Shown piece by piece: positions 1 through 64,000 of a stretch of DNA of 64,000 nt (positions are counted from its first letter, which is position 1; the number at the start of each line of letters is the position of its first letter). Source of the DNA: Cordylochernes scorpioides (lineage: Eukaryota; Arthropoda; Arachnida; Pseudoscorpiones; Chernetidae); assembly GCA_030710605.1 (NCBI GenBank), contig CP092877.1:39912406-39976405 (forward strand). The letters are read 5' to 3'. The position numbers were made by a program, and so were the translations under genes. A model generated the notes under the pieces. That model saw only the letters and a list, made by a program, of their open reading frames with translations. It searched no databases and was not told the DNA's origin.

Positions 1-671
1 ACTGACTGCTTGTGTATTATTTCTTTAGTTATACCATTGATATAGTCAAACATAGACTTTTATCTTGAATTACATTATTAATTCATTTTCTTAAAAACCT
101 GACTGTTGGGATTTTTTCCTTATCATTCTTTTTCATCGCAGTAAGGACAATAGAAGTTTTGATTTATGTGTAAAATAAACATTCGCATCTTATAATGTTT
201 TAAATTGCTATACCAGTATATGGATGGTGCGTTATTGCTTTATATCAATATATAGTGTAATTTGGGGTTGGCCAAAATCATTGGAACAAGCTAAATCAAT
301 GTTTAGTTGATTTTTTTTCACTAGATGACGCTCTGCCATATAAAATGCTCTTGTGAGCGGTCTGGAAATGCCAATTTTATTTTTATATATTGTAATGTAT
401 AAATTAGGAAAGACAAATTTCTGGATGACACGGCAATTTATGGCAAGAGAAAATCAATACATAATGGATAAATAATTAAATGAAGTATTATTATTAATGA
501 AGTATAATTTTCTTAATTTATTAGTAAAACATAGTCTCACTTGGACATATTTAATCTTTAGATTTATTAATGAGACACAGAGAACTGGCCTTGATTGTAG
601 ACAGGTTTGTTGAATGAGTCATTCTACTATATTTTACAAGTTTTGATTGTTCTAAAATAGAATAATTGCCT
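1..671. other. AT-rich region with a fragment of the hammerhead-bearing repeat
   Basis: No gene seen. 266-380 (GGTTGGCC... CACTAGATGACGCTCTGCC) matches the downstream part of the repeat family found at 31990-32160 and 43475-43665. The rest is unassigned AT-rich sequence. Confidence 0.5.
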
Positions 672-827
672 TGTCATTCTAAGATTAGTAGTTCAACAAT
701 TTCTTGTGACAATATTATTTGCGGAAGAGCTTTGCCAAATTGAAAATCTCAAGAATGGCAGATGAATATTTCTGGGTGTTAGCCTGCAAGATACATAAGG
801 GACTAGACATTGTTTGGGATCAGAGTA

Positions 828-2476
828 TCATATCCTTCTCATAATAGGGCAGGTTGAAGAGGTTGCCAGATTATTGGTGGGAGCTCCTGCCATTTTACTA
901 CAGCGAAAGCAATGAATATGTTTTGAGTTGGCAGGGCATTGATTTCTTTCATGCTCCGCGGAACCGCAACGATAGCAAGTGGGATTAGCTTCTGAGCAGG
1001 ACGAAGCGCGGTGTCCGAAGCCGCAGCCGCAGTATGGGAAACACTGCTTCAATGAGTGGCTGCGCTTATACATGTGGGAACACGGGTGTAAAAATGTTTT
1101 GAGTTGATTGATAATTGTTGAGGTGTTGGCGCAGTCGTTGATGCTGAGTGGTCAGGTGTTCACAACAGGGGAAAATAACGAGGACAAAGGGTTGATTGGG
1201 TTGGGAAAGAGGCTTGCAATCTAGGGAGAAGAAGGAGTTTGAGGAATTGAGCGAAGTTGACTAGCGACTATTCTATTGCATGATTGAGTATTTGACTTAT
1301 CTGAAGGGTTGAGCGGATGAGGATGACTCCAAAGTGGTCTCTATCGCGGCGAGCTCCGGACTCGATGGTGTCCAAGATCCAACTCGATGCTAACTCCAGG
1401 TGCTAACTCGATGGTGTCGAGCTCCTATCTCGATGCTGTCCAAATGCTAACTCCAGGTGCTAACTCGATGGTGTCCAAGATCCAACTAACTATTCTGTGT
1501 TCTCGATTTAAGAAGAAAACTCTTCTGATTGCTCATTGGCTGAACATTCGTGACGTGTAAGCTCGCTATAGGTCCTTGACTAATGAGCTGCTTTCTGGTT
1601 GGTCTTTGCTAAGTTCTTTGTCCTTTGGACTTGTTCTGACTTGACCAGGAAGTATTAGTTTCTTGAACTCAACTTTTATGAGTTCCGGGATAATAAAACC
1701 CTGCTAATGATTGTCCTCTTCTAGGCCTTCTCTCTCCAGATTGTTAAGCCTTGTTCTTTATTAAATCTTGTAAAACATACATTTCATACATATTGGGTCG
1801 GGTTTGCATCTAGCTATGTACAAATTATGACATACATATGCATTAACCCAGCTACGGGAATAGATTATGTTGTCCAGGATCTCAGCAACTTTGTTGTCCA
1901 CTTCCACAAGCACAGTTTCTGTGCTCTGCGTTGCGTTTCTTGGAGCGATGGACCTCCTTTATTGATTATTTGCCTGGATGGTTGAAGACAGATGCTGTCG
2001 CAAATTTTCTCATCTTGAACGTCTTTGTCTACCCTAAAAAGGTAGAATCTTGGGAGGATCTTAGGACGTTCATGGAAATTAGTCCTTCAGGAGTGTGGAT
2101 AGCTTGGTGGCGAACAGTTTTGCCCTCTGAGTTTTAATATGGAAGACCACATCGCTACTTGTTTTTATGAAAGCTACCACATCTTTAGAAGACATCAGTG
2201 ATGGTTCAGCCTTCTGGACCACCTTGAATATTTCCCTGGGGTTTGCCTTGGAGTCTATTGATTTTACGAATAGGGACTCAAAGGATGTAGCCAGGTTAAT
2301 AAAGAAGGATTTTCATTTTTATTTAGTAGAACAGGCTTTGTTTTCTTCGCCGCAACTGAGGCATATGGGGTGTGAGAGTTTATGACACTTCCAGTAGGTT
2401 GGGGTTGACTTAGGCTCGCGCCTTTGAAGACATCTTCCAGAAGGAGCTCTGCTTTCTTTGCAAAATTGAGAAGCAA
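828..2476 (-). pseudogene. LINE ORF1 (CCHC gag-like) remnant split by a solo LTR
   Basis: On the minus strand, 2476 down to 1833 and 1072 down to 828 together form an ORF1-like protein of a non-LTR retrotransposon of the I/Jockey type. The C-terminal part has repeated CCHC-type knuckles (CYRCGSAEHERNQC and neighbours) and ends near CPIMRR. The reading frame runs up to the LTR at both sides (NAYV before, YKRSHS after), so the LTR inserted into the coding sequence. The N-terminal part has internal frame breaks. The copy at 52192-52436 and 59515-59985 is cut at the same base. Confidence 0.7.
1073..1832 (-). mobile_element. Solo LTR (same site as the full-length element in copy 2)
   Basis: 760 bp, starting TGTGGGAACACGGG and ending ATTATGACA, flanked by the 4-bp target duplication TACA (1069-1072 and 1833-1836). 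Same family and target base as the LTRs at 52437-53195 and 58813-59514. It has the longer internal repeat found in the left LTR of that element (CTAACTCCAGGTGCTAACTC twice), not the shorter form of the right LTR. Confidence 0.88.
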
Positions 2477-2794
2477 TGCTTTGATAGCCAGGTGTCTTTT
2501 CTAGGGGGGTTTAGGTTGGAGTTCACAAGGATAGGTTCAAAAGTTCCACACGAAAATTTGTAAAGGTTGTTTATGTTGTTGAACTTAAACGTGTGCTTGG
2601 AAGATGAGAGAGATTCACCTTCTTCACAGTAGGGACGCTTTTTTTTGGTGGTTGGCCACAGCTGCCATGATAATTTACCTCCATATTTTCTTTCTTTTCA
2701 ACTAATTATTTACAACTAGAGAGAGATTATGCAGCTGTATTTTGTGTAGATATTTATACCCAGGTTCCTGCAGCGCAGAGCGCCAAATACCCTG

Positions 2795-2974
2795 TGTAGA
2801 ATAGTGTGAAATATATAAGTGATGTGAATATAAGAAAATGGAATTAAGAACAATAGACTGACGGTGTTTTGTAAACATATAATTAATCTTTACTTAAGTT
2901 AAATGTGTGTGATAAATAAATAATTAAATAATAAATATATAAGTTGTAGTTTATAAAAGATAAACAACACAACA
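2795..2974 (+). repeat. 5' LTR of the gypsy element
   Basis: 180 bp, begins TGTAGAATAGTGTG and ends AACAACACAACA. I see no differences from the 3' LTR at 7148-7327, which implies a recent insertion. Confidence 0.92.
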
Positions 2975-3031
2975 TATTTGGCGACGAGGATTAAAAAAAT
3001 AATAATAATAATTAAATAAGCGTAAAAGAAG

Positions 3032-3909
3032 ATGGCAAATAATTTGACGTCTCCATTACCGTTGAACCTTTTTTTTTAATGCTACAGATTTGTATTCCGA
3101 GTACAAACATTGGATGAATTCATTATTTAATTTATGAATTAGCAAGCGGTGTTTCAACAAAGAAATATGACGTTAAAAGGGCAACACTTTTGCATTGCCT
3201 TGGACCACAGGTCCAAAGAATTTTCTTTAATTTGCCAGAAGAAAAAGATACGTATGAAAAAGCAAAAGAAGCTTTAACTAAATATTTCACACCACAAAAA
3301 AATATTGTATCAGAACGATTTAAATTTAGGCAAAGAAAACAAAATACAGATGAAAATATTGATTCATATGTCATTGCCCTAAGAGAATTAGTCAAATCCT
3401 GTGAATTTGGAAATTTAGGAGAAGACATGATCAGAGATCAGATAATAGAAAAATGCTATAATAGGCAATTAAAAGAAAAGTTGTTGCAACAAGATAATTT
3501 GAATCTTCTAAGAACAATTAAGATATCAAGAATGTTTGAAACAGCCAAAGAAGAATTTAGAGTATTGACAAATGAAGATATGACCTCAATAAATAGAGTA
3601 AACTATAAAAATAATTTCCAAGCAGCTAATGAATCAACTGTTAAAGGACCAAAAGCTCATAATGTGTACCATCAAAAAGGAAGCACCTCCAAGGTAAGTG
3701 CACCTAATTTGGAAGAATGCTATAGATGTGGCTTAACTACACATCCTCCATATAAATGTGGAGCTAGAAATATGAAATGCACATTTTGTAACAAGATGGG
3801 TCATCTTAATAGAGTTTGTAGAAATAAAAATATTGAAGGAAAGAAAAGAAATATTCAAAATATTTCAGAAAAAATAATGAAGACTCAGATGAATACACTT
3901 TCTTTTTAG
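3032..3909 (+). pseudogene. gypsy gag (capsid/nucleocapsid), frameshifted near its start
   Basis: Gag packages element RNA. The frame from 3190 to 3909 is open for 239 codons and contains a retrotransposon capsid-like helical region (YFTPQKNIVSERFKFRQRKQ), then a knuckle-like CYRCGLTTHPPYKCG and a CCHC knuckle CTFCNKMGHLNRVC. The likely initiator ATG at 3032 is in a different frame; the break falls in a run of nine Ts at 3069-3078, so it may be a sequencing indel. Confidence 0.8.
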
Positions 3910-6900
3910 GCTCTGATAACAAAGAAAGTATCTATATAGATGGAAAGGAAATAACAATGACTATTGATACAGGTAGTGTGATACAACATTCATAGGACTT
4001 GAAAATTTGAAAAATATTTTTCCTAAGTCTCAAATGCCAACTTTAAATGGTACAGAAAGGAAATTTTATGCCTATGGACAAACTTCACCTCTTCCATGTT
4101 GTGGATATTTCTTTGCAGATGTTTCATGGGGTGAAAGGTCTATAAAGGAACAGATTTTTGTGATTGAAGGTAAAGCAGAACCTCTTTTAGGAAAGAAAGC
4201 AAGTTACGAATTAGAAATTATAAAGCGTGGAACAAAAATAAGGAATATTCAACAGGAAGTTATTCAGAAGGATATATATAATTTGAGATACAAGAAAACA
4301 TGAACCTTTTTCAAGGTCAAGGAAATGTGAAGGGTTATAGTCAAAAAATAACTCTAAAAGAAAATGTTACTCCTGTAGCTCAGAGATGCAGACATTTTCC
4401 ATATAAAATGGTAGAAGCCATCAATAAAGAGCTAGACAAAATGATAGAATATGGCATTATTGAGGAAGTCCATGAAGCTTCTGAATGGATCTCAAACATT
4501 GTGGCAGTTCCAAAAAAAGGGTACTGAAGAAATCAGACTATGTGTTGATCTGAGAGAAGTGAATAAAGCCATAGTTAGAGAGAGATATCCTATACCAACA
4601 GTTGACAATATATTGCAAGCATTGCAGGGAGCAAAAGTTTTTGCTAAACTTGATGCGAAGAAAGGCTTTTGGCAAATTGAACTTGATGAAAAGTCCAGGC
4701 CATTGGCCACCTTTATTACACCCAGAGGATGCTACAGATTTTGAAAAATTCCTTTTGGACTTTGCAGCGCACCTGAAGCTTTTCAAAAAGCTATGAACTC
4801 AATATTGTCTCATTTAGAAGGAGTGTTATGCTACATAGATGATGTGATTGTATATGCGCAATCTATAGAACAATTGGATCAAAGACTGAAAAAAGTATTT
4901 GAAAGATTTCAACAAGTTGGACTCAAACTAAACAAAAGTAAATGTAAATTTGCTCTAAATGAATTGGAAATATTAGGCCATATTGTTAGTAAAGATGGAA
5001 TTAGACCTGATCCAAAGAAAATAGAAAGTGTTCTAAGTTTTTCAAAACCTGAAAATGTAGATTCTCTAAAATCATTTTAGGTACATGCGGATTTTTAAGA
5101 AAATTCATTCCAGAATTTTCAAAGTTAGCCGAACCACTTAATAATTTGACAAGAAAGGACATAAAATGGAAGTGGAGCAAGAAAGAAGAGGACTCATTCA
5201 GAAAATTGAAAGAAGCTCTTACAAAAAATCCATGTTTAGCCTATTTTGACATGAATGCACCTACCGAAGTAATTGCTGATGCTAGTCCTGTAGGTTTAGG
5301 AGCTGTTTTACTACAAAGACAAAATGATGGAAGCAAAAAGCCAGTGGCCTATGCAAGTAGATCATTGACTAATGTTGAGAGAAGATACTCACAAATAGAG
5401 AAAGAAGCTCTTGGGTGTGTGTGGGCTGTTGAGCATTTCAATGACTATTTATGGGGAAATAAATTTGTACTTAAGACAAATCATAAACCATTGATTTATA
5501 TGCTTAATCCCAAGAAGGCAACAGTCTTGCCACCAAGAATTGAAAGACTTAGTTGGAGACTTCAACCTTATGATTATGAAATAGAGTATCTTAAGGGCAA
5601 ACAAAATATTGCAGATATATTTTCAAGAAAACCTTTAACAAATATTTCATGTGAAAATATTGTTGATGATTATGTGGAAAAAGTACTTTCCATATTTTCA
5701 GAAAAAATGAAGGCAATTTCCCTCAATGATATCAAGAAGCAAAGTGAAGCAGATCCATTTTTCAAATTTCTAACTAAAATAATTCAAACTGGAAATTGGC
5801 CATATCAAATTGATGATGATGAACTTAAAAGTTTGCACAAATTTAAGGAAGAACTTTCAGTTTATGATAATCTCATTTTAAAAGGAAAGAGAATTGTTAT
5901 ACCAACAGATCTTAGAAGAAATATTTTAGATTTAGCTCATGAAACTCATCAAGGGATTGCTAGAACTAAACAAATTTTAAGAGAAAAATACTATTGGCCC
6001 AATATGGACAAAGATATAGAAAGACATATAAAGAATTGTTACATTTGTGAAGTCAATCAACCTTTAAGGCATGACCAACCTTTAACAACCATACCAATAC
6101 CTCCTAGACCATGGTATAAAGTAGGAGTAGACTTAGTTGGACCAATTGATTCAAAATATATTTTGACACTTATTCATCGTTCCGGAAGCGATTATAATAC
6201 ATGATATTTCTTCGAAAACTATAATTTCAAAATTAAAATAAATTTTTGCAAGATATGGATTTCCCATTGAAATAGTTTCAGATAATGGTCTTCAATTTGT
6301 AAGCAAAGATACTGAGCAATTTTTTATGAAATCAGGTATAAAACATATAAGAGTGTCACCATATTATCCTAAAAGCAATGGAAAAATTGAACGTTTCCAC
6401 AGATATTTAAAAAAGCAACTTATTTCAGTAAAATTGCAAGGAAAGGATTGGAAAGAAGAACTTCAATGTGTTCTAATGGCATACAGGTCGACTCCACACC
6501 CTTCTACTGGGAAAACACCAGCATTATTGCTTTTTTTCCAGGGAAATTAGAAATAAGCTTAATGATATAAATGACAATGATTCTCTTATGGATAAAGAAG
6601 TGATGGAGCATAATCAAGCCTATGAAGAAAGAATGAAGAAATATGCTGATAGCAAGAATAAGGCCTTGCCTCATGACTTCAAGAAAGGTAATATTGTTTA
6701 TGTCGCAAACACTGAAATGAAAAGCAAGTTGACACCAAATTATGACAACCAAAGATTTATCATTCTAGAGACTATATCTCCAAATTCATTCAAGTTAGTC
6801 AATACTGAGACAGGTAGCTTTATCATTAGGAATGCAAAGCATTTAAGACATGCCAATGTCTTACAAGATTTTAACAAAGGAATTGATTTGAATACCACTT

Positions 6901-7128
6901 TGATTAAGACTCCAGAAATTAGAATGAACTTCCTAGTACTTCAAGGTATCTACCAGAACAAGAAGCAACCTTAGAAGATATTGTACCAGAAGAGCAGATT
7001 GCTATATCTGATATGGACTGTTTATACCCAAATGAATCACCTAATGAGAATGAAAACAAGACTGTCATCACTAGAAGTGGAAGACAAATACATGTTCCTT
7101 CTAGATTTAAGGACATGATTAGATACTA
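3909..7128 (+). pseudogene. gypsy pol (protease, RT, RNase H, integrase), multiply interrupted
   Basis: A protease motif IDTGS occurs at about 3965, followed by an in-frame stop. RT shows [35 protein letters not shown] and the catalytic CYIDD (about 4830). RNase H shows IADASPVGLGAVL and IEKEALGCVWAVEHF. The integrase zinc finger shows HETHQGIARTK...CYIC and the core shows VDLVGPI and VSDNGLQFV with GKIERFHR. The open stretches are 4300-4527, 4451-4744, 4793-5080, 5146-6204, 6326-6550 and 6588-6974. Breaks near 4515 and 5075 lie in A or T runs; a TGA at about 4742 is a true in-frame stop in this sequence. Confidence 0.85.
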
Positions 7129-7147
7129 ACTAAACAAGGGAGGAATA

Positions 7148-7327
7148 TGTAGAATAGTGTGAAATATATAAGTGATGTGAATATAAGAAAATGGAATTAA
7201 GAACAATAGACTGACGGTGTTTTGTAAACATATAATTAATCTTTACTTAAGTTAAATGTGTGTGATAAATAAATAATTAAATAATAAATATATAAGTTGT
7301 AGTTTATAAAAGATAAACAACACAACA
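7148..7327 (+). repeat. 3' LTR of the gypsy element
   Basis: 180 bp, same sequence as the 5' LTR, preceded by the polypurine tract AAGGGAGGAATA and followed by the target duplication CCCTG. Confidence 0.92.
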
Positions 7328-8637
7328 CCCTGGTCTTTCTTGTATGTGTGTTTCTTGCTAAGTCTGATAGAATTTTTTATTTAAAAACCAATCTTGGCAC
7401 TAATATCGCTTTATTGACCAACTTTTAATTTTCGGAAAACTAAAAATTTGATTCTTCATTCTAGAAAATTGGAAAACTAAAATAATAAAAAATAAAAATA
7501 GCCTATTAATATCAATTTTTCATAGCTGTAATAATTAATGCACTTTTAATTGCGAAAACATATTTTATAAATTAAAATATTCAATTATAAAAAAAATTAA
7601 CTAGTCATTTAAAAAATATTATTAAATTAAGTTCTCTATGAAATCGCTCTTTTTACTCTGTTTAAAATTGAAAATAAAGAAAATAGTTGACACACTTGCA
7701 AGCACGTGTTTATAAATAAAGCATTTTTAAAAAATATTTTATCAACATCCCATTTTAAAAAGGCAAGTTTTCTTTTAAAAATAAGTTTCCGTGGAGGGGT
7801 ATAATTGCTATTTTTTTAGGAATTACAATAATAAATACCAGGAACCTGGGTAAATTTGATCTACATACATTAATATTTTAAAAATAAATAACACTATATT
7901 TTTAAACAATATTTTTATTCGGTTTTGAAGTACTTAAAAATTTCATGAGTCATTCAGGGGAGAAACATGTTTCAGGCTGTTGGACCTCATCAGCATGGTG
8001 TATTTTTTATTCACATGTATTAATATATAATCAATATATACTAGAAATTGTCATGTATCATGATTATAATAAGTATTTTATTTTTTAAATTATCCCATTG
8101 TATCAATTATACAAGGTCATGTAGACTAAATTCATAGATCAAATTCACAATCTTGTTAGGGTTGGAATACAGGTCCTGTCCTGAGGCTTCCATACATTCC
8201 AAGAGGTGGTCTGATGAGGCCTCTTTGGTCCTTTAGATGGTGTATTGTGGGAAGATCTTTACACCATCCTGGAAGAGGAGTGGTCTTGTATGACCAGTTT
8301 TGAGCTTGGAGATATAGGTTGCTGCTTGTCGGTTCATCCCACATTCTAGAATAGCTCCAGGCTTTTGGTTCAGGTACTAATGATGGGATGTCGACTTCTG
8401 TATTTTATATATATTGTATAATAAGTATATATATATATATAAACTTCAACATGCCAGCTTTGCTGTGATTATGTAATCTTGCATAAGAAAATTATGTTTA
8501 AGGAGAGTCAATTAGAACCCAGGCAAGGCCCAAGCAACCATCGTCAAGATTATATCAGACATGGAAATTTCCTGGGTATTACTTGGGGAGATTCTTAGTA
8601 TTCATAGTAGTAGTATATATTGACTATGTATTACTAC
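7328..8637. other. AT-rich part of the duplicated segment
   Basis: No convincing coding sequence. It contains a minus-strand hammerhead-like fragment at 7965-7999 and a better-conserved stretch at 8156-8400 that is GC-richer and reads open on the minus strand for 62 codons. I do not recognise the peptide. The second copy is at 61313-62640. Confidence 0.45.
7965..7999 (-). ncRNA. Degraded hammerhead-like motif (family B)
   Basis: Minus strand reads ACCATG CTGATGA GGTC CAACA GCCT GAAAC. The CUGAUGA and GAAA core boxes are present and the 5' strand of stem I is kept, but stem II has a mismatch and the 3' strand of stem I is lost. The second copy is at about 61943-61977. Confidence 0.4.
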
Positions 8638-10228
8638 ATCTTTAAGAAGAAATCAAAGTTTGCGGCGACAAGTTTCTTTTATTTGTGCTGTATAATCGGC
8701 AAGCTTTCGGACTATGGCGTCCTCAACAGGCAACTATCCAAGAAACTAGAAGATAATATATATGTATACACGTGAATATTTATATAATTAGAAATTTTCT
8801 TAATGAAATAAATGATCATACAAATATGTAATTACATGTATATACAGTAAAATCCCTCTATAGTGAACCCCAATGGGACAGAGCTTTTGGTTCACTATAG
8901 CCACGGTTTGGCTATTTTTTTTACTTTTTCAAATTTTTAGACCGTATAATTAAAGGATGGCCATACACACAAGAAGAGACTGCCTCTTTATAGTGGTTAC
9001 TTTGTATTAATTCCCATAATTGACCTATTTCCTTACATTAATACTGAATAATAATAGAAATCATTAGATGATAGATTCTTCTTATCATTAACATACATGT
9101 ACCTCTATGTCTAATTTAAAAATAATGACAAATCCTAGGCAAAGTTTTAATAAATATATATTCAAAGATATAAAATGATTTTAAAACATCATTATCACAT
9201 TATATAATACAATGTTTACTTGAAAAAATGGCTCTAACACCTTGTTACTTCAAAGCATTCTTCAAGCATTGCACCATTCAAATAAAGTTAGTGTTTTTCT
9301 TCCATTTCATGTTTCCACATATTCTTCAAGGTCTAGATTTGTTTTTTAACCTGTCATGCAAAACATTTCTGACTTTAAAAATCACCATAGTTAATGGTAT
9401 AAAAATAATGTTTGTTTCATCACGGGACCGCTTATTTGAACTTTTTTTTTTAGCCCTAAAACGTGCGATCGCGGCAAAAGTTGGGGTTGATTCCTCTTTG
9501 TAACAATTTTTAATAGATTTATATTTTATATTTTATAATAGAAAGGTTATATTCTCTTATTTTAATATGTTCTTAACATTTTGCCTGTGTTTTTTCACTT
9601 TGAAAAGTTCTGAAAATGGCCTTTTTTTTTTTTTAAAGAAATAACACTTTTGTTTTTAAAATGCCTTTGTTTTTTTATTTTTTTTTTATATTTCGAATTT
9701 AATGGATGTAAAGATATTATATTTAATAAAAAGTATAATGTGTAAAAATGTATACAACATACAGCAAAAATAAAGTGCAAAAATCAAAACAAACAATGCC
9801 GCTAAATTTATTGTTTTGAAATCGCAATCTGCGAGCAGAAACATGCTCAAAATTTTGTTGTTTTAATTTTTTTAAAATTACAATTCTAAGTTCGTTATAA
9901 GCATAGTATTTTTAATAGATTTTATCATTTTGGGACCGAAAATAGGTTCGTTATAGGGGTAGTTCGTTATTCTAAAAATCGCAAAGTTCGTTATAACGAT
10001 GGTATTTTCAATGGAATGGAATTGGGAATCGGCATGGGTTCGTTATAAGGGAAGGTTCGTTATATCCAGGGTTCGTATTAGCGGGGTTTTACTGTATATA
10101 TTATCTTCTTGTTTCTCTCTCTCTCTTGGATAGTAGCCTGTTGAAGGACGTCATAGTCCGAAAGCTTGCCGATTATACAGCACAAATAAAAGAAACTTGT
10201 CGTAAACTTTGATTCCTTCTTCAAGATG
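8638..10228. mobile_element. Fold-back element with PLE-like tails, holding a nonautonomous pogo-like element
   Basis: Inverted arms at about 8638-8775 and 10095-10228. The right arm reads CCTGTTGAAGGAC...GTCCGAAAGCTTGCCGAT and then ACAGCACAAATAAAAG; the left arm is its reverse complement. The 1.25-kb TA-flanked element at 8845-10094 lies between the arms. The core CTGTTGA...CGAAA resembles but does not match the hammerhead consensus. The second copy starts at about 62630. Confidence 0.6.
8845..10094. mobile_element. Nonautonomous pogo/Tigger-like DNA transposon
   Basis: Ends are CAGTAAAATCCCTCTATAG and GCGGGGTTTTACTG, flanked by TA, as in the pogo/Tigger branch of Tc1/mariner. Subterminal repeats of GTTCGTTATA occur near the right end. 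No transposase is seen. The right-hand copy at 62825 onward has CAGTAAAACCCCTCTATAG at the same terminus. Confidence 0.75.
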
Positions 10229-10283
10229 ATATCTGGCGATTCCTTCTCTTGTAATATTCTTCTTCTTTCTTATCTCCACTCAA

Positions 10284-10727
10284 TCATATCAGGGTATCAA
10301 GCTTGTAAAGCTTGAGACTTTTGATGGTGTCTGCTGGGGAAGAGTAGAACTCATCAATGGATGAGTCAATATTGTGTTTTGGGGTTGCAGGTTGAGAATT
10401 GCACTTAGTACATAGTGGGAAAACCTTGCAACCATTCTGGAAAGTCATTGTCCGTAGATGACCAGACTTAAGTCTGGAAATCAAAAACTGTTGTTCTCTT
10501 GGGAGGACAGAACCGATGCTTGTCCCTCCTGCTCTGTACCAGTCATGTGCAGCATTAGATTTCCATTCCTGCAGGCATTGGGTTTTGATGGTACGGAGGA
10601 GGTCTCTTTCATCTAGTTGGGTGGTAGATTCCCTGGCTTCAGTTAGGCCAAGAGCTCCAGCCTTTGCCAGAGAGTCTTGTAATATTACTACATGGGAATA
10701 AAAATGCACCATGCTGATGAGGGCCAA
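10284..10727 (-). pseudogene. LINE C-terminal remnant (end of RNase H and tail domain)
   Basis: The minus strand reads DSLAKAGA, the usual end of a LINE-encoded RNase H (normally preceded by GN..AD), followed by FLISRLKSGHLRT and a C..C knuckle (CTKCN). The equivalent C-terminal tail is seen in the LINE copies at 25310-25669. The start of the open frame overlaps the hammerhead-like repeat at 10708, so the N-terminal residues are not part of the LINE. Confidence 0.6.
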
Positions 10728-10749
10728 TAGCCCAAAATGCGTTCATGGT
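10708..10749 (+). ncRNA. Hammerhead ribozyme-like motif, family B copy 1
   Basis: Stem I ACCATG/CATGGT (6 bp), CTGATGA, stem II GGGC/GCCC (4 bp, loop CAATA), then AAAA where GAAA is expected, a minimal stem III, and U-U before stem I. All parts are in hammerhead order and spacing. The G12 position is A, which should abolish cleavage in this copy. It is followed by the family's common tail. Confidence 0.6.
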
Positions 10750-10896
10750 TAGCTTTTCTTGATTTATCACTAGATGGCACTTTGCCATCTAAAAAGTTCA
10801 TGTGAACATGATCAGGATATGCCTTTTTCGATTTTATTACTACATATATATATGTAATTTATATATTTAATATAATTTTTAATATATATATATATG

Positions 10897-11120
10897 AAAA
10901 AGGAAGAATAAATAAAATTAAAGAGTTTCTTTTAATTTTGATTTCGCAAGCCTTCGAGCAAATTTTCTGCTCTTCAACAAGCAAATATATAGATGTATTT
11001 TATTGTATTGTACATAGAAGTATTTGCCCGTTGAAGAGCAAAAAATTTGCTCAAAAGCTTGCAAAATCAAAATTAAAAGCAACTCTTTACCTTAATTTTA
11101 TTTATTCTTTCTTTTTCAAA
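10897..11120. repeat. Fold-back (palindromic) element just upstream of RRP5
   Basis: Two inverted arms of about 85 bp: the left reads TTTTGATTTCGCAAGCCTTCG, the right contains its near reverse complement (GCTTGCAAAATCAAAATTAA). They are separated by about 50 bp, and the outer ends AAGAATAAATAAAATT and AATTTTATTTATTCTT pair. It ends about 70 bp before the RRP5 start codon, so it lies in the promoter, 5'UTR or a 5'UTR intron. Confidence 0.7.
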
Positions 11121-11189
11121 TATCTAGGTATCTATTGCTCAAATACATATTTTTATAAACAATTTTGTTTGTGTAACAGAAGAGTAGAA

Positions 11190-11393
11190 ATGCAAGAAGA
11201 AATCTTTCCACGTGGGGGCTCTGCTTCTGCAGTCGCCAAAAAAGCAGAAGATGATATCAAAACAACTGATTATCTCTTTGAGATACCTGATGAAGCCAAA
11301 AGAGTAACCAAGAAAAAGAAGAAATCCAAAAAGAAAGATGAAAGCAATCAGGATGAAGATATGGTTGCCAACATTACAACTCTTAGTAAAAAG
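11190..11393 (+). CDS. PDCD11 (RRP5): RRP5 exon 1 (N terminus)
   Basis: Encodes 68 residues: the FPRGG motif at residues 6-10, then a KKKKKSKKKD basic cluster typical of nucleolar targeting. The start ATG at 11190 is the only in-frame Met before FPRGG. A pyrimidine-rich stretch ending in AG (about 11165-11180) lies just upstream, so a 5'UTR intron is possible. The donor AAG|GTAAGT is at 11394, phase 0. A Tc1 element sits 30 bp into the intron. Confidence 0.85.
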
Positions 11394-14300
11394 GTAAGTT
11401 ACTTTGGTAAAGTATACAATATACACTGGTGTCCAAAAAATAAGAAACTTAACCAATATTGAAATTTCTCAAAAGCTAATTTATTAACAAATATAAAATT
11501 TAGTATACAAATAGTTTAAACTATGGAGAATTTGACTAGCTATATGAAAATAAAAAATATATTTGAAATTATGAAATATGCAAATTATTACCAACATACC
11601 CAAAGCTAAGGTTCCAGATCTTAAAGAAATAAGATATCAATAGGGAGTATGATCACCTCTAACAGCTATCAAGGTCTCACAGCGAGCCCTCATACTGTTT
11701 ACCAGGCTTTGGAGGAGGTCCAGGGGTAGTAAACCCCACTCCTCCAATAGAGCAGTTCTTAGATCAACGAGGGTTCTGGGAGAGGGGTGACGAGCTCCAA
11801 TACACCTCCCTAGAGCATCCCACACATGCACTATTGGATTCAGGTCCGGAGATCTGACTGGCCAATCCATCCTTCGAATATTCTCACTCTGGAGATATTC
11901 ATTGACTAGCCTAGCCCTATGCGGACGAGCATTATCGTCCATTGAAATTAAATTGTGACCAATTTGATCTCTATAAGGTCTTAAATAGGGCTCAAGGATC
12001 TCGTCCCTGTACCTTTGGGCAGTTAAAGTGCCCCCAGAAAAAATGTGGAGGGGTGTGCGTCTGCTAGAACTGATGCCAGCCCAGACTAAGAGACTGCCCC
12101 CTCTAAAACTGTCTATTTCCCTGATGTTACTGGGATGATAGCGGGTTCCAGGCTCCCTCCAGATGAAAACTCGTCGAGAATCTGTGTTTAAACTAAATCT
12201 TGACTCGTCACTGAAGAGAACATTGGCCCACTGATCACGAGGCCAGGCGTGATGTTCCAAGCACCAATTCAAGCGGGCTCTCCTCTGAGCAGAGGTTAAA
12301 GGAATACAGACCATTGGTCGTCTTGCATAAAGAGCACCTTCGTGAAGCCTTCGGTAAACAGTTTGTCTTGAAATTCTCGTTCCAGTAGCACTTGAGAGTT
12401 CATTAGAGAGTTGAATAGCTGTCATCTCCCTATGGCGATTGGCAGTTACGACCAGATAACGGTCTTCAGAGATAGCTGTTTTTCTTTTTCTACCAGAACC
12501 TTCTTTTCTTTTGATGGTTCCTGTCTCAATGAACTGTTTCCATATTTTGCTGACCACAGATTTATTCACATTTAGCCATTTTGCTATTTCAACTTGTGAA
12601 TGCCCTGCCTTCATTCTTCCAAGAGCTCTCCATTTCAAATCATCTGCTAAAATTTTTCGTAAACTCATAATTAACTAATTAAATAGACAATTCTTAGATG
12701 GGGTAAACGACACGCCAAATAGCACACTTATAAATACAAGCAAAAATTTGCATATTTTCAATTTTACCGAATCGAATGGTTGCGATAAATAAATTCTACG
12801 ACTTAAAATACCTAATTAAATTACTTTTTAGCTTTTAGCGTTGTATATTTTAAAACATATTATTAAAAAACAAAAGTTTCTTATTTTTTGGACACCAGTG
12901 TATAAGGTAATAAGCCCAGGGGTTAGGTGGAAGGATGGTCTAAACTGTTGGTTTTCAGCCGCTACGACCCGGTTTCTGCATTGGGCACTTTTTTTTTATA
13001 AAAAAAAAAAAATGCTCCAATGGCCCCCGATTCTTGCAAAAGTCCAACCCCACCAGCAAGTGCAAGTAACCAAATGGGGCTCTGGCACATTTGTAAATGC
13101 AAAGTCTAACTGCTTTTCACATGTGTAGACTTGTGTTAGACACTTACAGTAAAAGCAGTCGCCAAATTCTGCCCATCATGATTATCATGTCCTGTACCAC
13201 CATGTACTGGGGATAATAATAATAATAATAAAAAAGTATTCTTCTTTCACACTTCTATTGTGAACAAATTGATTTCCAGATGAGAGAATTCAAAAATGAA
13301 ACTCTGTTCTTTAAGCATATTAACCCTCCAATTTTATGATAAGGCACAATTTGGATTATAGACTATAAATACAAGGTAATAAGATTAAATTCAAATAAAC
13401 TAATAATGTGTGACGTCTTAGTGACAACGTTGTTACTGAAATGTCACATAATATTTATTTATTTATTTGAATTTGGTCTTATTACCTTGTGCCCCCAATT
13501 TTATTGTTATAAATCAGAAAAAAAAAATCAAAGGATTCTATGCAACTTGGATAAGGATAAGTGTTTTTTTTTTATATTCACTTGGAGCTATACATTGGAG
13601 CTATATACCACTTGGAGCTATACATTGGAGCTATATACCACTTGGAGCTATATACCACTTGGAGCTATACATTGGAGCTATATACCACTTGGAGCTATAT
13701 ACCACTTGGAGCTATACATTGGAGCTATACATTGGAGCTATATACCACTTGGAGCTATATACCACTTGGAGCTATATACCACTTGGAGCTATACATTGGA
13801 GCTATATACCACTTGGAGCTATACATTGGAGCTATATACCACTTGGAGCTATACATTGGAGCTATATACCACTTGGAGCTATACATGCCTCTTCCATTGG
13901 CTTTAAACTCTACACCTGATGTTGAACAATATATGCTACTTAACCCTTTAAGCACCAGGCAAGACGATTTATCGTTTTGATGTGATCGTGTTGATTGTAA
14001 CCTTTTCTCCTTAAAATAATCTAATGAAAATTAATTAATTGTATTTTAAAGCGTATATTCTGTTGCATTGTGTTTCATATGTTTGTATAAATTATAAAAG
14101 CGTTTATTAAAAAAAAAAAAAATTGAAGAATAGTTTGATGTCTTTTGAAGGCTAATAATAATCAGGAATGACCTTGAAAACGGCCGGCACCTAAAGGGTT
14201 AATATACCTTCAATACAATGTACACTCATGAAATAAACTTAATTCTGTAATCCAAATTATACTATATTCTCATCTCTAGAGTAGATGTGTGTGTGTGTGG

Positions 14301-17300
14301 TGAATACCTAGTTGCAGAGCCAAAGTGTCCTTTATAAAAAGGTGTCTTCTTATTGGTAAAAATGGTAATTTTGATGGTGAAAACTGTCCTTTATATTAGG
14401 GTGTCTGCTCATGGAGGTTCTATTGTATTAGCTATATATATGTGGTGACTTATGTGACAGCTCAACAGGACAGTGTGTGTGTGTCAGAACCTGAGTGTAG
14501 GCAGTCTGGTGCTGGGAATTATCTCAGAGATCCACGAGTACACCCTCCGCCTCAGTCTCCCCAACGGACTCTCTGGGTCAGTGGAGGTGACAGGAGTCTC
14601 CCAGGCCTACTCGGAGGAACTCCACGGCATGGTTGCTGGGGATGCAGAGTGCGAGCCGGCCCCGCTGTCCAAGATATTCATGGTGGGACAGATGTTGCCT
14701 TGCTCCGTGGTGAAGGTGGCTCCTCGCATCCTCTTGACCCTCAACCCTGCTGTGGTCAATCAGGACCTCAGACCTGCCCATCTCCATCCTGGACGGGTAA
14801 GTCCCTTTTTACTTTGGTTATGATAATCATGGTGGGTAGGGAGGAATTTGCCCAACATATATAATAGTATTGTAGAACGACATTTGAAAATTATCCCGCA
14901 TGTGTTTCTTTTGAACGAAAAATCAAAATTTTATTTTAAGGAGAAATAATGATTATTTCTAACCTTAGGGATGAAGTATGATAGGATGAATTGTAAACAG
15001 TAATGATAAATGGAAAAATAATAATCCCATCCCTGGACACTTTTATTTTTCCATTACTCTTCACAATTCATCCTTTCATATTTCATCCCTAAGGTTAGAA
15101 ATAATTGTTATTTCTCCTTAAAATAAAATTTCGATTTTTCGTTCAAAACAAACACATGCTGGATAATTTTCAAATATCGTTCTACAATCATAAGCCGCAT
15201 TATATTGTATTATATATAATAGTATAATTCCTCAACTTCCTTCCCAAATAATATTCTCCGACTTCTCAATTTGATACCTCCTATAATCACATAACCTCAA
15301 TAGAGCATTAGCATTAATAATCCATAGTTTTAACTGTACTATGTAAATCAGTATTTTGCATATCTATCTCTATTTCCTACTTCTTTGTATGGATATATAT
15401 ACAGTTAAACCTGTCTAGAGCGCCTCCTCTTAGGACTCTCCAAAATAGGGTGCTATAGACAGGTCACTTTTAATGTAAATCGCATTGTGCTACGTATTTA
15501 ATATCGGGCGCTATAGAGAGGAAGGCGCTATTTAGAAGGGGCGCTATAGACAGGTTTAACTGTATATGGATTTGTTTGATTCCTAAAAAGTTTCAGTAGC
15601 GTAAATATACCCATCGAAGGGCTGTTGAGCCTGAAAGCTTGTATTGCCGATATATATAAAAGAAACTCTTTCCGCAGCGAATTGTCTTTTATTAATAATT
15701 TCCTGAAGGGATTATATAATATTAACAAGAGGTTTCTTATTGTCTATATTATGTTTACTGCTCTTGTGTCGTGCAAGCACGTCAAATTTTGAGCTTATAA
15801 GTTCCTATTTGCATATTTGCTCATATTCTCACTGGTGAGTTTGATTTGTTCAAGAATGGAGGGTTCATCAAAGCCCCCCATTTTAAAACCTGTCTCTGTT
15901 TTGTCCAACACTTCTCTCTTACAATTATAGTTCAATTGAGAAAAAAACATCTGATGTGCAATTAAAAGTTACTGATGGTTTGCGCCATCTTTCAAAATAA
16001 CTCAACTAATTTAATTATATACAGTAGAACCTCCCTGTAAAGGACACCTAATTGCAGAGCCAAAGTGTCCTTTAGAGAGAGATGGCTTCTTACCGGAGAG
16101 TTGCTAAGTAAAAATGGTAATTTTGCAAATGAAAACTGTCCTTTGTAGAGAGGCGTCCGCTAAAAGGAGGTTCTACTGTATATTACAGAATATTGTGGTG
16201 AAATACCACTACAATTTCACTTTTGTTCTAATATCTAATAATAATGGTTGAATCTATAGACTAGAACTCCACTACTATGGCACTCTAAGTTTCTTGTATA
16301 TTACCAGCTGTCGGGCAAACTCTCGAGCAAAAGGCTGGCTTCTCTTAGGAGGTCCTAACCACAACTATGCAATTTATAGCATCAACCATTTACATAGCTA
16401 ATGATTATGCAACTATTAGTGTTGGATCCTATAGTTAATAATTTCCTTAAATTCAATTTTATATATGAAAATTAAGCCAAAATATTCTAAATTCAATTGT
16501 ACAATATAAATCTTTAATATGTAAATTTTAAAGCAATCAACATGTATGTAAATTTCCAGTTTGGTTAATTAATAGTTTTGTTTTTTTTGTTTTCTCTCTC
16601 TCTCTACCACTAGTATCAAAATCTAAGTCAAATTCATGTAATCTAAATTCATGTGGTAGCTACTCATAACTCTAAAACCAAAGACAATAAAATAATTCAA
16701 GACAAGTGGCAAAGTGCTTCTTAGTATCTTTTACTGAACATTCAAGCCACGAACATTATGGTCCCTCATCGAGCCGGATACTTTAAAAAATTAAGGTAAG
16801 CCATTTGAAAACTTAAAATTCTTAAAATAAAGTCATGCCCAAATCAGAAGTTAAAATTCGGCACAAATTCAACTTTATTATTCAGGAAATAAAGGATCTG
16901 GAATCAGAGAATAAAGCTATTGTAGAATCCAAAAACATACATGGATTAAAGCTATTCCAACAAGAAGTTAATGAAAGGAAAATTAGCCTAAATCAAGTTA
17001 TCAACACATTATTAGAATCAGAGTTAGATGATACACAATATGACGATTATTCAAAGGCCAAGAAGGATATTTTTAATATGTTGGTGTCTATTGAAGAGGC
17101 TTTATCTTTGATTGAAACCAAAGAAAATACTCATAGTGATAAACAACTGCCCGAATCCAATGTTAATTTACCTAAGATAAATTTACCCATTTTCAATGGT
17201 GATTCAGCCAATTGGCTTAGTTTTAGAGAAATATTTAACTCCACCATTAATTCAAATCAAACACTAACTGAAATACAAAAATTTCAATATCTAAATGCAT

Positions 17301-20300
17301 CTGTTAAGGGTCCTGCAGAAAAGTTGATTCGGGGTTTTCCCATTTCTGACAAAAACTACCAGCAAGCATGGGATACCTTATGCAATAGATTTATTAACAG
17401 AAGAGAATTGGCTTTTTCACAAATCAACAAAATATTCTCCATAAGGCCATTAAAATCTATTTCGGCTGGTTCTCTCTATGAAATCCTTGATGTTTGCAAT
17501 GAAGGCATTAGAAATCTCTCAGTGCTAGGACTTGAGAAAAACACATTAACAGATCTAATCCTGATCAATTTTTTTGAAAAAAGAATTGGTGAAGCCCTCA
17601 GGAAAGAATGGGAATTAACCCTTCAAAATGAAGAATATCCAACATTTGAAAACTTTGTGAATTTTTTAGAAAAACATGCTAGAAGCCTGCAAGGTATGAG
17701 AATTCCTTTGTTCCAGGAACAAAAAACCTCTAGCAAAAATATAATGGCTCACGGCCTTTATGTCAACAAAGGTCAAAATTGTATTTTATGTCATCAAATT
17801 CATAAACTAAATGACTGCCATAGATTCATAAATCTTCCCTTGCCTAAAAAATGGGAATTAGTTAAAAAACATAAACTTTGTCAAAATTGCCTTAGAGCAA
17901 ATCATGAGATATCCAAATGTCTCATCACATCAAGATGTAAAAACTGCAAGCAGAACCATCATACTCTTCTGCATGAATACAACTCTGAACCATCCATTCC
18001 ACAACCAACAACCTCTCAAGAGATGTTGATTTCAACAAATACCATCTGTAATGCGATGCCTTTGGAAACGGAAACAAATATTCTACTGTCAACAGCCCTT
18101 ATTAAAGTCAAGGCGAAGGATGGCTCATTTGTGCTATGTAGAGCATTAGTGGACAATGGGTCCCAAATAAGCCTAATTTCAGAACAATGTTGCCACAAGT
18201 TGGGACTTGAAAAAAGGAAAAATTCTTATACACTAAAAGGTGTAGGAGACATTGTTGTCAACAGGACAACATCGCAGGTTGAAATAGAGTTCACCCCACA
18301 TCATAATGATCAATTATTTTCTGCCAGAGCATTTGTGGTTGGGAGGGTAACTGCAGACCTTCCAAACTTCCAAATTCAGTCAGCAGACTTTCCTCATTTA
18401 GAAAATTTGCTCTTGGCAGACCCAGAATTCTATGTCACCAAGCCCATAGACCTAATTTTGGGTGCAGATACCTTTGTAGAAATAATTCTAGGTCATAAAA
18501 CAGATTTAAAGCACCATCCTATAGCACTTAATACCAAGTTAGGTTGGCTTGTTTCTGGGAGAATCCATTCAACTATTAAGTCGAATACTTCGGTAATCAA
18601 CCACTGTACCACTGAACTTGATTCCAGCATAAGAAAATTCTGGGAACTTGAAGATGTCCCAATTTCTAAGGCCCAGTTGGGTACAAAGAATGCCTGTGAG
18701 ATATTATTCAAGTCAAATCTCAAAGGAGACATTGAGGGCAGATATTCAGTCAATCTCCCTTTTAAATCAACACCCAATTTAGGTGATTCAAGATCTCAAG
18801 CATTGGAAAAAGGGCTACAGGAAAATCCAAGTAAATCTGAAGATAATTCAAGTAAATCTGAAGAAAATCTAAGTAGATCCGAAGATAATCCAAGTAAATC
18901 TGAAGAAATTCCAAGTAAATCTAAAAAGTCACGTATCTCCAAGTTAACTCCACAAATTACTTCTAAACAAAACCAATTACTTCCTTCTGAATCAAGTCAA
19001 CCATCCACTCCAGAACAACCTCTCGCTTCTCAGTCAAGTGAACCACTCTCATCTAAGAAAGAAACTTCGATTATTCCTAAGATAAAGCCACCACCCTATT
19101 ATAGGCGAAAACGTCAACTTCCTGCTGAGAAAACTTCATGGGATGAACCAATTGAATCAGATATAAAGTCAAATTGGAATAAATTCCAAACTCAACTATC
19201 GTGCCTAAAGGAAATCAAAATACCAAGATACCTGAACAGTTCATCTTCTGAAATAGAAGAATTACAACTACATGGATTTTGTGATGCATCCCTTAATGCT
19301 TATTCAGCAGTTTTTTACTTGAAAACTAGATTCAAAAATCAAAAGATCAAAATCAATCTGATAACCTCAAAAACTAAGGTTGCACCATTAAAGACCATTA
19401 CAATTCCAAGACTTGAACTAAGTGCAGCATTGCTTTTGGCTCAACTGAATCAAGTCATTCTTGAATCATTTCCTTTTCAACCTGACAAAACCTTTTTATG
19501 GACTGATTCACAAATCTGCATAGATTGGATAAGATCAGATGCCAGCAGATGGAAGGCCTTTGTTTCGAACAGAGTGTCGTCAATTCAAAATTTGACTCAA
19601 ATCACTGATTGGTTCCATGTATCCAGTCAAGATAATCCAGCTGATTGCGCATCAAGAGGAATCATGCCTCAAGACTTGGTCAATCATAGAATTTGGTGGC
19701 GGGGTCCTATTTGGCTTCAAGAAAATAATGTTCGATATATTCCTTCTTCACCAACCCAAGTAAATCTCAATATCATTCAAGAAGAAGTCGGTGAGGGTCA
19801 AGTGTTGGATCAAACAACCTTAATTCAAAATTCAGAAACTATGTTAAATCTAGAATTCATTGTAAGGTATTCCACAATGACCAAATTGATCCGAATCACA
19901 GCTTGGTGTTGGAGATTCTACTACAATTGCCTCCTCTTTGATCCAATTCGTCAGAAAGGACCTTTGACAACAAGAGAATTAACAAAGGCAATTCAAGTCT
20001 TAGTCAAATCAATTCAGCAAGTTGAATTCTGCACGGAAATAAAATTACTGAAGTCAAACAAGCAACTACCTCTGTCCAACAAGCTAACTTCTCTAAATCC
20101 CTTCTTAGACACTCAAGGACTTCTAAGAGTTGGAGGTAGACTCAAGTATTCCTATTTAAATGAAAATCAAAAATTCCCTCTCTTACAACCAAAATCCCCA
20201 CGCCAGGAATCACTTATCAAAAATCTCTTAACTGAGAATGCCGACATTCCTGAGGCTATTGATGAGAATCAAGAAGATTCTTCAAATTTAGAAACCACTT

Positions 20301-23300
20301 TTGTCATTGAAGACGAAGAGTCTAACAAAGATATCGAGACTCCAAAGATTGAAATCTCCGAAGTTTCGGTTATTGATAAATCGGAAGGCAAATATTCGAA
20401 AGAACCAGTGGTCAGTGTAGAAGCTCTGGATAAGAAAGAACTGTGCCATGATGACTCAGCTCACCTCAATGTAGTTGAAGCTGATCTTAATCGACCTAAA
20501 GAGGCTACCAGTGGCATAATCAATGTTTATACAGAAGCTAATGAATCGTCAAGCAAAGAGAAAGTTGTACCTGTTGAAATTGTGGATACATCAACAAAGG
20601 ATTATCTACAGAGCGGTGAAAAGGCAAAATTATCCCGCTGGAAGCCCATCGATTCTCTATGCTTAGAAGACGTCAAGGAATCTGAAGACGACGATGAAAA
20701 TTACAGTTCATCGGCATATATAGAATGGCCAGAAATCTTGAAGAAAGAAGTCTTAAGACCCGAAGCTTTAGAAAAGGCAGTCAATCTGGAAGATTTTGAG
20801 AAGGCGGCAGAAAGTCGACAACTCTCCAAAGAACATTTAGAGGAATCGACCGAACAAGGCTCATGCATAAAGGCTGAATCAAAACCTTGGGAAGATCCTA
20901 TTGAATCCGACTTAGCAGCCGCAGAGTCTGATAATCCAGCAGTTCCCGAAAAAGAACTGGCCAACGAATCTGAAAATCTCATCCAAGATTCACCTCAATC
21001 GGATACTCAAAGATGGAAGCTGATTCCATTACCTTTCAAACAATGAGAAGTGTAATCTTAGCTACATAGTCGGAATCAATTAGTCCAGCATCTATACTAT
21101 TGGAACTCTTTTTTATTTTTATTTATTTTTTTTATTTTTTATTTTCTGGTCATCTCTTCCCAGCCGGGGGAGTATGTTGGATCCTATAGTTAATAATTTC
21201 CTTAAATTCAATTTTATATATGAAAATTAAGCCAAAATATTCTAAATTCAATTGTACAATATAAATCTTTAATATGTAAATTTTAAAGCAATCAACATGT
21301 ATGTAAATTTCCAGTTTGGTTAATTAATAGTTTTGTTTTTTTTGTTTTCTCTCTCTCTCTACCACTAGTATCAAAATCTAAGTCAAATTCATGTAATCTA
21401 AATTCATGTGGTAGCTACTCATAACTCTAAAACCAAAGACAATAAAATAATTCAAGACAAGTGGCAAAGTGCTTCTTAGTATCTTTTACTGAACATTCAA
21501 GCCACGAACAATTAGTATCTATTGTATTTGCATGCTGTGAATTGTATCTAGCAAAAACTAAACATGATTGAATCAAATTGAGATTAATGTTAAGAAGTTG
21601 TAGTGTGTACAAATGTTCTATATCAGTTTTAACTATTTTACACAAGTTGTGGGTACAGTAGAACCTCCCTGTAAAGAACACCTAATTTCAGAGCCAGAGT
21701 GTCCTTTAGGGAGAGGTGTCATCTTACTGGAGGGTTGCTAAATTGTAAAAATGGTAATTTTGCAAATGAAAACTTTTCCTTATAGAGGGTGTCTGCTAAA
21801 GGGAGGTTCTACTGTATTATATCTCTTGTCAGGTTCTGAACAAGCTGTGTGTGTGCAGTCCATCATGGTGGCTGTGCAGTCTGCGGAGGATCATGGCTAT
21901 GTCCTGGAGACAGGTGTACCCTGCCTAGCACTGGGAGGTACCCTGACTGGGTTCATGCCCCTCTCAGTCAGTTCCAATCTTGCTGTAGGCCAGCTGGTAG
22001 AATGCCAAGTCCAGAAACCTCCAGAAGGCAGAACGGTGAAGCTGACGTTTGCATCTAGCAATCCCTCCCCAGTGGTTCCTGAGACACCTCTGGTGGCCTT
22101 ACTCCCAGGCACAGTGATAGAATTCACCGTGACCCGAGTAGAAGCCCTTCATGGCATATACGGCCAGATGGGGACTCTGTCTGTCTGTGTGCACCGCCAC
22201 CACTGCTGGCACCCGCCCACTCACTACCATGTGGGGAAGAAGGTCCAAGGAACAGTTCTCTACATCCATGACTACACCAGACAAGTCTACGTACGACTAG
22301 GCAGCAGAGAGCTCTCCACTGCACTCCAATCCATCAAATCCGGAAAAGAAGTGAATGGGACCGTAGAGTCACTCACCTCCAACGCTGTCTATCTCCAACT
22401 GCCCAACAGCATCAAGGCCCTCGCTACCAAGAACCTGCTCAGTGATGACAAGGAGGACTTTGAGATTGCCCAGAAGTTCCGTGTTGGTGGCACCCACAAG
22501 TGTCGTGTACTCTCCATCGATCTTGTTGAAAGAATGGCTAAGGTGACCCTCAAGCCAAGTGCGCTGCGTAAGCCGTACATTGACTACCAGAACATCAAGG
22601 CAGGGGATCACTTCAAGGGAGTCCGCGTTGAGGAACAGAAGCCTTTTGGATTGATAGTCCGTATTGATGCTCACATGACTGGAATCATCAGGACCATTTT
22701 CCTCTCGGACCATCCCACTAGCAAGTCACTGGACCGCTACCCTGTAGGATCCAAACTCTCGTGCCGAGTGGTGGAAGTGAAGCCGACAGTCAACCTGCCC
22801 AAGCTGCTCCTGACCTCCCAGAAGTCCTGGCTGAGCTGGACTGGCAAAATCCCACAGAGTCTCGAGGAACTGGAGCCTGGCATGGACCTGCCAGGTACCA
22901 TTGCCCAAGTCACACCCGCTGGCCTGTTGGTGGTGACCTATTCTGGAATTCAGGTGAGTCCTACTGATTTTGAACCTTTTTATTTCCCTTTCTTTTACCA
23001 ACTTAAGGCTTATTTAACTGATTTTGGCCCTTTCCCCCTTCTATTTTGCCAATTTGAGGTGTAAGTTAATTGATTTTGTCCTTTGTTATTTTTTAAAATT
23101 CAACCAATCTCATGTTTGATAGATTTCCTTTCTTCAGTTTCCAACTGCGGCATGTCTACATGTGTTGAAAGGAGTCATGGGTGTTACAAATGCTACCCAA
23201 CATTTTTTACTCAAAGATATACTTTGACTTTTTTTGGAGAGGGGGGCGGGTTCTTTGCATTTTCTATTTCCTTTTACATTTTTTTTTGTCTGTTACTCTT

Positions 23301-26300
23301 CTATCTTAAAAAATAAATGCCTTAATATTCTCATGATCTCTCTTAAACATATGACAAAATGTGAATTCATATATATTTTTTAATTAACCCCTCGTGAGAC
23401 TCTCTCTGATTTTGGAAATCTTCTCTACCTTACTGATAGGTGTGTTCTGTGACTGTTCACAGGGATGGGTGCCATCGCGTAAGACTGGTGTTCCTAACCC
23501 AGCCTCCCACTTCATTGTGGGCCAGTTTGTGCGGTTCACCGTGTTGGCCTGTGACGCTGACAGCAAGCTCATCTTCACCCTGGTGAAGGAGAAGAAGAAG
23601 CCCAAGGTTGTCACTCCACTCCTTCAAGCCGGAGAGAACGTAGACCAAGCCAAGGTTGTGAGCTGTTCTGACGACAGGCTGATGCTGGAAACCAACTCAG
23701 GTGCCAAGGCTCAGCTTCCACTCAGCCATCTCTCCGATCATTCTGAGCTCTGCCAGCCCTTGATGAAGATTCTGCAGCAACCTGGCACTCAGATCTCTAA
23801 CCTGAGATGTTTCCGTGGGGGCCACAAGAACCCAGTACTTACCAGGAAGGCCAGTTTACTTCGAGCCAACAAACTCGATGTCACTTTTGAAAGTCTGTCT
23901 GTAGGCCAAGTGTTACCTGGTGTTGTACGGGGGAGTACGCCGTTCAACACTTTTGTAGATCTGGGCGCGGGGTTCGTGGCCATGGCACCAAAGAAGAATG
24001 TGGGGGCCGGGCAGACTGAAGCTGGCCTCTCAGTGGAGGCACACATCACTAATTTGGATGAGAAGAAGTCGCAGGCTCTTGTCAGCCTGCAGTTGACTGC
24101 GGTGTGGCAGCGCGGCCACGCAGGACCCAGCGTGCTGTACCTGGCATCCTACCTAGCAGACCTGATGATGTTGCCAGGCCCACATCCCGGCCACATTGTG
24201 TCTGTCACCGTAGACTCACTCACCAAGACCTTGGCCAGGTGCAAGCTGGAAGATGGCCGTCCAGTCACTGCTCTCCTGCCTCTACAGGCTCCACCAAAGA
24301 AAGGAGATACTGTACAAGGTCTCGTCCTAGCCTCAGAACCAGAGCTGGAAGTCTGCATCGACCAGAACATCATCCGTAAGGTGATCCATGCAGCCCAGCT
24401 TCAAGACAAGTCTCAGGCAGTGAAGGAAGGCCAAGTGATCAAGTGCCAGGCCCTGACCATCCAGCCCAAGTACGTGCTGGCTCTCCTAGGCGGCCATGTG
24501 GCTGGCAAGCTGGTGTTCATCCCCACACGTAGACATCCCAACGATGTGGTGGGCCGCGAAAAGCTCTACGTTGTAGGTGACAGCTACCACGTAGTGGTCA
24601 AGAGGTGAGTTCCTAACTGGCTCTACTTTGGTAGATGCTTCCTATCCTACATTCGTAAGTGCAAAGTCAAACTGCTTTTCACATGTGTAGACATGTGGTG
24701 TACTTACAGTAAAAGCAGTCGCCTACTTCTACCCACTCACGGAGGATGCAGAACCTGGCTACTCACCACTAGTAGCCATGTCTTGAAAGCCTCCAAAATT
24801 AAATAAAAGTTGAAACTTCCTTGTTTTCTTATTGGAAAATGAGTGTTTCAACTTTTGACATTACTAAGTAAATTTTAGTAAATTATTTGGAAAAATCTTC
24901 CAGCTAACATTATTCTCACTTGATGTAACCCAAATTCCTGGAGCACAGCTAACAATGTTGATCTTTGGCTGCATTACTTCTACCCACTATGATTATCATT
25001 GCCTGTACCACATGTACTAGGGATAAGCAAAAAAAAAAAAGATGCTTCCTGGTTGTTTCCACATTACTAAATGCTAGCTACATTTATTACAACTTCAGTG
25101 CGGGTTTTTGAATTGTGTTTGCCACACTGACTACTTCGCTGTTTGAAAATTTTCATTATATTCTTTCTGAAGTTTTTATTTACTGTCATGTGCATTTCCA
25201 CATCACTGAATCTATGGCTTTTAACATGTTTTCATAGCATCCTGAGTTGCAAAAGTTTTGTTAATTCCAAAATGTCACATATAATTTACTTATTTGGATA
25301 GAAACAGTAGCCAAAACAAAAATAAACAAGAACTGGAGGATCCCACCAAAGCACAGTTGGTACAGTGGAGTGAACCCAGGAGGAGCCTTGAACCTCAGAA
25401 ATAGACAGCATCAAACAACACTAACAATATTTAGAACAGACCATCTAAAGCTATTGAAAATAGAAAATAACAACAAAATCTACCCCACATGCCAAAAATG
25501 TAGCTTGGCACCTGCAGCTCCAGAACACATTTTGGCTTGTATTAGATGTACTAAACTGGACCTTTGGGAGAGGCTGCTGCTTATCATAAAACAGCTCGAG
25601 GAGCATGAACTTATGAAATTCGTGTATAATCTTTACACAAGGGGGGATAAGAAACAACAACTTATTTGAATATTTGCTCGAGGATTCTGCTACACACCTA
25701 GAATTAAATGTAAGGCATTAGAGCTGTCTGTATGTAAGAATAAGTTCAATAAAATAATCCCTTGTATCGATATTTTTACTCAATAAGAACAAGTTAATTC
25801 CAATTTTGTTTCCCTCAAATAACTTTCTGCACCATTTCTCCATCTTAGTAAGAGCAGTTTTATTTGAAGAAAAAAAAAATAGCCTCAAATTGTTTCTATT
25901 CTTACATCTAGATGGCACCCTAATGCCTTATGTTTATTTGATGCCTCTTTGAAGTATTTGTGGAAGAGCAATGCTTATCTACAGTAGAGTCTCCTATAAG
26001 AGGCCATGGCTAAGCTTGGTCTCTCCTGGAGGTGGTCTATTTTAAGAGACACATCTCATGATTAGGTCTGATATAATCGAGTCTTTGATAAGGGACCACC
26101 TCCAGAAGAGACTATTTTTTTAGGCTGTGGTCTCTCATTAGAGACTATACTCTATTTCTACTGACCTTAAAGTAGTACAGTAGAACCTCCCTTTAGCAGA
26201 TACCTCTCCACAAAGGACAGTTTTCATTGTCAAAATTACCATTTTTATAATTTAGCAACTCTCCGGTAAGAGGATACCTCTCCCTAAAGGACACTTTGGC

Positions 26301-29300
26301 TCTGCAATTAGGTGTCCTTTACAGGGAGGTTCTACTGTACTTATGTTTATTAAATATTTTTGTTGGGAATTCCCACAAATTTCTAGCTTTAAGCAGAACA
26401 GCCTACTACAATAGTAGAGCTGTCTGGCATAACAGAAACTGCTGGGAAGGTTCACCATCGAGCCAAGCCCTCCCAGTATGCAGTAGGGACAGAAAGTTCT
26501 TTTAAGAAAACAAAAGTAACACATTGTTTTAAGAACCTCAGAAATGGACAGCATCAAACAATTATAATAAGATTTAGAACAGGCCATCTAAAGTCCAAAG
26601 ATAGAAAATAACAACAAAATCTACCCCACTAGCCCTGCTCCAGAACACATTTTGGCTTGCATTAGATGCACTAAACAGGACTTTTGGGAGAGGCTGCTGC
26701 TTATCATAAAACAGCTTAAAGAGCATCAACTCATGGAATTCTTGTAATCTTTACACAAGGGGATAAGTAACAACAAATTCAAGGTAATAAGACCAAATCC
26801 AAATGAATAAATAGTGTGTGACGTTTCGGTAACAGCGTTGTTACCATCTTCAGACAAAAGTGCTGAATGAGAAAAATATCACAGCATGTTTTAAATAGAT
26901 ACTGTTTTCAAGTGTGTGAACAAGATAGCAGATCAGCACTTTTGTCTGAAGATGGTAACAATGCTGTTACGAAAACGTCACACATTATTTATTTATTTGG
27001 ATTTGGTCTTATTACCTTGTGTTTATAATCTAAATTGTGCCTTGTCAACAACAACATTAAATTGTTCATATTCTTCTACACTCATAGACATAGAATTCTC
27101 AACAGCTGTCTGTGCAGGGTAGCAGACTCCTACGTGGTCGGAGTGCTGAAGCAACATGACAAGGACCTACAAGCCAGGATCAAGGCGCAGAAAGAAGCAG
27201 AAGTTGCCAAGTAAGTAACTAGATAATGATGATGATATTGTTTTGTCTTGGATTTATATTCATTGATCCTGAGTGTCTATACCAATTCCTTTGGTTAAGA
27301 GTTTTTTTTTTACTTATTTATCAAAAGAAAGATGATACATTTTAAAATATGATGCAAAGATAAACCTAAGTGAGATAAAAAAGGTTTAAAACTAGGCTAA
27401 AATAGCACCCATGGGCTTTTTTTCTTCTCTGGAATGATATAATACTGACACTCTACCTAGCATAACTCAATTAAAAAAAAAAATAATATAAAAAAATATT
27501 AACTTTGATTATACTTAAACTAGACGAATGGCCCGGGCAACGCCCGGGTTTTACCCGAGTGCGCATATATTTTAAAAACGTTTTAATTCAAATACTATTC
27601 GTTACAATTATAAATTGGCGCCATGGATGTCACTCTTGTGAAACGTCCCGTTCCAAACTGTGTGTTTTTAAAATGTTTTAATTAAAATACTATTCGTTAC
27701 AATTATAAATTGGCGCCGTGGATGTCTCTCTTGTGAAACGTCCCGCCCCAAACTGTGTGTGTCTTGAAAATATAAAAATAAAAATGTGAATTTTCATAAA
27801 GATTTCATCATGTCGATTTTTTTTTTTGCATTTCACCTACTAAATCGATAGAGATAATTACATTTGCAACATGAACTTAGGTATATTGACTAAATAGAAA
27901 ACTGCATAGTAATAAAGATCATTTTTTAAAGGCACCATATCGTTTTTTTTTTTCAATAAAATCGAAACAAAAATTAACGATAAATAACGATAATTGCCTT
28001 AAAAAGAAATTGCCTTAAAAAAAAGAAACATTCGCGGTGATTTTGTCTTGCATTCGTTTATACAATTATTATATACGAATGACCCGGGCAACGCCCGGGT
28101 TTTACCCGATTAAATGCTTTTATTCAAATACTATTCGTTACAATTATAAATTGGCGCCGTGGATGTCATTCTTGTATAATATATAAATGAGTTTTAAAAA
28201 ATTGTAAAAAAAAAAAAAAATGCATCGGCCGGGAATCGAACCCGGGCCGCCCGCGTGGCAGGCGAGCATTCTACCACTGAACCACCGATGGTTATGAAAA
28301 ATCCCATCCGTGAGCTTCAGACAGACAAACAGACAGAATAAGGCAAATATATAAGTAGATTTGGGGCACTGAAGAAGCCCCAACTTGTGGATGATGAATG
28401 GAAGCCTGTCTTTTCCACAAGTCAAGAAACAATTTAGCCCATGTAATCAATAACTCCATATTAATTCTGATATACTCTAAATACTTTGTAAACTAACTAC
28501 AAGGTAAAACAAATGTGAAATTGTACTGGGATAAGGTGGATACATTTTAAAAAAAGTATCTCCTTATCGGGAAACTGAAAGTTACTAATGACTTGCACCA
28601 TCTATCGGAATTGATGATTTTGATAGATGGCACTAGTCAACTTTCAGTTGCACGATAAGGAGATGCCTTTTTTTATAACTATACATAATAAGACCAAATA
28701 CCCACAAATAAATTAATACAGTTGAACCTTCCTGTAAAGTACACCTAATTGCAGAGCCAAAGTGTCCTTTAGAGAGAGGTGTCCTCTTACCAGAGAGTTG
28801 CTAAATATTAAAAATGTTAATTTTACAGATGAAAACTGTCCGTTGTAGCGAGAGTGTCCTCTCTTGGAGGTTCTACTGTATAGTTCTAACCTATATAATC
28901 TCCAAAAAAAAATTTTTTTTTGTGCTTTATTATTATTCTATATTGGTCCAATAGAGATTGGGAAGTGACTCCAACAGGTCTTCAAATATGTTTGTGTCCA
29001 GGCTTAAGAAGAAGAAGAAGAGGAAAGTTTCCATTGATGAGGAGGAAGAGCAAGATGTAATTGAGGTTCAAAGGTAAGAGACATCCTTTCTTTACTTCTT
29101 CCTCATGAGAACATCACAGAATCAAGCTGAATAGATAAAATGGGATTGACTTACAGAGCCTAATAAGAGTGAAATCATTAGGCTTTTCCTGGGATAACTT
29201 TTTAAAGAAATTATTTCATTTCTCTAGCTTCTAGATATGAAAGCCCTTTCTCTTGTAGAAAGTCTTTCTTGCCTGAAATATGGAATTCTTTAAAAATAAA

Positions 29301-32300
29301 CTTATCCCTGGAAGAGAGTATGCTGATTTCACCTTAAATACAAGGGATTGTTTTATTGAATATTAGCAGTTGCTAACTAACCTTTATCCATCATCATGGC
29401 TCATACACATCATGTATATTTTGGATATCTGAAAAGAATATATAGTTAAACCTGTCTATAGCGCCTCCTCTAAACAGCACCTCCCTTTCTATAGTGCCTG
29501 ATTTTAAATACGTAGTACGATGCGATCTACATTGAAAGTGACCTGTCTATAGCACCCTATTTTGGTGGTGAGTCCCAAGAGGGGGCACTATAGACAGGTT
29601 TACCTGTATATATCCAATCACAAACCTCCATGATTATCATGGTCTCTACCTTGTATCATGCATACTTGAAGATAAGTTGAAAAACAGTCTCTTTTAGCTT
29701 TTTATATTTACAAGAAAATAAGACCTAATCCAAATAGATTAATAGTGTGTGACGTTTCAGTAACAGCGTTGTTACCATCATCAGACAAAAAAATAAAATT
29801 TGTCTGATGATGGTAACAACGCTGTTATCGAAACATTACACACCATTAATTTATTTGGATTTAGGTCTTATTTTCTTGTAGCTATAATCCAAATTGTGTT
29901 TTATCAACTCTTTATATTACAATATTGTCATGTAGAGAAAATATTTTGATTTAAAACAATTCAAACATATTCACATGACAGAACAAGGAGGCAATAAGGG
30001 ATGTTGAGAGTAACGAACTATAAAATAAATACTCTTTTAAGATTAATTTAAAAATAATTCTCTCAGCTGTGCATACAATGGCATATGTTAAATGGTGATC
30101 TGTTTGCTTGCAGTCCTCCAAAGAAGAAATTAAAGGAAGATAATCCTGAAAAAGAAGAGAAAGTTACAGCAAAGAGGTGAGTTGGTTCTTTTGACCTTTT
30201 TTCTTATCCATTTGTAGGTCTCTCTTTTATCCCAACTTAGGTTGGTTGTAACCAGAGTCATGAAGTTCTTTTAAATTCACATTTGTCCCATCAAATCTAC
30301 CAGTCATTTTTTTTGTTATCCCTAGTACATGTGGTACAGGCCATGATAATCATAGTGGGTAGAAGTAGGCGACTACTTTTATTGTAAGTGCACCACATGT
30401 CTACACATGCGAAAAGCAGTTCGACTTTGCACTTATAAAGGTGCTAGAGCCCCGTTTGGTTACTTTCACTCGCTGGTGGGGTTTGACTTTTGAAAGAATT
30501 GAAGGCCTTAGGAGCATTCTTTTTTTTTTTTGAATAAGTGTACAATACAGGATTTGATCCGGGGTCGTAGCGGTCGAAAACCAACAGTTTAGACCATCCT
30601 TCTACCGACCCCCATACCTACCAGTCATACATCTTAGGAGAGACCACTGTCTTAGAAACATGGATATTCCTGGTCTCTTGCATGGGAGGTCAGATTTTGT
30701 CACTTCAAGTCAGGAAGTCGTCTCTCATTGTACAAATAAGACATCTTCCTAATGTTCTTATTGTGATGACAAATGTATAGTGAGGGCTTGACTCATCAGT
30801 GGTGAACCCCCTAAGTGGCTTCGCCAATTTAATCTACCAGACTGCTGTGATATGGCATGTATGAATCTGATTTTGGGATAATCCGCCTTTATTACCAGCG
30901 CTAGAAAGAGATCCTTGGTATTTAAGCAATCTATGTATATATATAGAGGACAGTAGAAATACTTATGTGGAAAGTTTAGACTTTGTCAGATAGAGTTATC
31001 TTATTATTAAAGCGCAAAAAATGTTTGTTAGTTTGTTTGTTCCCTAACTCCTCTCTTAATATTTTATTTTATACGACAATATTTCGTATACATATTACAT
31101 TTAGTCCCGGAATTATTCAGGTAACTTCAAAATTATATTTAAACTTTTAAAAATAACGCAGTTAGCAAAAATACGCATTTAGCTCGACGTTAAGCTCGAC
31201 GTTAGCGACACGCTCGGCCATTGATTGAAATAAAACGAAATAATTTGATATATAAATTTAAATTAAACTTTAAATACTTTTCATACTTGCCTTTTTAGAC
31301 TTTAATAACATTTTTCATTTTTAATTTCTCATTTTAGCACCGTTTTTATTTTGTGAAGGTCATTTTTATATTTAATTACGCCAGAAATTGGCTATTTTAA
31401 TATTGCTTATATTAAATATGCCTAAGCGTATTTTTTATTTTATTAAATATTAATTTTTACAAACATATATTTATATTCTTTAATCGATATTTAGTTAGTA
31501 TTCATTTCGATATTTAGTGAATATTCAAAATAGACGCTCAAAATAAAATAGAATAAAATTTCAATATATATCGAAAATTGATCTATGTCACATTAAATGA
31601 ATAAATAATCCCCCACATTCGTTTTTGTTTGTGTGATTTTGTTATTATGTTATAATGTTGTTATGATGTTATTATGTCTGTGAAGAAGGCAGGATTGTAT
31701 GTGCTTTAAAGCGCGACGTAAGGCGCGCTAAGTTTGCTAGTTTTTTTAATTTCACAAAGGAACTCTTTCTCTAGAGGTTTTAATGTCTTTTTTTTTCTTT
31801 TGCTTATCCCTAGTACACGTGGTACAGGCCATGATAATCGTGGTGGGTAGAAGTAGGCGACTTCTTTTACTGTAAGTGCACCACATGCCTACACATGTGA
31901 AAAGCTTTTATATAATGTCTAACTTATACTGACGGTTGAATTAAGTTTTTGCTGCCGTCCTCACATTGAAATTATTATTTTAAAACTTCTGCATCATGCT
32001 GATGAGGACCAACAGCCCAAAATGTGTACATGGTTGGCTTTTTTTGATTTGTCATGAAAATGGATTGGCCAAATATCATAGGACTAGTTAAATCAACTTT
32101 TAGTTGATTTTTGTTCCACTAGATGACGCTCTGCCTTTTAAAATAATATGCCTTTTTTTTAATACAGTAAAACCTCCATGAGAGGATGCTCCAGTTAGAG
32201 GACACCTCTCTACAAAGGACATTTCTCATTTACAATATTACCATTATTACAATTTAGCAACTCTCCGGTAAAAGAACACTTTGACTCTGCAATTAGGTGT

Positions 32301-35300
32301 CCTTTACAGGGAGGTTCTATTGTATTTATATATATGTGTGATAATATGCATAGAGTGGAAGGGAAGTGAAAGAAACGACTCATTTAAAAAAATTAAAAGA
32401 ATGGGATGACTTCAGGAAGTATAAAAATGGCTCAAGTTTGGTAAAATAGCTATCTCTGGAATGCCGAGCCTATACCCACATACTGTGAGTAGGCAGTGAG
32501 TCCAGTTTGCTTTTCCAATACTTATTCTCCTCAAAGTCGTCCTGACCTCTTTTTCTTTATTAATTACTGGAGGATAAAAGAAAATAAGACCTAATCCAAA
32601 TAATTTATTAGTGTGTGACGTTTCGGCAACAACATTTTCACTATCATCAGACAAAAGAATAAAATGAAGAACATTTTATTCTTTTGTCTGATGATGGTGA
32701 CAATGTTGTTGCCGAAACGTCACACACTAATAAATTATTTGGATTAGGTCTTATTTTCTTTTATTATAATCTATTATCCAAATTGTGCTTTATCATTACT
32801 GGAGGATATATATTAAATTATTTGACATATATATACAGTAAAACCTCTCTGAAAAGGACACCTAGTTGCAGAGCAAAATTGTTCTTTATGAAGAGGTGTC
32901 CTCTTACCAGAGAGTTGTTAAATAGTAAAAATGATAATTTTGACAATGAAAACTGTCCTTTGTAGAGAGGTGTCCTCTCATGGAGGTTCTACTGTATATA
33001 TATAGCAAAGGTGCACTTTAACCTACATTTAATGTAAATACCCATTAGAATGATGCTTGTAAACAAAGCTATTCTCGGTGTCTTTTAAATACTCTCATTG
33101 AACTTATCAATAAACACTGATGTTGCATGCAGTGAGAAGTCAGCAGCGCCATCTAGCTGGGCGGAGGACCTGGCCCACCTCCTGCAGATCCCCGACCTGG
33201 ACATGGCCATGGATAGTGAGGAAGAGGATGAGATGGAAGAAGAGGAGGAAATTCCTGAAGAGACTGTGGGGGGCAGCCAGCAGATGGAGGGGGCCCTGAA
33301 GTGGCTACAGAAGATGGCAGAAGCCATGGACAGGGGCGATGTGAATAAAGCCAGGAGTGAGGGACGAAAGGGAGTCAATCTTGTGCAGTCCAACAAAGAC
33401 AAGCTGGACTTGTGGCTGGCTCTGGTTAACCTGGAATTGCTCCAGGACTCTGAGAGTAATGCAGAGACCATTGCGCAGGAAGCCTTGCAACATTGCGAAC
33501 CTCTCCCCCTGCTAACAGGTCTCCTGCGCGTATATAGCAGCTCTGGCTATAAGGAGATGGCTAAGGCAGCCGCAGAGAGCCTTCTGCGCAAATGCCGCAA
33601 CAGCAAACAAGCCTGGCTTCAAGTTATCCAATACTACATGTCAAATGGGGATCTTGAAGCTGCACGAGGCCTGAAGCAACGCTACCAGAGCTGTCTGGCC
33701 AAGAAAGAATGTAAGTAGCCTTTCCTGATTATGCAGCCGTTATTGGAATGAATAGATGTTTTTGACTTTGCTGAAATATCTTCTTTTTTAATTTGTACCC
33801 ATTCTCTTAACTTGGAATTCTACCCCATCTTCTTGTGTTAAGCAAAACTCTCTGGAAACTGAAGATTCTTGATGGTGGAGAGCTAAGCACAATGTGCTTA
33901 AAGAAGTTAGACTATAAACACAAGGTAATAAAACCAAATAAATAAATAGTGTGTGACGTTTCGGTAACAACATTGTTACCATCTTCAGACAACGCTGTTA
34001 CCGAAACGTCGCACACTATTTTGATTTGGTTTTATTACCTTGTGTTTATAATCTATAATCCAAATTGTGCCTTATCGAAGTTAGACTATGTTGATGAGAT
34101 AGAGGGGGGATGTAAGGCTCAGTGGGTTTATTTGGAGGAGTGTTCTATCCTGGTGGGCTATGTTCACCAAGGCCTGGTTAATGGTCCAGCCTAGGAAAGT
34201 CGTTGAATTATGGGTCTCATCGGGCCGATTGTAGCTGAGACAAGACATGTTAAAGTCTTCTGTCATGGTGTATCCCGATTGAGTGGCTAAAGATAACTTT
34301 TGCATTATATCTAACTTTTTGCCATGAAAATGGTCAAATACCCATCATCTCTGTGGTACTGGGGCTAATCACACAAATAATAAAGGAGATTCTAATCAAG
34401 CTGTGTATGTCCAGATGTGGAGGTGGTGACCAAGATGGGACAGCTGGAGTTCCAGTATGGAGACCCAGAGCAAGGCAAGACCATCATAGAAGCTGTTTTG
34501 GCCTATATCCCAGGCCGGGCTGACGTGGCCAATCTCTACATGCAGCTGCTAGCCAAACATGGCCATCTTGACTATGCCAAGTAAATATCAAATATCTTCT
34601 TCTCCTACCTTCCTGTTATATCTTTGGGATACAGTAGAACCTCCCTTTAGCAGACACCTCTCTACATAGAACAGTTTTCATTTGCAAAATTACCATTTTT
34701 ACTATTTAGCAAATCTCCGGTAAGAGGACACCTCTCCCTAAAGGACACTTTGGCTCTGCAATTAGGTGTCCTTTACAGGGAGGTTCTACTGTATACTTTT
34801 CTAAAAAAATCGATTTCCTTGCCCAATTTAAAAGAAAAAATTGTCCTTTTCTCTTAGTTATACTTCTCACTATATCATCTTATACACTCATGGACAAAAC
34901 TTAAGGAAGTTGTACCTTTTACCATGTACACCTATCCCCCGATTTACACGGTAGATATGTTCCTGAGAAAAACGTGTAAATCGGGGGATAGGTGTACACA
35001 GAAATAAAAATAAAATGCATTGACAGGTTAAAATATGTAGTCAGCTAATAAGCTCGGGATTCCTCGTGAGATGTGTACACAGCGCATGTGTTCAATCACA
35101 GTAGCATTTAGTATAGTGCGATAAAAACAAAAAAAAAACTTATTTGGAAAACCGTGTAAAAGTGAAAACGTGTAAAACAAGTACCGTGTAAATCGGGGGA
35201 TAAGATAAAGGGTAATCGGGATTCAGACAATAACTCTGAAAGATATTACAATGTTGTTGTTGTTTCTTATCCCCTTGTGTAAAGATTACACGAATTCCAT

Positions 35301-36710
35301 GAGTTCATGCTCCTCGAGCTGTTTTATGATGAGCAGCGGCCTCTCCCAAAGGTCCTGTTTAGTGCATGTTCTATATGCATGTTCTTTATTGAAGACACAT
35401 GAGATAGCCAAATGTGAACAAAATTGCCTTTGTCTCCTTAAAAAAAAAGATAATGGTGACATCAAAGACTTTCCACTTCCTTAAGATTTTGTCTTTGAAT
35501 GATATTCTAAGAAACATATTTCAAAATAGTGATTACAAATTTTTTAAAAGCTATATATATTATAGATGAAGAAGTACTTCTTCACTTATTTTTCGTCTAT
35601 AGACTTTGTGGATTTCATTTTTCTATTTGATATACATGAATATATAGTAGAGTGTGTTCTAATCTCTCTGGAAGGTAGTCTCTTATCACAGACTCTGTCA
35701 GGCCAAGTCATGGGAGACTACTGCATGCTAAATTTATTTTCTCTAATCATAATTTAGAGCCCAATTGGCATGGTTCAACATAGATAAAAGATCTGAATAC
35801 AGATGGTGTTCCCAAGTTTGAATCCTTAAGGCTTAGGTTTAAATGGGTGCATCTATACTACAAGGTTTTTTAATTATTATTATCCCGAGTTCATGTGGTA
35901 CAGGCCATGATAATTATGGTGGGTAGAAGTTGATGACTACTTTTACTGTAAGTGCACCACATGTCTACACATGTGTGAGAAGCAGTTCGACTTTGCACTT
36001 ACAAATGTGCCATAGCCCCGTTTGATTACTTGCACTCGCTGGTGGGGTTGGACTTTTGTAAGAATTGGGGGCTAATGAGGCATTCATTTTTTCAATTAGA
36101 AAAAAAGTGCCCAATGTGGGATTCGATCCGGGGTCATAGCGGTCAATAACCAATGGTTTAGACCATAATTCCACTGACCCCCATACTACAAGGTAATAAG
36201 ACCAAATGTGTTTCGCTAATAGCATTTTTACCATCACCAGACTGAATTGTGCCTTATCAGGTGCATCTATTGTAAAACATGACAATACCCCACTGTTGTG
36301 GTGAACAACAAATCAATTTCAAAAGAGAGAGAGAAGAGAAGTGAGAGAAGAGACATTAAAGATGAAAACAACAACAAAATATACCACTCTTGCTCAAAAT
36401 GTAGCTTGGCACCTGCAGCTCCAGAACACATTTTGGCTTGCATTAGATGTACTAAACAGGACATTTGCGAGAGGCCGCTGCTAATCATAAAACAGCTTGA
36501 GAAGCATGGACTCATGGAAGTCGTGTAATCTTTACACAAGGGGATAAGAAACAACAACAAACTATATATTGTAGTGACCAACACTGACCTTGTGTGTGCA
36601 GACAACTCAGCAACAAGCTCGATTCCATGCCCATATCTCAGAAGAGGAAAGAAGCCCTACGCAAGCGACTTGAAGAACTCTTCTTATCCCATTCTAAACA
36701 GGAAGCCTAA
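11190..36710 (+). CDS. PDCD11 (RRP5): RRP5/PDCD11 homologue, S1- and HAT-repeat rRNA-processing factor (gene span, ten coding exons)
   Basis: RRP5 is a nucleolar protein needed for processing of pre-rRNA to both small and large subunits; its N-terminal S1 repeats bind RNA and its C-terminal HAT/TPR repeats bind assembly partners. Here the first codons read MQEEIFPRGG, the FPRGG signature of RRP5 N termini. A lysine-rich stretch follows, then many S1-type beta-barrel segments in exons 2-4, an acidic/lysine linker in exons 5-7, and HAT repeats in exons 8-10. Exons: 11190-11393, 14488-14796, 21859-22953, 23463-24604, 27118-27210, 29002-29073, 30114-30176, 33133-33710, 34415-34580, 36602-36710. 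All junctions are GT-AG and phase-consistent, giving 3831 nt (about 1276 aa). That is shorter than the roughly 1700-1870 aa usual for the family, so some S1 repeats appear to be missing. The exon structure is inferred from reading frame and homology, without transcripts. Confidence 0.9.
11424..12900 (-). mobile_element. Tc1-like DNA transposon in RRP5 intron 1
   Basis: 1477 bp with TIRs of about 27 bp (CACTGGTGTCCAAAAAATAA at the left, its complement at the right) and TA duplications on both sides. It carries one transposase frame on the minus strand, opposite to the host gene. Confidence 0.93.
11637..12668 (-). CDS. Tc1 family transposase, full length but lacking the catalytic glutamate
   Basis: 343 codons, uninterrupted. 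N-terminal paired-like helix-turn-helix (AKWLNVNKSVVSKIW) with a GRKRK hook, then the DDE domain. The first Asp is in VLFSDESRFSL and the second in SMDDNARPHRA. The third catalytic residue should be Glu in the family motif SPDLNPIEHVWD, but here it is Val (SPDLNPIVHVWD, around residue 280). One base change (GAG to GTG) explains this. The protein should bind DNA but not cut it. Length is normal for Tc1 transposases. Confidence 0.93.
   Translation of the reverse strand: MSLRKILADDLKWRALGRMKAGHSQVEIAKWLNVNKSVVSKIWKQFIETGTIKRKEGSGRKRKTAISEDRYLVVTANRHREMTAIQLSNELSSATGTRISRQTVYRRLHEGALYARRPMVCIPLTSAQRRARLNWCLEHHAWPRDQWANVLFSDESRFSLNTDSRRVFIWREPGTRYHPSNIREIDSFRGGSLLVWAGISSSRRTPLHIFSGGTLTAQRYRDEILEPYLRPYRDQIGHNLISMDDNARPHRARLVNEYLQSENIRRMDWPVRSPDLNPIVHVWDALGRCIGARHPSPRTLVDLRTALLEEWGLLPLDLLQSLVNSMRARCETLIAVRGDHTPY
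12915..13236 (+). mobile_element. SINE-like repeat with tRNA-related head
   Basis: Begins with a tRNA-like stretch (GGTGGAAGGATGGTCTAAAC, then a degenerate box B) and ends in an (AAT)n tail at about 13212-13232. The body, including CACATGTGTAGAC and ATGATTATCATG, recurs at 24655, 30308, 31800, 35870, 47252 and 50632. A better box B (GGATCAAATCC) is seen in the minus-strand copy at 30308-30614. tRNA identity is not resolved. Confidence 0.6.
13338..13492. repeat. Family A fold-back element, collapsed copy
   Basis: Outer end GATAAGGCACAATTTGGATT and inner GTGTGACGTCTTAGTGACAACG match the left arm of the family, but the centre with the CTGA boxes is missing, leaving a short palindrome around AACGTT. 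Confidence 0.65.
13581..13887 (+). repeat. Minisatellite of 15-17 bp units in RRP5 intron 1
   Basis: About 20 head-to-tail units alternating CACTTGGAGCTATAC, ATTGGAGCTATATAC and CACTTGGAGCTATATAC. It gives long repetitive open frames in several phases (LELYIGAIYH), which are a by-product and not evidence of coding. Confidence 0.95.
13944..14198. mobile_element. piggyBac-like MITE
   Basis: 255 bp between two TTAA sites (13940-13943, 14199-14202), with short inverted ends CCCTTTAAGCACC and GGCACCTAAAGGG. TTAA targets and CCCTTT-type ends fit piggyBac. No coding capacity. Confidence 0.6.
14306..14426. mobile_element. pogo-like MITE, left end missing
   Basis: Matches the 157-165 bp MITE family from the ACCTAGTTGCAGAGCCAAAG segment to the right end GGAGGTTCTATTG, but has lost the left terminus. 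It lies just before RRP5 exon 2. Confidence 0.65.
14488..14796 (+). CDS. PDCD11 (RRP5): RRP5 exon 2 (first S1 repeat)
   Basis: 103 codons, phase 0 at both ends. It begins NLSVGSLVLG and continues with LRLSLPNGLSGSV, the pattern of the first RRP5 S1 domain. The acceptor is preceded by a (TG)n tract ending in CAG; the donor is GTAAGT at 14797. Two closer AGs upstream would break the frame, so this start was chosen by phase and homology. Confidence 0.88.
14866..15190. repeat. Fold-back element in RRP5 intron 2
   Basis: Arms of about 140 bp: GTAGAACGACATTTGAAAATT at the left pairs with AATTTTCAAATATCGTTCTAC at the right, and the arms meet around 15030. Arms are roughly 90% complementary by eye. 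No coding sequence. Confidence 0.75.
15402..15562. mobile_element. pogo-like MITE, second family
   Basis: CAGTTAAACCTGTCTAGAGCG ... GCGCTATAGACAGGTTTAACTG, flanked by TA. A related copy lies at 29443-29606. The terminal CAGTTRAACC pattern is shared with pogo/Tigger elements. Confidence 0.72.
16022..16178. mobile_element. pogo-like MITE, main family, copy 1
   Basis: 157 bp, CAGTAGAACCTCCCTG ... GGAGGTTCTACTG, TA on both sides. Internal GTGTCCTTTA and GAGTTGCTAAATA are shared by all copies. Confidence 0.8.
16420..16755 (+). repeat. 5' LTR of the BEL/Pao element
   Basis: 336 bp, TGTTGGATCC...CCACGAACA; same as 21175-21510 by eye, including the (CT)n stretch. Confidence 0.92.
16759..16777 (+). 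promoter_or_regulatory. Probable tRNA primer-binding site of the BEL/Pao element
   Basis: TGGTCCCTCATCGAGCCGG, three bases inside the 5' LTR. It begins with the TGG complementary to a tRNA CCA end. TCGAGCCGG fits a tRNA arm ending CCGGCTCGA (tyrosine-like), with several mismatches elsewhere; the tRNA assignment is tentative. Confidence 0.55.
16835..21046 (+). CDS. BEL/Pao Gag-PR-RNaseH polyprotein without RT palm or integrase core
   Basis: 1403 codons, no stop. Residues about 110-290: BEL/Pao gag region with LPIFNGDSANWLSFREIF. Residues 315-385: cysteine/histidine knuckles (CILCHQIHKLNDCH, CQNCLRANHEISKC, CKNCKQNH). Residues about 420-590: retropepsin-like domain with ALVDNGSQISLIS and LILGADTF. 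At 655-760, where the RT palm should begin, there is a run of SKSEDN/SKSEEN repeats and a Ser/Pro/Lys-rich linker. Residues 800-960: Pao RNase H (FCDASLNAYSAVF, WTDSQICIDWI, NPADCASRG). Residues 1085-1130: start of the integrase zinc-binding region (LLRVGGRLKYS). The integrase core is absent, replaced by about 270 acidic residues. The two losses are clean and in frame, so the ORF may be maintained as a nonautonomous element. Confidence 0.88.
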   Translation: MPKSEVKIRHKFNFIIQEIKDLESENKAIVESKNIHGLKLFQQEVNERKISLNQVINTLLESELDDTQYDDYSKAKKDIFNMLVSIEEALSLIETKENTHSDKQLPESNVNLPKINLPIFNGDSANWLSFREIFNSTINSNQTLTEIQKFQYLNASVKGPAEKLIRGFPISDKNYQQAWDTLCNRFINRRELAFSQINKIFSIRPLKSISAGSLYEILDVCNEGIRNLSVLGLEKNTLTDLILINFFEKRIGEALRKEWELTLQNEEYPTFENFVNFLEKHARSLQGMRIPLFQEQKTSSKNIMAHGLYVNKGQNCILCHQIHKLNDCHRFINLPLPKKWELVKKHKLCQNCLRANHEISKCLITSRCKNCKQNHHTLLHEYNSEPSIPQPTTSQEMLISTNTICNAMPLETETNILLSTALIKVKAKDGSFVLCRALVDNGSQISLISEQCCHKLGLEKRKNSYTLKGVGDIVVNRTTSQVEIEFTPHHNDQLFSARAFVVGRVTADLPNFQIQSADFPHLENLLLADPEFYVTKPIDLILGADTFVEIILGHKTDLKHHPIALNTKLGWLVSGRIHSTIKSNTSVINHCTTELDSSIRKFWELEDVPISKAQLGTKNACEILFKSNLKGDIEGRYSVNLPFKSTPNLGDSRSQALEKGLQENPSKSEDNSSKSEENLSRSEDNPSKSEEIPSKSKKSRISKLTPQITSKQNQLLPSESSQPSTPEQPLASQSSEPLSSKKETSIIPKIKPPPYYRRKRQLPAEKTSWDEPIESDIKSNWNKFQTQLSCLKEIKIPRYLNSSSSEIEELQLHGFCDASLNAYSAVFYLKTRFKNQKIKINLITSKTKVAPLKTITIPRLELSAALLLAQLNQVILESFPFQPDKTFLWTDSQICIDWIRSDASRWKAFVSNRVSSIQNLTQITDWFHVSSQDNPADCASRGIMPQDLVNHRIWWRGPIWLQENNVRYIPSSPTQVNLNIIQEEVGEGQVLDQTTLIQNSETMLNLEFIVRYSTMTKLIRITAWCWRFYYNCLLFDPIRQKGPLTTRELTKAIQVLVKSIQQVEFCTEIKLLKSNKQLPLSNKLTSLNPFLDTQGLLRVGGRLKYSYLNENQKFPLLQPKSPRQESLIKNLLTENADIPEAIDENQEDSSNLETTFVIEDEESNKDIETPKIEISEVSVIDKSEGKYSKEPVVSVEALDKKELCHDDSAHLNVVEADLNRPKEATSGIINVYTEANESSSKEKVVPVEIVDTSTKDYLQSGEKAKLSRWKPIDSLCLEDVKESEDDDENYSSSAYIEWPEILKKEVLRPEALEKAVNLEDFEKAAESRQLSKEHLEESTEQGSCIKAESKPWEDPIESDLAAAESDNPAVPEKELANESENLIQDSPQSDTQRWKLIPLPFKQ
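21175..21510 (+). repeat. 3' LTR of the BEL/Pao element
   Basis: 336 bp, preceded by the purine tract GCCGGGGGAGTA and followed by the target duplication ATTAG. Confidence 0.92.
21656..21814. mobile_element. pogo-like MITE, main family, copy 2
   Basis: 159 bp, TA-flanked, CAGTAGAACCTCCCTG ... GGAGGTTCTACTG. Its right end is 45 bp from RRP5 exon 3 and overlaps the region that supplies the acceptor tract. Confidence 0.8.
21859..22953 (+). CDS. PDCD11 (RRP5): RRP5 exon 3 (S1 repeats)
   Basis: 365 codons, phase 0 to phase 0. It starts SIMVAVQSAEDHGYVLETG, matching the S1 repeat with 'EDHGY' seen in RRP5 proteins. About four S1-like units follow, with phrases such as VGKKVQGTVLYI and IKAGDHFKGVRVEE. 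The acceptor TGTGTGCAG at 21858 keeps frame; an AG at 21832 has a better pyrimidine tract but would shift the frame. The donor is GTGAGT at 22954. The exon is visibly GC-richer than the flanking introns. Confidence 0.88.
23463..24604 (+). CDS. PDCD11 (RRP5): RRP5 exon 4 (S1 repeats)
   Basis: 380 codons plus two bases (phase 2 end). It has several further S1-type units (IVGQFVRFTVLACD, LSVGQVLPGVVRG, GHIVSVTVDSL, KEGQVIKCQALTI). The acceptor is TTCACAG at 23462 and the donor GTGAGT at 24605. No stop or frameshift is seen over 1.1 kb, which indicates a live gene. The 508-bp intron before it is T-rich and holds nothing recognisable. Confidence 0.88.
24655..25035 (+). mobile_element. SINE-like fragments, split by about 240 bp
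   Basis: 24655-24742 (AAGTGCAAAGTCAAACTGC ... CTACTTCTACCCACTC) and 24980-25035 (CTACCCACTATGATTATCAT ... GGGATAAGC plus poly-A) are consecutive parts of the SINE body. The intervening sequence is unrelated and contains CCAAATTCCTGGAGCACAG, a fragment shared with the duplicated segment. Confidence 0.55.
25310..25669 (+). pseudogene. LINE 3' end (C-terminal tail), copy 1
   Basis: Open for 99 codons. It encodes the tail found after RNase H in I/Jockey-like LINEs, with CQKCSLAPAAPEHILACI (C-x2-C...H...C knuckle), and ends GGGGATAAGAAACAACAAC, a (CAA)n-type tail. 5' truncated, as usual for LINE insertions. Four related copies are at 26403-26776, 35247-35365 (minus), 36355-36557 and 36886-37066. 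Confidence 0.7.
25982..26163. mobile_element. pogo-like MITE, third family
   Basis: Starts CAGTAGAGTCTCCTATAAG after TA and ends CTATTTCTACTG. Inverted internal pieces (AAGAGGCC / GGTCTCTCATTAG) support a TIR element. The right target site is not clean. Confidence 0.5.
26178..26337. mobile_element. pogo-like MITE, main family, copy 3
   Basis: 160 bp, TA-flanked, in the opposite orientation to copies 1 and 2 (GCAATTAGGTGTCCTTTACAG near its right end). Confidence 0.8.
26403..26776 (+). pseudogene. LINE 3' end, copy 2
   Basis: Same LINE tail as 25310-25669 with internal deletions (the CQKCSL segment is shortened to ...CCCCACTAGCCCTGCTCC) and the same 3' end GGGGATAAGTAACAACAA. Confidence 0.6.
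26781..27055. repeat. Family A fold-back element with two hammerhead-like motifs
   Basis: Left arm AAGGTAATAAGACCAAATCC ... GACGTTTCGGTAAC; right arm is the reverse complement, ending CAAATTGTGCCTTGTC. Each arm carries CTGAAGA, a GGTAAC/GTTACC hairpin and a GAAAC-like box, diverging from a central spacer of about 80 bp. It lies 60 bp before RRP5 exon 5. Confidence 0.75.
26820..26853 (-). ncRNA. Hammerhead-like motif, family A
   Basis: Minus strand: CTGAAGA, T, then the GGTAAC/GTTACC stem with loop AACGCT, GAAAC, GTC and ACACAC. CUGANGA, GAAA and a GUC cleavage triplet are all present in order, and stem I can form from TGT/ACA. One unpaired U lies between A9 and stem II, which departs from the canonical fold. 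Confidence 0.5.
27118..27210 (+). CDS. PDCD11 (RRP5): RRP5 exon 5 (end of S1 region)
   Basis: Thirty-one codons from split codon AG|G. It reads VADSYVVGVLKQHD and then a charged helix RIKAQKEAEVA. Acceptor CTGTGCAG at 27117; donor GTAAGT at 27211. Phase 2 in and phase 2 out, matching exons 4 and 6. Confidence 0.8.
27520..28361 (-). mobile_element. Nonautonomous Helitron carrying one tRNA-Gly(GCC)
   Basis: 842 bp on the minus strand. It starts TCTACTTATATATTTGCC (5' TC) and ends in the hairpin CCCGGGCGTTGCCCGGG, nine bases, then CTAG. The host bases are A before and T after with no target duplication, as for Helitrons. It contains a tRNA-Gly copy, modules of GGCGCCAATTTATAATTG and an internal copy of the terminal hairpin. 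No Rep/helicase gene. It sits in RRP5 intron 5. Confidence 0.88.
28221..28291 (-). tRNA. tRNA-Gly(GCC) copy inside a Helitron
   Basis: 71 nt that folds as tRNA-Gly with anticodon GCC (CTGCCAC loop), box A TGGTTCAGTGG and box B GGTTCGATTCC. The only defect is at the acceptor stem: base 1 is C, facing C72. A poly-T run directly after it could end Pol III transcription. It may be a transcribed gene or only a captured promoter. Confidence 0.75.
28548..28675. repeat. Small fold-back element
   Basis: AAAAGTATCTCCTTATCG ... GATAGATGGC pairs with the right half ending CGATAAGGAGATGCC. Arms are about 55 bp. A related single arm with GTTACTGATGG...GCGCCATCT is near 15950-16000. Confidence 0.6.
28719..28878. 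mobile_element. pogo-like MITE, main family, copy 4
   Basis: 160 bp, CAGTTGAACCTTCCTG ... GGAGGTTCTACTG, TA on both sides. Confidence 0.78.
29002..29073 (+). CDS. PDCD11 (RRP5): RRP5 exon 6 (basic/acidic linker)
   Basis: Short exon reading LKKKKRKVS then IDEEEEQDVIEVQ, part of the charged linker between the S1 and HAT regions. The KKKKRK run is a plausible nuclear localisation signal. Acceptor TGTCCAG at 29001; donor GTAAGA at 29074; phase 2 kept. Confidence 0.8.
29443..29606. mobile_element. pogo-like MITE, second family, copy 2
   Basis: TAGTTAAACCTGTCTATAGCG ... TATAGACAGGTTTACCTG, TA-flanked; same family as 15402-15562. Confidence 0.68.
29712..29905. repeat. Family A fold-back element with hammerhead-like motifs
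   Basis: Arms AAGAAAATAAGACCTAATCC / GGATTTAGGTCTTATTTTCTT with divergent CTGATGA motifs. The minus-strand motif is 29751-29784 and the plus-strand one starts 29804. The plus copy reads GAAACATT where GAAACGTC is expected. Confidence 0.72.
30114..30176 (+). CDS. PDCD11 (RRP5): RRP5 exon 7 (charged linker)
   Basis: Short linker exon, PPKKKLKEDNPEKEEKVTAK, with acceptor GCTTGCAG at 30113 and donor GTGAGT at 30177. Phase 2 on both sides. It is identified by position, phase and lysine/glutamate composition rather than by conserved sequence. Confidence 0.72.
30308..30614 (-). mobile_element. SINE-like repeat, tRNA-related head at the right
   Basis: Minus strand begins GGGGGTCGGTAGAAGGATGG, with box-B-like GGATCAAATCC, then the family body and CATGTACTAGGG, then A-rich sequence. 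Same family as 12915-13236 and 35870-36182. Confidence 0.62.
30999..31740 (+). mobile_element. Nonautonomous Helitron, second family
   Basis: 742 bp, starts TCTTATTATTAAAGCGC after host A and ends CTAG before host T. The terminator hairpin AGCGC...GCGCT ends seven bases before CTAG. No target duplication. AT-rich interior with two AGCTCGACGTTA repeats; no coding sequence. In RRP5 intron 7. Confidence 0.7.
31800..31905 (-). mobile_element. SINE-like fragment
   Basis: 3' half of the SINE family (CTTATCCCTAGTACACGTGG ... CACATGTGAAAAGC); the tRNA-related head is absent. Confidence 0.55.
31990..32160 (+). repeat. Family B repeat with hammerhead-like head (motif 31993-32034)
   Basis: Head: stem I ATCATG/CATGGT, CTGATGA, stem II GGAC/GCCC (one mismatch), AAAA for GAAA, and a GUA cleavage triplet. 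Tail GGTTGGCTTTTTTTGATTTG ... CACTAGATGACGCTCTGCC is shared with 43475-43665 and in part with 266-380. Confidence 0.6.
32165..32322. mobile_element. pogo-like MITE, main family, copy 5
   Basis: 158 bp, CAGTAAAACCTCCATG ... GAGGTTCTATTG, TA-flanked, reverse orientation. Confidence 0.76.
32578..32798. repeat. Family A fold-back element, best-preserved copy
   Basis: Arms of about 95 bp meeting at a spacer of a few tens of bases. The left motif on the minus strand (32617-32650) and the right motif on the plus strand (32688-32721) both read CTGATGA ... GAAACGTC. The stem II hairpin of the plus copy is GGTGAC/GTTGCC, held by two wobble pairs. Confidence 0.75.
32688..32721 (+). ncRNA. Hammerhead-like motif, family A, intact boxes
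   Basis: CTGATGA, T, GGTGAC-AATGTT-GTTGCC hairpin, GAAA, C-G-T-C, followed by ACACAC. The core boxes and the GUC triplet match the hammerhead consensus. The palindromic ACGT would give a stronger stem III in a dimer. The single extra U before stem II is the main deviation. Confidence 0.5.
32836..32994. mobile_element. pogo-like MITE, main family, copy 6
   Basis: 159 bp, CAGTAAAACCTCTCTG ... GGAGGTTCTACTG, TA-flanked; 138 bp upstream of RRP5 exon 8. Confidence 0.78.
33133..33710 (+). CDS. PDCD11 (RRP5): RRP5 exon 8 (start of HAT repeats)
   Basis: 192 codons. It opens SEKSAAPSSWAEDLAHLLQIPD, which resembles the segment just before the HAT repeats of RRP5, then an acidic run (EEEDEMEEEEEIPEE), then HAT-type helical pairs such as LDLWLALVNLELL and KQAWLQVIQYYMSNGDLEAAR. 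Acceptor CATGCAG at 33132; donor GTAAGT at 33711; phase 1 end. Confidence 0.87.
33914..34080. repeat. Family A fold-back element, shortened
   Basis: Same arms (ACAAGGTAATAAAACC / GGTTTTATTACCTTGTG), with the spacer and part of one arm deleted so that only the minus-strand motif (33955-33988: CTGAAGA ... GAAACGTC) keeps all its boxes. Confidence 0.72.
34415..34580 (+). CDS. PDCD11 (RRP5): RRP5 exon 9 (HAT repeats)
   Basis: Completes the split codon T|AT and reads YVEVVTKMGQLEFQYGDPEQ, the best-conserved HAT repeat of the family, followed by ADVANLYMQLLAKHG. Acceptor ATGTCCAG at 34414; donor GTAAAT at 34581, slightly off consensus. Confidence 0.87.
34632..34791. mobile_element. pogo-like MITE, main family, copy 7
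   Basis: 160 bp, TA-flanked, reverse orientation, 50 bp after RRP5 exon 9. Confidence 0.8.
34933..35202. mobile_element. MITE with TATCCCCCGATTTACACGG termini
   Basis: Left end TATCCCCCGATTTACACGG and right end CCGTGTAAATCGGGGGATA are exact inverted repeats. A third copy of the right-end motif lies at about 34970-34990, forming a local hairpin at the left. No coding sequence. Confidence 0.65.
35247..35365 (-). pseudogene. LINE 3' end, copy 3
   Basis: Reverse complement of the LINE tail: starts TTGTTGTTGTTTCTTATCCCC at the left and runs to GGTCCTGTTTAGTGC. Heavily 5' truncated. Confidence 0.6.
35870..36182 (-). mobile_element. SINE-like repeat
   Basis: Minus-strand copy with head at the right end (GTCAGTGGAATTATGGTCTA) and body as in 30308-30614. 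Confidence 0.6.
36188..36262. repeat. Family A remnant
   Basis: ACAAGGTAATAAGACCAAAT ... GAATTGTGCCTTATC: outer ends of the family with most of the interior lost. Confidence 0.5.
36355..36557 (+). pseudogene. LINE 3' end, copy 4
   Basis: Encodes CSKCSLAPAAPEHILACI and ends GGGGATAAGAAACAACAAC, 45 bp before RRP5 exon 10. Confidence 0.65.
36602..36710 (+). CDS. PDCD11 (RRP5): RRP5 exon 10 (C terminus, stop)
   Basis: Completes the AA|A codon and reads QLSNKLDSMPISQKRKEALRKRL..., aligning with the last HAT helix of RRP5. The stop TAA is at 36708-36710. Acceptor TGTGTGCAG at 36601. A poly(A) signal follows 63 bp downstream. Confidence 0.83.
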
Positions 36711-36772
36711 TTGATCAGGTTGGGTAAAACACTCACTATTTGTAAATATGTCTTTACATCCTATTTGTTATT

Positions 36773-36778
36773 AATAAA
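36773..36778 (+). promoter_or_regulatory. Probable RRP5 poly(A) signal
   Basis: AATAAA, 63 bases after the RRP5 stop codon, followed within 30 bases by T-rich and GT-containing sequence. This is the first canonical signal after the stop. No transcript end is available to confirm it. Confidence 0.55.
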
Positions 36779-36885
36779 ATTGCTATTGTTTTATTAAATT
36801 AACTCTTTTTGTTGTTAACCCAAAGAGAGATGGAAAGGTTTAATTAATAAGTTATATTCAAATTATAGTACTTGTTACTACTATG

Positions 36886-37066
36886 CAATATATCCCACTT
36901 GCCCAAAATGTAGCTTGGCACCTGCAGCTTCAGAACACATTTTGGCTTGCATTAGACACACTAAACAGGACCTTTGGGAGAGGCCACTGCTTATCATAAA
37001 ATAGCTCGAGGAGCATGAACTCATGGAATTTGTGTAATCTTTACACAAGGGGATAAGAAACAACAA
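36886..37066 (+). pseudogene. LINE 3' end, copy 5
   Basis: Same tail as copy 4 with point changes and end GGGGATAAGAAACAACAAA, immediately downstream of the RRP5 3' end. Confidence 0.62.
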
Positions 37067-37278
37067 ACTTATAATCTTGGAGATTGGCATACTAGACAAA
37101 TGCCTATTATACTAACGAATCTAGTTCTATAGCCAGTCTTATTGATTTATCTTAATGATAATATCATTGTCATCATCATTATTATCGATGTAATCTTAGA
37201 GAGGAGGTTATAGTACTTGCCATACTAGACAAATGCCTGTTCTACAAACGAATATAGTACTATTGCCATTCGAAAATA

Positions 37279-37438
37279 CAGTAGTACCTTCCTGTAAATG
37301 ACACTTAATTGCAAAGCCAAACTGTCCCTTAGGGAGAGGTGTCCTCTTACTGGTGAGTTGCTAAATAGCAAAAATGGTAATTTTACAAATGAAAACTGTT
37401 CTTTGTAGAGAGGTGTCCACTAAAGGGAGGTTCTACTG
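37279..37438. mobile_element. pogo-like MITE, main family, copy 8
   Basis: 160 bp, CAGTAGTACCTTCCTG ... GGAGGTTCTACTG, TA-flanked, outside the RRP5 gene. Confidence 0.78.
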
Positions 37439-40055
37439 TATTATATTGTCATTATTAATGATATCTTTATATATAAGTTCTCCGCTCAAAAGAGGAAGCA
37501 TTAGTTTAGATTTTAAACCTCTTTCTTCCAATGTTTGTTCTATATTCCAAACCACATCTGAATAGACTAATAGAATAAATATTGAGTATTTACAAGAATC
37601 ACGAATGAATGCATATATAGATAACATCACTCTTTAATAGATGATATGAATGTTTGATTCTGTACTGTCTAGGTAGGCCATCTTGATGAAGAAACCTTCT
37701 GTGGTGTGATATCTGGTGCAGAATCCTAACTGTCTCAATCTTAACCCAACTCTCATACCCCATTCGTTATTTTATTGGGAGTTTTCTCCCTCAATATTCC
37801 AATAATACAACCCTACATTGTACCCCATTCGTCAAGTTTGAGTTTCCATTCTTGTTCTTGAAGCAAGTCTGGATCAACTCATTAACCTATAATAGTTTTA
37901 CCCCATTCGTAAAATTTGAGTTTCCATTCTTGCTCTTGAAGCAAGTCTGGATCTACTCATTCCCCTATAATAGTTTTACCCCCATTCGTAAAATTTGAGT
38001 TTCCATTCTTGCTCTTGAAGCAAGTCTGGATCAACTCATTAACCTATAATAGTTTTACCCCATTCGTCAAGTTTGAGTTTCCATTCTTGCTCTTGAAGCA
38101 AGTCTGGATCAACTCATTAACCTATAACAGTTTTTCCCCATTTGTCAAGTTTGAATTTCCATTCTTGTTCTTGAAGCAAGTCTGGATCAACTCATTAACC
38201 TATAACAGTTTTACCCCATTTGTCAAGTTTGAGTTTCCATTCTTGTTTTTGAAGCAAGTCTGGATCAACTCATTAACCTATAACATTTTACCCCTTTCGT
38301 CAAGTTTGAGTTTCCATTCTTGTTCTTGAAGCAAGTCTGGATCAACTCATTAACCTATAACAGTTTTACCCCATTTGTCAAGTTTGAGTTTCCATTCTTG
38401 TTCTTGAAGCAAGTCTGGATCAACTCATTAACCTATAATAGTTTTACCCCATTCGTCAAGTGTGAGTTTCCATTCTTGTTTTTGAAGCAAGTCTGGATCA
38501 ACTCATTAACCTATAACATTTTACCCCTTTCGTCAAGTTTGAGTTTCCATTCTTGTTCTTGAAGCAAGTCTGGATCAACTCATTAACCTATAACAGTTTT
38601 ACCCCATTCGTCAAGTTTTAGTTTCCATTCTTGTTCTTGAAGCAAGTCTGGATCAACTCATTAACCTATAATAGTTTTACCCCATTCGTAAAATTTGAGT
38701 TTCCATTCTTGCTCTTGAAGCAAGTCTGGATCTACTCATTCCCCTATAATAGTTTTACCCCATTCGTAAAATTTGAGTTTCCATTCTTGCTCTTGAAGCA
38801 AGTCTGGATTAACTCATTAACCTATAATAGTTTTACCCCATTCGTAAAATTTGAGTTTCCATTCTTGCTCTTGAAGCAAGTCTGGATCTACTCATTCCCC
38901 TATAATAGTTTTACCCCATTCGCCAAGTTTGAGTTTCCATTCTTGTTCTTGAAGCAAGTCTGGATCAACTCATTAACCTATAACAGTTTTTCCCCATTTG
39001 TCAAGTTTGAATTTCCATTCTTGTTCTTGAAGCAAGTCTGGATCAACTCATTAACCTATAACAGTTTTACCCCATTTGTCAAGTTTGAGTTTCCATTCTT
39101 GTTTTTGAAGCAAGTCTGGATCAACTCATTAACCTATAACATTTTACCCCTTTCGTCAAGTTTGAGTTTCCATTCTTGTTCTTGAAGCAAGTCTGGATCA
39201 ACTCATTAACCTATAACAGTTATACCCCATTCGTCAAATTTGAGTTTCCATTCTTGCTCTTGAAGCAAGTCTGGATTAACTCATTAACCTATAATAGTTT
39301 TACCCCATTCGTCAAGTTTTAGTTTCCATTCTTGTTCTTGAAGCAAGTCGGATCAACTCATTAACCTATAATAGTTTTACCCCATTCGTCAAGTTTGAGT
39401 TTCCATTCTTGTTCTTGAAGCGAGTCTGGATCAACTCATTAACCTATAACAGTTTTACCCCATTCGCCAAGTTTGAGTTTCCATTCTTGTTCTTGAAGCA
39501 AGTCTGGATCAACTCATTAACCTATAACAGTTTTACCCCATTTGTCAAGTTTGAGTTTCCATTCTTGTTCTTGAAGCAAGTCTGGATCAACTCATTAACC
39601 TATAACAGTTTTACCCCATTCGCCAAGTTTGAGTTTCCATTCTTGTTCTTGAAGCAAGTCTGGATCAACTCATTAACCTATAACAGTTTTACCCCATTTG
39701 TCAAGTTTGAGTTTCCATTCTTGTTCTTGAAGCAAGTCTGGATCAACTCATTAACCTATAATAGTTTTACCCCATTCGTCAAGTGTGAGTTTCCATTCTT
39801 GTTTTTGAAGCAAGTCTGGATCAACTCATTAACCTATAACATTTTACCCCTTTCGTCAAGTTTGAGTTTCCATTCTTGTTCTTGAAGCAAGTCTGGATCA
39901 ACTCATTAACCTATAACAGTTATAGCCCATTCGTCAAATTTGAGTTTCCATTCTTGCTCTTGAAGCAAATCTGGATTAACTCATCTACTTATATATTTGC
40001 CTTATTCTGTCTGTTTGTCTGTTTGTCTGAAGCTCACGGATGGGATTTTTCATAA

Positions 40056-40126
40056 CCATCGGTGGTTCAGTGGTAGAATGCTCGCCTGCCACGCGGGCGG
40101 CCCGGGTTCGATTCCCGGCCGATGCA
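40056..40126 (+). tRNA. tRNA-Gly(GCC) copy 1 in the Helitron
   Basis: 71 nt, with the same sequence as 28221-28291 (C at position 1, GCC anticodon, good boxes A and B), followed by a T run. Confidence 0.75.
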
Positions 40127-40326
40127 TTTTTTTTTACAATTTTTAAAACTCATTTATATATTATACAAGAATAACATCCACGGCGCCAATTTATAATTGT
40201 AACGAATAGTATTTGAATAAAAGCATTTAATCGGGTAAAACCCGGGCGTTGCCCGGGTCATTCGTATCTACTTATATATTTGCCTTATTCTGTCTGTCTG
40301 AAGCTCACGGATGGGATTTTTCATAA

Positions 40327-40397
40327 CCATCGGTGGTTCAGTGGTAGAATGCTCGCCTGCCACGCGGGCGGCCCGGGTTCGATTCCCGGCCGATGCA
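40327..40397 (+). tRNA. tRNA-Gly(GCC) copy 2 in the Helitron
   Basis: Identical to copy 1, 271 bp downstream. T run follows. Confidence 0.75.
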
Positions 40398-40596
40398 TTT
40401 TTTTTTACAATTTTTAAAACTCATTTATATATTTACAAGAATGACATCCACGGCGCCAATTTATAATTGTAACGAATAGTATTTGAATAAAAGCATTTAA
40501 TCGGGTAAAACCCGGGCGTTGCCCGGGTCATTCGTATCTACTTATATATTTGCCTTTTTCTGTCTGTCTGAAGCTCACGGATGGGATTTTTCATAA

Positions 40597-40667
40597 CCAT
40601 CGGTGGTTCAGTGGTAGAATGCTCGCCTGCCACGCGGGCGGCCCGGGTTCGATTCCCGGCCGATGCA
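40597..40667 (+). tRNA. tRNA-Gly(GCC) copy 3 in the Helitron
   Basis: Identical to copies 1 and 2, 270 bp after copy 2, followed by a longer T run. Confidence 0.75.
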
Positions 40668-42269
40668 TTTTTTTTTTTTTTTACAATTTTTAAAACTCAT
40701 TTATATATTATACAAGAATGACATCCACGGCGCCAATTTATAATTGTAACGAATAGTATTTGAATAAAAGCATTTAATCGGCTAAAACCCGGGCGTTGCC
40801 CGGGTCATTCGTATATATAATTGTATAAACGCGAATGTTTCTTTTTTTTAAGGCAATTTCTTTTTAAGGCAATTATCGTTATTTATCGTTAATTTTTGTT
40901 TCGATTTTATTGAAAAAAAAACGATATGGTGCCTTTAAAAAATGATCTTTATTACTATGCAGTTTTCTATTTAGTCAATATACCTAAGTTCATGTTGCAA
41001 ATGTAATTATCTCTATCGATTTAGTAGGTGAAATGCAAAAAAAAAAAAAATCGACATGATGAAATCTTTAATTTTCAAGACACACACAGTTTGGGGCGGG
41101 ACGTTTCACAAGAGAGACATCCACGGCGCCAATTTATAATTGTAACGAATAGTATTTTAATTAAAACATTTTAAAAACACACAGTTTGGAACGGGACGTT
41201 TCACAAGAGTGACATCCATGGCGCCAATTTATAATTGTAACGAATAGTATTTGAATTAAAACGTTTTTAAAATATATACGCACTCGGGTAAAACCCGGGC
41301 GTTGCCCGGGCCATTCGTCTAGTTAACCTATAATAGTTTTACCCCATTCGTCAAGTTTTAGTTTCCATTCTTGTTCTTGAAGCAAGTCGGATCAACTCAT
41401 TAACCTATAACAGTTTTACCCCATTCGTCAAGTTTTAGTTTCCATTCTTGTTCTTGAAGCAAGTCTGGATCAACTCATTAACCTATAACAGTTTTACCCC
41501 ATTTGTCAAGTTTGAGTTTCCATTCTTGTTCTTGAAGCAAGTCTGGATCAACTCATTAACCTTTAACAGTTTTACCCCTTTCGTCAAGTTTGAGTTTCCA
41601 TTCTTGCTCTTGAAGCATGTCTGGATCAACCCACTAACCTATAACAGTTTTACCCCATTCGTCAATATTAGAGCCTACAAGAGTTCCCATCTGCTTCTTG
41701 AGAATCGATTTGGCTAAACTTCTTTAACCCGCACAAAAATCAACCTTACTTCTACCTACCCCATTAGTCAACTTTAAAAGTTTGCATGATGTTAGAAACA
41801 ACCTGAATTGAATCCAATATAATTACCTTTCACATCCATTCAACCTTTTTGTTAGTTTTAAGTTTCCATGCTGGCTTTTAAACTAGCATAAAAGATATTA
41901 TCCTATGTATTATTATACAAGGTCATGAAGACTATGTTGTTTCTTATCTATTAGGTGATTTTTTTCTCTTATATACATATCTTTCTGGCAAACTCATCCA
42001 TTTGTATTTTGGTCAGAGGCTTGGCCTAGCTACTTTGCCAGCTAAACACCTATTTGGAAAATTATAATAATTTCATGATTTCCATATAGATCTCAAATCA
42101 AAGTCTGCCAAGGCCTGACGAGGACCATTAGTTCAAAACTATGGTCTCCAGGTGGTGCTCAGAATTTGAAAAGCTGGGTTCTTGTCACTAACTCATTTGT
42201 TTTTATGAAGGAGGTGATATTTATTTTATATAGATTTAAATATCCACCTGGAAAATTTCATCTATATAC

Positions 42270-42860
42270 TCTAGATTCTTTGTGGCCTTCCATAATATAA
42301 GACTACCTCAGGCATGAATAAAAGTTTATTTGGTCGTAGGTGTTAGCTTCTGATAATTTGTGGTGGTCCTTAGTAAAAGGCTATGGAAGGTGTGAATACA
42401 AGGTTTTTGGTTGTAGGTGCTATATTCTAGGTAGTTCGTGGTCTACCATGATACAAGGCTACAGCAAGCATGAATAAAATTTATTTGGTTGTAGGTTGCT
42501 TTCTTCTAGGTAGTTTGTGGTCTTCCATGGTACAAGGATACGGAAGGAGTGAATAAAAGTTTATTTGGTTGTAGTTGCTATCTCTTCTAGGTAGTTTTTG
42601 ATCTTCCATGGTGCAAGGATACAGAAGGCGTGAAAACAAGTTTATTTGGTCGTAGTTGCTATCTTCTAGATAGTTCTTGGTTTTCCATGGTACAAGGATA
42701 TGGGAGACGTGAATGCAAGTTTATTTGGTTGTAGTTGCTATCTTCTAGGTAGTTCGTGGTCTTCCATGGTACAAGGATACGGAAGGCGTGAATAAAAGTT
42801 TATTTAGTTGCTAGTTTGAGAGGTCTTCCATAGGAAAAGGCTGACAGAAGGCGTGAGTAA
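42270..42860 (+). repeat. 79-bp tandem repeat (about 7 units)
   Basis: Units of about 79 bp such as GTGAATAAAAGTTTATTTGG, TTGTAGTTGCTATCTTCTAG and CTTCCATGGTACAAGGATAC. Divergence is higher at the left end. It adjoins the 3' end of the minus-strand DEG/ENaC gene. Confidence 0.88.
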
Positions 42861-42969
42861 GGGTTGTAGAAACCAACTTCTAGTGGCAATAATTGTACTA
42901 TTTGTGAAAGATTGTCCCATGTTCAATAAAGTTGAAGGCCATGCTAAGAATCCAAACAAGGAACTGATA

Positions 42970-43101
42970 CTATTTGGCTTTCCGTTTACGGGCAAGAGCC
43001 AATGCCATCTGGCACAGTTCCAAGAAGTCCATGATGCCGAAGAGGGAAATCCCCAGCCAGATGCCAATGTACCCTCCAATATAGCTGAAGAGTTCAATGT
43101 A
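42970..43101 (-). CDS. DEG/ENaC channel, last coding exon (TM2 and C terminus)
   Basis: Degenerin/epithelial sodium channels are trimeric cation channels whose second membrane segment lines the pore. This exon begins YIELFSYIGGYIGIWLGISL and continues FGIMDFLEL, the conserved GxS selectivity-filter motif and following helix of the family, then ends in a basic tail (ARKRKAK) and TAG at 42970-42972. The acceptor TGTGTTCAG is at 43102. Phase 0 matches the donor at 44251. Confidence 0.85.
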   Translation of the reverse strand, partial: YIELFSYIGGYIGIWLGISLFGIMDFLELCQMALALARKRKAK

Positions 43102-43474
43102 CTGAACACACATCCACATCTCTGTATTTTAGCCAATACATGCAAGAGAGAGATATTTATAACCCAGATTCCTGGAGCGCAGAACACCAACTACCCTGGA
43201 ACAAGCTTACTGTGTGATCGAACACTAACAACAAAACTGATATGCCATACTTCGCCTTAAAATGATATAATCCGGTAATTCTGGACCAAATAGCCATTCC
43301 ACTATACATTGGTTTAAGATTCGTTGAAGACTTCTTTGGCCCAAAAGCTCTAGCCAAGCAGAATCTAATAAAGAATCAGATTACTTAGAACGAAGTATTG
43401 TGTATTAGAGTTTTGTTAGAGAGACCTTTGCAAGAAGGCCTGGTACCAAAACATTTGCTCAAAGAGGTACAGCC

Positions 43475-43665
43475 TGCACCATGCTGACGAGAGCCAACAG
43501 CCCGAAACACTTTCGTGGTTGGCTTTTCTTGATTTATCAAGAAAATGGGTTGGCCAAATATCAAGGAACAGGCTAAATCAACGTGTAGTTGATTTCTGTT
43601 CCACTAGATGGCGCTCTGCCATTTATAAAGCTCAATTCTCGTGGTCATAAAATGCCTTCTCAGAT
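43475..43665 (+). repeat. Family B repeat with hammerhead-like head (motif 43478-43519)
   Basis: Stem I ACCATG/CGTGGT, CTGACGA, stem II GAGC/GCCC (one mismatch), GAAA intact, U-U before stem I. The tail GGTTGGCTTTTCTTGATTTA ... CACTAGATGGCGCTCTGCC is the longest copy in the window. It lies in the intron before the last DEG/ENaC exon. Confidence 0.65.
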
Positions 43666-44251
43666 TTTAATACCGACATCTGACCTTTTATATAAAAATT
43701 TATAATATATTCCCCTTTCGAGAGTAGTGATTTTACAATAATTTTAAACATTTGGATAAATTATTTTCTACCCTAAATAGGTGTTGTGTGTTGATATTTA
43801 GCGACATAGAGCTTGGGGGCAGACATCTTGTTGAACATTCATTCAAACTATTAGTCGCCAGGAACAAAGGTCTAAAAGCTAGTACAGTACACTACAATAC
43901 AGTAATGGCAATGTATTATTTCATTTTAACAACAACAAAAAAAACTTTATTTAGGGTCACTGACCCTATACAGGATTCACCAGAGGTATGCATAAGAACA
44001 AAGCAGTGAGACAAAGGAAACAACGATATAGACAGAAGAAAAAGAAAAAAAAAAGAGAAAAAAAAAACAAGAAAGAGAAAGAGGGAAGCAAGAAAAACAA
44101 CCTAGAAAGAGTAGCAGTAAGAAAGTGAGGAGTGAGTGTCACTTGACCTTCTTCGTATTATTTCATTTCAAAAAGAGACATAGGCATCTAAAATAGTTCA
44201 TAGCTTCCTATAACAGATACTAATGCATCATACAGTACACAAGGTACCTAC

Positions 44252-44482
44252 CTCATATTTGGGGGAATACCTGTAGAGGGTGAGAGACTTCTGGTCGAAG
44301 GTGATGGAGGAACCCGAGATGTCGTGTCTGTTACAGTAGATGTCACCATGTAGGTGTCACACTGTGTGAAAAACTCACATCCCCGTGACGTTCTCTGTGT
44401 CCCCACTGGTACTGGTCAGTGTGAGTAGCCGCAGGAATATGGACAGCTGGTCCCATGGAACTCCGTCAATACATGAGTGTAC
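44252..44482 (-). pseudogene. DEG/ENaC extracellular exon with broken reading frame
   Basis: Family-like phrases occur in three frames in order: CIDGVPWDQLSIFLRLL, then GCEFFTQCDTYM, then DIYCNRHDISGSSITFDQ and LTLYRYSPKYE, ending at a good donor (GAG|GTAGGT). At least two indels are therefore needed to explain it. Either the gene is decaying or the assembly has indels here. The acceptor ATATAG lies next to 44482. Confidence 0.6.
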
Positions 44483-44635
44483 CTATATGGTGAGACGCTA
44501 AAGCCTATCTTAAGGGATGCTTTTGTAAACCGCTTAAGATACACACAGCCCCAGAGTTACCTAGTACATCTACTTGACCCTGTGTCAAATAACGAATTTA
44601 GCTAGGTCTTTCCGCACGTTTTATTGATAAGGCAC

Positions 44636-44861
44636 AATTTGGATTATAGATTATAAACACAAGGTAATAAGATCAAATTCAAATAAATAGATAATGTGTG
44701 ACGTTTCGGTAACAAGGTTGTTACCATATTCATACAAAAGTACTGAATCTATTATATATACTGAATCATTCAGTACTTTTGTCTAAAGATGGGAACAACA
44801 CTGTTACCGAAACGTCACAGACTTCATTCATTTGGATTTTGTCTTATTACCTTGTGTTTAT
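44636..44861. repeat. Family A fold-back element with 10-bp target duplication
   Basis: GATAAGGCACAATTTGGATT ... CTTATTACCTTGTGTTTATA, flanked by direct repeats ACGTTTTATT (44626-44635, 44862-44871). Both hammerhead-like motifs have substitutions (CTAAAGA on the plus strand, TATTCAT on the minus side). The duplication of about 10 bp argues against a TA or TTAA cut-and-paste element. Confidence 0.72.
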
Positions 44862-45516
44862 ACGTTTTATTGTCCAGTTCTGGAAGATGAGAGAGAAATA
44901 TTCTCCGTCAAAAATTTGACTGTGAAAACAATTCGCCATATGTGAAAAGCAGGCCAAATGCATTGGCTTTTCACAAATTATGGAGAACAGTACAGTCAAT
45001 AGGTGTAACACAGATGATGGGCCCAACTTGAAGAAAGGATGATCTTAATCTACATTTTCTGTAGATAACTGCTATGTTTACTTCTGTTTACCCATTTAGG
45101 ATAATCCTGTATGGGACGAGTGTTCTTAATAAAGGCTTGTTTGTGTTGATCTCTGTTCTTTTCTAAAATAACTTTATCAGGTACAGCTCAAAAGAGCAAC
45201 CTAACTTATGTTATTTACATTGAATAATATGTACAGGTTTCACACATATAAAAATGTGTGTTCAATGCGGGATTCGATCCCAGTTCATGGCTGTTGGAAA
45301 CAGACCGTTTATACCGCCAGCTACCGACTTTTCTTATTCGTTTCCTGTGTTAAATGAAGGTATGTTATATCCAACCAATATATCTAAAACACTTTCAAAT
45401 ATATGCAACAATACAATTCTATCATTCATTATTTTAGAGTACACCCTGTATTAGGGTCATTCTATGAGAAGTATAAATGGTTGGGACTCAAGGAAATTCA
45501 AAACTTGAGAACTTAC

Positions 45517-45684
45517 TCGCCATTCCGGGTCTCTGGTTGAATGTCGCACCACGAAATCATATTTCCTGCACAGAAGACCATCTTTATTCCAGTATGTAGT
45601 GAAGTTGATGGCATCTACACTATCTTGTTCCACAAACTGCCGTAGATAACATTTAGTGAAGCGGTGACATTGTAGAGTCACCAA
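45517..45684 (-). CDS. Candidate upstream exon of the DEG/ENaC gene
   Basis: Open frame CHRFTKCYLRQFVEQDSVDA... to TRDPEWR followed by a strong donor GTAAGT (45516-45511). It is on the same strand and upstream of the channel exons. I see no convincing acceptor on its 5' side and cannot align it to a known part of the family, so its assignment rests on position and splice signal. Confidence 0.35.
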
Positions 45685-45750
45685 AGTTTAGTTGTAGAGT
45701 TGCTCATAAATATATTTTATAATGGAAGTTTTCCACTTATCTCTCAATTA

Positions 45751-47251
45751 TTGGGAGTACAAATAAGTTTTGAGGGATTTGCAAAAGAAGCCACAACAAA
45801 TATTATATATGTCGCATACCTCGAGATATTTGCATAGAATTGTTTTGTTTTATATATTTTTACATTTTGTTTCTTATGAAAGGTTGATATATTTGCATGT
45901 CCGCGAGAAGCGCGATGTATATATATAGGTAGGAAAAATAATAAAGTTAGAGTTTCTTTTGCTTAGAAATCTTCTCATGTCTCGTAAAACTCGTTCTTTT
46001 AAAATAGAACTTCACAATATAAATAGCATCGGACCTTGTAAGGTTTCATGTTAAGGCTTCATCATTTCCCCAAAAAAATCAGAAGAAGTCTTTTCACTCA
46101 AGTGTAAGGAACTTTTTTTTGGTGCTCTAACCATGTCAACCTTTTTGCCAACAAAACACAATTTGCGGGAAGCGCTGCTTTTTTGTTTTAATTTGAAGAA
46201 AAGTGCAACTGATGGACATCGATTGCTGTGTGAGGCATATGGTAAACATGCTCTATCAATAAAATCATGTGAGTACTGGTTTCGGCGTTTCAAAAGTGGC
46301 GATTTTGACACCAGAGACAAAGAACGCGGAGGGAGGCCAATAAAGTTCGAAGACGATGAGTTGGAGGCTTTATTGGACGAAGATTCAAGCCAAACTTAAG
46401 AGGAGCTCGCTGAAACCTTGGGAGTTACTCAACAAGCGATTTCGAACCGTCTCAAGGTCATGGGTATGGTGCAAAAACAAGGAAATTGGGTTCCATATGA
46501 ACTCAAGCCAGGAAACATCGAGCACCGTATTTGCACATGCGAACTACTGCTCAAAAGACAAAATCGGAAGGGTTTTTTTTTGCATCGAATCGTGACGGGG
46601 GACGAAAAGTGGATTCACTACGACAACCCAAAGCGCAGAAAATCGTGGGTTAAGCCCAGTCATGCATCAACTTCAACGGCCAAACCGAATATTCATGGCA
46701 AGAAGCTAATGCTGTGTATCTGGTGGGATCAGCACGGAGTGATCTACTATGAGCTACTTCAGCCTAACGAAACCATCACTGGAGAACGTTACCAACAACA
46801 ATTGATGCGATTAAGCCGAGCATTGAAGATTAAACGCCCACTATATGCCAAAAGACATGACAAGGTGATCTATCAGCACGACAACGCTCGGCCACATGTT
46901 GCAAAAGTTGTCAAGGAGACTTTGGAGGCGCTTCAATGGGATGTCCTACCCCACCCGCTGTATTCACCAGACATTGCTCCTTCAGACTACCACATGTTCC
47001 ATTCGATGACACATGGCCTGGCCGAGCAGCACTTCACTTCTTACGAAGAGGCGAAAAATTGGGTCAATGTTTGGATCGCCTCAAAGGACGAGGAATTTTT
47101 TCGAAACGGAATCCGTATGCTGCCTGAGAGATGGGAAAAAGTCGTATCTAAAGATGGACAATACTTTGAATGAAATATATTGTACTGATTTCTCTGAATA
47201 AAGCTTCGAATTTATAAAAAAAAATCCCTCAAAACTTATTTGTACTCCTAA
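45751..47251 (+). mobile_element. mariner transposon
   Basis: 1501 bp, TA-flanked, TIRs TTGGGAGTACAAATAAGTTT and its complement (right end AAACTTATTTGTACTCCTAA). Encodes an interrupted mariner transposase. The duplicated locus at about 50635 (ATCTCTCAAGTACACATGG) has no insertion. Confidence 0.9.
46133..47173 (+). pseudogene. mariner transposase with one nonsense codon
   Basis: Two halves in one frame: 88 residues with the mariner helix-turn-helix (YWFRRFKSGDFDTRDKERGG), then TAA at 46397-46399, then EELAETLGVTQQAIS and the catalytic domain. DD34D residues: VTGDEKWIHYDN, YQHDNARPHVAK and YSPDIAPSDYHMF, all present. Only the TAA interrupts the frame. Length (about 346 codons) is normal for mariner. 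Confidence 0.9.
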
Positions 47252-47599
47252 TATATATGGTACAAGACACGGATATGGTGGTGGGTAGTTAAATAGCGCC
47301 TTTTCTGTATGTACACCATATGTCTACACAAATAGAAGGACGTTCGAACTTTACAGTTACAAATTGCCAGTATCCCTTGGTTTGGTTACTTTCACTAACT
47401 AGTGGATTGGACTGGGTACCCATTGAGAAATTTAATAAAATAGTGTTCAAAGCTTCTACCTATTCCAAATCAACTAGAAGTCGGCAGTTGAGTCCTTCAA
47501 TCCCCTTTTCTACAGCCATGGATCTCAACAATCAACTAAGTTACCACTTATATCATTACTAGTAGTTGCGAGCCATCAAATAGCTGACCTGAAGATACA

Positions 47600-47854
47600 A
47601 TGGCTATCACATTCATGCTCATAGCGTTCTTGAGCTGCGTCGCGGCGATGCCAATTCGGCAGAACCCGCCCCCTGGAGTCCCCCGCCCCAGGCCCCCCGT
47701 GGACAGCCCGCCCCCCGCAGCCAGCCCCCAGCTGTTCCACCGCCCCGACCTAGTAGTGACCATGGTGGAGTCCGTGGTCCTGGCCGCACTGACGCTGGGC
47801 GTCTACCTTCAGTTCCGGCGACGTCGAGGGAGGCGCGCCGAGGACCCCTGCTGA
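47600..47854 (+). CDS. Small GC-rich secreted or membrane protein (84 aa), unknown
   Basis: ATG in ATACAATGG context. Residues 1-16 form a signal peptide-like segment (MAITFMLIAFLSCVAA). Residues 17-48 are proline-rich (QNPPPGVPRPRPPVDS). Residues 52-70 form a hydrophobic helix (VTMVESVVLAALTLGVYLQF) ending in RRRRGRR. The layout suggests a type I single-pass membrane protein or a processed secreted peptide. AATAAA follows at about 47950. The body is far GC-richer than its surroundings. No family recognised. A minus-strand frame over the same bases (47619-47915) is also open but has no comparable features. Confidence 0.55.
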   Translation: MAITFMLIAFLSCVAAMPIRQNPPPGVPRPRPPVDSPPPAASPQLFHRPDLVVTMVESVVLAALTLGVYLQFRRRRGRRAEDPC

Positions 47855-48278
47855 AGTCCTCCCACTTCGCCAGGAGGAAGTCTACCTCCTTAATTCCCAT
47901 TGGAACTCCAATCAAAATTCTTCATTTATTTATCTTATTGATGTTGTGCAATAAATGTTGTGTTTTTAATACTATTTTGTTATCTTTTCCTAAATATCTA
48001 ACCTAATTAAAACTTAGTGCGGTATTCGATTATAGGTCCTGGTAGTCAAAACCTGACTGTGTACCACAATATCCTCTTTTTTCACCAGTAAACTTTGACA
48101 CTTATATTTTTTATTTATCGCATTTTCGCATATACGCTGTTCATGTGAAAAAGATCAAGTGTTTATAATAAATAATTATTAATATATATTAGTAAATTAA
48201 ATTTAATTGCCATCTATCGTTAAAATTTTACACAAATAAATTTACTGGCAATGCGTTTCTTTTAAATATCATCAAATA

Positions 48279-49583
48279 CAAGGTATGTCCCATAAGTTCC
48301 CGGACTGGGTCCATAAAAAAAAAAGGTAAGATTTTTTTATATTTTTTTTATTAAAACTTTTCAAAGTAATCCCCCCTTGCTTCAACGCACCAGCGCCATC
48401 GTTTCTCCCAATTGTCGAAACAGTTTTTATAAGCCTCTTTTGGAATGCTCTTCAATGCTAACGGCGATTTTTCTATTATGTCATACCTGGTGTCAAAATG
48501 TCTTCCTTTTAGAACTGCTTTAAGTTTGGGGAACAGGAAAAAGTCATTTGGTGCGATGTCTGGGAAATAGGGTGGTTGAAGTAGGATTTGTGTCCCGTTT
48601 TTCGCCAAAAAGCTAGTCATCAAGTGCGCTGTTTGAGGGCGAGCATTGTCATGGTGTAGGATCCAGCCACCATTAGTCCATTTTTCTGGCCTTTTTTTTT
48701 TCGAATCGCTTCCCTTAGACGGCGAAGAATGCCCAAATACATTTCCTTAATAACTGTTTGGCCTGCAGGAAGATACTCGTGATGAACAATGCCCTTGTTA
48801 TCCGAAAAAGCGACCAGCAACACCTTGTTTCTGGATTTTTTGGGTCTAGGCTCACCCTAACCTCTCCACTCGGCAGATTGAGGTTTGGTTTCAGGGTCAT
48901 AGCCATAGACCCATGTCTCGTCGCCTGTGATTATCTTGTCTTTCCATTCTGGATCCGTTCTTGTCATTTCCATCATGTCCTCACAGGTTGCAAGCCGACA
49001 CAGTTTTTGCTCATTGGTGAGGAATCTTGGGATGAATTTTGCAGGAGTCTTTTTGAGCTTCAAATCTTCGGTTACGATCCTTCCAATTGTTGTTTTAGAG
49101 ATGCCTGTGTCTTGCTCTAGCTCCAGAAAAGTGGTTCGAGGATTTTCTTTCATCAAATCGGTGATTTTTTGCACATTTTCATCAGTCCTTTGAAATTTTG
49201 GGCGTCCTTGACGAGGATCATCTTCAATGGAAATTCTGCCAGCTTTAAATCTAGAATGCCATTCAAAAACAGTTGTTCTCTTTGGGGCGTCATTGGGGAA
49301 TGCTTTATTAAGCATTTCAAAAGTTTCGGTTGCTGATATTTGAAGTTTCACACAAAATTCTATGCAAATCCTCTGCTTCAATTTTTGTTCCATCGTAAAA
49401 TCGCCGCAGCGCTAGGTGTGACCTTTAAATAAATTATAATAACCTTGGCGCGCGCGCAAGTACCGCCTCGATATTGGTACCACCGTGTAGCCAGATATTT
49501 TTTCTATAATAAACAGTCAAATTCATTTACATTTTTCATTTTTTTTTATGGACCCAGTCCGGGAACTTATGGGACATACCTTG
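48279..49583 (-). mobile_element. mariner transposon inside a fold-back element
   Basis: 1305 bp with long TIRs (CAAGGTATGTCCCATAAGTT... and its complement), TA on both sides. Transposase on the minus strand. Different subfamily from 45751-47251 by TIR and protein. Confidence 0.9.
48351..49393 (-). pseudogene. mariner transposase, frameshifted
   Basis: The first 178 codons are open (helix-turn-helix region TTVFEWHSRFKAGRISI with RQGRPKF, then ITGDETWVYGYD with the first catalytic Asp). The frame then breaks near 48857. The C-terminal part resumes at 48623 with YFPDIAPNDFFLFPKLK (third Asp). Breaks in the middle, including one near a run of Ts and As at 48690-48700, disrupt the region with the second Asp. 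Confidence 0.85.
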
Positions 49584-50059
49584 TATTATCTCTACAGACC
49601 TTACTGCAATGATATGAGTTATTGAATGAGAAATTGTTCAATAACTCATATCATTGCAGTAAGGTCTGTAGAGATAATATTTGATGATATTTAAAAGAAA
49701 TGCATTGCCAGTAAAATTATTAATATAAAAATACAGTTTAAAAAATATATATTTGAATGCACTAAAAACGTAAAATAAAATATTTTATCTTCTGTCATTG
49801 AGCAATCAGATGTATCTAAGTGAAAATAAAAGTGGCGGGGGACAATCATCATGAATTACGAACCTAATATGATTTAAATTTGTATATATATATATATATA
49901 TATTAATTGAATAGCATATTTTGGATCAAAAATAAAATAAACATTTTATTTAATATAACTGCCAATATTTCATTAGGCTATACGCCTAACTTCGTCAGGG
50001 CTTTTCTTGTTTTTGAACTGCTTTGGTTCATCACGTGATGCCTTCACGCGACGATATAT

Positions 50060-50480
50060 ATATATATGTCGTAAACCCGGGTAAGACAACACCTGATTTG
50101 GGAGCAGTCGGGGTTGAGTGGCAAGGCGTGCAGAGTGGGAAGTCCTCACGGGACAGTAAGGACAAGGTTTGGGATCAAAAGGCGCTCTTCCAGAACGTTT
50201 CAAGTCGCACCAGGACCAGGAGAAAGTTGAGGATTAACAGAGGAAAGCTCGGCGTCCAGCCTGAAGCCGCGGGGGCCGTCGTGAGATGATAATGGACCTA
50301 GTACTGAGCGGGCCTGTCAGAAACCCCAGCCGAACCTAACTAACTGTCAACATCCGGACAAACGCCCCTTTTTCTTCCTCTCCGGATCCCCGGGTATTGA
50401 TTCTCATTGGTCAGTCTTATGTGGGTCATCCTCCCCTCCCCTGGGGTCCGGTGGCAAACTGGAGATGACTGGAAGGCGCC
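50060..50480. other. GC-rich segment of unknown nature
   Basis: About 400 bp much GC-richer than both sides, e.g. GAAGCCGCGGGGGCCGTCG and CCTCCCCTCCCCTGGGG. Open on both strands for 76-88 codons (50023-50289 plus, 49973-50203 minus), without a recognisable domain. Could be a CpG-rich promoter/first exon or an insert of another repeat. Confidence 0.35.
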
Positions 50481-50581
50481 ATACTTTATTACTTACATAG
50501 CTTTGTTTAAATTACGATATATATATACAATTTATATAAGAAAAATGTATCTCCTGATCGTTCAACTAAAACTTTTAGATG

Positions 50582-51160
50582 TTTATAAATATATTTTATG
50601 ATGAAGTTTTTTCCACTTATCTCTCAAGTACACATGGTACAGACCATGAATATCATGGTGGGTATTTAAATAACGCTTTTTTTCTGTAGATGCACCACAT
50701 GACTAAGCATGTAGAAGCTGCTAGTTCGAACTTAACAGTTACAATGTAACAGAATCCTTGGTTAGGTTATTTCACTAACTAGTGGATTGGACTGGGGAAC
50801 CATTGAGCAATTTAATAAAATAGTGTTCAAAGCTTCTACCTATTCCAAATCAACTAGAAGTCGGCAATTGAGTCCTCCAATCCCCTTTTCTACAGCCATG
50901 GATCTCAACAATTAACAAAGTTACCAAATTTATCATTACTAGTAGTTGCGAGACATCAAATAGCTGACCTGAAGATACAATGGCTATCACATTCATGCTC
51001 TCATAGCGTTCTTTAATTACACCTTAGTGGAGTATTCGATCATAAATCCTGGTAGTCAAAACCTGGCCGTATACCACCATCTCTCTCTTTTTTCAACAGT
51101 ATACTTTGACACTTAAAATTTTTAGTGTTATTTATCGCATATTAGCATATATGCTGTTCA
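50582..51160. repeat. Local duplication, right copy
   Basis: Matches 45703-48190 without the mariner and without about 370 bp of the small gene. It includes the same upstream sequence (CTACCTATTCCAAATCAACT, GATCTCAACAATTAACAAAG). Confidence 0.8.
50980..51006 (+). pseudogene. Truncated paralogue of the small GC-rich gene
   Basis: ATG GCT ATC ACA TTC ATG CTC matches the first seven codons of the gene at 47600; then TCA TAG ends it. Downstream the GC-rich body is missing: TTCTT joins TAATTAC, whereas the left copy has about 370 bp between the equivalents (about 47632-48002). Confidence 0.75.
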
Positions 51161-51710
51161 CACATGTAAGCAAACATTTAAAAAGTTCAGGTGTTGATAT
51201 TAAATTACATAGGTCTACAAAATTTTGAAAAGTTTTTGGTGTTTGAGCATTTAAAATGCTATTTGGGTAATCCAATGGCGCTGATGCCGAATCTGCTCTT
51301 AGATTTTCTGTATGTCAACAGAATCTATAGATAATGACCATAAAGTTTATTTCACCAAAATAATATTTTCATAAAGAAAACTGCCAAGTCATCATGAGTG
51401 CTTCATAATTTTTACAATCATCATATCCCAATGTTCTTCTAAAACATACGACATTAACTTCATATAAAAATAAAAGTTTAACAATTAAAATAAATGAATC
51501 ACTTCCAAACATTATATACCATCACTTCTAATTTGAAATTGTCAAAAATTAAATAAGTATTTAAATTTTTAGTGAAAATATATATATATTGTATATTTAT
51601 TCACACAGATTAAATTTAATAAAAATTATTATTTCAAGCATCATTCATTTGAAAGCTCTATGCCATCAACTTTATGAAAATAACAATTTAATTACAGTTG
51701 TTGTTTCTCG
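51161..51710. other. AT-rich intergenic sequence
   Basis: No gene, RNA or recognisable repeat seen. A short (TA)n run lies near 51580. Confidence 0.4.
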
Positions 51711-51934
51711 ATGGCGAAGCAGACTCATGAAAGAAAGATGCAGCCTATTGTAATCAAATCAACGATCGGCCCAGCTGGCGAAAAGGTCAGTACAATCGAA
51801 ACCAACATACTTTTGAAAATTCTTGAAAGATGTGGCATCGAGTACAAAGTAGAAGAAACTCCTCCAACAAAGAAACGACCTCGCGAATCCCCATCAGATT
51901 CAACATCACGTAGCCAAAAGACACCGATAATGGN
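51711..51934 (+). CDS. N-terminal fragment of an unknown ORF, cut by the gap
   Basis: ATG in a CGATGG context opens 74 codons without stop before the Ns. The peptide has a helical segment (IETNILLKILERCGI), then a basic, Ser/Thr-rich part (PPTKKRPRESPSDSTSRSQK). This resembles N termini of LINE ORF1 or gag proteins in composition only. Function not recognised. Confidence 0.35.
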
Positions 51935-52033
51935 NNNNNNNNNNNNNNNNNNNNNNNNNNNNNNNNNNNNNNNNNNNNNNNNNNNNNNNNNNNNNNNNNN
52001 NNNNNNNNNNNNNNNNNNNNNNNNNNNNNNNNN
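51935..52033. other. Assembly gap (99 Ns)
   Basis: Run of N. True distance and adjacency of the flanks are unknown. The right flank starts inside copy 2 of the long duplication. Confidence 0.99.
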
Positions 52034-52436
52034 CTTGTCATTCTAAGATTAGTAGTTCAACAATTTCTTGTGACAATATTATTTGCGGAAGAGCTTTGCC
52101 AAATTGAAAATCTCAAGAATGGCAGATGAATATTTCTGGGTGTTAGCCTGCAAGATACATAAGGGACTAGACATTGTTTGGGATCAGAGTATCATATCCT
52201 TCTCATAATAGGGCAGGTTGAAGAGGTTGCCAGATTATTGGTGAGAGCTCCTGCCATTTTACTACAGCGAAAGCAATGAATATGTTTTGAGTTGGCAGGG
52301 CATTGATTTCTTTCATGCTCCGCGGAACCGCAACGATAGCAAGTGGGATTAGCTTCTGAGCAGGACGAAGCGCGGTGTCCGAAGCCGCAGCCGCAGTATG
52401 GGAAACACTGCTTCAATGAGTGGCTGCGCTTATACA

Positions 52437-53195
52437 TGTGGGAACACGGGTGTAAAAATGTTTTGAGTTGATTGATAATTGTTGAGGTGTTGGCGCAGTC
52501 GTTGATGCTGAGTGGTCAGGTGTTCACAACAGGGGAAAATAACGAGGAAAAAGGGTTGATTGGGTTGGGAAAGAGGCTTGCAATCAAGGGAGAAGAAGGA
52601 GTTTGAGGAATTGAGCGAAGTTGACTAGCGACTATTCTATTGCATGATTGAGTATTTGACTTATCTGAAGGGTTGAGCGGATGAGGATGACTCCAAAGTG
52701 GTCTCTATCGCGGCGAGTCCGGACTCGATGGTGTCCAAGATCCAACTCGATGCTAACTCCAGGTGCTAACTCGATGGTGTCGAGCTCCTATCTCGATGCT
52801 GTCCAAATGCTAACTCCAGGTGCTAACTCGATGGTGTCCAAGATCCAACTAACTATTCTGTGTTCTCGATTTAAGAAGAAAACTCTTCTGATTGCTCATT
52901 GGCTGACCATTCGTGACGTGTAAGCTCGCTATAGGTCCTTGACTAATGAGCTGCTTTCTGGTTGGTCTTTGCTAATTTCTTTGTCCTTTGGACTTGTTCT
53001 GACTTGACCAGGAAGTACTAGTTTCTTGAACTCAACTTTTATGAGTTCCGGGATAATAAAACCCTGCTAATGATTGTCCTCTTCTAGGCCTTCTCTCTCC
53101 AGATTGTTAAGCCTTGTTCTTTATTAAATCTTGTAAAACATACATTTCATACATATTGGGTCGGGTTTGCATCTAGCTATGTACAAATTATGACA
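52437..53195 (-). repeat. Left LTR (3' LTR in element orientation)
   Basis: 759 bp, very close to the solo LTR at 1073-1832. A purine-rich AGGGGGCGCATC lies just inside it on the minus strand, a plausible polypurine tract. Confidence 0.9.
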
Positions 53196-53439
53196 GATGC
53201 GCCCCCTACATGTGAAGAATTTACGAAGGGGTTTAGCCTGAGTGAGTTCTGTAAAGAAAAAAAAAATAATTTTGTGTGAAAATTAATTGGTTATAGAGAG
53301 GTTATATACAAGCATTGGTAAGGATATAAAAGATAAAAGAGAATGGTATTAATGATATATAGCTTGCGTATAATTAATAGAAATCAGAAATTGTAATCGT
53401 AAGACATAAAAATGAATACTATGGTACACATAGTGGGAA

Positions 53440-54430
53440 AAGAAAAATGCCTAATTATATTCTGCTCGAAATTGGGAAGGAAATCGAGGGAATTTCATGA
53501 GGTCTTTTGAGAAATCAAAATAAAAATAAAAATAAAGCTGAACGAAATCAAAGTGAAGGCTTGGTTGCACAAAAAAAAGCCTTGTTGCGTGGTGAGAAAA
53601 GAAAATAAAAAATGCTTTGTTGCATTGGTGAAAAAGAAAAATGCCTAATTACTATTCTGCTCGAGATTGGGAATGGAAATCGAGGGATTTTCATTAGGTC
53701 TTTTGAGAAATCAAAATAAAAATAAAATAAAAGTTGAATGAAATCAAAGTGAAGGCTTGGTTGCAAAAAAAAAAGAAAAAGCCTTGTTGCATGGTGAGAG
53801 GAAAAAATGCTTTGTTGCGTGGTGAGAAAAAAAAATAAAAATGCTTTGTTGCATGGTGAGAAAAAAAGGAAAAATGCTTTGTTGCATGTAAAAAAAAAGA
53901 AATGCCTAATCATATTTTGCTTGAAATTGGGAATGAAAGTCGAGGGATTTTTATTAGGTCTTTTGAGAAATCAAAATAAAAATAAAAGTTGAACGAAATC
54001 AAAGTGAAGGCTTGGTTGCAAAAAAAGAAAAATGCCTTGTTGCGTGGTGAGAAAAAAAAAAGAAAATGCTTTGTTGCATTGGTGGAAAAAGAAATGCCTT
54101 ATTACTATTCTGCTAGAGATTGGGAAGGAAATCGAGGGAATTTCATGAGGTCTTTTGAGAAATCAAAATAAAAATAAAAATAAAAGTTGAATGAAATCAA
54201 AGTGAAGGCTTGGTTGCAAAAAAAAAAGAAAAGAAAAATGCCTTGTTGCGTGGTGAGAAAAAAAATGCTTTGTTGTATTGGTGAAAAAGGAAATGCCTAA
54301 TTACTATCCTACTTGAGATTGGGAATGGAAATCGAGGGATTTTCATTAGGTCTTTTGAGAAATCAAAAAATAAAAATAAAAGTTGAACGAAATCAAAGTT
54401 GAATGCTTGGTTGTATGGGAAAAAAAAGAA
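53440..54430. repeat. Tandem repeat of about 190-260 bp inside the LTR element
   Basis: Five copies of a purine-rich unit, each with GGTCTTTTGAGAAATCAAAA (near 53499, 53695, 53956, 54146, 54348), then GAAATCAAAGTGAAGGCTTG and TGTTGCATGGTGAGAAA-like stretches. Located near the 3' end of the element in its own orientation. Confidence 0.88.
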
Positions 54431-55700
54431 AAATGAAAAAGGTTTTTGTAAATTAAAATATAACATAATGTCTAATTTTAACCGAAAACCAATGAGTTTT
54501 CGTTGATAAAAATGGAACTGTGATAAAATAAAAGAGGTGGTAAATAAAATGGTAAATAATCGCTACAATAAGTGATAAGAAATTGAATTAGAAAAATGAT
54601 AAATTGGATTAAGTATTTTGATTTTAAAATAAGAAAATAATGTAAATGAATGATGTAAAATAAAAAAGATATATAGCGAGGTTCGCAACTCGCTTTGTAT
54701 CTACATGCCACAATCTAGTTTTCGCAATCAATTAATTATACCCCATAGATTTTTTGTCTTTTCCTGTGCGACACTTGGGTAGAAACGTGATCTGTCCCAA
54801 TTGCTAATTTATATTATGTATACAGGAGACATGGGAATCTAAATAACCTTTTCGTGTGCCTTTTGTCTTGTGTTGTGTTGTATTTTGAGATCTCAATGCC
54901 GAATGTTGTATGTTAATGTGTCTCGAGCCTTAATGCGTTCTAGGGATTTTTATGCGATTCCCTAGGGCACTTAAGATGTGCTCGCCCAATATCCACTTTA
55001 TTATATTGGGTGTCGGTACCTAAATCAAAACCTTGAATACAGGATTCGAGGGGAATCCTCGATCCTTCTAAAAGGTTGCTTAATCTTTTTGGAAGAAAAC
55101 GTAAGCTCGAAAGCTTAGTTACCTAAATTTTCCTAACATTTTAAGTGGTAATTTGCGTGTTTTGTTCGTAATTGACCTTGAGATCTACGTGTTTTTAAAA
55201 CTAGCGTCTGTGTGTGACGTGGGTGACGTATGTTGGAAGTCTGTAAAGAATAATAAGAATTAATAAGAATAGAAATGTGAACTCATTTGGGGTGTCTGTG
55301 TGTCTTAAGTTTCTTGTAAGAATATAATTGAACTATGTTTTTGTAAAAGTCGATATGTAGCTCGTATTGGGATCCAAACTGAACGACACTTAGAGAAGCC
55401 CACAGCTGACCTCAATTCAGCTGTTGGTCGAGCGGCCCCACGGTAATTAGAAACCGGAAGCAGGGGGGCGATGTGGAGAAACAAAGTCTCTCCCCGGGGT
55501 GATTCCCAATTTATCCCCCCTCTATTTGCACATAGCTGCTGACCGGCGTCTTTGTCGTGCGGGGAAGTGTCCCTTCTCACTTCCTGGTTTCCTAATTAAA
55601 TTTGTGCACGCCTAATTGTTTTTTCTAATTGAATTTTTTCTAATGGTTCTATATGTGTTCTAATGGAATTGAGGATTCTCTCTTCGGCCTCGGTTTTCTT
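54431..55700. other. Noncoding 3' region of the LTR element
   Basis: No recognisable domain on either strand. 55305-55580 is GC-richer and open on the minus strand for 91 codons, but its sequence suggests nothing. An envelope gene could have lain here in a complete relative; none is seen. Confidence 0.4.
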
Positions 55701-55701
55701 T

Positions 55702-57879
55702 TTAGTTGATTCTATTTCCTCTGAGTCTGTCTAGATTTTCCGCTAGAATGTCTCCTAGAATACTTAGAAGTTTTACAAGTGATTGGCCTATATGAAAGAC
55801 TGAATTTAAGATGGAATTTCCTATATGAAAGACTGCCTCTTGCAGCTGGAAAATTCTATGAGAGGATAGGGTATAAATTAACATGTGAACGATGAATAAG
55901 AATGGGACGAACCCATAGGGTAGAGATAGTAGACAAATAACAAAAATCAGATGGAAGATGGGGTATCGACGCATCTTCTCCCATATAGGTGCTATAAATT
56001 GTGGCTCTGGGATATCTATTTGGACCTTCTTTATTTGTGGCTGTTCAATGTCGCACTTCTTGTTATCGTTGGAGAATGGCGTGGATCGTTTTTTGGACAA
56101 AATGGTAGGATTTAAATGATTGTCAGGTTTGCAGTTCGCCTGTTTGGTGGTTAATGGTTTTGTTAAAGATATGTCGGTTATAGGTGATTTAAGTGGAAAT
56201 GTGCAATCGTTTCTCTGTAAATTTGTTATTGTTTGTTTTGTGTGTGTGGTATGTTTGGTGTACGAATTTTGTCTTATTTTGTGGGTGGTATCGGTGTCTT
56301 TTTGGAAAGGTTGATTGGATTCATCGATACTTCTAGCGAATCGGCAGGTGGGACAGGTTTTTACCTGTTTTGCAATGTCTTGTGTCATGTTCTGCCAATA
56401 ATATTGTGAAGAGATGAGTCTCGTCATCTTTGAGATGTTTGGATGGTGATGTTGGGTATGGACGGACTTAAGAAGTCTGGCTGTGAGTGAATTTGGAACT
56501 ATAGTTTTAGTTACACCTTTTCGGGAGACGGTATGCAGTCCATTGTGATCCATAGTCAAGCAAAATTTTCCCGATGGGGAAGACTGATGGCTCTTTATCA
56601 GTGACGCATCTAAAAAGCCACAAAATGGGATACGAGTTACAACGCCCGTTTCATGTTGTTGTACTCCATTTATGCTACGGACCTCATATTCGTATCTTGA
56701 CAGCCTTAATCTCCACCGAAACAATCTGCCTGACGGGGCTTTGATCCCTTTCAACCACTGCAATGCGGGATGGTCAGAAAGTATTGTAAACTTTCTGCCC
56801 ATTAGACAGGCGCGAAAATTATCCACACTTTCCACAATGGCTAGGCATTGTAGTTCCGAGTTTGAATAACCTCGCTCGTGAGCACGCAGAGAGCGGCTGA
56901 AATGCTGGACTGTGTATGTCTTCCCATCAGGGTAGACCTGTTTGAGAACGCCTGCAATGCCGAGTGTTGAGGCGTTACAGTACACCTGGCATGGCAGACC
57001 TTCCTGGTAAAGGTGTAATGTGGGGTGTGTGGTAAGGCTTTCTTTCAGGCTAGTGAACGCCTTCTGGCATTCGTCATCCCAGACCCGCATGACATCCTTT
57101 TTTAGAAGGTTGACAAGTGGCGTCCGCAAGCGGGCGTGGTCTTGAATGAACTTTTTATAAGCGTTCACAGCGCTTAGGAAAGATCGCAATGTTTTTCGAT
57201 TGTGTGGTTGTTTGGTGACGTGAATTTTTTCTATGTTTTGTGTAGACGGGATGGTTGTGTTATTAATGGTTGTGCATGTGTTTGCTTGTTGTTGTCGTCT
57301 TTTGGTGCGAGTGTCGTGCTTGTTGTGCTGGTTGTGCGTGTTACCGTTGTGTGACGACGTATGGATGCGTGTGTTTTTAGTGTGAAAGCCGTCCTGTTGG
57401 ATGGATATTGTCTGTGTACTGTTGTTAGTGTCATGGTTGTTGCGGTGTACACGTGCGTGATTGTTTTGGGACGCAGTGTGGTTACTTATGAGCTTGGTGT
57501 GGTAGTTGTGCGAGCTGTCCTGTGGGATGGATATTGTCCGTGTACTGTTGTTGTGAGTGTCGTGTTTGTTGCGGTGTACACTTGCGTGATTGTTGCGTGA
57601 CGATGTGTGGTCACTTATGAGCTTTGTGTGGTAATTGTGCGAGCTGTCCTGCTGTATGGACATGTTTTGGGCATTGCGGTTGTAAGTTGAAGCCGTTGTG
57701 GCTTTGTTATTTGAGGGCATATAGTAAGGACAATTGGCTTCAGTAAAACAGTTGTGTGGTGCGTGATTAGACTGGCATGGTGTTTTGGTCAATGGATGCA
57801 CGCAATGGTTGTCTTGTGCGGAAAGTTTGGGTGCAGTGCAAATCCTTTGGGACATTTTTGACATACCCAGTACGTGCAT
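55702..57879 (-). CDS. 725-codon ORF: repeat region, RNase H, integrase zinc finger, membrane segments
   Basis: Minus strand, uninterrupted. Residues 1-225 are Asn/His/Thr-rich with imperfect repeats of QDSSHNYHTKLIS, standing where the RT palm should be; no YxDD is present. Residues about 230-430 match the end of RT and RNase H of Ty3/gypsy elements (LRSFLSAVNAYKKFI, AHERGYSNSELQCLAIV, TILSDHPALQWLKG). The first catalytic Asp is replaced (YCNAST instead of xTDAS). Residues 470-515 carry the integrase H-H-C-C finger (HTQHHHPN ... CPTC). The integrase core is missing. Residues about 630-665 are strongly hydrophobic, which may be an envelope remnant or chance. Defective for replication in cis. 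Confidence 0.8.
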   Translation of the reverse strand: MHVLGMSKMSQRICTAPKLSAQDNHCVHPLTKTPCQSNHAPHNCFTEANCPYYMPSNNKATTASTYNRNAQNMSIQQDSSHNYHTKLISDHTSSRNNHASVHRNKHDTHNNSTRTISIPQDSSHNYHTKLISNHTASQNNHARVHRNNHDTNNSTQTISIQQDGFHTKNTRIHTSSHNGNTHNQHNKHDTRTKRRQQQANTCTTINNTTIPSTQNIEKIHVTKQPHNRKTLRSFLSAVNAYKKFIQDHARLRTPLVNLLKKDVMRVWDDECQKAFTSLKESLTTHPTLHLYQEGLPCQVYCNASTLGIAGVLKQVYPDGKTYTVQHFSRSLRAHERGYSNSELQCLAIVESVDNFRACLMGRKFTILSDHPALQWLKGIKAPSGRLFRWRLRLSRYEYEVRSINGVQQHETGVVTRIPFCGFLDASLIKSHQSSPSGKFCLTMDHNGLHTVSRKGVTKTIVPNSLTARLLKSVHTQHHHPNISKMTRLISSQYYWQNMTQDIAKQVKTCPTCRFARSIDESNQPFQKDTDTTHKIRQNSYTKHTTHTKQTITNLQRNDCTFPLKSPITDISLTKPLTTKQANCKPDNHLNPTILSKKRSTPFSNDNKKCDIEQPQIKKVQIDIPEPQFIAPIWEKMRRYPIFHLIFVICLLSLPYGFVPFLFIVHMLIYTLSSHRIFQLQEAVFHIGNSILNSVFHIGQSLVKLLSILGDILAENLDRLRGNRIN

Positions 57880-58250
57880 TCATTTGGTACATGGTTAAAG
57901 TGATAGGTAGAGGTAGACAATGGGACGCCAAGTTGGAAAATAGTGCCGTTGTTATAATCTATTACTAATTTAAAATGGTAAAGAGTATTTACGCTGAGAA
58001 TTCCAAATGGCAGCGATGCCCCCACCACGTGGAAATTCTCTTTTCTGGATATTTTATCTATTGTCAGAGGGAGAGTCAATTTACCTATTGTTTTTGCAAA
58101 ACCATTTAGGGTTTGTAGATCTAGGGAATGCTTTTTAAGATTTAAATAAGGAAGGTGGATTTTTAATATATTGTACAGATGATATGGCACTACGTTCGAA
58201 CTTGCGTCTGGGTCAATTAAATAGGTGCATGGTAGATAATGGGTCAGAAA
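57789..58250 (-). pseudogene. Retropepsin-like protease of the LTR element
   Basis: Minus strand reads TYLIDPDASSNVVPYHLY, in the place and pattern of the retropepsin active site (usually DTGA/S followed by small residues and VIP). The catalytic triplet here is DPD rather than DTG. A further stretch NGFAKTIGKLTLPL fits the flap region. The frame ends at 57789 before the next ORF. Confidence 0.5.
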
Positions 58251-58296
58251 CAGTTCCAGTGTCAGTTTTTTAACGTCAAAGGGTGGAGAGCCTACC

Positions 58297-58791
58297 TCAG
58301 TCTCGAAAAGTCTCCGCTGGGGCGTCTCCGGCTTGGGTTGGCTGCTTGGGACGCCTGGTGTGCTGGATCGTGGCCATTTGCACTGCCCTTGGTCGCGTGG
58401 GTTGATTTCGGGCCATTTGCACTGCCCTTTTGTTCGAATGTCGAGCTTGTTGGGGTGGTACAGTCCACCTAGTTGCGTTTTTCTGGATACTGGTGTAGGG
58501 ATACGGCATGGTGGGTGGTGACTCCTCGGCGGGCGGCATCAGGTCGTTCGGCCACGTGTCGGCGGTAAGCCCGTCCATCTTCCGGCCTGTCGGTCGGCGG
58601 GGGTTGGGGGCGGCGTATGTCCTGCGGGCGGCGCTCCGGTACGTCGTCTCTCGCTGCGTCGTGTTTACTCCTTGCAGGATCGCCGTCATCTGAACCAGAA
58701 TCGCCGTCAGGGTGCGTTGTGTCGCTTTTCTCCTCTCCACTAGATTCTTGCCGTTGTCCTTCGCTGTTCGATCTCGTTTGTTTTCCATCAT
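58297..58791 (-). CDS. gag-like ORF of the LTR element (short)
   Basis: 164 codons, starting 22 bp from the right LTR on the minus strand. Highly charged, Arg/Thr/Pro-rich with two repeats of RAVQMA. No CCHC knuckle or capsid signature, so the gag assignment rests only on position. Confidence 0.4.
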   Translation of the reverse strand: MMENKRDRTAKDNGKNLVERRKATQRTLTAILVQMTAILQGVNTTQRETTYRSAARRTYAAPNPRRPTGRKMDGLTADTWPNDLMPPAEESPPTMPYPYTSIQKNATRWTVPPQQARHSNKRAVQMARNQPTRPRAVQMATIQHTRRPKQPTQAGDAPAETFRD

Positions 58792-58812
58792 ATATCCTGT
58801 CGACTAAAAGGT

Positions 58813-59514
58813 TGTGGGAACACGGGTGCAAAATGTTTTGAGTTGATTGATAATTGTTGAAGGTGTTGGCGCAGTCGTTGATGCTGAGTGGTCAGGTGTT
58901 TACAACAGGGGAAAATAACGAGGACAAAGGGTTGATTGGGTTGGAAAGAGGCTTGCAATCTAGGGAGAAGAAGGAGTTTGAGGAATTGAGCGAAGTTGAC
59001 TAGCGACTATTCTATTGCATGATTGAGTATTTGACTTATCTGAAGGGTTGAGCGGATGAGGATGACTCCAAAGTGGTCTCAATCGCGGCGAGCTCCGGAC
59101 TCGATGGTGTCCAAGATCCAACTCGATGCTAACTCCAGGTGCTAACTCGATGGTGTCCAAGATCCAACTAACTATTCTGTGTTCTCGATTTAAGAAGAAA
59201 ACTCTTCTGATTGCTCATTGGCTGACCATTCGTGACGTGTAAGCTCGCTATAGGTCCTTGACTAATGAGCTGCTTTCTGGTTGGTCTTTGCTAATTTCTT
59301 TGTCCTTTGGACTTGTTCTGACTTGACCAGGAAGTACTAGTTTCTTGAACTCAACTTTTATGAGTTCCGGGATAATAAAACCCTGCTAATGATTGTCCTC
59401 TTCTAGGCCTTCTCTCTCCAGATTGTTAAGCCTTGTTCTTTATTAAATCTTGTAAAACATACATTTCATACATATTGGGTCGGGTTTGCATCTAGCTATG
59501 TACAAATTATGACA
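58813..59514 (-). repeat. Right LTR (5' LTR in element orientation)
   Basis: 702 bp; same ends as the left LTR but one fewer copy of the GTGCTAACTCGATGGTGTC-type internal repeat. Confidence 0.9.
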
Positions 59515-60254
59515 TACATATGCATTAACCCAGCTACGGGAATAGATTATGTTGTCCAGGATCTCAGCAACTTTGTTGTCCACTTCCACAAGCACAGTTT
59601 CTGTGCTCTGCGTTGCGTTTCTTGGAGCGATGGACCTCCTTGATTGATTATTTGCCTGGATGGTTGAAGACAGATGCTGTCGCAAATTTTCTCATCTTGA
59701 ACGTCTTTGTCTACCCTAAAAAGGTAGAATCTTGGGAGGATCTTAGGACGTTCATGGAAATTAGTCCCTCAGGAGTGTGGATAGCTTGGTGGCGAACAGT
59801 TTTGCCCTTTGAGTTTTAATATGGAAGACCACATCGCTCACAGGCTTTGTTTTCTTCGCCGCAACTGAGGCATATGGGGTGTGAGGGTTTATGACACTTC
59901 CAGTAGGTTGGGGTTGACTTAGGCTCGCGCCTTTGAAGACATCTTCCAGAAGGAGCTCTGCTTTCTTTGCAAAATTGAGAAGCAAAGCTTTGATAGCCAG
60001 GTGTCTTTTCTAGGGGGGTTTAGGTTGGAGTTCACAAGGATAGGTTCAAAAGTTCCACACGAAAATTTGTAAAGGTTGTTTAGGTTGTTGAACTTAAACG
60101 TGTGCTTGGAAGATGAGAGAGATTCACCTTCTTCACAGTAGGGACGCTTTTTTTTGGTGTTTGGCTACAGCTGCCATGATAATTTACCTCCATATTTTCT
60201 TTCTTTTCAACTAATTATTTACAACTAGAGAGAGATTATGCAGCTGTATTTTGT

Positions 60255-61251
60255 TGTTGTTGTTGTTGTCGTGTCCAAAGAAGAGTCTCAGATGTCTCCA
60301 TGCATCTCCATCACAGCAGCAGCAATATCCACTATCTTGGGTGTGTAAAGCTGCTGCTCTGGGTCTAAGTCGATTTTCTGCAAGGCTGCGGCCATTGCTG
60401 GGCATGAGAATATGTGAGTAGGTGTTAGTTCCACACCAGGACAATTGTTGCACGCTTTATAAGTTCTTGTGCCATCTGGATGTATTGTCATTCCTTTATA
60501 GTGTTTTGTTCTAAGTCTTGTTATGGTTTTTGTCAGTTTTCTCTCAGAGTTTATTTCACATATTTGATCTTTTCTTATTTTTTGTTTGATTATCTTGTAT
60601 TTTGCCAAAGCATCACCGTCAAATACTGACATTTGTTCTTTCCTTTGGCTCAGCTTTCTGGCTTCCTTTGCCAATTCATCTGCCATTTCATTACCCTCGA
60701 TCCCAACATGGGCAGGAATCCATTGTAGAATGCAGTTCTTCTCCAATGTTTCCAGTTGGGTAAGTAATGAGTGTATTTTCTGCGTGATTCTAGTATTGCC
60801 CTTCTGAATTGCTTCTAGAGCGGATCTGGAGTCGCTGTATATTATAATTCCTTCTGCTTGATGCAGGGATGGTTGGTTCAGGCATACATCAAGGGCTTTC
60901 CAGATAGCTGTCAGTTCACAAGTGAAGTTTGAAGAAATCTTTCCTGCTCCTTCTTTGATTTTGATGTGTGTTCCATCTTGGAGTATTACGTTAATTCCGG
61001 CCCCTCCATTACTCAGAGTAAAGTCTGATGATCCATCTGTGTATGCTAATAAGTAATTTTTCTGATCATATAAATCAATTGTATCAAGTCCCTTCTTTTT
61101 AAGTATGGTTTTGTTCTTTTTATTGCAGGCTGGAAAATGGGTGCCGTTGCCACGTTAGTCACCTTGGAAACGAACCAGAATTTGGTCGAATATTCCAAGG
61201 GTCCAGGGGGGACCGCAGGGAGGTGTGGTCGGACTTCTCCCCCCCCCCCCC
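60255..61251 (-). mobile_element. 5'-truncated LINE (I/Jockey-like) with RNase H
   Basis: Bounded by 12-bp target duplications GCTGTATTTTGT (60243-60254, 61252-61263). The 3' end is (CAA)n on the minus strand (TTG repeats at 60254-60270). Copy 1 of the long duplication has the empty site at about 2733-2744, so the insertion followed the duplication. Confidence 0.88.
60288..61130 (-). pseudogene. LINE RNase H and C-terminal tail
   Basis: Minus-strand translation has all four RNase H acidic motifs: LLAYTDGSSD, SNFTCELTAI, IIIYSDSRSAL and GNEMADELAKEA, followed by the tail with CNNCPGVELTPTHIFSCP. It is open from near 61130 to the stop at 60288. The RT and upstream parts are missing because of 5' truncation. 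Confidence 0.85.
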
Positions 61252-61263
61252 GCTGTATTTTGT

Positions 61264-62824
61264 GTAGATATTTATACCCAGGTTCCTGGAGCGCAGAGCG
61301 CCAAATACCCTGGTCTTTCTTGTATGTGTGTTTCTTGCTAAGTCTGATAGAATTTTTTATTTAAAAACCAATCTTGGCACTAATATCGCTTTATTGACCA
61401 ACTTTTAATTTTCGGAAAACTAAAAATTTGATTCTTCATTCTAGAAAATTGGAAAACTAAAATAATAAAAAATAAAAATAGCCTATTAATATCAATTTTT
61501 CATAGCTGTAATAATTAATGCACTTTTAATTGCGAAAACATATTTTATAAATTAAAATATTCAATTATTAAAAAAATTAACTAGTCATTTAAAAAATATT
61601 ATTAAATTAAGTTTTCTATGAAATCGCTCTTTTTACTCTGTTTAAAATTGAAAATAAAGAAAATAGTTGACACACTTGCAAGCACGTGTTTATAAATAAA
61701 GCATTTTTAAAAAATATTTTATCAAGATCCCATTTTAAAAAGGCAAGTTTTGTTTTAAAAATAAGTTTCCGTGGAGGGGTATAATTGCTATTTTTTAGGA
61801 ATTACAATAATAAATACCAGGAACCTGGTAAATTTGATCTACATACATTAATATTTTAAAAATAAATAACACTATATTTTTAAACAACATTTTTATTCGG
61901 TTTTGAAGTACTTAAAAATTTCATGAGTCATTCAGGGGAGAAACATGTTTCAGGCTGTTGGACCTCATCAGCATGGTGTATTTTTTATTCACATGTATTA
62001 ATATATAATCAATATATACTAGAAATTGTCATGTATCATGATTATAATAAGTATTTTATTTTTTAAATTATCCCATTATATCAATTATACAAGGTCATGT
62101 AGACTAAATTCATAGATCAAATTCACAATCTTGTTAGGGTTGGAATACAGGTCCTGTCCTGAGGCTTCCATACATTCCAAGAGGTGGTCTGGTGAGGCCT
62201 CTTTGGTCCTTTAGATAGTGTATTGTGGGAAGATCTTCACACTATCCTGGAAGAGGAGTGGTCTTGTATGACCAGTTTTGAGCATGGAGATATAGGTTGC
62301 TGCTTGTCGGTTCATCCCACATTCTAGAATAGCTCCAGGCTTTTGGTTCAGGTACTAATGATGGGATGTCGACTTCTGTATTTTATATATATTGTATAAT
62401 AAGTATATATATATATATATAAACTTCAACATGCCAGCTTTGCTGTGATTATGTAATCTTACATAAGAAAATTAAGTTAAAGGAGAGTCAATTAGAACCC
62501 AGGCAAGGCCCAAGCAACCATCGTCAAGATTATATCAGACATGGAAATTTCCTGGGTATTACTTGGGGAGATTCTTAGTATTCATAGTAGTAGTATATAT
62601 TGACTATGTATTACTACATCTTTAAGAAGAAATCAAAGTTTACGGCGACAAGTTTCTTTTATTTGTGCTGTATAATCGGCAAGCTTTCGGACTATGGCGT
62701 CCTCAACAGGCAACTATCCAAGAAACTAGAAGATAATATATATGTATACACGTGAATATTTATATAATTCTAAATTTTCTTAATGAAATAAATGATCATA
62801 CAAATATGTAATTACATGTATATA
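61264..62824. other. AT-rich part of the duplicated segment, copy 2
   Basis: Matches 2745-2789 and then 7333-8844 with scattered substitutions and small indels. No coding sequence recognised. Confidence 0.6.
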
Positions 62825-64000
62825 CAGTAAAACCCCTCTATAGTGAACCCCAATGGGACAGAGCTTTTGGTTCACTATAGCCGCGGTTTGGCTATTTTTT
62901 TTACTTTTCAAATTTTTAGACCGTATAATTAAAGGACGGCCATACACACAAGAAGAGACTGCCTTTTTTATAGTGGTTACTTTGTATTAATTCCCATAAT
63001 TGACCTATTTCCTTACATTAATACTGAATAATAATAGAAATCATTAGATGATAGATTCTTCTTATCATTAACATACATGTACCTCTATGTCTAATTTAAA
63101 AATAATGACAAATCCTAGGCAAAGTTTTAATAAATATATATTCAAAGATATAAAATGATTTTAAAACATTATTATCACATTATATAATACAATGTTTACT
63201 TGAAAAAATGGCTCTAACACCTTGTTGCTTCAAAGCATTCTTCAAGCATTGCACCATTCAAATAAAGTTAGTGTTTTTCTTCCATTTCATGTTTCCACAT
63301 ATTCTTCAAGGTCTAGATTTCGTTTTTTAACCTGTCATGCAAAACATTTCTGACTTTAAAAATCACCATAGTTAATGGTATAAAAATGTTTGTTTCATCA
63401 CGGGACCGTTTATTTGAACTTTTTTTTTTAGCCCTAAAACGTACGATCGCAGCAAAAGTTGGGGTTGATTCCTCTTTGTAACAATTTTTAATAGCTTTAT
63501 ATTTTATCTTTTATAATAGAAAGGGTATATTCTCTTATTTTAATATGTTCTTAACATTTTGCCTGTGTTGTTTCACTTTGAAAAGTTCTGAAAATGGCCT
63601 TTTTTAAAAAAGAAATATCACTTTGGTTTTTAAAATGCCTTTGTTTTCTTCATTTTGGAAGCCATTTGCATTTTTTATATTTCAAATTTAATGGATGCAA
63701 AGATATTATATTTAATAAAAAAGTATAATGTGTAAAAATTTATACAACATACAGCAAAAATAAAGTGCAAAAATCTCAAAACAAACAATGCCGCTAAATT
63801 TATTGTTTTGAAATCGCGATCCGCGAGCAGAAACATGCTCAAAATTTTGTTGTTTTAATTTTTTTTTAAATTACAATTCTAAGTTTGTTATAAGCATAGT
63901 ATTTTTAATAGATTTTATCATTTTGGGACCGAAAATAGGTTCGTTAAAGGGGTAGTTCGTTATTCTAAAAATCGCAAAGTTCGTTATAACAATGGTATTT
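62825..64000. mobile_element. Nonautonomous pogo-like element, second copy, cut by the window edge
   Basis: Same element as 8845-10094, beginning CAGTAAAACCCC after TA. The right terminus lies beyond the window. Confidence 0.75.

Follow-up and report, generated by a model that had tools for sequence, protein, structure and literature searches.

Copies A and B, two insertions on opposite strands and about 12 kb apart within the 64-kb stretch of DNA that was analysed (the window), very probably represent a young, non-autonomous Helitron family with a tRNA-Gly(GCC) gene as cargo. This degree of confidence, which we derive from sequence structure, covers the Helitron with its tRNA cargo, and the tandem step in copy A stands outside it. 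The family's 5' end lies on one side of the tRNA gene and a copy of its 3' end on the other, and the three tRNAs of copy A are the product of tandem units that each begin with the 5' end of the transposon itself. The second insertion with the same ends and these tandem units make the finding better than first noted. tRNA gene families vary in size and location, and the way in which this happens is seldom caught; the locus shows one such route with exact ends, as a rolling-circle transposon carries one tRNA in one insertion and three in another.

Exact ends, target sites and hairpins of the two insertions

37821..39983, no strand: 78-bp satellite array upstream of copy A, source of the empty-site controls
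39984..41322, + strand: Helitron copy A, 1339 bp, TC...CTAG, A|T insertion in the satellite
41323..41665, no strand: 78-bp satellite array downstream of copy A, in phase
27520..28359, - strand: Helitron copy B, 840 bp, same TC and CTAG ends, A|T flanks, one tRNA

The 5' boundary of copy A reads ACTCA|TCTACTT (39983/39984), with TCTACTTATATATTTGCC as the first bases of the element directly 3' of ACTCA, and the 3' boundary reads GTCTAG|TTAACC (41322/41323), with GCCCGGGCCATTCGTCTAG as the last bases immediately 5' of TTAACC. A satellite unit of 78 bp is interrupted between A and T. When the flanks are joined, the period is kept with spacings of 78 and then 77, and both values fall within the array's own range of 77-79; the two flanks belong to one interrupted array. 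Empty sites were collected by allowing up to three substitutions from AACTCATTAACC, which gave 35 sites, and removal of the occupied site and of three look-alikes inside the element left 31. The site is identical (AACTCATTAACC) in 27 of these 31 neighbouring satellite units, whereas three read TACTCATTCCCC and one reads AACCCACTAACC. No direct repeat that could represent a target duplication was found abutting the ends of copy A. Terminal inverted repeats are absent: the ends are unrelated, and the best subterminal inverted match in copy A consists of 9 nt of A/T.

41294..41310, + strand: terminal hairpin of copy A
27532..27548, - strand: terminal hairpin of copy B
40241..40257, + strand: internal hairpin, unit 1 of copy A
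40511-40527, + strand: internal hairpin, unit 2 of copy A
40788-40804, + strand: internal hairpin, unit 3 of copy A
28083..28099, - strand: internal hairpin of copy B

The palindrome CCCGGGCGTTGCCCGGG (17 nt) forms a hairpin with a 7-bp stem and a 3-nt loop, and its terminal occurrence ends 12 nt before the last element base in both copies. The window contains six perfect hairpins with 7-bp stems (at least 6 G/C, 3-nt loop), all six of them within copies A and B, and the 27-nt motif around the hairpin was observed six times against 0.00 expected from shuffles. The folding of the terminal hairpin amounts to -9.2 kcal/mol in copy A, with a modest z of -1.7 relative to shuffles, and reaches z -2.2 in copy B; the three internal hairpins of copy A gave z values of -2.9 to -3.1. 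The placement of the hairpin is a stronger point than its folding energy. The first-pass annotation had given copy A exactly these limits, with TC and CTAG ends, a split between A and T, no target duplication, neighbouring satellite units as empty-site controls and a 17-nt hairpin, all of which held when the boundaries, the satellite units and the hairpin were analysed.

Copy B, flanked by CCCCAAA|TC and CTAG|TTTAAG, again sits between A and T. Compared base by base, A and B agree at 6 of 20 positions in their 5' flanks and at 18 of 40 in their 3' flanks, including 9 of the first 12. A match to the first 12 bases of copy A's 3' flank that is as good as this (9/12) was seen at only 27 of the 10,872 other A|T sites of the window. 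As the bases following CTAG are plainly satellite in copy A, they are not read as part of the element, and this likeness may reflect a target preference, or a chance match noticed in hindsight, and not a longer element. The first-pass annotation had regarded ends that run past TC or CTAG, or target duplications, in other copies as evidence against its Helitron call. At the ends of copy B, no duplication was found, and the self-BLAST alignment of A and B extended 12 bases beyond CTAG, that is, over the very 12 bases with nine matches. The structural features by which sequence can judge this call were found in copy A, and copy B, whose 5' surroundings are different, showed them as well.

In the element bodies, A and B differ by one substitution in approximately 490 aligned positions, plus indels, when the first 38 alignment columns, a gapped and ambiguous stretch with 10 further mismatches, are left out. 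This single substitution in about 490 body positions points to recent movement of the family. Based on the differences between the bodies, neither copy is the unaltered parent of the other, so that further copies probably exist. No ORF of at least 150 aa was found inside copy A or copy B, and mobility would require RepHel supplied in trans. Helentrons (Helitron2) insert between T and T and have subterminal inverted repeats; this assignment was rejected in view of the A|T sites of both copies and the lack of a convincing subterminal inverted repeat in copy A.

Tandem units and the origin of the three-unit array

39984..40266, + strand: tandem unit 1 of copy A, with 5' end, tRNA-Gly, 3'-end-like module, hairpin and CATTCGTA
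40267..40536, + strand: tandem unit 2 of copy A
40537..40813, + strand: tandem unit 3 of copy A, running on into the element body
28074..28359, - strand: single unit of copy B
41082..41271, + strand: 3'-end module present twice in tandem (95 bp each), of which only the second copy leads to a hairpin and CTAG

Each unit of about 270 bp runs from the Helitron 5' end through tRNA-Gly, a 3'-end-like module and the hairpin to CATTCGTA. Over 116-119 bp, the tails of the units share about 80% identity with the true 3' end of the element, and the module core GGCGCCAATTTATAATTGTAACGAATAG has eight perfect occurrences in the window (five in A, three in B), compared to 0.00 expected. Both internal junctions of copy A are identical and read CATTCGTA|TCTACTT, from which it follows that the left boundary of the repeat is the exact transposon terminus and the right boundary lies 9 nt after the terminator-like hairpin. 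CATTCGTA continues into the body (TATATA...) in unit 3 of copy A and in copy B. Copy A is therefore, with three TCTACTT 5' ends and a single CTAG end, a multi-5'-end array. Units 1 and 3 have private substitutions and unit 2 has a private 1-nt deletion; the middle unit shares a short TGTC tract with unit 3 and a T9 run with unit 1.

A stepwise model would accommodate this arrangement. A captured tRNA gene would have become part of a small element consisting of TC, tRNA and hairpin, whose own CTAG either disappeared or was at no time used, with the result that transposition would have read through to a further 3' end with CTAG and would thereby have added the filler body. Read-through of this kind would account for the 3' module inside the element, for the filler and for the two additional modules close to the true end. 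In copy A, the TC end would then have been rejoined just 3' of the internal hairpin, at CATTCGTA|TC, and this step would have been repeated to give the array of three tRNAs. For the tandem step, we prefer to a recombination-based origin a failure of rolling-circle transposition to terminate correctly at the internal hairpin, possibly with unequal exchange afterwards; this preference is little better than even. If so, the repeated 5' ends with their fixed junction would be a natural read-out of Helitron termination faults. The internal junction follows CGTA 9 nt after the hairpin and not CTAG 12 nt after it, which speaks against tandem formation by termination. The unit variants are also compatible with plain unequal crossing-over.

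The competing explanation, which concerns only the tandem step and to which we give somewhat less than an even chance, is that nested insertion and ordinary recombination produced the trimer in copy A. A full copy would have inserted into the A|T site behind the internal hairpin of another copy, an exchange within the bodies would have deleted the excess, and unequal crossing-over would have turned two units into three. The junction is in agreement with this route, as it reads A|TC like the other insertions, and as the body reads CATTCGTA|TATATAATT at this position, which provides an A|T target whose 3' side is rich in A and T. The middle unit, which resembles unit 3 in its 5' part (TGTC tract) and unit 1 in its 3' part (T9), is also what would be expected for a trimer that was derived from a dimer, but this chimera signal depends on fast-changing simple repeats. 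Moreover, the route requires two or three steps, and no intermediate in the form of a second CTAG is present.

The tRNA-Gly(GCC) genes

40056..40126, + strand: tRNA-Gly(GCC) copy 1, with a C1:C72 mismatch
40127..40135, + strand: T9 run after tRNA 1, resembling a pol III terminator
40327..40397, + strand: tRNA-Gly(GCC) copy 2
40597..40667, + strand: tRNA-Gly(GCC) copy 3
28221..28291, - strand: tRNA-Gly(GCC) of copy B, identical to those in copy A

ARAGORN and Rfam both detected the four tRNAs, three in copy A and one in copy B, which are identical in sequence, 71 nt long and carry the anticodon GCC; each scored 59.5 bits with Rfam RF00005. All four are intact except for the first acceptor pair, which is a C1:C72 mismatch. 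In arthropods, tRNA-Gly(GCC) generally begins with G1 and otherwise matches the tRNA of the element. Provided that G1 is also found in the remaining tRNA-Gly genes of the host, the C1 of all four copies would allow small-RNA reads to reveal transposon-borne tRNAs in the pool. The B box GGTTCGATTCC is present and exact, a strict A-box pattern had no match in the element tRNA, and TGGTTCAGTGGTA fits a looser form of the A box. T-runs of 9, 9 and 15 follow the tRNAs in copy A, and a run of 15 follows the tRNA in copy B. Three identical 71-nt tRNA-Gly(GCC) genes had been recognized in copy A by the first-pass annotation, as the two programs now confirmed; of the A and B boxes and T-run terminators that it had assigned to each of them, the B box and the T-runs stood, and the A box was recovered only in the loose form.

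As the tRNA genes could in principle be functional, feed the host's tRNA-Gly pool and be the reason why the element was kept or spread, we weighed this reading on sequence grounds and regard it as unlikely. The cloverleaf found by two programs, the B box, the T-runs and the identity of the copies argue for it, as does the Arabidopsis tRNA-Cys cluster, in which one of four genes is described as expressed at a low level and its product as apparently aminoacylated (PMC10701932). However, the other three genes of that cluster are described there as being without transcription, and in our element the first acceptor pair is missing. The folding energy of the tRNA alone is unremarkable, with z -1.0, which is not unusual for its composition, and 30 of 200 shuffles folded equally well. 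The identity of the copies is accounted for by their youth: the four units have 3 variable sites in 270 ungapped columns, and the absence of any of these from the tRNA has a probability of P = 0.40 by chance, so that this four-unit comparison gave no sign of constraint on the tRNA. A more far-reaching idea, which we consider similarly improbable, is that the Helitron acts as a mobile tRNA-gene amplifier. Stuttering of rolling-circle transposition at the internal hairpin would then mean that one jump could place several transcribable tRNA-Gly(GCC) genes in tandem at a new site, and transposition would set the number of tRNA-Gly genes in the host together with a tagged C1 isodecoder.

That the three-unit array is an assembly artefact appears very unlikely. 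The window does contain an assembly gap (100 N, 51934-52033) and many repeats, but the array lies more than 10 kb from that gap and its units differ by the private substitutions and the deletion described above, on which grounds the possibility was rejected. SINEs typically are short repeats with an internal tRNA promoter, as here, and when tRNA-derived have the tRNA at the 5' end, a 3' tail and a target duplication; in our case the first tRNA lies 72 nt inside its unit, there is no target duplication, and both copies have TC and CTAG ends, the hairpin and an A|T target, so that a tRNA-derived SINE or another non-Helitron element, being contradicted by two precise insertions, was rejected as having next to no probability.

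Relation to known Helitrons and other contents of the window

Structure and target sites place the element with the canonical (Helitron1-type) Helitrons. It shares with Helibat and Helraiser of bats the 5' TC, the 3' CTAG, a hairpin 11-12 nt from the end and insertion between A and T without duplication, as far as these are described in PMC4778049. According to the same source, Helraiser circles join TC to CTAG, the preferred target is A|T, and the 3' hairpin serves as a terminator whose bypass transduces downstream DNA (PMC4778049); such read-through capture is also proposed for our element. In contrast to these elements, the cargo here is a tRNA gene and there is no transposase in the element; the word "tRNA" is absent from the main text of PMC4778049. 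Hel1 and Hel2 of insects and two spiders resemble our element in having arthropod hosts that include arachnids, TC and CTRR ends and a 3' hairpin, and the same paper describes stepwise sequence acquisition by Helitrons in Spodoptera frugiperda (PMC6544945). Its main text likewise lacks the word "tRNA", and the likeness concerns the description of the ends alone.

In plants, Helitron arrays that combine several 5' ends with a single 3' end are ascribed to faults of rolling-circle replication (Xiong 2016, as cited in PMC12628747). Copy A, with its three 5' ends and one CTAG end, corresponds to these arrays as they are described there, but differs from them in that each unit contains a tRNA gene and a terminator-like hairpin of its own, and in its animal host. 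Helitron capture and multi-5'-end arrays are already known. A close parallel for the cargo is a tRNA-Cys cluster on Arabidopsis chromosome 5, which overlaps Helitron annotations and also consists of tandem units (about 0.42 kb there) with one tRNA gene each (PMC10701932). It was proposed to consist of short Helitrons in which a captured tRNA was amplified by failed termination. However, none of three programs for Helitron detection made a reliable prediction there across the genes, and no insertion is shown in the account given of the cluster (PMC10701932), whereas our element is seen in two insertions whose ends are exact, together with an empty site. Among the open-licence papers listed, tRNA cargo with precise insertions appears elsewhere only as the unproven possibility raised for this cluster (PMC10701932). 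The locus would show in an animal what the 2023 Arabidopsis paper, as far as its proposal is set out there, only suggested, namely that a Helitron carries a gene for a non-coding RNA (PMC10701932).

Searching IMG/VR with the 18-base 5' end returned six matching stretches, which had one common unrelated flank and diverged right after the 18 bases. The hairpin motif was absent from all six, and they were rejected as further copies of the element and attributed to chance. The hairpin pattern had 0 matches in viral contigs and the 3'-module pattern had 0 matches in prokaryote genomes. Six-frame pieces of A and B gave three short, weak matches to 240 retrieved proteins, none of which was usable. 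For an RRP5-like ORF, none of 7999 scored candidates was a match, probably as full-length RRP5 lay outside the length filter. Two transposon ORFs indicate that the window very probably comes from the pseudoscorpion Cordylochernes scorpioides: it contains a BEL/Pao ORF, which over residues 1-480 matched Cordylochernes scorpioides proteins at up to 99% (best 120 matches), and a Tc1-like ORF, which matched Cordylochernes scorpioides at up to 94% and other-species or unnamed entries at 69% or less among the matches listed. A neighbouring ORF in the window has RRP5-type S1 domains.

Flanks of the Helitron insertions

Copy A is the Helitron with three tRNA-Gly units and copy B the second, single-tRNA insertion. 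Directly beyond the terminal CTAG, the initial 12 flanking bases of copy A (41323-41334, plus strand) and those of copy B (27519-27508, minus strand) match at 9 of 12 positions, which may reflect an extended target preference. A little upstream of copy B lies the following feature:

28537-28685, inverted repeat

Its 47-nt arms are 81% complementary and a 23-nt pair is nested within it; it is a candidate MITE-like or foldback element.

A probable BEL/Pao element

The BEL/Pao ORF (16835-21046) is bracketed by direct repeats at 16420-16755 and 21175-21510. As these repeats (336 bp each) were 100% identical in a self-BLAST of the window, the whole looks like a complete LTR retrotransposon that was inserted very recently.

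Other repeats and the assembly gap

42310-42818, tandem array, period about 79 bp, 79% matches
51934-52033, assembly gap, 100 N
57387-57687, tandem array, period 129 bp

The 129-bp array overlaps a minus-strand, gypsy-like ORF. Self-BLAST revealed that the 1.16-kb stretch directly after the gap (52034-53195) is 99.4% identical to 670-1832, and that 58813-59838 is related to parts of both. It also paired 7324-10007 with 61304-64000 (2.7 kb, 97% identity), the second member extending to the end of the window.
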